DNA from: Deltaproteobacteria bacterium
GTDB lineage: Bacteria; Desulfobacterota; Binatia; Binatales; Binataceae
Direction of reading: 5' to 3'
Length of the DNA: 37,504 nucleotides
Assembly (NCBI GenBank): GCA_021780225.1
Contig: JAJXZF010000031.1
Coordinates: 1-37,504 of the forward strand
In this document: one piece after another, positions 1 through 37,504 of the stretch
Numbering within the stretch: the first letter of the stretch is position 1
Layout: every line of letters starts with the position of its first letter
Notes under the pieces: generated by a model
Databases searched by the model: none
The model's input: the letters and a program-made list of their open reading frames with translations, nothing else
Told to the model about the DNA's origin: nothing
Position numbers and translations under genes: made by a program

Positions 1-29
1 GCGCCAAGGCCGCGCGGAAAATCCGTCAT
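1..29 (-). CDS. start of an unidentified gene, cut by the window edge
   Basis: An ATG at 29 reads leftwards off the window and encodes MTDFPRGLGA so far. A GGAG box lies 7 bases upstream of the ATG, and the start is 25 bases downstream of the yjbQ stop on the same strand, so it is probably the next gene of the same operon. Ten residues are too few to identify a family. The call rests only on the start codon, the ribosome-binding site and the spacing. Confidence 0.4.
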
Positions 30-54
30 GCCGCGCTCCGTTCGCCGATACGAA

Positions 55-450
55 TCATGCCGGGACTACCGATACGGCCACGGTTCGTTCGCGCGGTCCG
101 TCGAATTCCGCGAGCATCACGCCCTGCCATCGGCCCAACCGCAGCCGCCCTTCCTCGATCGGAACGTTCAGCGAAACGCCCAGCATGACGGAGAGAATAT
201 GCGCCTGCGCGTTGCCCTCGCCGTGGCGGAAACCGCCGTCGCGCGGCACGAGGCGCTCAAGATGAGCCAGCAGATCGGCGCTGACGTCGGGGTCGGCGTT
301 TTCGGCAATGATTACGGCGGCGGTCGTATGCCGCACGAAGACATTGCACAGGCCGGCGCGAACGCCGGCGCGCGCCGCCGCCGCTTCGACCTCGGCGGTG
401 ATATCGGCCAGCGCGATGCGGCCGGACGTGCGGATTTTGAACTCTGACAT
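55..450 (-). CDS. yjbQ: YjbQ / UPF0047 family protein
   Basis: This 131-residue protein has the size and pattern of the YjbQ (UPF0047) family. The conserved core is visible: FVRHTTAAVIIAEN near residues 38-51, DLLAHLERLVP near 59-69, the FRHGEGNAQAH segment near 74-84, and a C-terminal GRWQGVMLAEFDGPRERTV stretch. Members are small homotrimeric proteins; some can replace thiamine-phosphate synthase activity, but the physiological role is unsettled. It follows mutM by 60 bases on the same strand and is probably co-transcribed. The ATG at 450 is the only sensible start; no strong ribosome-binding site is seen in front of it. Confidence 0.9.
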   Translation of the reverse strand: MSEFKIRTSGRIALADITAEVEAAAARAGVRAGLCNVFVRHTTAAVIIAENADPDVSADLLAHLERLVPRDGGFRHGEGNAQAHILSVMLGVSLNVPIEEGRLRLGRWQGVMLAEFDGPRERTVAVSVVPA

Positions 451-510
451 CGGCGCCAGATAGATTACGTGCAGCGCCAGGTTAGCGCCATCGCCCGCCT
501 CCGGGTGCGC

Positions 511-1344
511 TCACTTTTGGCAGTGCGGACAGTAGAAGCTGGAACGCTGACCGACGACAATCCCGCGAATCGCCGCGCCGCACTTGATACAGGGCTGGCC
601 CTCGCGATCGTAAACCTGCAGCCGTTCGGCGAAACGGCCCGGCTGTCCGCGCGCATCGCGATAGCTGCGAAAGGTGGTGCCGCCGCCGCCGATCGCTTCG
701 CTCAATACAGCCGGCGTGTACGCCGCGATCCGCTCGGCTTCGGCGCGTGTGACGCGGCCCGCGCGGCGCGTCGGCCGCACGCCGGCGCGGAAAAGAATCT
801 CGGAGGCGTAGATATTGCCGACGCCGGCCACGATTCGCTGGTCCATCAGCAACGTTTTGACGGCCGCCTTGCGCCCGCGCGTCGCGCGCCAGAAATATTC
901 GGAGCTGAAACCTCCGCCGAGAGGCTCAGGCCCCAGACCTCTCAATTCGGCGGCGTTTTCGAGCTCCGATTTCTTAATCAGCTTGATCAGGCCGAAGCGG
1001 CGCGGATCGTTGTAAACCAGCCGGGCGCCGTCGTCGAGCGCGAATTCAACGTGATCGTGCCGCGGATCGAAGGGACCGGGATCGAATCCGGCGCGGCGAT
1101 GCGTCAGGCTGCCGCTCATCCCCAGATGGACCAGCAGCACCAGCTCCCGGTCGAGCTCGATCAGCAGGTACTTGGCGCGGCGGCCGATTGCCAATATGGC
1201 GCGGCCTGCGATGGCGTCGGCCACATCATCGTCCAAGGCCCTCCGCAGGCGTTTTTCGCGCACGGCGGCGGAGACAATCGTGCGGCCTGTGGCGCTGCGC
1301 GCCAGTATCCGCCGCAGCGATTCGACTTCCGGCAATTCAGGCAT
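511..1344 (-). CDS. mutM: formamidopyrimidine-DNA glycosylase (Fpg/MutM)
   Basis: The product (277 residues) is a bifunctional DNA glycosylase/AP lyase that excises 8-oxoguanine and formamidopyrimidines. The start is fixed by the invariant N-terminus MPELPEVE, in which Pro2 is the catalytic amine once Met is removed and Glu3 is also catalytic; the longer open frame upstream is rejected for this reason. Lys58 in RRAKYLL matches the conserved active-site lysine. The helix-two-turn-helix is around VAGVGNIYASEILFRAG. The C-terminal zinc finger has cysteines at 252, 255, 272 and 275 (CIKC and CPHC). The ATG lies inside the end of rsmA (8-base overlap), indicating translational coupling. Length and motifs are all typical. 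Confidence 0.97.
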   Translation of the reverse strand: MPELPEVESLRRILARSATGRTIVSAAVREKRLRRALDDDVADAIAGRAILAIGRRAKYLLIELDRELVLLVHLGMSGSLTHRRAGFDPGPFDPRHDHVEFALDDGARLVYNDPRRFGLIKLIKKSELENAAELRGLGPEPLGGGFSSEYFWRATRGRKAAVKTLLMDQRIVAGVGNIYASEILFRAGVRPTRRAGRVTRAEAERIAAYTPAVLSEAIGGGGTTFRSYRDARGQPGRFAERLQVYDREGQPCIKCGAAIRGIVVGQRSSFYCPHCQK

Positions 1345-2254
1345 CGCGATTCCCCCCGGCGGCCCGCTCCCGCGCGATCGTCCGCGCCAGCCGGACAAAA
1401 TCCGAAATTCCAAGCGTTCCGGCCCGCGCCGCCGGATCGATTCCCGCATCGCGCAGCGCTCTTTCAACCGCCGCCGGCGGCATCGCCAGCGTATGGCCCA
1501 GCGCGTTGCGCAGCGTCTTGCGCGGAGCCGAAAACGCCGCGCGAATCGCCGCGAGGATCGCCTGCTCGCGGGCCGGATCGCCAACCTGGTCCGCGCGCGG
1601 AACGAACGCGAGCACTTCCGCGTCGACTTTGGGCTGGGGATGGAAACAGCCGGCGCCGACGCGGAAATGTTCCGCGATCTCCCAATAGAGCGCGGTGTAC
1701 ACGCTGAGCGCGCCGTAGCCCGGCGCATTCGGCCACGCCCGAATCCGCTCGCCCACCTCGCGCTGGAACATCAGCGTCATCCGCTCGATTTGGCCGCGCA
1801 TCGCCGCGAGCCGTTCGAGGATCGCGGCGGCGGAATTGAACGGCAGATTTCCAATCACCTTGATTGGCGCGGCGTCCGCGAAGCCGTCGCGGGCGACCGC
1901 CATGAAATCGCGATTGATTACCGTGACGCGCGAATCGTCCGCGAAGCGCTCCGCAAGGCGCGCCGCGAGCCGCGCGTCGAGTTCGACCAGGATTATCCGG
2001 CCGGCCGGCGCCGCCACGATTCGCTCTGTCAAAATTCCCAGTCCCGGTCCGATTTCCAGCACGGCCGCGCCGGCTTCGAGATGCGCCAGCGCGACGATGC
2101 GGTCCGCGACGCGCGGCTGCACCAGGAAATTCTGCCCTCGCGCGCGGGTCGGAATAACGCCGGCAGCCGCGAGCGCCGCCGCCGGACGCTCGGCGCGAAT
2201 GGTTTCGCCCGATGGAACGATTCCGGCCGCGCGCGAGGTTCGCGATCGCCTCAC
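1337..2254 (-). CDS. rsmA: 16S rRNA A1518/A1519 dimethyltransferase RsmA (KsgA)
   Basis: This SAM-dependent enzyme dimethylates two adjacent adenines in helix 45 of 16S rRNA. The family signature is clear: RGQNFLVQ near residue 40, the SAM-binding loop LEIGPGLGILT, and the catalytic motif NLPFN, an accepted variant of NLPYN. The C-terminal helical domain contains FHPQPKVDAEV and RKTLRNAL. No ATG precedes the GQNFL motif. The best start is the GTG at 2254, which overlaps the tsaD stop as GTGA and gives 305 residues. That leaves about 39 residues before GQNFL, longer than E. coli but common in other lineages. The gene ends overlapping mutM. Confidence 0.95.
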   Translation of the reverse strand: MRRSRTSRAAGIVPSGETIRAERPAAALAAAGVIPTRARGQNFLVQPRVADRIVALAHLEAGAAVLEIGPGLGILTERIVAAPAGRIILVELDARLAARLAERFADDSRVTVINRDFMAVARDGFADAAPIKVIGNLPFNSAAAILERLAAMRGQIERMTLMFQREVGERIRAWPNAPGYGALSVYTALYWEIAEHFRVGAGCFHPQPKVDAEVLAFVPRADQVGDPAREQAILAAIRAAFSAPRKTLRNALGHTLAMPPAAVERALRDAGIDPAARAGTLGISDFVRLARTIARERAAGGNRDA

Positions 2255-3255
2255 AGCGGCAGGTTCGCCTCCGCGTCGAGCGTGAGCGGATCGCGCTCGC
2301 CGCGCATCAGCCGGATACTTCCGGCCAGCGCGATCATCGCGGCGTTGTCGGTGCAGAACTTGAATGACGGCGCGACCACGCGCCGGCCGTCGTCCGCGGC
2401 CGCGGCGGTCAGCCGCTCGCGCAGCCGCGAATTCGCCGCGACCCCGCCGGTCAAGGCGATCGTTTCGGCGCCGTGTTCGCGCGCCGCCGCAAGCGTCGGC
2501 CGCACCAGCATCTCGACCACCGCCTCCTGAAAACTCGCGGCAAGATCCTCCGGCGCGGCCGCCGCTCCGGCTTCGCTGGCGAGAAACACCGCGACCGCAG
2601 TCTTGACGCCGCTGAAACTGAAATCGAGCGGCGCGCCCTTGACGCGCGCGCGCGGAATTTTCACCGCGTGTGGACGGCCCTTGCGAGACATCTCGTCGAT
2701 GATCCTGCCGCCCGGATAACCCAGCCCCATCAGCTTCGCCGCCTTGTCGAAGGCCTCGCCGGCGGCGTCGTCGCGCGTCGCGCCGAGCCGGCGATAACGG
2801 CCGAAATCCTCGACCATGAACAGCGCGGTATGGCCTCCCGAAACGACCAGCGCGAGATACGGCATCGCCACGCGATGCTCCAGCAGGGGCGCGAGCAGAT
2901 GGCCCTCCAGATGGTTCACGCCGACCATCGGCAATCCGCTCGACTGTGCGAGACCCTTCGCGCACATCAGGCCGACCAGGAGCGAGCCGACCAGGCCGGG
3001 GCCGCGCGTCACGGCGATTCCGTCGAGGTCGCCGAGCTCGATTTCCGCCTCCGCGAGCGCACGCGCGATCACCGGCATGATCGCGACCACGTGATTGCGC
3101 GACGCCAGCTCGGGCACCACGCCGCCATACGCGCGATGGATATCATCCTGATTCGCCACCGCGCTCGCGCGCACCGCCGCGATTCCGGGCGCGCCGGTCT
3201 CGATTACCGCCGCGGCGGCGTCATCGCACGACGATTCAATTCCCAGAACTTTCAT
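2251..3255 (-). CDS. tsaD: tRNA N6-adenosine threonylcarbamoyltransferase TsaD
   Basis: TsaD transfers the threonylcarbamoyl group from threonylcarbamoyl-AMP to A37 of ANN-decoding tRNAs, acting with TsaB and TsaE, neither of which is in this window. The 334-residue protein starts MKVLGIESSCDD, the usual ASKHA-fold phosphate-1 motif. The metal-binding histidines are His115 and His119 in VNHLEGH, and a GGHTAL motif follows. The start at ATG 3255 is preceded by GGAG 4 bases upstream; a longer upstream frame is rejected because it is arginine-rich and lies over the TPR gene. The gene sits 31 bases after the TPR gene and overlaps rsmA by 4 bases. Confidence 0.97.
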   Translation of the reverse strand: MKVLGIESSCDDAAAAVIETGAPGIAAVRASAVANQDDIHRAYGGVVPELASRNHVVAIMPVIARALAEAEIELGDLDGIAVTRGPGLVGSLLVGLMCAKGLAQSSGLPMVGVNHLEGHLLAPLLEHRVAMPYLALVVSGGHTALFMVEDFGRYRRLGATRDDAAGEAFDKAAKLMGLGYPGGRIIDEMSRKGRPHAVKIPRARVKGAPLDFSFSGVKTAVAVFLASEAGAAAAPEDLAASFQEAVVEMLVRPTLAAAREHGAETIALTGGVAANSRLRERLTAAAADDGRRVVAPSFKFCTDNAAMIALAGSIRLMRGERDPLTLDAEANLPL

Positions 3256-3286
3256 TGGTCTCCGCAAGCGTGATTCCGCTGATGGA

Positions 3287-4390
3287 TCATTGATTGATGG
3301 TATCGGAGCCGGAGCCCGGCGGAGGCGGCGGCGGAGCCTCCTCGGGCGCCGGCGCGTTGAGATCGGATTGCGGCGGCGCCGCGACGTCGCCCGCCGCCGG
3401 CGGCGGCGCGTCCAGTCCGGCAGGATTGGGCAAATTCGCCGCCAGCCGGCCGTATCCAACTCGCGCCATCAGATTGTTCGGCGCGGCGCCGAGCGCGCGC
3501 TGATAGGAGGCCGCAGCCGCGCTGAGCTGCCCCTGCTCTTCCTCGCAAATTCCTTCGTAACCGATCGCCTCGCCGAGCCATTGCGGGTCCGCACCGAAAC
3601 CGATTTCGGCCCGCCGAAAGAAAATCAGCGCCTGCCCAAAATCGTGGCGCGCGGCGTAGGCGCGGCCCAGGAAAAAATAGGCGTAGGGATTGCCCGGATC
3701 GATCGAAACCGCCCGCGTCAGCGTCCGCATCGCGTCGTCGATCGATCCTTTCGCCAATTCCCGCCGCGCTTCCTCGGTCGTGCGTAGCGAAGCGGCCAGC
3801 GCGGGCGTGTTGGCGCCGCTGATTTCCCCGGTGAGCGGCTGATCGGCCGGATCGGGCGCGGCCGTCACCGTACTGATATCAAGCGCGGGCGGCGGTTCGG
3901 CCGGCGCGCCGGCGGCATTGGGAGCGCCGTTGCCGGCGGGATTAGCCGCGGTCGCGTCCCCGCCATTGTCGTCCGCGGGATTTCCCGGATTGGCCGGCGC
4001 CGACACCTCCGCCGGCGCATTCGGCGCAGTCGCCCCCGCCCCGTCAGGCGGCGGCGCAGGAGCCGCGGCGGCGGGCGGCGCGCTTTGCGGCGACGCCGGC
4101 GACGGACTCGATCCGGGACTCGGAATACGGCTCCAATCGCCGTCGGCCGCTCCCGGAGGAAGCTCCGCCGACGGCAAATTCTGTTCGTCCAGATGCGCCA
4201 GGATAATTGCCGCACGACCGCCATCGGCGGCATCGACCGGCGCCCGCGCGCCTGCCGCCGTCCACGCCCGCGCCGAAGACGACGATCCGCAGACGGCCGC
4301 TAGCATCGCGCCAGCGGTTAAGGCGGCGCATATTTTCGTCCCGATCCGCACTCCGGATCTAATATAGCAAGCGGCCGGCTGGTGCGGCAT
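3287..4390 (-). CDS. secreted tetratricopeptide-repeat protein with a Pro/Ala-rich linker
   Basis: The 367-residue product starts with a basic stretch and a hydrophobic segment (about residues 17-43) that looks like a Sec signal peptide or membrane anchor. Residues 75-200 are a low-complexity Ala/Pro/Gly/Asn-rich linker. About residues 205-320 form TPR-like helices, with the typical PGNPYAYFFLGRAYAARHDF pattern and a second repeat ending QRALGAAPNN. The tail is again proline-rich (six prolines in a row). It is probably a periplasmic scaffold for partners in cell-wall or protein turnover, judged only from TPR content and its place between the PBP and tsaD. A GTG at codon 14 is an alternative start. 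Extreme GC composition makes the linker weakly conserved. Confidence 0.75.
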   Translation of the reverse strand: MPHQPAACYIRSGVRIGTKICAALTAGAMLAAVCGSSSSARAWTAAGARAPVDAADGGRAAIILAHLDEQNLPSAELPPGAADGDWSRIPSPGSSPSPASPQSAPPAAAAPAPPPDGAGATAPNAPAEVSAPANPGNPADDNGGDATAANPAGNGAPNAAGAPAEPPPALDISTVTAAPDPADQPLTGEISGANTPALAASLRTTEEARRELAKGSIDDAMRTLTRAVSIDPGNPYAYFFLGRAYAARHDFGQALIFFRRAEIGFGADPQWLGEAIGYEGICEEEQGQLSAAAASYQRALGAAPNNLMARVGYGRLAANLPNPAGLDAPPPAAGDVAAPPQSDLNAPAPEEAPPPPPPGSGSDTINQ

Positions 4391-4436
4391 CCGCCGGAGC
4401 AGTCAGAATCGCATCCGAATCGAGCGACACCGGATT

Positions 4437-6872
4437 TTAGTCGTTGGGCGGCGCATCGGTCGCGCCGGATGCGCCGGGAGCCGGTTCCCAGTTGTTTCCC
4501 TGAGGCGGCGGCGCGGACGTGGGCGGCGCGCCATGGAGCGCCGCGGGCGCCGGCGCGGCGTTCATGCCGGGCGAAGTGTGGAACGGGCATACTTCGGTGG
4601 GCGCAAGCGCCTTGGGGAAAACCCCGTCAACCGAATCGGGACAATATGGGCCGGCCAGATAGCCGGTCGCCGGATCGACGCGCGCCTCGACCATATCGGG
4701 CGGCATCGTGAAGTTGAGCGCGGGCCGCGGCGCGGTCGCCGCCTTCATGAAGTTCGTCCACGCGGGCAGCGACGCTTCCGCGCCGGTCAGTCCGAGCGCC
4801 TCTTTCTGATCGAATCCGGTCCAGACCACGGCCAGCAAGTCCGGAGTGAAGCCGGCGAACCAAGCGTCGACCGAATCGTTGGTGGTGCCGGTTTTGCCCG
4901 CCGCCGGCCGCGTGAAGCCGAGCTTGCGCGCGCCTTCGCCAGTGCCGCGGTTGATTACCTGCTCGAGCATGAAGTCCATCATGTAGGCGAGCTCGGGCGA
5001 GAGCACCTGCTCCGCCTTCAGATCGTGCCCTTCGATTACTTTGCCCGATTGATCGACCACGGCGGTGACGGCGTACGACGGCACTGCGAGGCCTTCGTCG
5101 GCCATGATCGCGTACGCATTCGCGACCTGCATCGGGGACACGGCGGCGCCGCCCAGGATGATCGACGGATACGGCGGCAAATCGCCGAAGCCGAGCTTCT
5201 TCGCCATTTCCAGAATCCGGTCGAGGCCGACCGCGTAGGCGACGCGCGAGGTCGCGGAATTGAGCGATTCTTCGAGCGCGAACTCCAGCGTGACGCGGCC
5301 GAAATAACGATCCTTGTAGTTGCGCGGCGTCCAGCTCTGGTCGCCGTACTGCCAGGTGAAGGGGGCGTCGTCGACGTAGCTGGTGGGCAGAAAATGTTGA
5401 GCGCCGCCGTCGAGCGTTTCCTGCAGCGCGGCCAGATACGTGACCGGCTTGAACGCCGAGCCGGGCTGGCGTTTGGATTGCGTCACGCGGTTGAACTGGC
5501 TTTCCCGGTAATCGCGCCCGCCGACCATCGCGCGAATCTTTCCGGTCTGCGGCTCGCTCGCGATCAGGCAGGACTGCAGCTCCTCGCTCTTTTCCTTGCG
5601 CCTGAGCGCGGGATGGCGCGCTTCGAGATCGGCAAGATTGTTCTGCACCGCGACTTGCGCCTCTTTCTGCACGTGGACGTCGAGCGTGGTGAAGATTCTC
5701 AGCCCCTCGCCGTTCAGCACCGAGGGGGGATAGCGCTCCGCCAGTTCCCGTTTCACGTGTTCGACGAAATAGGGCGCGTCGTTGGTTTCGACGAACGGCT
5801 CGCGCGCGACCATCGGCGAAGTCACCGCCTGGTCATAGGCGGCTTTGCTGATATAGCCGTCCTCCAGCATCGAGGAGAGCACTTCGTTGCGGCGGCGCGT
5901 GGCGAGCGCGGCGTGGCGAATCGGATTGTAGCGGTTGGGCGAGCGGATCATGCCGGCGATCGCCGCCATCTCCGCGATATTCAGATCGCGCGGCTCCTTG
6001 GAGAAATAGAATTGCGCCGCTTCCCAGACGCCGTAAATTCCCTCCTGCCCGCGCTGCCCCAGGTAGATGTCGTTGATGTAATTTTCGAGAATCTCGTCCT
6101 TGGAATAGAGCCGCTCGGCGATATACGCCATCAGCGCTTCTTTGACCTTGCGATGCCAGTCGCGCTTGCTGGTCAGGAAGAAATTCTTCATCAACTGCTG
6201 CGTCAGGGTTGAACCGCCCTGCACCACCCGCCCGGAAATAAGATCGATCCACGCCGCCTTGGCGATGCGGACGATGTCGATGCCGTGATGCTCGTAGAAG
6301 CGATGGTCTTCGGCGGCGAGAATCGCGTCGATGAATGCGGGCGGAATGTCGGATAATGGAACGAGGCGGCGCTGTTGCCAGTCGCCCTCAAAGATAGCTC
6401 CGAGCATCTCCGGTTCGAGTTCGAGCGAATAGAGCGGCTGATGCGTCACGCCGTCGGCCATCGCCGCGATCGTGCCGTCCGGTCCGAGTTTGATACTGAC
6501 CAGTTCGCCGGGAAAATCGCGATATGGATAGGCGAAACTGTGCAGGAAGAGCAGCATCCGGCCGCGTTTTTTATCGTAATAATATTCGCCGCGATCGCGG
6601 ACGCCGGCGGCCTCCGCGACCGGATGATAATTGAGGCGCGCGAGGCGCTGCAGGAATCCAAGGTCGTCAAGCCGCTGGCCCGGATAAATCAGCGTCGAAT
6701 CGGAATAGATGCGAGACGGTATCGTCCAGCGTTTGCCGGCGAAGCGCGTGACCACTTCCTGCTCCAGCGAATTGTAGTACTGCATGAACCAGTACAGCGC
6801 CGGGCCGAGCGCAAAAAGCGCCAACGCGGCGATCGCGAGCAAACTGAATTTGAAGATCCGTCCCGCCCTCAT
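4437..6872 (-). CDS. bifunctional class A penicillin-binding protein (PBP1B-like)
   Basis: This 811-residue inner-membrane enzyme polymerises and cross-links peptidoglycan. Residues 7-30 form the N-terminal transmembrane anchor. A UB2H-like segment (SRIYSDSTLIYPGQRL, residues 53-68) resembles PBP1B rather than PBP1A. The GT51 transglycosylase domain has Glu188 in AAEDHRFYEHHG, and QGGSTLTQQL at 218-227. The transpeptidase domain has the SxxK motif SAFK with Ser472, SLN at 536-538, and KTGT at 660-663. The C-terminal 50 residues are Pro/Ala-rich. It lies 69 bases after the HtrA-like gene and 46 before the TPR gene on the same strand. All catalytic motifs are intact. Confidence 0.95.
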   Translation of the reverse strand: MRAGRIFKFSLLAIAALALFALGPALYWFMQYYNSLEQEVVTRFAGKRWTIPSRIYSDSTLIYPGQRLDDLGFLQRLARLNYHPVAEAAGVRDRGEYYYDKKRGRMLLFLHSFAYPYRDFPGELVSIKLGPDGTIAAMADGVTHQPLYSLELEPEMLGAIFEGDWQQRRLVPLSDIPPAFIDAILAAEDHRFYEHHGIDIVRIAKAAWIDLISGRVVQGGSTLTQQLMKNFFLTSKRDWHRKVKEALMAYIAERLYSKDEILENYINDIYLGQRGQEGIYGVWEAAQFYFSKEPRDLNIAEMAAIAGMIRSPNRYNPIRHAALATRRRNEVLSSMLEDGYISKAAYDQAVTSPMVAREPFVETNDAPYFVEHVKRELAERYPPSVLNGEGLRIFTTLDVHVQKEAQVAVQNNLADLEARHPALRRKEKSEELQSCLIASEPQTGKIRAMVGGRDYRESQFNRVTQSKRQPGSAFKPVTYLAALQETLDGGAQHFLPTSYVDDAPFTWQYGDQSWTPRNYKDRYFGRVTLEFALEESLNSATSRVAYAVGLDRILEMAKKLGFGDLPPYPSIILGGAAVSPMQVANAYAIMADEGLAVPSYAVTAVVDQSGKVIEGHDLKAEQVLSPELAYMMDFMLEQVINRGTGEGARKLGFTRPAAGKTGTTNDSVDAWFAGFTPDLLAVVWTGFDQKEALGLTGAEASLPAWTNFMKAATAPRPALNFTMPPDMVEARVDPATGYLAGPYCPDSVDGVFPKALAPTEVCPFHTSPGMNAAPAPAALHGAPPTSAPPPQGNNWEPAPGASGATDAPPND

Positions 6873-6941
6873 CGTCCGGCCGCCGTTACCCTGCCAGCGC
6901 GGCGGCGGGCGGCTCCCAACCCGATTCGCATCACCGTGACA

Positions 6942-8426
6942 TCAACCCTGGCGCTTGAGCGGAATAAAAAGCGTGCCGGTCGAGCGGCGCACCAGCAGCA
7001 ACAAGATATCGCGTCCGCCTCCGGTGCGAAAGGCGCGGCGGAAATCCGCGACATCCGAGACCTCCCGCTGATCGACTTCGAGCACGACGTCGTTCGCGCG
7101 CAGTCCCGCCCGCTCCGCGCGGCTGCCGGCGGCGACCTGCGTGACGATCACGCCGCCGGAGGGCGCGATTCCCAGTTGACGGGCCAGCCCGGGATTGAGC
7201 TCTTTCACATTCATACCGAAGGCTTCGGGAGCATTCGCGTCGGGCGAGCCGGCGGCGCCGGCCAATTCAGCCTCGCGCGAGGCGTCCACCGTCACCGGCA
7301 TTTCGATGGTCTTCTTTCCCCGGACAACTGTCAGCGTAGCGCGCGCGCCGATCGGAACGCCGCCGACCATCAGCGGCAATTCCTGGGCTTCGCGAATCGT
7401 GCGATGGTCGAAGGCGACTATGATGTCGCCCGGTTTGAGGCCCGCGGCGGCGGCCGGACCGTGCGCGACGAGTTCGGAAACCATCGCTCCATGCGGCTCG
7501 GCAAGACCGGCCGCGCGCGCGGCCCGCTCGTCCACCGGCTCGATATACACGCCGAGCCATCCGCGCTTGACCGATCCGTGCGCCAGCAACTGCGGCAATT
7601 CCGCCTTGACGATATCGACCGGAATCGCAAATCCGATTCCCATGCTCGAACCGGTGCGCGTGTAAATCGCCGAATTGACGCCGATTACCGCGCCGCGCAG
7701 ATTGATCAACGGACCGCCGGAATTGCCCGGATTAATCGACGCGTCGGTCTGGATAAAGTCGTCGTAACTGCCGGGGATGAAGCGGCCTCTCGCGCTGACG
7801 ATTCCGGCGGTCACCGAATGATCGAAGCCGAAGGGATTGCCGATCGCGACCACCCACTCGCCGACGCGGACCGCGTCCGAATCGCCGAGCGGCGCGACCG
7901 GCAGCGCGAATGGCGCCGCGACCTTGATCAGCGCGATATCGGTCTTCGCATCGCTCCCGATCACGCGCGCCTTCAATTCATGGCCGTCCTGCAGCGTCAC
8001 GACGATCGCGCCGCCATCTTCGATGACGTGCGCGTTGGTCAGGATGTAGCCGTTGCGGTTGATAATGAAACCGGAACCCAGGCTGTGCGGAACCGGCGCG
8101 CTGTGCGGCTCGAACGGAGCGCCGAAACGATCGAACGGATCGCTCTGGTCCTCGGGCGATTGCGCGCCGGCGCCGGCGTTTGCTTTATGCGCGGTCGAAA
8201 TATTCACGACCGCGGGCGAAAGCCGCGCCGCCAGCGCGACAAAATCGGGCAGCGATGCCGCGGGCCGGACCGTCTCGCCGTGAAGGTCGGTCCACAGGGT
8301 TTCGGCGTGCGCGCGCGAAGCCGGCGAAACCGCCGCCGAAACGGCGAGGATCGCGAATGCGATTCGAACGCCAATCCGCCGCGCCCAAATTGCCGCGGGC
8401 GCAGGCTTCGACCCGCCGCCGATCAT
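6942..8426 (-). CDS. periplasmic DegP/HtrA-like serine protease
   Basis: A trypsin-like protease and chaperone of the HtrA family, 494 residues from the chosen ATG. Residues 1-41 form a signal peptide ending ASRAHA-E. The catalytic triad is His133 (LTNAHVI), Asp163 (KTDIALIKV) and Ser236 (NPGNSGGPL). Two PDZ domains follow, around residues 285-375 and 395-490. The usual long LA loop is short here. An upstream start at 8459 would overlap the DUF1844 gene by 29 bases; the ATG at 8426, 4 bases after that gene's stop, is preferred although neither start has a good ribosome-binding site. Adjacent htpX suggests a joint envelope-stress role. Confidence 0.93.
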   Translation of the reverse strand: MIGGGSKPAPAAIWARRIGVRIAFAILAVSAAVSPASRAHAETLWTDLHGETVRPAASLPDFVALAARLSPAVVNISTAHKANAGAGAQSPEDQSDPFDRFGAPFEPHSAPVPHSLGSGFIINRNGYILTNAHVIEDGGAIVVTLQDGHELKARVIGSDAKTDIALIKVAAPFALPVAPLGDSDAVRVGEWVVAIGNPFGFDHSVTAGIVSARGRFIPGSYDDFIQTDASINPGNSGGPLINLRGAVIGVNSAIYTRTGSSMGIGFAIPVDIVKAELPQLLAHGSVKRGWLGVYIEPVDERAARAAGLAEPHGAMVSELVAHGPAAAAGLKPGDIIVAFDHRTIREAQELPLMVGGVPIGARATLTVVRGKKTIEMPVTVDASREAELAGAAGSPDANAPEAFGMNVKELNPGLARQLGIAPSGGVIVTQVAAGSRAERAGLRANDVVLEVDQREVSDVADFRRAFRTGGGRDILLLLVRRSTGTLFIPLKRQG

Positions 8427-8430
8427 GGTT

Positions 8431-8910
8431 TCAGCGCGTCGCGCCGCGCGCCCGCTCAACGTATTTCATCCTTAACTCGAAAAGGATGGTTTCGATCAAT
8501 TGCGCTTCGTCGCGATCCAGATTGCCCTGCGTCTTGCGCTGAAGCATCCCGATAATGTCGATCAGTTGCTGGGCGCCGGGAAGATCGGAATGAGCTTCGC
8601 CGGTTTCGGGATCGGCGATATCGCCGAGCAGCATCAGCGCCTGCGTCGAGAGTCCCATCAGAAAGGCGCCGAATGTCATCTCCGGTTCAGGCCCGTGCGC
8701 GTGATGCGCGCCGGCGGCGTGCGCCGGGCGATTCGGCTCCGCCGCGCCGATTTCGGGCGCGGCGGAGCCGAGTCCGGCATGCTCGCTCGCGGCCGGCGCC
8801 GCGGCCGCCGAATCATCGCGAAATTCCGGCTTGACTTCGCCTTCCGAAGAAAAACGCCGGCGATCTTCGACTTTGAACCCGCGTGCTTTTTCGTCTTCTT
8901 CGCGTTCCAT
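8431..8910 (-). CDS. DUF1844 family protein
   Basis: This 159-residue acidic protein has a disordered N-terminal half (MEREEDEKARGFKVEDRRRF, then Ala/Glu/His-rich sequence) and a conserved C-terminal half. The latter contains MTFGAFLMGLSTQALMLLGD, residues typical of DUF1844, then a helical segment with QQLIDIIGMLQRKTQGNL and LFELRMKYVE. The function is unknown. The ATG at 8910 has a GGGGTGA box 4 bases upstream; a GTG at 8919 overlapping the htpX stop is possible but lacks a ribosome-binding site. It is wedged between htpX and the HtrA-like protease, which hints at a link to membrane protein turnover. Confidence 0.85.
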   Translation of the reverse strand: MEREEDEKARGFKVEDRRRFSSEGEVKPEFRDDSAAAAPAASEHAGLGSAAPEIGAAEPNRPAHAAGAHHAHGPEPEMTFGAFLMGLSTQALMLLGDIADPETGEAHSDLPGAQQLIDIIGMLQRKTQGNLDRDEAQLIETILFELRMKYVERARGATR

Positions 8911-8915
8911 CGGCG

Positions 8916-9773
8916 TCACCCCGAATGAGCCATCTGTTCAAGCCGCCGAATGCGATCTTCGATCGGCGGATGGGTCGAAAACATGCGCTGGATGCCTGCG
9001 GCGCTGAGCGGATTGACGATAAACAAATGCGCGGTGCTGGGCGTCGCGTCCGGCATGGGCATCCGCTCATTCGCCGCTTCAAGTTTGCGCAGGGCGTTGG
9101 CGAGCAACAGCGGATTGTGCGTCAGGCGGGCGCCGCTGGCGTCGGCCTGGTATTCCCGCGTCCGCGAAATCGCAAGCTGGATCATCGACGCGGCGATTGG
9201 CGCCAGGATCGCCATGAAAATAAGTCCGATAATTCCGCCGCGCTCGTCCTCGTCGCGCCCGCCGAAGCCGCCAAAGATCGCCCCCCATCGCGCCATCGAA
9301 CCAATAAACATCACGACCATGGCGAGCGTCGCCGCGACCGAACTGACCAGGATGTCGCGATTGATGACGTGCGAAAGCTCGTGGCCGATAACGCCTTTCA
9401 GCTCTTCGCGCGTGCAGATGCGCATGATCCCGCGCGTCACCGCGACCGCGGCGTGTTGCGGATTGCGGCCGGTCGCGAAGGCGTTCGGCGTGTCGCTGTC
9501 GATCAGGTAGAGCCGGGGCATCGGGATGCGCGCGGCTTCGGCCAATTCGCTGACGATTCCGTAAAGTTCGGGCGCGTTGGTTTGATCAAGCGGTTGCGCG
9601 CCGTACGAGCGCAGCACCATCTTGTCGGAAAACCAATAACTGAAGAAATTCATCCCGATCGCGAAGATAAAAGCGATCACAAGGCCGCCGCGTCCGCCCA
9701 GCATGCCGCCAATCAGCAGGATCAGACCGGACAACGCCGCCAAAAGAAATGTGGTTTTTATAGAACTGGACAT
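8916..9773 (-). CDS. htpX: membrane zinc metalloprotease HtpX
   Basis: HtpX is an inner-membrane M48 protease that degrades misfolded membrane proteins. The 285-residue product has two N-terminal membrane helices (about 8-26 and 30-47), the zinc motif HELSH at residues 131-135 and two further hydrophobic helices around 145-160 and 180-200. The SRTREYQADASGARLT segment supplies the third zinc ligand, a glutamate. The family signature near LYLIDSDTPNAFATGRNP is present. The ATG at 9773 is chosen because a GAGAG box precedes it and the protein then begins as family members do; an upstream ATG would add 17 charged residues. It is the first gene of the long minus-strand run. Confidence 0.95.
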   Translation of the reverse strand: MSSSIKTTFLLAALSGLILLIGGMLGGRGGLVIAFIFAIGMNFFSYWFSDKMVLRSYGAQPLDQTNAPELYGIVSELAEAARIPMPRLYLIDSDTPNAFATGRNPQHAAVAVTRGIMRICTREELKGVIGHELSHVINRDILVSSVAATLAMVVMFIGSMARWGAIFGGFGGRDEDERGGIIGLIFMAILAPIAASMIQLAISRTREYQADASGARLTHNPLLLANALRKLEAANERMPMPDATPSTAHLFIVNPLSAAGIQRMFSTHPPIEDRIRRLEQMAHSG

Positions 9774-9919
9774 GGCTCTCAATCCCGGACGGGCGTCGCG
9801 GCGATTTTCTTCATTAAACCGCAAGCGTGATTGCCGTTAATCGCCCTATTCCGCCTTTTCGTTTTCCAAAGTTGCAAATCGAAGGATGCCGGATGCGGCG
9901 CAACCCTTCGCTTTCAATT

Positions 9920-10879
9920 TTAACCATCCGCAAGGCGCGTGGAACCGTTTCGTTCGATCACATCGCAGAGCTTATCCATCACTTCGACAACGGTTGTCCC
10001 AGCTAACGGCATGCGATGGATAATCGCAACCTGGCCCTGCGGACGCCATCGCGCGGGATCGGTCGGGCCAAAAATGGCCACGCCGGGGGCGCCGGCGGAC
10101 GCGGCGAGATGGCTCGCGCCGGAGTCGTTGCCGACAAATGCCGCGGCTTTATGCGCGATTGCGGCGACTTCAGCCAATTCCAGCCCTGATAAGACCGTCA
10201 GGCCGGCGGCGTCAAATGCCGTCCCGAGCCGGCTTTCCGCCGGTCCGAGGATCGCCAGCGGGCGCAGCGGCGACGGAAGCTGTTGCGCCAACGCGACGAA
10301 ATTTTCGACCGGCCAATTTTTCCCCGCGCTGCCACTGCCGGGAAAAATCGCGACATAACCGCCCGCCTTCAAACCCGCGGCTTCAAGCCGATCGTCCGCC
10401 GTGTCGAGATCTTCAGGATAAAGTTCGAGCCTCGCGGCGCCGGAGACGTCCGGCGACGCCCCGACCGCCTGCAAGTAGAGCCGCGCGATAGGTCCTGCGC
10501 CGTCCGGGCGGAAGGGATAAAAGCGCGCCCGGCCGCCGGTCGCCGCCGACAGCGCCGCGACGAAACCGGCATCGTCGCTGGCGAAAAATGAGCGAACCTC
10601 GTCGAATTGGCCGAAGAATGCCGACGCTTCAGGCGCGAGGCGCGCGCTTCCTGCGAACAGATGGCCCACTTCGCGCCGGTCGATCGAATGTCCATGGACA
10701 AAGCCCATCCGCCCGATCGCGAAGCGGGCCAACTCAGCCCGCGCCATCAGCTCCGCTCTGGAGCCGGAAGAATGTTGCGCCATCAGGAAACGCATCGCCG
10801 GCGCCGCGCACATCAAATCGCCGAGCGCGCCCGGAAAAATGATCAACTGGCGCGGCTGTTTCGATCCGCAATCCGCCAT
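9920..10879 (-). CDS. glycosyltransferase family 9 (ADP-heptose:LPS heptosyltransferase-like)
   Basis: The protein has the GT-B layout of family 9. The N-terminal motif is LIIFPGALGDLM. The C-terminal nucleotide-sugar site includes FPGSGSAGKNWP and then GNDSGASHLAASAGAPGV followed by FGPTDPARW. Family members add heptose or related sugars to the LPS core from ADP-activated donors at the inner face of the cytoplasmic membrane. The exact sugar cannot be assigned. The start is uncertain: ATG 10879 gives 319 residues, ATG 10891 four more, and the open frame reaches a TTG at 10912. It is divergent from cysK. A 146-base gap separates it from htpX, so it may be transcribed separately. Confidence 0.88.
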   Translation of the reverse strand: MADCGSKQPRQLIIFPGALGDLMCAAPAMRFLMAQHSSGSRAELMARAELARFAIGRMGFVHGHSIDRREVGHLFAGSARLAPEASAFFGQFDEVRSFFASDDAGFVAALSAATGGRARFYPFRPDGAGPIARLYLQAVGASPDVSGAARLELYPEDLDTADDRLEAAGLKAGGYVAIFPGSGSAGKNWPVENFVALAQQLPSPLRPLAILGPAESRLGTAFDAAGLTVLSGLELAEVAAIAHKAAAFVGNDSGASHLAASAGAPGVAIFGPTDPARWRPQGQVAIIHRMPLAGTTVVEVMDKLCDVIERNGSTRLADG

Positions 10880-10959
10880 CCCGCCGAGCATACCATCGCG
10901 TCCGGTGGGCAATCGCCCGGCTGTCGCAAAATTGTGGCGAAACCCGCTAGAATCCGGCC

Positions 10960-11895
10960 ATGCCGATTAGCGTGGCGCGATCGCCGCTGGAACTCGTGGG
11001 TCATACGCCCGTCGTCCGGCTCAACCGGCTGCCGGGCCGCGACGACGCCGAAGTCTGGGCCAAGCTGGAAAATTACAATCCCGGCGGCAGCGTCAAGGAC
11101 CGAATCTGCCTCGCGATGATCGAGCGCGCGGAGCGCGACGGACGCATCAAACCGGGCGACACGATCGTCGAACCGACCTCCGGCAACACCGGAATCGGCT
11201 TGGCGCTGGTATGCGCGGTGAAGGGCTACCGGCTGATCCTGACGATGCCCGACACGATGTCCGAGGAGCGGCGGTCGCTGTTGGCCGCATACGGCGCGCA
11301 ACTGGTGCTGACGCCGGACACGCGCGGGATGCATGGCGCGATCGCCAAGGCCGAGGAGCTGGTGCGCGCGAATCCGAACTATTACATGCCGCAGCAGTTC
11401 AACAATCCCGCCAATCCCGAAGTTCACTACGCCAGCACGGGGCCGGAATTGATCGAACAGATGGAGCGGATCGACGCCTTCGTCGCGGGCGTCGGCACCG
11501 GCGGGACGATCAGCGGAGCCGGCCGCTACCTGCGCGACCATCTCAAGAACAAACCCCTGATCGTCGCGGTCGAGCCGAAGAACTCACCCGTGCTCGAAGG
11601 CGGCGAACCCGGCTTCCACAAGATTCAGGGCATCGGCGCGGGCTTCGTGCCCGCCACGCTCGACACCAAGATTTATGACGAAGTGATCGCCGTCAGCGAC
11701 GAGGATGCGACCCTCTATTCGCGGCGGATCGCGCGCGAGGAAGGCCTGCTGGTCGGCATCTCGTCAGGCGCGAACTGCTGCGCCGCGCTGCAAATCGCGA
11801 AGCGGCTGGGACGCGGCAAAGTGGTGGTCGCCGTCTTTTGCGACACCGGCGAGCGCTATCTGACCACCGATCTCTTTCAGGCCGAGGGTATCTGA
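10960..11895 (+). CDS. cysK: cysteine synthase (O-acetylserine sulfhydrylase)
   Basis: A PLP-dependent fold-type II enzyme of 311 residues that makes cysteine from O-acetylserine and sulfide. Lys46 in NPGGSVKDR is the Schiff-base lysine. The substrate loop is TSGNTG at 73-78, the phosphate-binding loop is GTGGT at 179-183, and the pyridine-nitrogen serine lies in SSGAN at 268-272. The ATG lies 7 bases after a TAGAAT hexamer, with no clear ribosome-binding site, so the message may be nearly leaderless. CysM-type specificity cannot be excluded. larE follows 7 bases later, which links cysteine supply to a sulfur-transfer enzyme. Confidence 0.95.
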
Positions 11896-11902
11896 CGCGG
11901 CA

Positions 11903-12751
11903 ATGGGCGAAGCGCGAGAAATCGATGGCCGCGCGGCCGCGCCGATAGAAGATCGGATGGAACGGCTGCGCGGTATTTTCCGTCCGATGCGCTCCGTGTT
12001 GGTCGCTTTTTCGGGCGGCGTCGATTCGACCTTCGTGCTCAAGGTAGCGCACGATACGATCGGCGATCGGGTCATCGCGCTCACCACGACTTCGCCGACG
12101 ATGCCGGACGACGACCGGCTGACGGCGCTCGAGATGGCCGCGGCGATCGGCGCGCGCCATCTGGTGATCGAATCGAACGAACTCGAAATTCCCGGCTACG
12201 CCGCGAATCCGATCGACCGATGCTATCTGTGCAAGGGCAATCTTTTCACGGTATGCGCCGCCAAGGCCGGCGAACTCGGAATCGACGAGATCGCCGATGG
12301 CCTCAATCTCGACGATTTGCGCGATTATCGGCCGGGAATCCGCGCCGCGACCGAGCGCCGCGTGCGCCATCCGCTGGTCGAGGCGGAATTGACCAAGGCC
12401 GATGTCCGCGAACTGTCGCGCGCGCTCGGATTGCCGACCTGGGATCGGCCGGCGTCGCCCTGCCTGTCGTCGCGCTTTCCCTACGGCGCGCGGATCACGC
12501 CCGAAGGCCTGCGTCAGGTCGAAGCGGGCGAGCGCGTGCTCCATCGGATGGGCTTTCGGGTGGCGCGCGTGCGCCATCACGGCGAGATCGCACGGCTCGA
12601 AGTCGAGAGCGGCGAGGTGCAGCGGCTGCTCAGCGAACCGATTCGCGCCGAGGTCGATCGCGAATTGAAACGGCTCGGCTTCCGCTTCGTGACGGTCGAT
12701 TTGAAAGGCTTTCGCTCCGGCTCGCTGAACGAAGGCCTGAAAGTCGCCTGA
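11903..12751 (+). CDS. larE: ATP-dependent sacrificial sulfur transferase LarE
   Basis: A PP-loop enzyme of 282 residues. The ATP pyrophosphatase motif SGGVDS is at 37-42. In the LarE family the enzyme adenylates and thiolates the dicarboxylated nicotinate precursor of the nickel-pincer cofactor. Classical LarE gives up the sulfur of its own cysteine, while members with three conserved cysteines use a [4Fe-4S] cluster. Here Cys107 and Cys110 (RCYLCK) and Cys187 (PCLSSR) are all present, so the cluster-type mechanism is plausible. No larB, larC or lactate racemase gene is visible. The gene is 7 bases behind cysK and clearly in its operon. Confidence 0.88.
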   Translation: MGEAREIDGRAAAPIEDRMERLRGIFRPMRSVLVAFSGGVDSTFVLKVAHDTIGDRVIALTTTSPTMPDDDRLTALEMAAAIGARHLVIESNELEIPGYAANPIDRCYLCKGNLFTVCAAKAGELGIDEIADGLNLDDLRDYRPGIRAATERRVRHPLVEAELTKADVRELSRALGLPTWDRPASPCLSSRFPYGARITPEGLRQVEAGERVLHRMGFRVARVRHHGEIARLEVESGEVQRLLSEPIRAEVDRELKRLGFRFVTVDLKGFRSGSLNEGLKVA

Positions 12752-13215
12752 ATGTCGCGCGCTTCAAGTGCGCGCTGAGGATCGATAGCGACGGACTTTG
12801 CGCGTTGCCGCTGGACCATCCGTCCGCACAGCGCCCGATCGCGCCAGGTAGCGTCGTGTCTCAAAAATATCCGCATCAGCGGCAGCGCCCGCATTGTCAT
12901 TCTGAGCGGAGTCCTCGGAGCGAAGAATCCCGGGATTCTTCGCTGCGCTCAGAATGACAAAAACAGGCTTGACGCTTGAAGTATTTTGGCCGGCTAACGT
13001 CATGAAAACGTCCGTGCCGCAAAAATTCACAAACTCTCAGAATGACGCTACGGTACTGGATAGGCGCCATCGCAACTTGTGAGACGCGACACCAGGTTTG
13101 TTCCCTGAAAATCTCCGGATTATTTGTCGATGAGATTCCGGCGCAGAATCGAAAATTCAAGACTCCGCAACGCGATGGTTCGTCATGAAACCGTCGCTGT
13201 AGCGGCAAGAATGTA
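12752..13215. other. 464-base gap without a recognisable gene
   Basis: No frame here looks like a protein. A GCGCGC/GCGCGC hairpin lies directly after larE (about 12758-12776) but has no T-run. The main content is the palindromic repeat listed separately (12894-12960). An 11-base partial copy of its arm, CTCAGAATGAC, stands alone at 13036-13046. The remaining bases up to the ATPase start presumably hold its promoter, but I could not place one. Confidence 0.5.
12894..12960. repeat. REP-like nested palindrome (TCATTCTGAGCG family)
   Basis: The outer arms at 12894-12908 and 12946-12960 are a perfect 15-base inverted repeat (TTGTCATTCTGAGCG and its complement). Inside, 12920-12943 is a perfect 24-base palindrome around CCCGGG. 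The element would fold into a long cruciform or RNA hairpin. Similar extragenic palindromes with the TCATTCTGAGCG core are scattered in many GC-rich bacterial genomes. It may act as a bidirectional terminator between larE and the ATPase gene; that role is inferred. Confidence 0.85.
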
Positions 13216-15555
13216 ATGCAGGGCGGAGCGGGCGAGGCCAGGCAGGCCGAAACGGCGGGCGCGCGGCGCGGGCTGACCAGCGCGGAGGCGCGCGCGCGGC
13301 TCCAACGCTTCGGGCCGAACGCCGTCGCCGAGCAAAAGACGAATCCCCTCCTCGCGATACTCGGCAAATTCTGGGCGCCGGTGCCGTGGATGCTCGAAGC
13401 GACGGTCGCGCTCGAAATCGCGATGGGCAAGCCGGTCGAGGCCGTCGTGATCGGCGCGCTGCTGGTCTTCAACGCGATGCTGAGCCTGACGCAGGAGGGA
13501 CGCGCCCGCGGCGCGCTCGAAATGCTGCGCCAGCGGCTCCGGATCACCGCCCGCGTGATGCGCGACGGGCGCTGGGGACAGGTCGCGGCCGAAGAACTCG
13601 TGCCGGGCGATTTCGTCTATTTGCGGATGGGCGATCTCGCGCCCGCCGATATCGCGCTCGCTGACGGCACGCTGCTTATCGACCAGTCGATGCTGACCGG
13701 CGAATCGCTGCCGGTCGAGGCCGGCCCCGGCAAAACCGCATACGCCGGAGCACTGATCAAGCGCGGCGAGGCGAGCGGCGAAGTAACCGCGACGGGCGCG
13801 GGCACCTATTTCGGCAAAACCGCGGAACTGGTCGGCGCCGCGCGCGCGCCGAGCCATCTGCAAACCGTCATTTTCAGCATCGTCAAGGCGCTGGTGGCGA
13901 TGGATGGCGCGCTGGCCGCGGCGGTGCTGGCGTTCGCGATCGTCGCAGGCCTGCCGATGCGCGACGCGCTGCCCTTCGTGCTGATCCTGATGGTGGCGTC
14001 CGTGCCGGTCGCCCTGCCCGCCACCTTCACGCTGGCGACGACGCTCGGCGCGATCGAGCTGGCCGGGCGGGGCGTGCTGGCGACGCGGCTGGCGGCGATC
14101 GAGGAAGCGGCGGCGATGGACGTGTTGTGCACCGACAAGACCGGCACGCTGACGCAGAACCGGCTCGCGCTGGCGGCGTCGAAAGCGTACGCGCCGTTCA
14201 GCGAAACCGAGCTGCTGACTTACGCGGCGTTAACCAGCGACGCCGCCACGCAGGATCCGATCGACCTCGCGATTCTGGCGCGCGCCGGCGCCGCGGCGCC
14301 CGGAATTCGGCGCACGGCTTTTGTGCCCTTCGATCCGGCCGCGAAGACGGCGGCGGCGACGATCGACGAAAATGGAAAATCGGTCGAAGCCGTCAAAGGC
14401 GCGCCGCAGGCGGTCGCCGCGCGCGCGGCGGCGCCGGACGGATTCGACGCCGACGTGGAGCGGATGGCGGCCGGCGGCTGCCGGGTGCTGGCGGTCGCCG
14501 CCGGAACGGCGGGCGCGATGCGCGTCGCGGGTTTGCTGGCGATGCAGGATCCGCCGCGATCGGATTCGCGCGAGCTGGTGCGCGAGCTGAACGAACTGGG
14601 CGTGCGGGTGACGATGGTGACGGGCGACGGCCTGGTGACCGCGCGCGCCGTGGCGCACGAAATCGGAATCGAGGGGCGCGGCTGCGACGCCGCCGAAATG
14701 CGCCGCGACCCGGCGATCGCGCTCGACTGCGCGGTGCTCGCGGGCGTTTTCCCGGAAGACAAATTCAATCTGATTCGTTCGCTGCAAAATGCCGGCGCCG
14801 TCGCCGGGATGACGGGCGACGGCGTCAATGACGCGCCCGCGCTGCGCCAGGCGGAAGTCGGAATCGCGGTGGCGAGCGCGACCGACGTCGCCAAGGCCTC
14901 CGCCAGCCTGGTGCTGACGAATCCGGGTTTGACCGACATGCTCGCCGCGGTCGAGACCAGCCGGCGCATCTATCAGCGGATGCTGACGTACACGCTCAAC
15001 AAAATTATCAAGACGGTGCAAATCGGACTGTTCCTGAGCCTGGGCGTGATGCTGACGCGATCGTTCGTGGTCACGCCGCTGTTGATCGTGCTGCTGCTCT
15101 TCGCCAACGACTTCGTAACGATGTCGATCGCGACGGATAATGTCTCGTTCTCGCGCACGCCCGACCGCTGGCGGATCGCCGAGCTGATGGCGGCCGGACT
15201 GACGATGGGCGCGGGCGTGCTGGCGCTGTCGCTGTTGGTTTATTTCTACGGACGCTGCGCGCTGGGCATGGCGACGCCGGAATTGCAGACGCTGGACTTC
15301 ATCGTGCTGGTGTTCACCGGACAGGGGATGGTCTATCTGGTGCGCGAGCGCGGCCATTTCTGGAAATCGCGGCCGAGCGGCTGGATGCTGCTCGCGTCGG
15401 CGATCGATATCGCGGCGATTTGCGCGATGGCCGTGAAAGGCGTGCTGATGACGCCGGTGCCGGCGCCGGTGGTCGGGGCGGCGCTCGGGGTCTGCGCGCT
15501 CTTTTTGGCGGGGTTGGATTTCGTCAAGGTTCCGGCGCTGCGCCGGATGCGCTGA
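13216..15555 (+). CDS. P3A-type plasma-membrane proton-translocating ATPase
   Basis: A 779-residue P-type ATPase that resembles plant and fungal H+ pumps. TGES at 161-164 is the actuator loop, DKTGTLT with phosphorylated Asp307 is the catalytic site, GDGVND at 534-539 is the hinge, and PVALP at 264-268 is the M4 motif of P3A pumps. Asn631-Asp632 in FANDFVTMSIATD corresponds to the M6 aspartate used for proton binding in the plant pump. About ten membrane helices are visible. No N-terminal heavy-metal domain is present. The start at 13216 has a weak ribosome-binding site. The gene stands alone between the palindromic repeat and the convergent OsmC gene. It is likely used for pH homeostasis or energisation. 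Confidence 0.92.
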   Translation: MQGGAGEARQAETAGARRGLTSAEARARLQRFGPNAVAEQKTNPLLAILGKFWAPVPWMLEATVALEIAMGKPVEAVVIGALLVFNAMLSLTQEGRARGALEMLRQRLRITARVMRDGRWGQVAAEELVPGDFVYLRMGDLAPADIALADGTLLIDQSMLTGESLPVEAGPGKTAYAGALIKRGEASGEVTATGAGTYFGKTAELVGAARAPSHLQTVIFSIVKALVAMDGALAAAVLAFAIVAGLPMRDALPFVLILMVASVPVALPATFTLATTLGAIELAGRGVLATRLAAIEEAAAMDVLCTDKTGTLTQNRLALAASKAYAPFSETELLTYAALTSDAATQDPIDLAILARAGAAAPGIRRTAFVPFDPAAKTAAATIDENGKSVEAVKGAPQAVAARAAAPDGFDADVERMAAGGCRVLAVAAGTAGAMRVAGLLAMQDPPRSDSRELVRELNELGVRVTMVTGDGLVTARAVAHEIGIEGRGCDAAEMRRDPAIALDCAVLAGVFPEDKFNLIRSLQNAGAVAGMTGDGVNDAPALRQAEVGIAVASATDVAKASASLVLTNPGLTDMLAAVETSRRIYQRMLTYTLNKIIKTVQIGLFLSLGVMLTRSFVVTPLLIVLLLFANDFVTMSIATDNVSFSRTPDRWRIAELMAAGLTMGAGVLALSLLVYFYGRCALGMATPELQTLDFIVLVFTGQGMVYLVRERGHFWKSRPSGWMLLASAIDIAAICAMAVKGVLMTPVPAPVVGAALGVCALFLAGLDFVKVPALRRMR

Positions 15556-15576
15556 GCGCGGCGCCCGCCCGCGATC

Positions 15577-16011
15577 TCATCCGGCCAGCACTTCCGGTTC
15601 CAGACGCACGGCGAAATTGAGCGAGGCCGAGATCAGGCAGGCCTTTTCGCTCTTTTCCATCAGGCGCAGCGCCTTGTCCCGATCCGCGCCGGCCGCGACC
15701 GTCATCCGGGGACGCAGCACGATCGCGGTGAAGCGGGTCGCGCCGTCCTTGCGATCGACCGTCCCTTCGCCGTCCATCGCGAGGGCGAGGAAGCTGAATT
15801 TCGAGGCGCGCGCGATCGCGCGCAGCGTCATCATAAAACAGGCCTCGACCGAGGCGAGCAGCAGATGCTCGGGACTCCAGGCGTCGCCGGGTCCGTCGAA
15901 ATCCGCAGGCGGCGTCACGCGCAAATCGGGCAGGCCGGCCGCTGCGACGGTCGCATAGCCGTCGCTTCCGCCGGCAAGCCGCGCTTCGTATCGATGGGGC
16001 AATGGTTTCAT
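15577..16011 (-). CDS. OsmC family protein
   Basis: This 144-residue protein has the OsmC/Ohr layout, including the two redox cysteines, Cys58 in VEACFMM and Cys125 in SEKACLIS. Such proteins reduce organic peroxides and related oxidised thiols in the cytoplasm. The SPEHLLLAS motif precedes the first cysteine, as in the family. The ATG at 16011 is chosen because GGAG lies 8 bases upstream; an earlier ATG at 16065 would add 18 residues. It lies 96 bases after the ArsR-rhodanese gene on the same strand and may be expressed with it. It converges with the ATPase gene, 21 bases away. Confidence 0.93.
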   Translation of the reverse strand: MKPLPHRYEARLAGGSDGYATVAAAGLPDLRVTPPADFDGPGDAWSPEHLLLASVEACFMMTLRAIARASKFSFLALAMDGEGTVDRKDGATRFTAIVLRPRMTVAAGADRDKALRLMEKSEKACLISASLNFAVRLEPEVLAG

Positions 16012-16107
16012 CGGTAATGCTCCGCTGTGCGCGATCCATGCAGCCAAATCAAATTTATATTGCACCGCCGGCCGATCGAACGACAGCGCTTCGCCGCGCC
16101 GGCCGGG

Positions 16108-16791
16108 TCATTTTTTCGGCGCGGTAGCGCCGCCCGATTCGACCGGCATCCGCGCCGCGCGCCATTCGGGGAATCCGTCCTCGAGCCGGCGCGCATCGTA
16201 GCCGTGTTTGCGCAACAGGGCGACCGCTTCATACGAAAAAACGCAATACGGGCCGCGGCAGTAAGCGACCACGCGCTGCGACGGCGGAAGCGCCTTGAGC
16301 CGCCGTTCCAGCTCGCGCACGGGAATATTGATCGCGCCCGGCAGGTGGCCGGCGGAATATTCCTGCGGCGAGCGCACGTCGAGCACCGACACGCCGCCGA
16401 GCCGCATCAGCCGCTTCAGTTCGCGCCGCGTGACCGGCTCCAGGCTGTCGCGCCGCTCGAAGTAGGCCTGAATAAGCTGGCGCGCCTCGGCCAGATTGCG
16501 CTCGGCGATGCCGCGCAGATCGGCGAGCAGGCTCAGCACGGCGTCGCCGGCGATTCGGTAACAGACGCGCTGGCCGTCCTTGCGCGCGGCGGCCAGGCCC
16601 GCGCGGCGCAGGCGCTGAAGATGCTGCGAAGCGTTGGCGACGGTCAGGCCGGCGCGCGCGGCCAGCGTTTCGACGTCGCATTCGCCCTGCGCCATAAGCT
16701 GGAGCAGGGCGAGCCGATGGGGATGGCCGAGGGCGCGGGCCACGGCGGCGAACTGGGCGAAGATCGCGATGGAGGGATTTTCGTTTGACAT
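16108..16791 (-). CDS. ArsR-family repressor fused to a rhodanese domain
   Basis: The 227-residue protein has two parts. Residues 10-95 form a winged-helix ArsR domain, with the recognition helix at VANASQHLQRLRRAGL. Residues 125-220 form a rhodanese domain, including DVRSPQEYSAGHLPGAINIP and the active loop CRGPYCVFS with Cys178 as the predicted persulfide-carrying residue. Cys38 (GEC) and Cys77 (RVCYR) lie in the DNA-binding domain. Fusions of this kind are expected to sense reactive sulfur or redox state, in the manner of SqrR/BigR, though the cysteine positions are not clearly equivalent. It is divergent from the DUF2892-RND genes, with an AT-rich palindromic array at 16809-16834 immediately upstream. 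Confidence 0.92.
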   Translation of the reverse strand: MSNENPSIAIFAQFAAVARALGHPHRLALLQLMAQGECDVETLAARAGLTVANASQHLQRLRRAGLAAARKDGQRVCYRIAGDAVLSLLADLRGIAERNLAEARQLIQAYFERRDSLEPVTRRELKRLMRLGGVSVLDVRSPQEYSAGHLPGAINIPVRELERRLKALPPSQRVVAYCRGPYCVFSYEAVALLRKHGYDARRLEDGFPEWRAARMPVESGGATAPKK

Positions 16792-16808
16792 CGTTGGCGG
16801 ATTTGATT

Positions 16809-16834
16809 AATTATTCAATTGAATAATTGAATAA
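16809..16834. promoter_or_regulatory. operator-like array for the ArsR-rhodanese regulator
   Basis: Three 8-base half-sites lie end to end: TTATTCAA at 16811-16818, then TTGAATAA at 16819-16826 and again at 16827-16834. The first two form the centre of a perfect 20-base palindrome (16809-16828). The array is strikingly AT-rich in GC-rich DNA and sits 17 bases upstream of the regulator's ATG in the divergent region. ArsR repressors usually bind such AT-rich inverted repeats, so autoregulation and control of the plus-strand genes are likely. Binding is inferred. Confidence 0.75.
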
Positions 16835-16930
16835 ATGAAGGCGCCGCGTCAAGCGGCGCGGCCGGCGGGCAAGCCAATTGCTGGCAAAAACATAGCGCCG
16901 GGCACAAGCTTGAACTGGAGGAAAATCGCC

Positions 16931-17164
16931 ATGTCGTCGGAACGATGGATTCGGTTGATCGCGGGAACGTTTATCATGCTGACCGTCGCGCTGAGCTACT
17001 TCCAGAGCCGTTACTGGTTGTGGTTCACGCTGTTCGTCGGCGCGAACCTGTTTCAATCGGCGCTGACGCGCTGGTGCCTGATGGAGGACATCTTGCGCAA
17101 GCTCGGCGTGACCCGGCCGGCGGCTGGGCCGGGCGCGGCGGGAACCGCGTGCGCGAAATCGTGA
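16931..17164 (+). CDS. YgaP-like small inner-membrane protein (DUF2892)
   Basis: A 77-residue protein with two hydrophobic segments (about residues 7-25 and 28-45). The pattern RWIRLIAGTFIMLTVALSY then FTLFVGANLFQSALTRWC and a short cytoplasmic tail is that of the DUF2892 domain, which in E. coli YgaP is attached to a rhodanese. Here the membrane part is a separate gene and the rhodanese sits on the divergent regulator. The ATG at 16931 follows GGAGG at 16917-16921, so the longer upstream frame is rejected. The stop overlaps the ribosome-binding site of the next gene, indicating an operon. Confidence 0.88.
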   Translation: MSSERWIRLIAGTFIMLTVALSYFQSRYWLWFTLFVGANLFQSALTRWCLMEDILRKLGVTRPAAGPGAAGTACAKS

Positions 17165-17175
17165 GGAATGCGGCG

Positions 17176-18537
17176 ATGAGGCCGCGGCTCGCGCCGGTCG
17201 TGCTGGCGGCGGCGATCGCGTGGACGGCGGGCGCCGCGCACGCCGCCGCGCTCCGCCGCATTCCGCTCGCGCAGGCGCTAACGATCGCGCTGCGGCGGAA
17301 TCGCGGGCTGGCCGCGGCGCGCTTCGATCGCGCGGCCGCCGACGCCGAGACGGACGTCGCGCGCGGCGCGATGATTCCGCATCTGGACGCGGGCGAGAAC
17401 TATTCGGCGACCGACAATCCCGTGCAGGTCTTCTCGGATCTGCTGCTGCAGCAGGATTTCGCCGCGAGCGATTTCGCGCTCAACTCGCTGAACCATCCGG
17501 GCTTCTTCTCCAATTTTCAAAGCGACGTGACGCTGTCGTTCCCGGTTTTCGCGGGCGGACGCCTGCTGGCGGCGTGGCGGGCTGCCGGCTTGAACGCCGA
17601 AGCCGCGCGCTGGCAGGAAACCGAGGCGCGGCAACGGGTCGAGTTCGACGTAATCCGCGCCTATTACGCCGCCGTATTGGCCGAACGGAGGGTGGGCGTG
17701 GTGGATCGCGCGCTGGCCGCCGCGCGCGCCCATCTGGCGGTCGCGCAGGACCGGTATCATCACGGACTTGCCGTGAATTCCGACGTGCTGCGGGCGGAAG
17801 TCGCGGCGGGCGCGCTCGATCAGCAGCGTATCGAGGCGGCGAGCGGAGTGGCGATCGCGCGCGACGAATTCGGCCACGTGCTCGGCGCCGAGGATCAGGG
17901 ATTCGCGCCGCTTGAAAATCCGGACGAACTCGCCGCGGCGGCCGGCGTCGCGGGACCGCTCGACGCGCTGATTGCGCGAGCCGCCGCGGCGCGGCCCGAA
18001 CTGCATGCGGCGGAGATCAGAATCGCCGCGGCGCGCCAGCGGATTACGATCGCGCGATCCGACTATATGCCGACGATAACGGTGGCCAGCGTTTACGAGA
18101 ACGATTCGAAAACGCTGATGCGCGCGGGCAACAACGCGGGCGTATTCGTCAATGCGCGGCTGAATTTGTTCAATGGCCTGGCTTCGCGGGCGCGCGTGGA
18201 TGCGGCCGCGGCGCGGCTTGATCGGATCGAGGTTCTGGCGCGCGACCTGAACGAGGCGGTGCGCCTGCAGGTCTCGACCGCGTGGCGAAGGCTTGAAGCG
18301 GCGCGGGAAGGGCTCGACGTGGCGCGGCGCGACGTCGGTTACGCGAGCGACGCATTGCGAATCCTGGATGATCGCTACGGCGCCGGGTTGACGGCAAACG
18401 TCGCCGTGCTGGACGCCGAAACGGCGCGCGAGCAGGCCGAGATGCGGCTGGTCGGTTCAGAAATCAACGTGGCCGTCGATCGCGCCGCGGTCAACCTCGC
18501 CACGGGCTCCGATCCGAACGACTTGAAGGAACCCTGA
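17176..18537 (+). CDS. TolC-family outer-membrane efflux channel
   Basis: The 453-residue protein has a signal peptide (residues 1-23, ending AAHA) and the two-fold repeated OEP layout: long helical stretches rich in Ala/Glu/Arg separated by beta segments. The first repeat contains SDVTLSFPVFAGGRL and the second NLFNGLASRARVDAA, both at the usual membrane-strand positions. It forms the exit duct of the RND pump encoded downstream. The ATG at 17176 has GAGGA 8 bases upstream, partly inside the previous stop. It abuts the adaptor gene directly, so the operon is tight. Confidence 0.93.
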   Translation: MRPRLAPVVLAAAIAWTAGAAHAAALRRIPLAQALTIALRRNRGLAAARFDRAAADAETDVARGAMIPHLDAGENYSATDNPVQVFSDLLLQQDFAASDFALNSLNHPGFFSNFQSDVTLSFPVFAGGRLLAAWRAAGLNAEAARWQETEARQRVEFDVIRAYYAAVLAERRVGVVDRALAAARAHLAVAQDRYHHGLAVNSDVLRAEVAAGALDQQRIEAASGVAIARDEFGHVLGAEDQGFAPLENPDELAAAAGVAGPLDALIARAAAARPELHAAEIRIAAARQRITIARSDYMPTITVASVYENDSKTLMRAGNNAGVFVNARLNLFNGLASRARVDAAAARLDRIEVLARDLNEAVRLQVSTAWRRLEAAREGLDVARRDVGYASDALRILDDRYGAGLTANVAVLDAETAREQAEMRLVGSEINVAVDRAAVNLATGSDPNDLKEP

Positions 18538-19662
18538 ATGACGCCTGAATCGAATCGATTGGCCGGGCTGTCGCGCGCCCGGATCGCGGCAATCGCGCTG
18601 GCCGGGCTGGCAATTTTGTGGCTGGGCGCGCATTGGCTGGAGAGCGGCCGAATCGCGCCCGGCCTGATCGCGGCCGGATCCGAGGCGGTTGCAAAAGCGC
18701 CCTTGGGAGAAGCGCTTCGTGAAACCGTGCCGATTCGCCATGAAGTAATCGGATCGGTTCAATCGCGATTTCCGGTAGCCGCCGCCAGCCGGGTGGCGGC
18801 GCGCGTCGTCACGGTCGAAGTTCACGCCGGCGAACGCGTGCGCGCGGGCCAGACGCTGGTCACCCTGGATTCCGCCGATTTGCGCGCCGCGACCGCCCAA
18901 GCCGAAGGCGAATTGGCCGCCGCGAACGGCGAATTGGCGCGCGCGCACGCCGACGAGTCCCGCTACGCCGCCCTTTACCCGCGCGGCTCCGTGACCGCGA
19001 GCGAGCGCGACGCGGCCGAAGCCGCATATCGCGCCGCCGCCGGCCGCGCCGAACAGGCGCGCGCCGCGGTTGCGCAAGCGCGCGCATCGTTGGCGTATGC
19101 GACGGTCAAATCTCCCGCCGACGGCGTCGTAATCGAGCGGCTGGTCGAGCGCGGCGACCTTGCGATGCCGGGTCAGCCTCTGGTGCGGCTCTACAGCGAA
19201 TCCGCGATGCGCGCCGAATTGGAAGTCCCTGAGGCGCTGGCCCGCCAGATTCGCATCGGCCAGCCGATTGCCGTTTCAGTCGCCGCCGCGGGCGCAAGCT
19301 TCGATATCAGCGTGACCGAAATTGTGCCGGCCGCGGATCCGCATAGCCGCACGTTTCTGGTGCGCGCAGTTTTGCCCGCCGGCGCCAATCTGCGGCCCGG
19401 AATGTTCGCTCGCGCGACGTTCACATCCGGGACCGAAACCGTCGTGACCGTTCCGACAGACGCGGTTGTCCGGGTCGGGCAACTGACATCGGTTCGCGTT
19501 TACAACCGCGGCGCCACCGTCGTGCGGATGGTTTCGGTCGGAAGGCAATTTGGCGATCGGGTCGAAATTCTCGCGGGCGTCAATCACGGCGAACAGGTGC
19601 TGCCCGCTCGCGCTCGATCGCAGGCAATCGCAGGACAAACCGGAGATGATCGCGCGAATTAG
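18538..19662 (+). CDS. RND efflux periplasmic adaptor (membrane-fusion protein)
   Basis: The 374-residue adaptor links the RND permease to the outer-membrane channel. One membrane anchor lies at residues 15-31. A split lipoyl domain (VEVHAGERVRAGQTLVTLD and later VKSPADGVVIERLVERGDLA) encloses an alpha-helical hairpin rich in Ala and Glu (about 115-185). The beta-barrel domain, including NLRPGMFARATF, and the membrane-proximal domain follow. The ATG directly follows the stop of the channel gene (TGA then ATG). No lipobox cysteine is seen, so anchoring is by the N-terminal helix. The substrate cannot be predicted. Confidence 0.93.
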   Translation: MTPESNRLAGLSRARIAAIALAGLAILWLGAHWLESGRIAPGLIAAGSEAVAKAPLGEALRETVPIRHEVIGSVQSRFPVAAASRVAARVVTVEVHAGERVRAGQTLVTLDSADLRAATAQAEGELAAANGELARAHADESRYAALYPRGSVTASERDAAEAAYRAAAGRAEQARAAVAQARASLAYATVKSPADGVVIERLVERGDLAMPGQPLVRLYSESAMRAELEVPEALARQIRIGQPIAVSVAAAGASFDISVTEIVPAADPHSRTFLVRAVLPAGANLRPGMFARATFTSGTETVVTVPTDAVVRVGQLTSVRVYNRGATVVRMVSVGRQFGDRVEILAGVNHGEQVLPARARSQAIAGQTGDDRAN

Positions 19663-19718
19663 CGCCACTTTACCGCGGCGAATAGTTCATTTCCGGCCTG
19701 CCGCGCACGAATCGTAAT

Positions 19719-22700
19719 ATGAACGGCGAATCGCATCCAAAACTGGGCTTCACCGCGCGAATCGTCGATCTCTTTTTGGGATCGAATCTCTCGATGTTGC
19801 TGTTGGCGGCATCGCTCGCCGCCGGCTTGACGGCGCTGATGGTCACGCCGCGCGAGGAGGATCCGCAAATCTCGGCGCCGACCGCGGACATTATCGTCTC
19901 GATGCCGGGCGCCAGCGCCGCCGAAGTCGAAAATATAGTCACCATCAATCTGGAAAAGCGCCTGTGGGAAATGGAGGGCGTCAAGCATGTCTACTCCGTC
20001 TCCAGACCGGGAACCGCGATGGTGACGGTGCGTTTCCGAGTCGGATACGACAACATCAAAAGCCTGGTTCAAATTTACAACAAGCTCGAATCCAATCGCG
20101 ACGCCGCGCCTCCCGGCGTCACCGGATGGATCGTCAAGCCGGTTTCCATCGACGACGTGCCGATTCTAACGGTGACGCTCTGGAGCGAACGTGAAAGCGA
20201 TGCGGCGTTGCGGCGGGTCGCCGACGAAATTTTGCATCTGATGCAGCAAGCTCCCGACACCGGGCGGTCGTTCGTCGTAGGCGGACGGCCGCGGCAGGTG
20301 CGCGTGCTGCTCGACGCCGGCCGGCTCGCCGGCCATGGTCTGGCGCCGCTTGAAGTCGCGCAGGCGCTGCGCGGCGCCGACGCCAATTTGCGGGCGGGAT
20401 CGTTCGCCAGCTCGGATCGCGAAATACTGCTCGACAGCGGCCCCTTCCTGCGCAATGCGAGCGAGGTCGCAAACCTGGTGGTCGCGGTTCGCGACGGCCA
20501 TCCGGTGTACATAAAAGATGTCGCCCGCGTAATCGATGGTCCGGCCGAACCGGTCGCGTACACCAGCGTCGGCTTTGGCCCGGCGCGCGATCTGATTCCG
20601 GACGAACCGGGACAGATACGAAACGCCGCAACCGGCGCGCCCGGGCGCTTTTATCCAGCCGTCACGATCGCTTTCGCCAAACGACGGGGATCGAACGCGG
20701 TCGCGGTGGCGGAAGAACTGATCGGGAAGGTGCAGGCGCTCAAAGGCGTCGCAATTCCGTCGGACGTCCACGCGCTCGTCACGCGCAACTACGGCGAAAC
20801 CGCCAACGAAAAAGTCAATGAACTGGTGCGCGAGCTTTTGATCGCGGTCGCCATTATCGTGGTGCTGCTGGCGTTTTCGCTCGGTCTGCGCGAAGCGCTG
20901 ATCGTGGCGATCGCCGTGCCGGTCACGCTCGCTGTCACGCTGGCGGGAAATCTGCTCGCGGGATACACCATTAATCGCGTCACGCTCTTCGCATTGATTC
21001 TTTCGCTCGGCCTGCTGGTGGACGATCCGATCGTCGACGTCGAGAATATCCATCGCCATTTCCGTCTCGGCAAATTGCCGCCGCGCGAAGCGACTTTGAC
21101 GGCCGTGGACGAAGTCCGTCCACCCACGATACTCGCGACTTTCACCGTAATCGCATCGTTCATTCCGATGCTGTTCGTCACCGGCATGATGGGTCCGTAT
21201 ATGCGGCCGATGCCGTTCAACGTGCCGCTCGCGATGCTCATGTCGCTTATCGTGGCGTTCACGATTACGCCGTGGGCGGCATATCATCTGCTGCGGCGCG
21301 ATCACGAAACGCGGCCGGCGGCGGAAGCGCTGGACGAAACAGCCGTAATCCGCCGCTGGTACGCGCGAATTCTGAAGCCGTTAATCGACAGCCCCCGCCG
21401 CGCGCGTATTTTTCTTATCGGAATGGTCGGAGCGCTAATCGGATCGGTATTGCTGGTCGTGTTCGGACTCGTGCCGGTCAAGATGCTTCCATTCGACAAC
21501 AAGAACGATCTGCAACTGGTCATCGATATGCCGGAAGGCGCGCCTTTGGAAGCGACCGACGCGACCGTGCGCGATTTCGGCCGGCTGCTCAGCCGCATTC
21601 CCGAGGTAACGAGTTTCGAATCCTATACCGGCGCGCCGTCGCCCTTCGATTTCAACGGAATGGTGCGGCACTACTACATGCGTCGAGAGCCGTATCAGGC
21701 CGATATCCGGATAAACCTCGCGCCGAAATCGAAACGCGAACAGTCCTCGCACGAAATCGCGCTCCGGATTCGGCCGCTGGTTGAGGCGATCGCGAAACGT
21801 GACGGAGCCAAGCTGGAGATTGTCGAGATGCCGCCCGGACCGCCCGTGCTCGAAACGGTGGTGGCCGAAATTTACGGTCCGCCCGCGGCGGAATACGGCC
21901 AGTTGATTGAATACGGAAAGACATTGCGCCGGGTGTTCGATCATACCGCCGGCATCGTCGATACGGACGATTTTTCGATCGCCGCTCAGCCGCGGCTGCA
22001 ATATGCGATCGATCGGGAAAAGGCCGCGATGCACGGTGTGACGACGGCCGAGGTCGCGCGAACGCTCGCCATGATGGTCGGAGGCGATCCCGCCGCGACC
22101 ATCCACTCTGATACCGAGCGCGATCCGCTGACGATCGAACTGCGGATGCCGTTGGCGGACCGTTCGCATCTGACCGCGCTCGAGGCCGTGCGGGTGCGCT
22201 CCGCCGACGGCGCTTTGATACCGATCGGCGAAATTGGCGAATTCCGCCGGACCGTCGCCGAACAACCGATCTATCGCAAAGACCTGCGCGAAGTTGCTAT
22301 GGTCACCGCTGACACCGCCGGCATAAGTCCGGTCAACGAGATTCTGTGGCTCGAAAGCCGCACCAAAAATATCGTTCCGAACAACTATCAAATTGTCTGG
22401 ACGGGCGAAGGCGAATGGAACATCACGGTCACGGTCTTTCGCGACCTGGGAATCGCGTTCGGCGCGGCGCTCTTCTTTATTTACGTTCTGCTGGTGGCGC
22501 AGACTGAATCGCTCGCGATGCCGCTGATCATCATGGCGGCGATTCCATTGACGATGATTGGCATCATGCCGGGCTTTTTTCTGCTCGATCTGATTACCAG
22601 CCGCTCGATCGCCGGCTATGCCGACCCGGTCTATTTCACCGCGACCGCGATGATCGGCATGATCGCCCTGGCCGGCATCGTCGTGCGCAATTCAATCATT

Positions 22701-22976
22701 CTGATCGATTTCATCCATCGCGAACTTGCCGCCGGCCGCCCGCTCGAGGAGGCGATCCTGTCCGCCGGCGCAACCCGCCTGCGCCCGATCGCGCTGACCG
22801 CCGGCGCCGCGATGCTTGGCTCGGCTGTGATCACGCTCGATCCGATCTTCTCGGGCCTCGCATGGTCGTTCATCTTCGGCATCTTTGCGTCAACCGCCTT
22901 CACGCTCGTGGTCGTGCCTTTGATCTATTTTCTGGTCTATCGCGAGAAAGCGCCGAAGGCTTCCGCGAAAACATAA
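19719..22976 (+). CDS. RND family efflux permease
   Basis: A proton-driven inner-membrane pump of 1085 residues, with two repeated halves of six helices each and two large periplasmic loops. The proton-relay aspartates appear in GLLVDDPIVDVENIHRH (TM4). In TM10, where AcrB has a lysine in AKNAILIVE, this protein has arginine in VVRNSIILID. The motif LVGIMLxR-like central region and the metal-binding residues of CusA-type pumps were not identified. The start ATG lies 56 bases after the adaptor gene. The gene completes the tripartite pump and ends 36 bases before the first selC repeat. A role in exporting sulfur- or thiol-related toxicants is suggested by the regulator, not by the pump sequence. 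Confidence 0.95.
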   Translation: MNGESHPKLGFTARIVDLFLGSNLSMLLLAASLAAGLTALMVTPREEDPQISAPTADIIVSMPGASAAEVENIVTINLEKRLWEMEGVKHVYSVSRPGTAMVTVRFRVGYDNIKSLVQIYNKLESNRDAAPPGVTGWIVKPVSIDDVPILTVTLWSERESDAALRRVADEILHLMQQAPDTGRSFVVGGRPRQVRVLLDAGRLAGHGLAPLEVAQALRGADANLRAGSFASSDREILLDSGPFLRNASEVANLVVAVRDGHPVYIKDVARVIDGPAEPVAYTSVGFGPARDLIPDEPGQIRNAATGAPGRFYPAVTIAFAKRRGSNAVAVAEELIGKVQALKGVAIPSDVHALVTRNYGETANEKVNELVRELLIAVAIIVVLLAFSLGLREALIVAIAVPVTLAVTLAGNLLAGYTINRVTLFALILSLGLLVDDPIVDVENIHRHFRLGKLPPREATLTAVDEVRPPTILATFTVIASFIPMLFVTGMMGPYMRPMPFNVPLAMLMSLIVAFTITPWAAYHLLRRDHETRPAAEALDETAVIRRWYARILKPLIDSPRRARIFLIGMVGALIGSVLLVVFGLVPVKMLPFDNKNDLQLVIDMPEGAPLEATDATVRDFGRLLSRIPEVTSFESYTGAPSPFDFNGMVRHYYMRREPYQADIRINLAPKSKREQSSHEIALRIRPLVEAIAKRDGAKLEIVEMPPGPPVLETVVAEIYGPPAAEYGQLIEYGKTLRRVFDHTAGIVDTDDFSIAAQPRLQYAIDREKAAMHGVTTAEVARTLAMMVGGDPAATIHSDTERDPLTIELRMPLADRSHLTALEAVRVRSADGALIPIGEIGEFRRTVAEQPIYRKDLREVAMVTADTAGISPVNEILWLESRTKNIVPNNYQIVWTGEGEWNITVTVFRDLGIAFGAALFFIYVLLVAQTESLAMPLIIMAAIPLTMIGIMPGFFLLDLITSRSIAGYADPVYFTATAMIGMIALAGIVVRNSIILIDFIHRELAAGRPLEEAILSAGATRLRPIALTAGAAMLGSAVITLDPIFSGLAWSFIFGIFASTAFTLVVVPLIYFLVYREKAPKASAKT

Positions 22977-23012
22977 CGATTCGCTCGATTCGGATTTTAG
23001 GATCGAACCCGC

Positions 23013-23288
23013 ACCGGGCCGCAACGCGGCTATCGAACCGCTCATTTGGCGAATCCGAAGTTGATGGCGGAGGGGGGAGGGAGTCGAACCCTCCGACGAC
23101 AGTATTAGCCGCCAAGCCGGTTTTGAAGACCGGTGGGGCCACCGGGCCCCTTCCTCCTCCAATCCACCGATTTGAAAACATTTTCTCCGTTTCGGAGTCT
23201 TCGCATCGATCTTTGATGCTACCGAAATGCGCCGGTGGCGGCGACTCCGATTCAGCCCCGTTCAATTTGGCCGATCGCCTTGATGCCC
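23013..23288. repeat. direct repeat copy A containing selC
   Basis: This 276-base segment recurs at 25874-26149 with no gaps and, by eye, 10 mismatches (about 96% identity). It contains the complete tRNA-Sec gene, about 52 bases on its 3' side and 128 bases on its 5' side. Five of the ten differences cluster at 23165-23181, just upstream of the tRNA. Flanking sequence is unrelated outside these borders. It sits between the RND gene and the accessory cargo. Confidence 0.95.
23065..23160 (-). tRNA. selC: tRNA-Sec (UCA anticodon), copy A
   Basis: The 96-base gene has the special architecture of selenocysteine tRNA and encodes its own CCA end. The anticodon loop reads CTTCAAA with UCA as the anticodon. 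There is an 8-bp acceptor stem, a 6-bp D stem (GGGGCC/GGCCCC) with CGGT loop, a long variable arm (GGCGGC/GTCGTC with two wobble pairs) and a T arm with TTCGACT loop. Acceptor pair 6 is an A-C mismatch. It charges serine for SelA-dependent conversion and reads UGA with SelB; neither gene is in the window. Confidence 0.96.
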
Positions 23289-23440
23289 TCCGTTTTGATG
23301 GCTTCCCGGCCTTGTGTCGCACGATTTACGCTCGCGCCGCCGCCTCTTCGCGCTTGCGTTGCACTACATACAATCCAGCCGGTCCGCTTCGTACGATTTC
23401 CAAGGGGCCGCCAAGTGGACCTAACCGTTTCAATCCTGGG

Positions 23441-23649
23441 TCAATTCCACTCCGCCCTTGGGCCGATGCCGAGATTCTCGAGGCGGATTCGGACCCCGCC
23501 CCAATCGCCGGTGAGTATGGTTTGCAAAGCCAACTCTGGAGTTGGTTCGTTGGCGTCGATTGCGTTAGAACTGGACGCACAGACAGCGCCATCAGAGCCA
23601 GCAACAGAATTGTGGCAGCCAATTCCGGATGGCTTGGATTTCCCCGCAT
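23441..23649 (-). pseudogene. remnant of an OprB-like porin (broken N-terminus)
   Basis: Reading leftwards, one frame from 23649 begins with a plausible signal peptide (LAATILLLALMALSVRPVLT). A different frame, at about 23512-23462, encodes LTGDWGGVRIRLENLGIG, which strongly resembles the N-terminal signature of carbohydrate-selective OprB porins. The two pieces are in different frames and no porin body follows, so this looks like a frameshifted and truncated relic. It lies between selC copy A and the M20 gene. The similarity is read by eye; an HMM search would settle it. Confidence 0.5.
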
Positions 23650-23724
23650 AAGTATCGCCCGCTTTGCCGGCTTTCATCGGCGCTATGGAATTCAGCTCTG
23701 AACCGTGGATCGGAGAATCATCAA

Positions 23725-24996
23725 ATGAGTGCCGAAAAGGTCCATTCCGGCAGTCGCATCGAGGCCGCTAGTGTCAATGACCTCCTTCCGGACCTGGAAA
23801 AATTCTATGCCGATTTGCACGCACACCCTGAACTCTCCATGCAGGAGACACGAACCGCCCGGTTGGCGGCGGACCGGCTTCGTGCCGCCGGCTACGACGT
23901 AACCGCGGGAGTCGGCAAGACCGGCATCGTTGGCCTGTTACGCAACGGCGACGGTCCCGTGGTGATGCTGCGCGCCGATATGGATGCCTTACCGGTCAAG
24001 GAGGCGACCGGCCTCCCCTACGCGAGCTCGGTCATGGCCACCGACGCTACGGGCAAAATCGTGCCGGTGGCGCATGCCTGTGGTCATGACTTGCACGTGG
24101 TTTGGCTGGCGGGCGCCAGCGCTCTGCTGGCGAAACACAGGGAGATGTGGCGGGGAACACTAATAGTGGTCTTCCAACCCGGAGAAGAGACGGCGCAGGG
24201 CGCTCAGGCGATGATAGATGACGGCCTCTTCACTCGCTTTCCAAAGCCTCACGTTGTGATGGGTCAACATGTCATGGCTGAACCGGCCGGCACGCTCAGC
24301 ACCCGGGCCGGCGTTATTACCTCGGCCGCCGACAGCCTGCAAATCCGCATGTTCGGCCGCGGCGCGCACGGCTCCATGCCTCAGGCTAGCATCGATCCGG
24401 TCGTTATGGCGGCCGCTACGGTTCTGCGCCTGCAAACTATCGTTTCCCGCGAGGTCGCGGCAACTGACGCGGCGGTGGTAACGGTTGGTTCGCTCCAGGC
24501 TGGCGATAGGGCGAATGTCATTCCCGACGAGGCAACTATCAAGTTGAACGTGCGTTCCTACGATGAAGGCGTCCGCCGACACGTACTCGCCGCGATTGAA
24601 CGAATTGTCAAGGCGGAAGCGGCGGCGGCGGGAGCCGTCAAGGCTCCGGAAATTATGCCGCTTGACCGCTATTCCCTGGTGAAGAACGATCCGGACGCGA
24701 CCAAGCGGGTGGTCAGTGCATTTTGCCGGCAATTTTCTGAGGACCGTGTGCGCGAAACCAAACCGGCCACAGCGAGCGAAGATTTCGGTTGCTTCGGAGT
24801 GGAGTGGCATGTCCCCTCGGTTTTTTGGTTTGTTGGCGGTACTGACGCCGGCGCCTACAAGCAAGCCGAGCAGGCCGGGCGGCTCAGCGATATACCAACA
24901 AACCATAGTCCGCACTTCGCTCCGACGATCCATCCCACACTGGAGACGGGCGTGACCGCATTCGTGATCGCGTCGCTCGCGTGGCTTGCGCCATAG
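23725..24996 (+). CDS. M20 family amidohydrolase / metallopeptidase (hippurate-hydrolase-like)
   Basis: The 423-residue protein is a di-metal M20D amidohydrolase. Metal ligands are in HACGHD (117-122), the catalytic glutamate pair is EE at 154-155 in QPGEETAQGA, and the RADMDALPV motif (83-91) is typical. The dimerisation domain contains GRGAHGSMPQ. Family members cleave N-acyl amino acids, peptides or hippurate-like conjugates. The ATG at 23725 follows GGAG 9 bases upstream; a longer frame starts at 23629 but adds an unrelated segment. It lies between the two selC repeats and uses a somewhat less GC-biased codon set than the neighbouring core genes, so it was probably acquired. Confidence 0.9.
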   Translation: MSAEKVHSGSRIEAASVNDLLPDLEKFYADLHAHPELSMQETRTARLAADRLRAAGYDVTAGVGKTGIVGLLRNGDGPVVMLRADMDALPVKEATGLPYASSVMATDATGKIVPVAHACGHDLHVVWLAGASALLAKHREMWRGTLIVVFQPGEETAQGAQAMIDDGLFTRFPKPHVVMGQHVMAEPAGTLSTRAGVITSAADSLQIRMFGRGAHGSMPQASIDPVVMAAATVLRLQTIVSREVAATDAAVVTVGSLQAGDRANVIPDEATIKLNVRSYDEGVRRHVLAAIERIVKAEAAAAGAVKAPEIMPLDRYSLVKNDPDATKRVVSAFCRQFSEDRVRETKPATASEDFGCFGVEWHVPSVFWFVGGTDAGAYKQAEQAGRLSDIPTNHSPHFAPTIHPTLETGVTAFVIASLAWLAP

Positions 24997-25169
24997 ATTA
25001 AGTACTCGTGTCTTATTTGCGGCGCGGATAGAGCCTTCCGCGGTATACGGAAGGAGAAAACCGGAGAAAGACGGCAGTTGGTTGTGCGAGGCGGGAACAT
25101 CGGGAATTCAATATTTTCCCGCGATTCTCCAACTCTCGCCCTCGCAACACTTTACCGAGAGGGTCCGCG

Positions 25170-25820
25170 ATGCATGTGCTCTTGCTGGTGCTCGATCTCG
25201 TTGGCACGTTCGTCTTTGCGATCAGCGGCGCGGCGGTTGGAGTGCAGGGCGGATTGGACCTTTTCGGCGTCATGGTGCTGGCATTCGCGGCAGGCAATGC
25301 GGGAGGCATCACCCGCGACCTGCTGATCGGCGCCACGCCGCCGGCCGCGATCGCCGACTGGCGTTATCTCGGCGTCTCCGTGCTGGCCGGCTTAATAACA
25401 TTTTTCTGGTATCCGCTCATCGATCGGATGCGCAGCCCCGTGCTGGTATTCGACGCGGCAGGTCTGGCGCTCTTCGCTGTGACCGGCACGCAAAAGGCGC
25501 TGGTCTGCCGGCTCAATCCGGTGATGGCTGCGCTGCTCGGGATGCTGACCGGAATCGGCGGCGGCATGACGCGCGACGTGCTCGCGATGCAGATTCCCAC
25601 CGTTCTGCGGGAAGATATATACGCGGTCGCGGCGCTCGTTGCAGCAGCCATAGTTGCCGTGGGTTACGTACTGCATCTGCCACCCGCCCCCATGATATTG
25701 GCGGGTGCGGCAGCCTGCTTCGCACTTCGCCTGATGGCGATGCTGCGTGGCTGGCATCTCCCGGTCGCCCGCTCCGCGCAAAGGCATGCACCGGCGAAAG
25801 CCGTGAGGAACGAAGAATAA
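25170..25820 (+). CDS. TRIC-type (UPF0126/YicG) cation channel protein
   Basis: The 216-residue protein has seven predicted membrane helices arranged as two similar halves, each containing the glycine-rich kink motif followed by Arg-Asp: GNAGGITRDLL near residue 45 and GIGGGMTRDVL near residue 130. This duplication is the hallmark of the UPF0126/TRIC family of small cation channels, which also includes glycine-related transporters. The ATG at 25170 has GAGAGGG 6 bases upstream. It lies 173 bases after the M20 gene and 53 bases before selC copy B, within the segment between the repeats. Confidence 0.9.
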   Translation: MHVLLLVLDLVGTFVFAISGAAVGVQGGLDLFGVMVLAFAAGNAGGITRDLLIGATPPAAIADWRYLGVSVLAGLITFFWYPLIDRMRSPVLVFDAAGLALFAVTGTQKALVCRLNPVMAALLGMLTGIGGGMTRDVLAMQIPTVLREDIYAVAALVAAAIVAVGYVLHLPPAPMILAGAAACFALRLMAMLRGWHLPVARSAQRHAPAKAVRNEE

Positions 25821-25873
25821 AAGCGCCGAGCGCATTGCCATGAATGCGGTCGTGTCGGGTTATTGAGACCGCG

Positions 25874-26149
25874 ACCGGGCCGCAACGCGGCTATCGAACC
25901 GCTCATTTGGCGAATCCGAAGTTGATGGCGGAGGGGGGAGGGAGTCGAACCCTCCGACGACAATATTAGCCGCCAAGCCAGTTTTGAAGACCGGTGGGGC
26001 CACCGGGCCCCTTCCTCCTCCAATCTACTGATTTGAAAGCGCTTTCTCCGTTTCGGAGTCTTCGCATCGATCTTCGATGCTACCGAAATGCGCCCGTGGC
26101 GGCGACTCCGATTCGGCCCCGTTCAATTTGGCCGATCGCCTTGATGCCC
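25874..26149. repeat. direct repeat copy B containing selC
   Basis: Second copy of the 276-base repeat, offset by exactly 2861 bases from copy A, in the same orientation. The border after GATGCCC passes directly into different sequence that soon holds a transposase remnant. The ten mismatches with copy A show the repeats have diverged, which argues against an assembly artefact. Confidence 0.95.
25926..26021 (-). tRNA. selC: tRNA-Sec (UCA anticodon), copy B
   Basis: This copy differs from copy A at two positions inside the tRNA. One (25980) changes a G-C to a G-U wobble in the anticodon stem; the other (25963) lies in the variable-arm loop. The anticodon, the D arm, the T arm, the acceptor A-C mismatch and the encoded CCA are unchanged, so it should be as foldable as copy A. 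The conserved 128 bases upstream presumably carry the same promoter. Confidence 0.95.
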
Positions 26150-26171
26150 GATGATGGCGTTCCATACTGTG

Positions 26172-26322
26172 CACAGTGATTCCATGTTTTGCGAGCGGCT
26201 CGACTACGACCTGATGTTCCGCTGGTTTCTGGATCCGGAGATGGACGAGCCGGGCTTCGACCATTCCAGTTTTTAACGCAACCGCGCCCGGCTTCTGGAG
26301 CACGCGGCGGTCGAGCGGGCAC
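26172..26322 (+). pseudogene. remnant of an IS5-type transposase
   Basis: From the ATG at 26184 one frame reads CERLDYDLMFRWFLD and then DEPGFDHSSF, which matches the N-terminal DDE-transposase pattern (EQLDYNLLFRWF ... DHSTFSKNRxRLL) of IS5-type elements. A TAA at 26274-26276 interrupts the frame, after which RNRARLLEH continues the family pattern for a few residues before similarity is lost. No catalytic DDE residues or terminal repeats remain. It is an inactive fragment next to selC copy B. Family assignment within IS5 is by eye. Confidence 0.65.
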
Positions 26323-27072
26323 GAGCGCGGCGGCGCGGCCGGCGGGCGAATCGGCTTCCCGCGAGCGCGGCGACATCGGCGCAGAACACCGGCATTCGGC
26401 CCCCGGAATAAATCCCGCCCGGAGCAAAACGGCGATCGCGAATGCGACGCTCAGCTACCCGCCGTCACGTCTTCGCGGCGCTTCACCCGTCACGTCGATA
26501 ACATCCCTCGCCGCGCATCAGGCTGCACCACTCTCCAATCCGGCGGTTCTTCGCGTCCGCGCCTGGCCGAGGCGGATTTTCAGGCTTCAGCGCGCTGGCC
26601 GCGCCGTTGTGCAGCTTCATCGCGAAGTGCTATGGTCCGCTTCCACAAATTTATTTTATCTCGGGATCGCGCGCCAACTGGGATTTTCTGTAGAGTGCAT
26701 ACAAGCGGACGAGGGGCAAAGCCGACACGACCCGCGGTCGAAAACAAGGTTCAGTGGAAACAGCCGAGGTTCTGAATGCGTTTGGCGGTTGTGGCGGCGA
26801 TGCAACATCCAAGTCCCACATCCGGCGACGCTCAGGGAGCGATCGACGCGGAATCCGGGCGCTCATGGCTATGTTTGGACCAATTTGCCGTTGATAGACA
26901 GCAACGGTCTCATTTCGTTTCCATCCCAGCACCGGCCTTGCTTTCGACCTATATGAATAAGGTTCGATGCAACAGCCTAATGAATTCTTTGAGCGCCGCG
27001 CGTTGCCGCTCAGAGGGTGAACGAAAGGGCCTCATTTCCAACCCGGGTGTATAGCGGCAGAGCGATCATTTC
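26323..27072. other. 750-base region with no convincing gene
   Basis: Open frames here lack any family resemblance and the composition shifts from GC-rich to more mixed. One possible sigma-70 promoter is TTGTGC (26607-26612), an 18-base spacer and TATGGT (26631-26636) with an upstream TG; its target is unclear, since the next gene starts 436 bases later. The region is probably decayed mobile or genic DNA between the transposase remnant and the acyltransferase. Confidence 0.35.
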
Positions 27073-28224
27073 ATGCGGCGCATTGAAGAACTTGACGGCC
27101 TGCGCGGAGCGGCTTGCTTGTCCGTTTTGGTGGCGCATTATTTTGGAGAAGTCGCGCATGGCTATCGCCAGCTTGCGCTCGGATGGCTGGGTGTGGACGT
27201 CTTTTTTTGCTTGTCCGGATTTTTGATAGGAGGCATCCTGCTCGACAATAGAGACAGCGGCTCCTATTTCAAGACTTTCTACATACGGCGGGCGTTTCGG
27301 ATATTTCCAATTTATTACGTGACCATCATCTCGTTGTTCGTCTTCCTGGCCCGCTTCGGATGGATTGCCAAATATACGCAAGTCAGCTCGCCGATCTGGT
27401 ATCTCACGTATTCGCAGAACGTGCTGTTCGCCGTTACGAACAACCCCGGCGGCGTGTGGCTTCAGCCAACCTGGACATTATGCGTGGAAGAGCAGTTTTA
27501 CCTCGTGCTTCCATTGATATTATATTTCTGTCCCCGGCGATTCACGTTTCCAGCATTAATTGGATTAATTGCGAGCGCGTCGATTTTTCGCGCCGGATTG
27601 GCGATCGCCGGCGCCGGCGAAACCTCCATCCTCGTCTTGCTCCCCGCGCGGTGGGACCTTTTATTTACCGGCGTACTCGGCGCGTACATATATCGCAGCG
27701 AATATCTATGGACGTTCTTTACGGCCGGGGAAAATAGAAACCTGAAACTGTGCACCGTGCCAAGCATATTGTTGATTCCTGTCCTGGCGTGCCTTGACGA
27801 ATATTTGAAGTTGAAGGTGTTCCTGCTTTTCGGGAACATATTCATAGGCATCGCTTTCACGGGCTACATTTTGCTTGTTGTCAGCGGCGCGCCCGAAGGC
27901 GCACGCCTTCGGGTATCCGTATTGAAATTTTTTGGGGCCATTTCTTACGGACTTTATCTTATTCATCAGCCCATCGCGGGGATCATGCACGCGGCAATTC
28001 TCCACGGCCATCCGGACATCGCGACGCCAGCGCAATTCGCGGTCACCGTGAGCGCGGCGGGAATCTCAATTCTGACAGCTTATCTCTCGTGGACGTATTT
28101 TGAACGCCCGTTGGTCGCGATCGGACGCCGCTGGACCTATACGGCCACGGCGCCGCCGCGGCCTCTTGCTGAAAGTTATGAATCGAGCGAAGGCGCGAAG
28201 AAGACGGCACACACTTCCTCATAG
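27073..28224 (+). CDS. acyltransferase-3 family membrane protein (OafA/YrhL-like)
   Basis: The 383-residue protein has about ten membrane helices. It carries the family motifs: RIEELDGLRGAACL followed by His22, GVDVFFCLSGFLIGG, the arginine motif FYIRRAFRIFPIYY, TWTLCVEEQFYL, and SYGLYLIHQP near the end. Members O-acetylate or otherwise acylate LPS, capsule or other glycans at the inner membrane. Codon use is visibly less GC-biased than in the core genes, and the gene lies beside decayed mobile DNA, so horizontal acquisition is likely. The ATG at 27073 begins at the conserved motif; the ribosome-binding site is weak. Confidence 0.92.
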   Translation: MRRIEELDGLRGAACLSVLVAHYFGEVAHGYRQLALGWLGVDVFFCLSGFLIGGILLDNRDSGSYFKTFYIRRAFRIFPIYYVTIISLFVFLARFGWIAKYTQVSSPIWYLTYSQNVLFAVTNNPGGVWLQPTWTLCVEEQFYLVLPLILYFCPRRFTFPALIGLIASASIFRAGLAIAGAGETSILVLLPARWDLLFTGVLGAYIYRSEYLWTFFTAGENRNLKLCTVPSILLIPVLACLDEYLKLKVFLLFGNIFIGIAFTGYILLVVSGAPEGARLRVSVLKFFGAISYGLYLIHQPIAGIMHAAILHGHPDIATPAQFAVTVSAAGISILTAYLSWTYFERPLVAIGRRWTYTATAPPRPLAESYESSEGAKKTAHTSS

Positions 28225-28399
28225 CCGGCCCGAATCAGGCGGGAGGCGGAGCCGAGGGAGTCGCCGCCGAAGCTGATGACCGCGAGCGGGCGGGATCGGA
28301 GGGAAGGGGGACGGTCCGGCCGATTCGCCCGATTGCCGAGGGCGGGCCGTTCGTGGCATTAGAACCATACCCAAGGCCGACCGCACATTTATAAGACCC

Positions 28400-29572
28400 A
28401 TGAGCACAGCAAACCAATCGACCGCCGAACCCAAACGCCGCATCCAATTCGCCTTCACCGACGAACAGGAGCAATTCCGCTCGGCCCTGCGACGCTTTCT
28501 CAACGACCGCTCGCCGACCACCGAGGTGCGCCGCCTGATGGCCACCGAAACCGGCTACGACCCCGCCGTATGGCGCCAGTTGAGCGAGGAGCTGGCCCTG
28601 CCCGGCATCCACGTGCCCGAGCAATACGGCGGCGCGGGTTTCGGGATGGTCGAGTTGGGAATCGTGATGGAAGAGCTGGGCCGCGCCCTGCTCTGCGCGC
28701 CCTATTTTTCGACCGCCGTGCTGGCCGCCAACGCGATTCTGAACGCCGGTTCGGAGGCGCAAAAGGCGGCTCTGCTGCCTGACCTTGCGAGCGGCGCGCG
28801 GCTGGCGGCGCTGGCGGTCACCGAGCCGGACGGCGACTGGAATCCGGCCGCGGTCGCGGCCGTCGCCACGCCCGCCGGGGACGGCTACCGGCTCGACGGG
28901 GTGAAGAGCTACGTCGTGGACGGCCATATCGCGGACCTGCTGATCGTCGCGGCGCGCGCGCCGAAAACCTCGGGCCTCGAGGGGTTGGCGCTGTTCACGC
29001 TGGCGGCGGACGCAAGCGGCGTCAAAAGGCGCCAGTTGGCGGCGATGGACCCGACCCGGAAGATTGCGCAAATCGAATTTTCGGGCGCACACGCGAGCCT
29101 GCTTGGAAATCTCAATGACGGCGTAAAGGCGATTCAGCGCACTTTGGACCAGGCCGCGATCGCGCTCGCCAGCGAGATGGCCGGCGGCGCCCAGACGATG
29201 CTCGATTCAGCCGTAAATTACGCCAAGATGCGCGTGCAGTTCGGACGGACAATCGGCTCGTTTCAGGCGATCAAGCACAAGCTGGCCGACCTGCTGCTCG
29301 AAGTGGAGCTGGCCAAGTCCGCCGCCTATTACGCCGCGCAGGCCGCCGCCGCGAACGATCCGGAATGGCCCGCGCTGGCCAGTCTGGCCAAGGCCGCGAC
29401 CTCCGAGACCTATCTGCACGCCGCGGCCGAATGTATACAGATTCATGGCGGAATCGGCTTTACCTGGGACAACGACACCCATCTTTGGTTCAAGCGCGCC
29501 AAAAGCTCGGAAACGTTCTTGGGCCAGCCGAGCTATCACCGCGAACTCCTGATGCAGCGTTGGGGAGTCTGA
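28400..29572 (+). CDS. acyl-CoA dehydrogenase, small (FadE27/29-like) subunit type
   Basis: A 390-residue flavoprotein of the acyl-CoA dehydrogenase fold: N-terminal helical domain (FTDEQEQFRSALRRFL), a middle beta domain with AVTEPDGDW, and a C-terminal helical domain with RVQFGRTIGSFQAIKHKLAD and QIHGGIGFTWDND. It oxidises an acyl-CoA to the 2-enoyl-CoA. The partner at 29576, 3 bases downstream, is a second and different dehydrogenase. Such unequal adjacent pairs form alpha2-beta2 heterotetramers in actinobacterial steroid degradation, so the two are likely one enzyme. The ATG at 28400 has no strong ribosome-binding site. Confidence 0.93.
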   Translation: MSTANQSTAEPKRRIQFAFTDEQEQFRSALRRFLNDRSPTTEVRRLMATETGYDPAVWRQLSEELALPGIHVPEQYGGAGFGMVELGIVMEELGRALLCAPYFSTAVLAANAILNAGSEAQKAALLPDLASGARLAALAVTEPDGDWNPAAVAAVATPAGDGYRLDGVKSYVVDGHIADLLIVAARAPKTSGLEGLALFTLAADASGVKRRQLAAMDPTRKIAQIEFSGAHASLLGNLNDGVKAIQRTLDQAAIALASEMAGGAQTMLDSAVNYAKMRVQFGRTIGSFQAIKHKLADLLLEVELAKSAAYYAAQAAAANDPEWPALASLAKAATSETYLHAAAECIQIHGGIGFTWDNDTHLWFKRAKSSETFLGQPSYHRELLMQRWGV

Positions 29573-29575
29573 ACG

Positions 29576-30820
29576 ATGAGCACCATGAACGAAACTGAAG
29601 TCCGCGCCGAGGTGCGCGAATGGCTGGCGGCCAACTGGGACCCCGACCTGCCGCTGGCGGAATGGCGCGGCAAGCTCGCCGATTCCGGATGGGGCATGCC
29701 GCAATGGCCCAAGGAATGGTACGGACGAGGATTGCCGGTGGGTCTGGCGCGGGTGGTCGAAGAGGAACTCGCCGCGATCGGCGCGGTGGGCGTGGCCCGA
29801 TCGGGCGTGCGGCTGCTGGCGGCCGCGACCATCCTGGAACACGGCAGCGACGTGCACAAAAAGCGGTATCTGCGCCGGATTCTCACCGGCGAGGACACCT
29901 GGTGCCAGTTCTTCAGCGAGCCGGGCAGCGGCTCCGATCTGGCCGGCGCGACGACCAAGGCCGAGTTGAAGGGCGATTTCTGGATCGTCAACGGCCAGAA
30001 GGTATGGACGACGAGCGCGCATCACGCGGACCATGGGTTGCTGCTCGCGCGCACCGATTGGGACGCGCCCAAGCATGAGGGGATGTCGTTTTTCATCATC
30101 GACGTCAAACAGCCCGGCGTCGATGTGCAGCCGCTGCGGCAGATGAACGGGCACGCCTCGTTCAACCAGGTCTTCTTCACCGACGCGAAAGTGCCGAAGG
30201 AAAATCTGGTGGCGCGGGTCGGCGACGGCTGGAAGGTGGCGATGACCACGCTTGCGCACGAGCGCCGCGGCGCCGACGGATTGCCGCCGCCGTCGAAGCG
30301 CGGAACGCGGATCGGAAAGATTCACGCCGAGGAGCGGGAGGAGACCGAAAAGGCGAATCAGCCTTACAAATGGTATCCGCAGCGGGCCGGCCGCGTCGAT
30401 TTGATTATCGAGCGCGCCAAGGAGACCGGCGCGAACAAAGATCCGGTGGCGCGTCAGGAAATCGCGAAATTGATGACGCTGGCGAAGTCCGCCGAATGGA
30501 CCGCCCGCCGGGCGCGGGCCGCGCAGCGGCAGGGACGTCCGCAAGGCCCCGAAGGTTCGCTCGGCAAACTCGCGGCCAGCCATGTCGCGCGCGCCTGTGC
30601 GCGGGTGCATACGCTGATGACCGGCGCGGCCGCGATGCTGACGGGAGCGGAAAGTCCGCGCGACGGCATTATCGCTGAAATACTCGTATCGGTGCCCGCC
30701 GTCTCGATCGCGGGCGGCACCGATGAAATTCAGCGCAACATTATCGCGGAGCGCGTGCTCGAACTGCCCAAGGAGCCGCGGTTCGACACCGGACCGTTCC
30801 GCAACGTGCGCCGCAACTAA
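29576..30820 (+). CDS. acyl-CoA dehydrogenase, large (FadE26/28-like) subunit type
   Basis: The 414-residue protein has the same fold as its neighbour. The central flavin region is intact: TWCQFFSEPGSGSDLAGA and VNGQKVWTTSAHHADHG. The C-terminal helical domain ends SIAGGTDEIQRNIIAERVL. An extra charged segment (about residues 240-285, including KANQPYKWYPQRAGRVDL) lies before the C-terminal domain; as I recall a similar segment occurs in related dehydrogenases. The ATG is preceded by GGGGAG within the end of the first gene, and the genes are separated by 3 bases, so they are co-translated. It likely pairs with the preceding subunit. Confidence 0.93.
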   Translation: MSTMNETEVRAEVREWLAANWDPDLPLAEWRGKLADSGWGMPQWPKEWYGRGLPVGLARVVEEELAAIGAVGVARSGVRLLAAATILEHGSDVHKKRYLRRILTGEDTWCQFFSEPGSGSDLAGATTKAELKGDFWIVNGQKVWTTSAHHADHGLLLARTDWDAPKHEGMSFFIIDVKQPGVDVQPLRQMNGHASFNQVFFTDAKVPKENLVARVGDGWKVAMTTLAHERRGADGLPPPSKRGTRIGKIHAEEREETEKANQPYKWYPQRAGRVDLIIERAKETGANKDPVARQEIAKLMTLAKSAEWTARRARAAQRQGRPQGPEGSLGKLAASHVARACARVHTLMTGAAAMLTGAESPRDGIIAEILVSVPAVSIAGGTDEIQRNIIAERVLELPKEPRFDTGPFRNVRRN

Positions 30821-30853
30821 CGGCCCCGGCGGAAACGATTCGCCCGGCTGAAA

Positions 30854-30879
30854 GCGCCGCGTCACGATTGGCGCGGCGC
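30854..30879. terminator. possible hairpin terminator after the dehydrogenase pair
   Basis: GCGCCGCG (30854-30861) pairs perfectly with CGCGGCGC (30872-30879) across a 10-base loop, 34 bases after the dehydrogenase stop. There is no T-run after it, so an intrinsic terminator is only a possibility. Confidence 0.35.
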
Positions 30880-30902
30880 AATCGCCGGAGCCAGTGCCGC
30901 GC

Positions 30903-31108
30903 TAGTGTGGCGTCCCGCAAATAAGTTCCATCTGACGCCTGATCAGCTCGGCGCGCAGGCCGCCCACCGCCGGGCGGCCAGAGATGGATTGCCGGGTCTG
31001 GGCCCGGCAATGACTAACCGAGATGGTCATGCCCGGACTTGATCCGGGCATCCACGCCGAGCGCAAGATCGACGCGGAGTGCAAACTTGTTCAGGGGACG
31101 CCATACTA
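30903..31108. mobile_element. MITE-like element, copy 1
   Basis: A 206-base element with imperfect terminal inverted repeats of about 25 bases, starting TAGTGTGGCGTCCC at the left and ending in the complement of TAGTATGGCGTCCC. Both ends finish in TA, as expected for insertion by IS630/Tc1-mariner type transposases. The interior has two hairpins, around TTGCCGGGTCTGGGCCCGGCAA and ATGCCCGGACTTGATCCGGGCAT, and no coding capacity. A second copy of identical length is at 34809-35014, roughly 85% identical. Its right end supplies the stop codon of the minus-strand flavin oxidoreductase gene. Confidence 0.85.
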
Positions 31109-32155
31109 GACGAAGCGCGGCAGAATCTGCTCGCCGAGCATCCGCATGTCGCGAAGCTGGCGATCGAGGGGGCCGATGAACGGCCCGATCCAGAGCTTGT
31201 CGGCGCCCGCCGCGGCAACCTCTTCGATCCGCGCGATCCAATCGCCGGGATTGCCGGCGATCGCGAAACGCCGGATCGCGTAGTCGGTCAACCCCAACTC
31301 TTCCATCCGGCGGGTATTGCGGCCGCTTTGCATCACGTGATCGTATAATTCGTAGCCGTCGACGTATTCCTGAACGCGGGCGCGAAAGTCGTTGGGCACG
31401 TTCTTACCGTCGAGACTGAAACGCATCGCATGGTTGAGAATCGACGAGACGGAGCCTTTGACGTTCTCGATCGCCTTCTCGCGATCCTCGTGCAGCGACG
31501 TGCGGGCGGTGAACCAGACCTCGACGGCGGCGGGGTCGCGATTCGCCTCGCGCGCGCCGGCCTGAACCCGCGCCTTGGTATCGCGGATAATCTCGGCGGA
31601 GAGGCCGGTTCCCGCGATCACGCCGTCGCCGATTTTGCCGCCCAGATGGAGCATTCGCGGCCCTTCGGCGCAAAGGTAGATCGGTATGCGCGAGCGCACC
31701 GCCTCGCGCGACCATCGCACGCGCTGGGGCCTGCCCTGATAGGCCGCTTCGCCGCTGGCGAGCAAGTCGCGCACGCAGGCCACGTAGTCGGCGATTCGCG
31801 CGCGCGTGGCGATTTTGTAGCCGATATTGAGCACGGCGCTGTCGCCGCTGGCGATTTCCATGAAGGCGCGGCCGTTGGTCAGACTGTCGATCGAAGCGAG
31901 GAACGAGGCCATCACCTGCGGCTCGCGCGTCAGCGGATTGGTCGGACGCAAACCGACCATCGCCCGCTCCGCCGCCATCGCCATCATGGTCGTGCGCAGG
32001 CAGGCGTCGCCGCCGACGAAGGCCGAGTCGTACGTGCCGAGCGCCTGCACGCCGTAGTCTTCGGCCATTTTCACCAAGTCCGCAAAACCGGCCGCCTCGT
32101 CGCGCCGCAGCAGCGGTCCGCCGGGGGCCACCAGGAATCCGAAGGCGACTTTCAT
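31106..32155 (-). CDS. luciferase-like (LLM class) flavin-dependent oxidoreductase
   Basis: The 349-residue protein belongs to the bacterial luciferase-like superfamily, which uses FMN or F420 bound in a TIM barrel. Typical segments are VKMAEDYGVQALGTYDSAFVG near the N-terminus, LTREPQVMASFLASIDSLTNGRAFMEIASGD in the core and YLCAEGPRMLHLGGKIGDGVI. Whether it uses F420 or FMN cannot be told; no other F420 genes are in view. The ATG is 43 bases after the SDR gene, so it is third in a minus-strand operon. The TAG stop coincides with the terminal CTA of MITE copy 1, but the C-terminus looks complete. Confidence 0.9.
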   Translation of the reverse strand: MKVAFGFLVAPGGPLLRRDEAAGFADLVKMAEDYGVQALGTYDSAFVGGDACLRTTMMAMAAERAMVGLRPTNPLTREPQVMASFLASIDSLTNGRAFMEIASGDSAVLNIGYKIATRARIADYVACVRDLLASGEAAYQGRPQRVRWSREAVRSRIPIYLCAEGPRMLHLGGKIGDGVIAGTGLSAEIIRDTKARVQAGAREANRDPAAVEVWFTARTSLHEDREKAIENVKGSVSSILNHAMRFSLDGKNVPNDFRARVQEYVDGYELYDHVMQSGRNTRRMEELGLTDYAIRRFAIAGNPGDWIARIEEVAAAGADKLWIGPFIGPLDRQLRDMRMLGEQILPRFV

Positions 32156-32198
32156 TTCGATCGTTCCGCCGACTCGTCAAAGAGCCGAAGACAGGCGG

Positions 32199-32951
32199 TT
32201 ATACGGCGGTATAGCCGCCGTCAACCACGTATTCGGCGCCAGTTACAAAAGAAGCCTCGTCGGTCGCGAGGAACAGCACCACGTAACCGACTTCTTCCGG
32301 ACGGGCGGCGCGTTTCATCGGCGCCAGCGCCGCGATCGCCTCGAGTTCCTTTTCCGCAAAGATATCGACCATCGGGGTTTTGATTACGCCCGGATGGACG
32401 GAATTGACGCGAATATTGTCGGCAGCGTATTCGACCGCGGCGGTTTTGGTCAGCAGCCGGACGGCGCCCTTGCTGGCGTGATAGGCGGCCGAACCGCCCG
32501 AACCGATTAACCCATAAATCGAGGAGATATTGACGATCGAGCCGCCGCCGCGCTTTTTCATCGCGGGAGCCGCGAACTTGGTCCCCAACCATACGCCCTT
32601 CTGATTCACGTTGATGATGGCGTCCCATTCCTCTTCGTTGGTGTCGCTGACGCCTTTGACATTCAGGATGCCGGCGTTGTTCACGAGGATGTCGAGGCCG
32701 CCGAATTCGCGCTCGCAGGCGTCGACGGCGGCGCGCCAATCGCCTGCGCGGGTGACGTCGAGATGGACAGGCAGGGCGACTTTGGTCCCGGCTTTTTTAT
32801 TTACTTCGTCCGCGAGTTGCCGGGCTTCGGCGTCCAGCACGTCGGCGACGACGACGCGCGCGCCTTCGTTGACGAAGAGGCGGGTTTCGGCCGCGCCCTG
32901 TCCGCGCGCGCCGCCGGAAATCAATGCGACTTTTCCTTTGAGACGATCCAC
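32199..32951 (-). CDS. short-chain dehydrogenase/reductase (classical SDR)
   Basis: An NAD(P)-dependent oxidoreductase of 250 residues from the chosen start. The cofactor loop GGARGQG is at 13-19, NNAG at 91-94, and the catalytic Ser144, Tyr157 and Lys161 (YHASK) are in place. The LDVT motif near residue 64 and the NSVHPGVIKTPM segment near 190 are typical. The acidic residue after the second strand (VVADVLD) suggests NAD rather than NADP. A GTG at 32951 is selected because a strong GGAGGAG lies 6 bases upstream; an upstream GTG at 32996 would add 15 residues. It lies 47 bases after the BVMO gene. Confidence 0.93.
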   Translation of the reverse strand: MDRLKGKVALISGGARGQGAAETRLFVNEGARVVVADVLDAEARQLADEVNKKAGTKVALPVHLDVTRAGDWRAAVDACEREFGGLDILVNNAGILNVKGVSDTNEEEWDAIINVNQKGVWLGTKFAAPAMKKRGGGSIVNISSIYGLIGSGGSAAYHASKGAVRLLTKTAAVEYAADNIRVNSVHPGVIKTPMVDIFAEKELEAIAALAPMKRAARPEEVGYVVLFLATDEASFVTGAEYVVDGGYTAV

Positions 32952-32957
32952 TGGTTG

Positions 32958-32964
32958 CTCCTCC
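32958..32964 (-). promoter_or_regulatory. ribosome-binding site deciding the SDR start
   Basis: On the minus strand GGAGGAG, a near-perfect Shine-Dalgarno sequence, is separated from the GTG at 32951 by 6 bases. It makes the 250-residue form of the SDR much more likely than the longer frame beginning at 32996. Confidence 0.8.
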
Positions 32965-32998
32965 GTATCGAGCGGCGCGCCGCCGGCTTCAGCCACGG

Positions 32999-34636
32999 CT
33001 ATTCGAGCTTGAATCCTTCATAGCCGTTGGCCGCGACCGCATCGCACTTCTCGCGATAGGCCTTGGCGCCGCCGAGGTACATCAGCACGGCGCGCTTCTT
33101 GCCTTCGATATTCGCGCCGAAAAACCATGACGGAGTTTCAGACATCAAGGTGCCGACCGCCAGCTCATTGGTATGATTGGTCCACGCCTCCTCCGCTTCG
33201 GCGTCGGCGGCGATTCGTTCGTAGCCCTTTTCCCGCATGTATTTCAGACAGTCGGTCACCCATTCGACATTCTGCTCGATACATCGCGGCATATTGCAGA
33301 AAGTCGCGCCGTTGTGCGGTCCGACGAGCGTCAGAAGATTCGGAAAGCCGGCGCTCTGGATACCGAGATAGGTGCGCGGGCCATCCGCCCATTTTTCCCT
33401 GAGCGAGAGGCCGCCCGCGCCGCGGATATCGATACGGTTGAGCGGGCCGGTAACCGCGTCGAAACCGGTGGCGTAGATGATGACGTCGAATTCATGCTCC
33501 GCGTCTTTGGTTTTGACGCCTTTGGGCGTGATCCGCTCGATCGGCGATTCGCGAATATCGACCAGAAGAACGTTGTCGCGGTTGAACTGCTCGTAGTATC
33601 CGCTTTCCAGCGGCACGCGCTTGGTGCCGAAGCGATGGTCCGTGGGCGCGAGCTTTTCGGCGACGGCGGGATCCTTGACGCGTTCGCGGATCTTCCCGCG
33701 CACGAACTCGGCGAATAGCTCGTTGGCGTCGGGGTTGCTCATGATGTCGCGGAAATTGCCGAGCCATTTGCTGAAACCCGGTTGCGCCCACAGTTCCTCG
33801 AACTTGGCCTGGCGCTCTTCGGGCGCGACGTCGAAAACCGAGCGCGGATCGAAGTCATGGATGAAGCCGGCGAAGGTCTCGCGGGTCCTTTTGAATATTT
33901 CGGGATAGCTGGCTTTGATCTTCGCCTGGGTCTCGGGATCGATCGGACCGTTGCGCAGCGGCGCGCAGTAGTTCGGCGTGCGCTGGAACACCGTCAGATG
34001 GCCGACTTCTTTCGCGATCTCGGTAATCAACTGCACCGCGGTGGCGCCGGTGCCGATCACGCCGACCCGTTTGCCGGCGAAATCGATCGGTTCCTGCGGC
34101 CATCGCGAGGTATGAAACGACTCGCCCGCGAAGCTCTCGACGCCCTCGAACGGGGGGATATTGTGCGCCGACAGGATGCCGACGGCGGTGATGAGAAACC
34201 GCGCGCGGGCGCGCGAGCCGTCCTCAAGCCGGATTTCCCAATGGTTTCCATCTTCGTTGTATGCGGCGGCCACGACCGCGGCGTTCAACTGAATATGGGG
34301 CCGAAGGTTGAATTTGTCCGCGACGTAATTGAGATAGCGCTCATTCTCCGGCTGGCCCGAGAAGTGCTCTTTCCAATCCCATTCCTGCAACAATTCGTTC
34401 GAGAACGAATAGCCGTAGGTGTAGCTTTCGGAATCGAAGCGCGCGCCCGGATAGCGGTTCCAATACCAGGTGCCGCCCACGCCGCCGCCGGCCTCGAAGA
34501 GCCGGACTGAAAATCCGAGTTCGCGCAGCCGGATCAATTGATAAAGTCCCGAGATTCCGGCTCCGATAATGATCGCGTCGTATTGATTAGCCGGCTCTTC
34601 GTGCGCCGCCGGCATGCGCTCTGACAAATTGGCCAT
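32999..34636 (-). CDS. Baeyer-Villiger monooxygenase (CHMO-like)
   Basis: A type I Baeyer-Villiger monooxygenase of 545 residues that inserts an oxygen atom next to a ketone using FAD and NADPH. The FAD loop GAGISG is at 25-30, the NADPH loop GTGATA at 195-200, and the family fingerprint FAGESFHTSRWP (FxGxxxHxxxWP) at 169-180. The FGTKRVPLESGYYEQFNRDN segment near 335-355 carries the arginine that supports the Criegee step. Similarity is to cyclohexanone and related cyclic-ketone enzymes; the real substrate is unknown. The ATG at 34636 has GAGGAG 3 bases upstream. It is the first gene of a three-gene minus-strand operon. Confidence 0.95.
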   Translation of the reverse strand: MANLSERMPAAHEEPANQYDAIIIGAGISGLYQLIRLRELGFSVRLFEAGGGVGGTWYWNRYPGARFDSESYTYGYSFSNELLQEWDWKEHFSGQPENERYLNYVADKFNLRPHIQLNAAVVAAAYNEDGNHWEIRLEDGSRARARFLITAVGILSAHNIPPFEGVESFAGESFHTSRWPQEPIDFAGKRVGVIGTGATAVQLITEIAKEVGHLTVFQRTPNYCAPLRNGPIDPETQAKIKASYPEIFKRTRETFAGFIHDFDPRSVFDVAPEERQAKFEELWAQPGFSKWLGNFRDIMSNPDANELFAEFVRGKIRERVKDPAVAEKLAPTDHRFGTKRVPLESGYYEQFNRDNVLLVDIRESPIERITPKGVKTKDAEHEFDVIIYATGFDAVTGPLNRIDIRGAGGLSLREKWADGPRTYLGIQSAGFPNLLTLVGPHNGATFCNMPRCIEQNVEWVTDCLKYMREKGYERIAADAEAEEAWTNHTNELAVGTLMSETPSWFFGANIEGKKRAVLMYLGGAKAYREKCDAVAANGYEGFKLE

Positions 34637-34808
34637 AAACTCCTCGATTCGGATGGGGGTCGGTTAAATTAAATTCTGCGTGTGGGTCAGCGCCTTCGCG
34701 ATAGAACATTCGCAAAGCGGTTGTCAATCTCACGGCCAGGTTGCGATGGCGGCCATGCGGCGCATCGCCAGCCTTGCAAGGAAGCAAGCGGCAAAGGTAT
34801 TCGCCAGC

Positions 34809-35014
34809 TAGTGTGGCGTCCCGCAAATAACTTCCGCCCTATGCCTGATCAGCTCGGCAAGCAGGTCGCCCGCCGCGGGGCGACCAGGGATGGATTGCCG
34901 GGTCTGGGCCCGGCAATGACGAACATATCTGGTCATGCCCGGACTTGATCCGGACATCCACGCGGAGCGCATGGCAAACGCAGAGTGCAAACTTATTTAG
35001 GGGGCGCCACACTA
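34809..35014. mobile_element. MITE-like element, copy 2
   Basis: Second 206-base copy in the same orientation. Its terminal inverted repeats agree at about 22 of 25 positions, starting TAGTGTGGCGTCCC and ending in the complement of TAGTGTGGCGCCCC. It lies in the divergent space between the BVMO gene and the carboxylase, ending 95 bases before the carboxylase start, so it may alter their promoters. The right terminus also pairs with bases just outside it (35003-35010 with 35017-35024), giving an extra hairpin. Confidence 0.85.
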
Positions 35015-35097
35015 ACGTGGCGCCGGCTGCGGCCGCCGGGCCAGCGCCGCGCTGGGCCGCATCGCCGTCATTCGGCGCGGCGTTCGCCGCGCCTGTT

Positions 35098-35102
35098 GGG
35101 AG
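35098..35102 (+). promoter_or_regulatory. ribosome-binding site deciding the carboxylase TTG start
   Basis: GGGAG ends 7 bases before the TTG at 35110, the first codon of a frame that immediately reads the biotin-carboxylase N-terminal pattern FKRVLIANRGEIA. It supports a TTG start in place of any internal ATG, which would cut into this conserved strand. Confidence 0.75.
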
Positions 35103-35109
35103 TTCTGAC

Positions 35110-37504
35110 TTGTTCAAGCGTGTCCTGATTGCCAATCGTGGCGAAATCGCCATCCGTATCGCACGCGCCGCGGCGGCGCTGGGCATCGAGTCGGTAAGCG
35201 TCCATGCGCCCGCCGACGCGCTCTCGCTGCATACGCGCGTCGCCACCGAATCGCGCGCGATCGGCAATGGAGCCGCCATCGCGAACGATCCGGTGCGCGC
35301 CTACCTGGACGTCGAAGGGCTGATCGCGGTCGCAAAGGCGAGCCGCTGCGATTGCGTGCATCCGGGCTACGGCTTCCTTTCCGAGAACGCGGGTTTCGCG
35401 CAACGATGCGGCGAGGAAGGCCTCGTTTTCATCGGACTGCGGCCTGAAACGCTCGCTTTGTTCGGCGACAAAACCAAGGCGCGCGACTTGGCGCGATCGG
35501 CCGGCGTGCCGATTATTCCGGGCAGTCCGGGCGTCGCGAAAAACGCCGGGGACGCGGCCGCGGCAGCGGCCAAGCTGGGTTATCCGGTGATGCTGAAGGC
35601 GGCGGCCGGCGGCGGACGCGGGATGCGCGTGGTGGAGCGCGCGGCGGAGATGGACGCGGCGTTCGCGCGATGCCAAAGCGAGGCGAAGGCCGCGTTTGGC
35701 GACGGCGCGGTGTTCGTCGAGAAGCTGGTCGCGCGGCCGCGGCATATCGAGGTTCAGGTGCTCGCGGACGCCCGCGGCGATATCGTTCATCTCTACGAGC
35801 GCGATTGTTCGATCCAACTCCGCAATCAGAAGGTCGTCGAATTCGCTCCGGCTCCGGGGCTCGAAGGCGGACTGCGGCGGCGGATTCTTGAAGACGCTGT
35901 GCGTCTTGCCCGCACGGCCGGCTATCTCAACGCCGGCACGGTCGAGTTCCTGGTAAATCCCGAAAAGAGCGAACACTTTTTCATCGAGTGTAATCCGCGG
36001 ATCCAGGTCGAACACACGATTACCGAACAGGTCACGGGAATCGATCTGGTCGAAGCGCAATTCCGCATCGCGGCCGGCGAATCGCTGGATTCGCTCGGAA
36101 TCCGCGATCAAGGCGACGTCGTAACGCGCGGCTATGCGATTCAGGCCCGGCTCGTCGCGAGTGGCGCGGGCACGCTCACAGCGTATAAGGAACCGGCCGG
36201 GCCGGGGGTACGGAGCGATTCATGCGGCTATCTCGGCTACGCGCCGCCGCCGCAGTTCGATCCGATGTTCGCGAAGCTGATTTGCCAGTCAAATTCGACG
36301 CGGACGTTCAGTTCAGCGCTCGAGCGCAGTTTGCGCGCGCTCGACGAGTTCCATATCGGCGGCCTGCCGACGAATCTACAGCAATTGCGCGCGATTCTGT
36401 CGCATCCGGTGGTCTGGGCGGGCGATGCGCGGACCAGTTTCCTCGCCGAACATGCGGAGCGGTTAAAAACGTCCGGCCGCGGCTCGACCTCCGCGTCGGG
36501 TTCGTTGTCGCTGCTGGAACAACAAGCGGCGGCGGTCCGCAACGGCAGGTACCTTGACGGTCCGGCCGGCGGAATTCCGGCAGGACTGACGGTGTCGGAC
36601 GGCGAAGAAGGCGTCGCCAGCCCGATCGCCGGCGGCGTGATCGATCTCCCGGTCGAGATTGGCGTCGAAGTGATCGCGGGGGCGACGTTGATGGTCGTCA
36701 GCGCGATGAAAATGGAGACGGCGATAACCGCGCCGTGCGCCGGCGTGGTCACCGGAATCAAGCCGGCGGAAATTGGCGCGACTGTCGCCATCGGCCAGAT
36801 CGTCGCGACGATCGCTCCAGCCAAAGGCGCAAGCGCTAAAACGACGGAGCGACGCTACGGCGCAGATACGTGGGCGCCGATGCTCGCCGACGTGCGGGCG
36901 CTGCAATCAATAGCGCAGCGGCGATTGGCGCCCGATTCGACCGATCCCGGCGTGGTGCGTCAGCGCAATCGCGGCAGCCTCGCGGGATTCGCGGATTATG
37001 ATGATGAAGGCCGAATTTCCGGCTTCACGCCGGCTAATCATGTCGGCGGATGGGGCAGGATAGAAGGCCGGACCGCGGTGGTCTGCGCCGACGATTTTAC
37101 TTCGCGCGGCGGCCACGCCGACGGCGCAATCGGCGGAAAGAGCATCCATCTGGATCGCCTTTCGCTCGATCTTCGTTGTCCGTCGATTCGGTTGCTGGAC
37201 GGATCGTCGGGCGGAGGAAACATCGCGGCGATGGTGCCAAAGCAGCAGAAAACCGGCGAGAGCACGGCGCAGGAAAGTTCGGGCACGATCACCGCCGGCC
37301 GTCCGCGGGTATCCGGCGAAGGCGGCTCGTTCCTGCCGGGCCATCTCGGTAGCACCATGTATGTCGAGCAACTCAGCCGGGCGCCGGTGGTCAACATGCT
37401 GCTAGGGAGCGTGGTTGGGATTGGCGCGGCGAAGGCGGTGCTCGGCCATTTTGCGGTGATGGTGCGGGATATTGCGCAGTTGTTCGTGGCCGGCCCGCCG
37501 GTGG
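35110..37504 (+). CDS. single-chain acyl-CoA carboxylase (biotin carboxylase + BCCP + carboxyltransferase), 3' end beyond window
   Basis: A TTG-initiated frame is open for 798 codons to the window edge. Residues 1-450 are a biotin carboxylase with FKRVLIANRGEIA, the ATP-grasp glycine loop KAAAGGGRGM (163-172) and NPRIQVEHTITE (295-306). A short linker of about 60 residues follows. Residues 500-560 are a biotin carrier with the target lysine 534 in AMKME. From about 600 onward a carboxyltransferase N-half begins (TPANHVGGWGRIEGRTAVV, then ADDFTSRGG). This order matches the single-chain long-chain acyl-CoA carboxylases described in actinobacteria. Two oddities are QLRNQK and VVEFAP where most homologues read QRRNQK and VVEEAP. 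Substrate choice (short or long acyl-CoA) is unknown. MITE copy 2 lies just upstream. Confidence 0.9.
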   Translation, partial: MFKRVLIANRGEIAIRIARAAAALGIESVSVHAPADALSLHTRVATESRAIGNGAAIANDPVRAYLDVEGLIAVAKASRCDCVHPGYGFLSENAGFAQRCGEEGLVFIGLRPETLALFGDKTKARDLARSAGVPIIPGSPGVAKNAGDAAAAAAKLGYPVMLKAAAGGGRGMRVVERAAEMDAAFARCQSEAKAAFGDGAVFVEKLVARPRHIEVQVLADARGDIVHLYERDCSIQLRNQKVVEFAPAPGLEGGLRRRILEDAVRLARTAGYLNAGTVEFLVNPEKSEHFFIECNPRIQVEHTITEQVTGIDLVEAQFRIAAGESLDSLGIRDQGDVVTRGYAIQARLVASGAGTLTAYKEPAGPGVRSDSCGYLGYAPPPQFDPMFAKLICQSNSTRTFSSALERSLRALDEFHIGGLPTNLQQLRAILSHPVVWAGDARTSFLAEHAERLKTSGRGSTSASGSLSLLEQQAAAVRNGRYLDGPAGGIPAGLTVSDGEEGVASPIAGGVIDLPVEIGVEVIAGATLMVVSAMKMETAITAPCAGVVTGIKPAEIGATVAIGQIVATIAPAKGASAKTTERRYGADTWAPMLADVRALQSIAQRRLAPDSTDPGVVRQRNRGSLAGFADYDDEGRISGFTPANHVGGWGRIEGRTAVVCADDFTSRGGHADGAIGGKSIHLDRLSLDLRCPSIRLLDGSSGGGNIAAMVPKQQKTGESTAQESSGTITAGRPRVSGEGGSFLPGHLGSTMYVEQLSRAPVVNMLLGSVVGIGAAKAVLGHFAVMVRDIAQLFVAGPPV

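Follow-up and report, generated by a model that had tools for sequence, protein, structure and literature searches.

Two complete selC genes in direct repeats, best read as copying of a whole tRNA unit in the host lineage rather than as an integrase-made island

The paired selC repeats and their surroundings

The DNA analyzed here, which we call the window, is one whole contig of 37,504 nucleotides from a Binataceae draft genome (G000) of 118 contigs. Genes for tRNA-Sec are usually single copy. The window has two, which ARAGORN identifies as tRNA-Sec(TCA) at 23065-23160 (selC copy 1) and 25926-26021 (selC copy 2), both on the minus strand, and which score 72.0 and 68.7 bits respectively against Rfam model RF01852 (cut-off 47 bits). 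Each gene lies in a repeat of 276 nt on the minus strand, repeat copy 1 (c1) at 23013-23288 and repeat copy 2 (c2) at 25874-26149, with 2861 nt between their starts. An earlier note on this DNA had described two tRNA-Sec genes in 276-nt direct repeats with 10 mismatches, the duplication taking in the whole gene and 128 nt upstream. ARAGORN, Rfam, and the repeat alignment bear this out, and 52 nt downstream of the gene belong to the repeat as well. None of the mismatches falls in this 52-nt 3′ flank, two are in the tRNA (23102 and 23119), and eight are in the 5′ flank of 128 nt. The repeats match exactly over at most 89 nt (23013-23101). Over the 10-80 nt immediately outside the repeats, identity is 20-40%.

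Both copies look like functional tRNA-Sec genes, with a TCA anticodon, a cloverleaf with a long variable arm, and G73 followed by CCA. They are predicted to adopt an identical cloverleaf fold (-51.8 kcal/mol for copy 1 and -49.6 kcal/mol for copy 2), which 0 of 200 shuffles equaled in either case. In copy 2 one G-C pair of the anticodon stem has become G-U. Scanning 22900-26400 for promoters and terminators produced no more matches than shuffled sequence did.

Two genes make up the cargo between the repeats, both on the plus strand. The first, at 23725-24996, encodes an M20 family amidohydrolase/peptidase (PF01546, 3.6e-27; TIGR01891 over its cut-off), the ATG at 23725 being favored by homology while the open reading frame as listed begins at 23629. 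The second, at 25170-25820, encodes a TRIC-type or "glycine transporter" channel protein (PF03458, 2.4e-40). These two assignments of the earlier note stand, but the porin relic that it placed on the minus strand (23400-23728, approximate limits drawn by eye) was not confirmed, having no match in Pfam, NCBIfam, or a plasmid tblastn search. Among the open reading frames examined between the repeats, there was no integrase, replication, or transfer gene. Of six congeners, four gave no match to the M20-TRIC DNA, and two (G002 and G005) gave weak matches of 39-44 nt. The two genes are adjacent in a genome of another genus (G033), with 81% DNA identity where selB DNA has 73%, and in G035 as well, and they occur on Bradyrhizobium and Mesorhizobium plasmids (~69% DNA identity, with 58% and 49% of the query covered, respectively). 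That the cargo is a load specific to selC was rejected, since M20-TRIC pairs are found away from selC in G033, in G035, and on the rhizobial plasmids. From its distribution, it looks like a portable metabolic pair.

Beyond the repeats, an RND efflux permease gene (19719-22976, plus strand; PF00873 and synteny) runs convergently with selC on the copy 1 side. On the other side, a truncated transposase relic (26145-26273, plus strand) of the DUF772 type, IS1182/IS5-like, abuts the 5′ end of copy 2. It scores 29.5 bits with PF05598 (7.8e-7; cut-off 23.1 bits) and 1.3e-4 with the IS1182 model NF033551, far under that model's cut-off. No second relic, such as a composite IS element would have on the other side of its cargo, was recognized in the few pieces scanned beside copy 1, and the relic shows proximity, not action. 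G039 has a related transposase (47.5% over 40 residues) as well, placed ~160 nt from selC on the upstream side and oriented relative to it as in the window. An acyltransferase-3 gene (27073-28224, plus strand; PF01757, phrog_3333 O-acetyltransferase) follows, in the interval that separates copy 2 from the core block on the right.

The native copy and a third copy on another contig

Comparison with the congener G001 suggests that copy 1 is the native selC and copy 2 the newcomer. The 3′ side of copy 1 aligns unbroken with the selC-RND junction of G001, and the RND permease adjoins copy 1 and not copy 2. It is also on the 3′ side of selC in G006, and in G005 it lies past an island and a displaced 3′ selC piece, but it is absent from the selC stretches fetched from G003 and G004. 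Neither outer flank of copy 2 resembles the selC flanks of G001. The 5′ side gives modest evidence in the same direction. Beyond the repeat, the 5′ flank of copy 1 shares sequence with that of a third selC copy, described below, on contig C70 of the same genome (1 of 1000 shuffles) and weakly with that of G001 (23 of 1000), whereas the 5′ flank of copy 2 shares with neither (444 and 361 of 1000). The evidence is only modest because stricter scoring gave 4 of 500 for copy 1 against C70 and 205 of 500 for copy 1 against G001. A 20-nt stretch of the copy 1 side (23356-23375, minus strand) is common, with one gap, to the 5′ flank of the C70 copy, and its 15-nt core occurs at just two places, on C18 and C70, among 179 loci compared.

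The locus also joins regions that are on different contigs in G001. Window positions 13542-23196 align with G001 contig C20 and positions 28331-37504 with G001 contig C6, so the DNA from selC to 28331 connects two core blocks. In G001 and G005, the nearest genes on the 5′ side of selC encode a beta-lactamase family protein and PNPOx; in G000, the former has a 70% match on contig C109 and the latter has no match.

The third copy of the cassette, absent from the earlier note, is at C70:11276-11548, where BLAST aligns it with the window repeat at 84% over 274 columns, ending within a few nucleotides of the repeat limits. Its tRNA-Sec (11401-11493) still exceeds the Rfam cut-off, with 56.9 bits. 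This tRNA is probably decaying, because it has lost one nucleotide, its acceptor stem is altered, and its minimum free energy structure departs from a cloverleaf (z -1.6; the window copies have -3.4 and -3.0). The tRNA itself does not discriminate, with identities of 88/95 to copy 1, 86/95 to copy 2, and 87/95 to G001. The flanks do: the 5′ flank is identical at 92/120 positions to copy 1, 96/120 to copy 2, and 78/119 to G001, and the 3′ flank at 43/50, 43/50, and 31/47. Since both flanks resemble copies 1 and 2 more than they do G001, the C70 copy probably arose within the G000 lineage. Here too, the two sides of selC match separate G001 contigs, C32 and C25. A tblastn search of C70 with three selC-linked integrases found no integrase relic (best E 0.036). 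Copy 2 and C70 may in addition share a few tens of nucleotides past the 3′ end of the repeat, to the exclusion of copy 1 (equaled by 5-7 of 1000 shuffles over 20-45 nt and by 1 of 1000 over 60 nt), which complicates a simple scheme in which copy 1 gave rise to copy 2.

selC and integrases in relatives

In the family, 36 of 41 genomes have a selC match, full length in 34 as read from the search rows, and 11 of the 41 have truncated selC pieces, 13 in total. Two pieces start at tRNA position 33, which the sequence places as the first base of the anticodon loop (G005 and G030), four start at 61-63, five end at 39-43 (among them those of G009, G018, G036, and G037), and two have other limits (21-94 and 1-57). 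Eleven of the 13 thus have their break at the anticodon loop, either inside it or adjoining it, or close to the T arm. An iterative profile search of the open reading frames of 47 stretches, 44 of which contain selC, whole or in part, detected integrases in three genomes, G005, G030, and G015, this being one search that more divergent integrases could escape. Each of these integrases is beside a full selC and was confirmed by PF00589; those of G005 and G030 are tyrosine integrases. In these two genomes the layout is the classic one of full selC, integrase, and displaced 3′ piece, while in G015 the integrase is on the 5′ side of selC. Judged from these pieces and genes, selC is an integrase hot spot in the family; neither this nor the transposase relic figures in the earlier note.

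The window pair does not have this layout. Searched by tblastn with the same three integrases, the window gave no integrase (best E 0.30), and an integrase-made island at selC fits poorly, since no integrase was found beside the tRNA and there is no displaced partial tRNA. The earlier note was right to contrast whole-gene repeats with att repeats, which normally cover part of a tRNA gene, as the G005 and G030 pieces starting at position 33 illustrate. Its proposal to look in relatives for one selC and no cargo also found an answer in the genus, where a single full selC is present in five of six congeners (G001 and G003-G006), together with a partial piece in G004 and G005, and selC was not found in the sixth (G002); their cargo matches are the short ones given above. 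Among 148 genomes of the class, 116 have some selC match, and at least three (G000, G028, and G141) have two or more full-length copies among the best six candidates per genome. Those of G141 are, by search scores, on two contigs. In G028, two identical 96-nt genes lie 4.2 kb apart on one contig with different outer flanks, and neither the profile search nor tblastn found an integrase between them.

Several tRNA-Sec genes in one genome are already known. Table 3 of the Secmarker survey (PMC5330540) includes eight bacterial genomes with two, namely seven Clostridia and one Shigella record picked for compensatory stem changes, and the same source treats identical gene pairs as suspect if their flanks are identical too. 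G000 resembles these genomes, as they appear in that table, in having more than one structurally sound tRNA-Sec gene, and differs from them in that the flanks are duplicated too, cargo lies between the copies, and there is a decaying third copy. As for tRNA islands, what Islander (PMC4383910) and an account of Escherichia coli selC islands (PMC6174562) describe shares with G005 and G030 the use of selC as an insertion site. Islands of this kind leave behind one restored gene plus a displaced fragment, whereas the window has both genes whole, lacks a fragment, and yielded no integrase. A literature search of titles and abstract openings found no earlier report of paired full selC genes around cargo.

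Origin of the pair

The window pair is a real and uncommon duplication, best read as copying of the whole selC unit in the host lineage and not as an integrase island. We give an even chance to a scenario in which the selC transcription unit, that is, the upstream region, the tRNA, and a short downstream flank, would have been copied whole on more than one occasion. No integrase aiming at the tRNA would have been involved; the route would have been recombination at a chromosomal breakpoint, either illegitimate or linked to a transposase. Copy 1 would be the native gene next to its RND neighbor, copy 2 a later duplicate facing the same way, separated from copy 1 by the M20 and TRIC genes and with the broken transposase on its far side, and the C70 copy an older duplicate with a decaying tRNA. 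Several observations argue for this: no breakpoint lies within the tRNA and no integrase was found; copy 1, unlike copy 2, has a 3′ side unbroken relative to G001 and a 5′ flank that shares sequence with C70 and, weakly, with G001; a third copy exists on C70, 84% identical and with flanks closer to those of the window copies than to those of G001; the transposase relic abuts copy 2; and the core blocks around the window locus, like both sides of the C70 selC, are on different G001 contigs. Against it, an integrase that was later lost is plausible because selC is an integrase site in the family, and the RND neighbor that marks copy 1 as native is not universal, as G003 and G004 show. The closest relatives compared were the congeners. 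Of the two proposals in the earlier note, duplication in the lineage is thus the better supported by the flanks, and an island bringing its own selC is the less likely.

That second proposal is nevertheless the most serious competitor in a specific form, which we find doubtful. A circular DNA carrying M20-TRIC and a full selC cassette would have entered by one crossover at the host selC, either by homologous recombination or through an integrase acting at the anticodon loop, leaving two hybrid full genes around the cargo. The end structure is indeed that of a single crossover, selC is a hot spot whose pieces include some broken at the anticodon loop, and the scarcity of M20-TRIC in congeners, set beside an identity to G033 above that of selB, suggests horizontal movement. 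However, the cargo lacks mobility genes among the open reading frames examined, this entry would make the 5′ flank of copy 1 element DNA when it looks partly native, and neither an exact 24-nt pattern scan of viral contigs nor blastn of the tRNA against phage records found a match. An element bringing a full cognate tRNA gene has a likeness in tRNA-dependent lysogeny (PMC10865867). Integration there breaks the tRNA gene of the host, whereas in the window neither selC is damaged and the DNA between the two yielded no integration gene.

A broader form of whole-unit copying is rather unlikely in our view. The complete selC unit would be a cassette copied repeatedly across the family, moving whole by a route other than the tRNA-splitting integrases and seeding rearrangement breakpoints. 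G000, with three copies, and G028, with two identical full genes around 4 kb, would then be snapshots of the process.

Two further alternatives are a little less probable still, and equally so. In the first, two integrase elements of opposite polarity would have inserted in turn, one supplying a 3′ half and the other a 5′ half of the gene, to rebuild two full copies before the integrases were lost. Pieces of both polarities do occur in the family, and the G015 integrase is on the 5′ side, but the window repeats share 128 nt upstream and 52 nt downstream where the 5′ piece and full copy of G037 share 43 nt, no integrase relic was found, and two insertions followed by two losses are needed. In the second, real copies would have been wrongly joined in assembly, for example where an M20-TRIC segment that is circular, or unlinked, was attached through the exact match of 89 nt. 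A crossover in this match would turn a circle and a simple site into the structure of the window. The genome is a draft in 118 contigs and probably a MAG, as 10 of 10 contig records with a selC pattern are titled, the window's own record perhaps not being among them. The 10 mismatches, however, make a copied artefact unlikely, and the identical genes in different flanks on one G028 contig offer a second case.

Spread of selC as an RNA-derived or self-contained cassette is highly improbable. In its favor, copy 2 and C70 part from the native flank at nearly one 3′ position (52 nt beyond the tRNA in copy 2, within a few nucleotides of that in C70) and differ in 5′ extent (128 nt against ~167 nt of G001-like flank in C70), like 5′-truncated reverse transcripts. 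Against it, they may share sequence past that position, the 52-nt 3′ flank is no more stably folded than its shuffles (z -0.2), and no target-site duplication was seen by eye.

If the whole unit was copied in the lineage, two selC genes around cargo need not mean an integrase island, and G000 lets one ask how whole tRNA units get copied and whether duplication buffers selC against integrases. The repeats might also allow homologous recombination to delete the 2.86-kb unit between them.

Regarding the host, the family probably belongs to Candidatus Binatota. According to PMC8262859, one older classifier assigned every Binatota sequence to unclassified Deltaproteobacteria, and soil was the source of 42 of 48 Binatales genomes. 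Formate dehydrogenase was considered as a selenoprotein and rejected, its alpha subunit match being over the cut-off and free of in-frame stops in 7 of 7 genomes of the genus. SelB is present in G000 (contig C17, 370 bits against a cut-off of 242.25 bits), and with two slightly different intact selC genes, both possibly expressed, and a decaying third, one can ask which copy serves UGA recoding.

Integrases and a transposase beside selC in relatives

An integrase island of ~7.6 kb lies at selC in a congener (G005:C81, locus L039, positions 2381-10195) and carries a DUF3631 gene together with a displaced 3' piece of the tRNA. In another family member a tyrosine integrase is found on the 5' side of selC, ~87 nt upstream of it (G015:C101, L145, 8836-10164), as would suit elements by which the gene's 5' half is replaced. 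A DUF772-like transposase is located ~160 nt upstream of selC in G039, which belongs to another genus (C59, L100, 1568-1687), and its relative orientation is that of the broken DUF772 transposase beside copy 2, the second selC repeat of the window.

Second selC copies in the family

In the family member G028, two full-length selC genes of identical sequence point the same way (C298, L095, 6544-6639 and 10728-10823) and enclose ~4 kb that encode a phosphoribosyltransferase, a CapA-like protein and a WCX protein. The G028 genome gives two selB matches over the cut-off, with a mutual protein likeness of only ~34%. G018 carries, ~0.9 kb from a full copy, a degenerate second selC (C155, L097, 6347-6435) in which the portion made up of the middle and the variable arm is unaltered.

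Dispersed repeats in the genome of the window

Window positions 30903-31109 and 34805-35014 are copies of a dispersed repeat of ~100-210 nt. Among the matches listed, this genome (G000) is the only one with copies, and it has dozens, ~87-92% identical across ~100 nt; one of them (5094-5300) is on C70, the contig that carries a third selC cassette, whose tRNA is probably decaying. The 116 nt at 26324-26439 share 81% identity with part of G000:C103 (L007) and may represent a further dispersed element.
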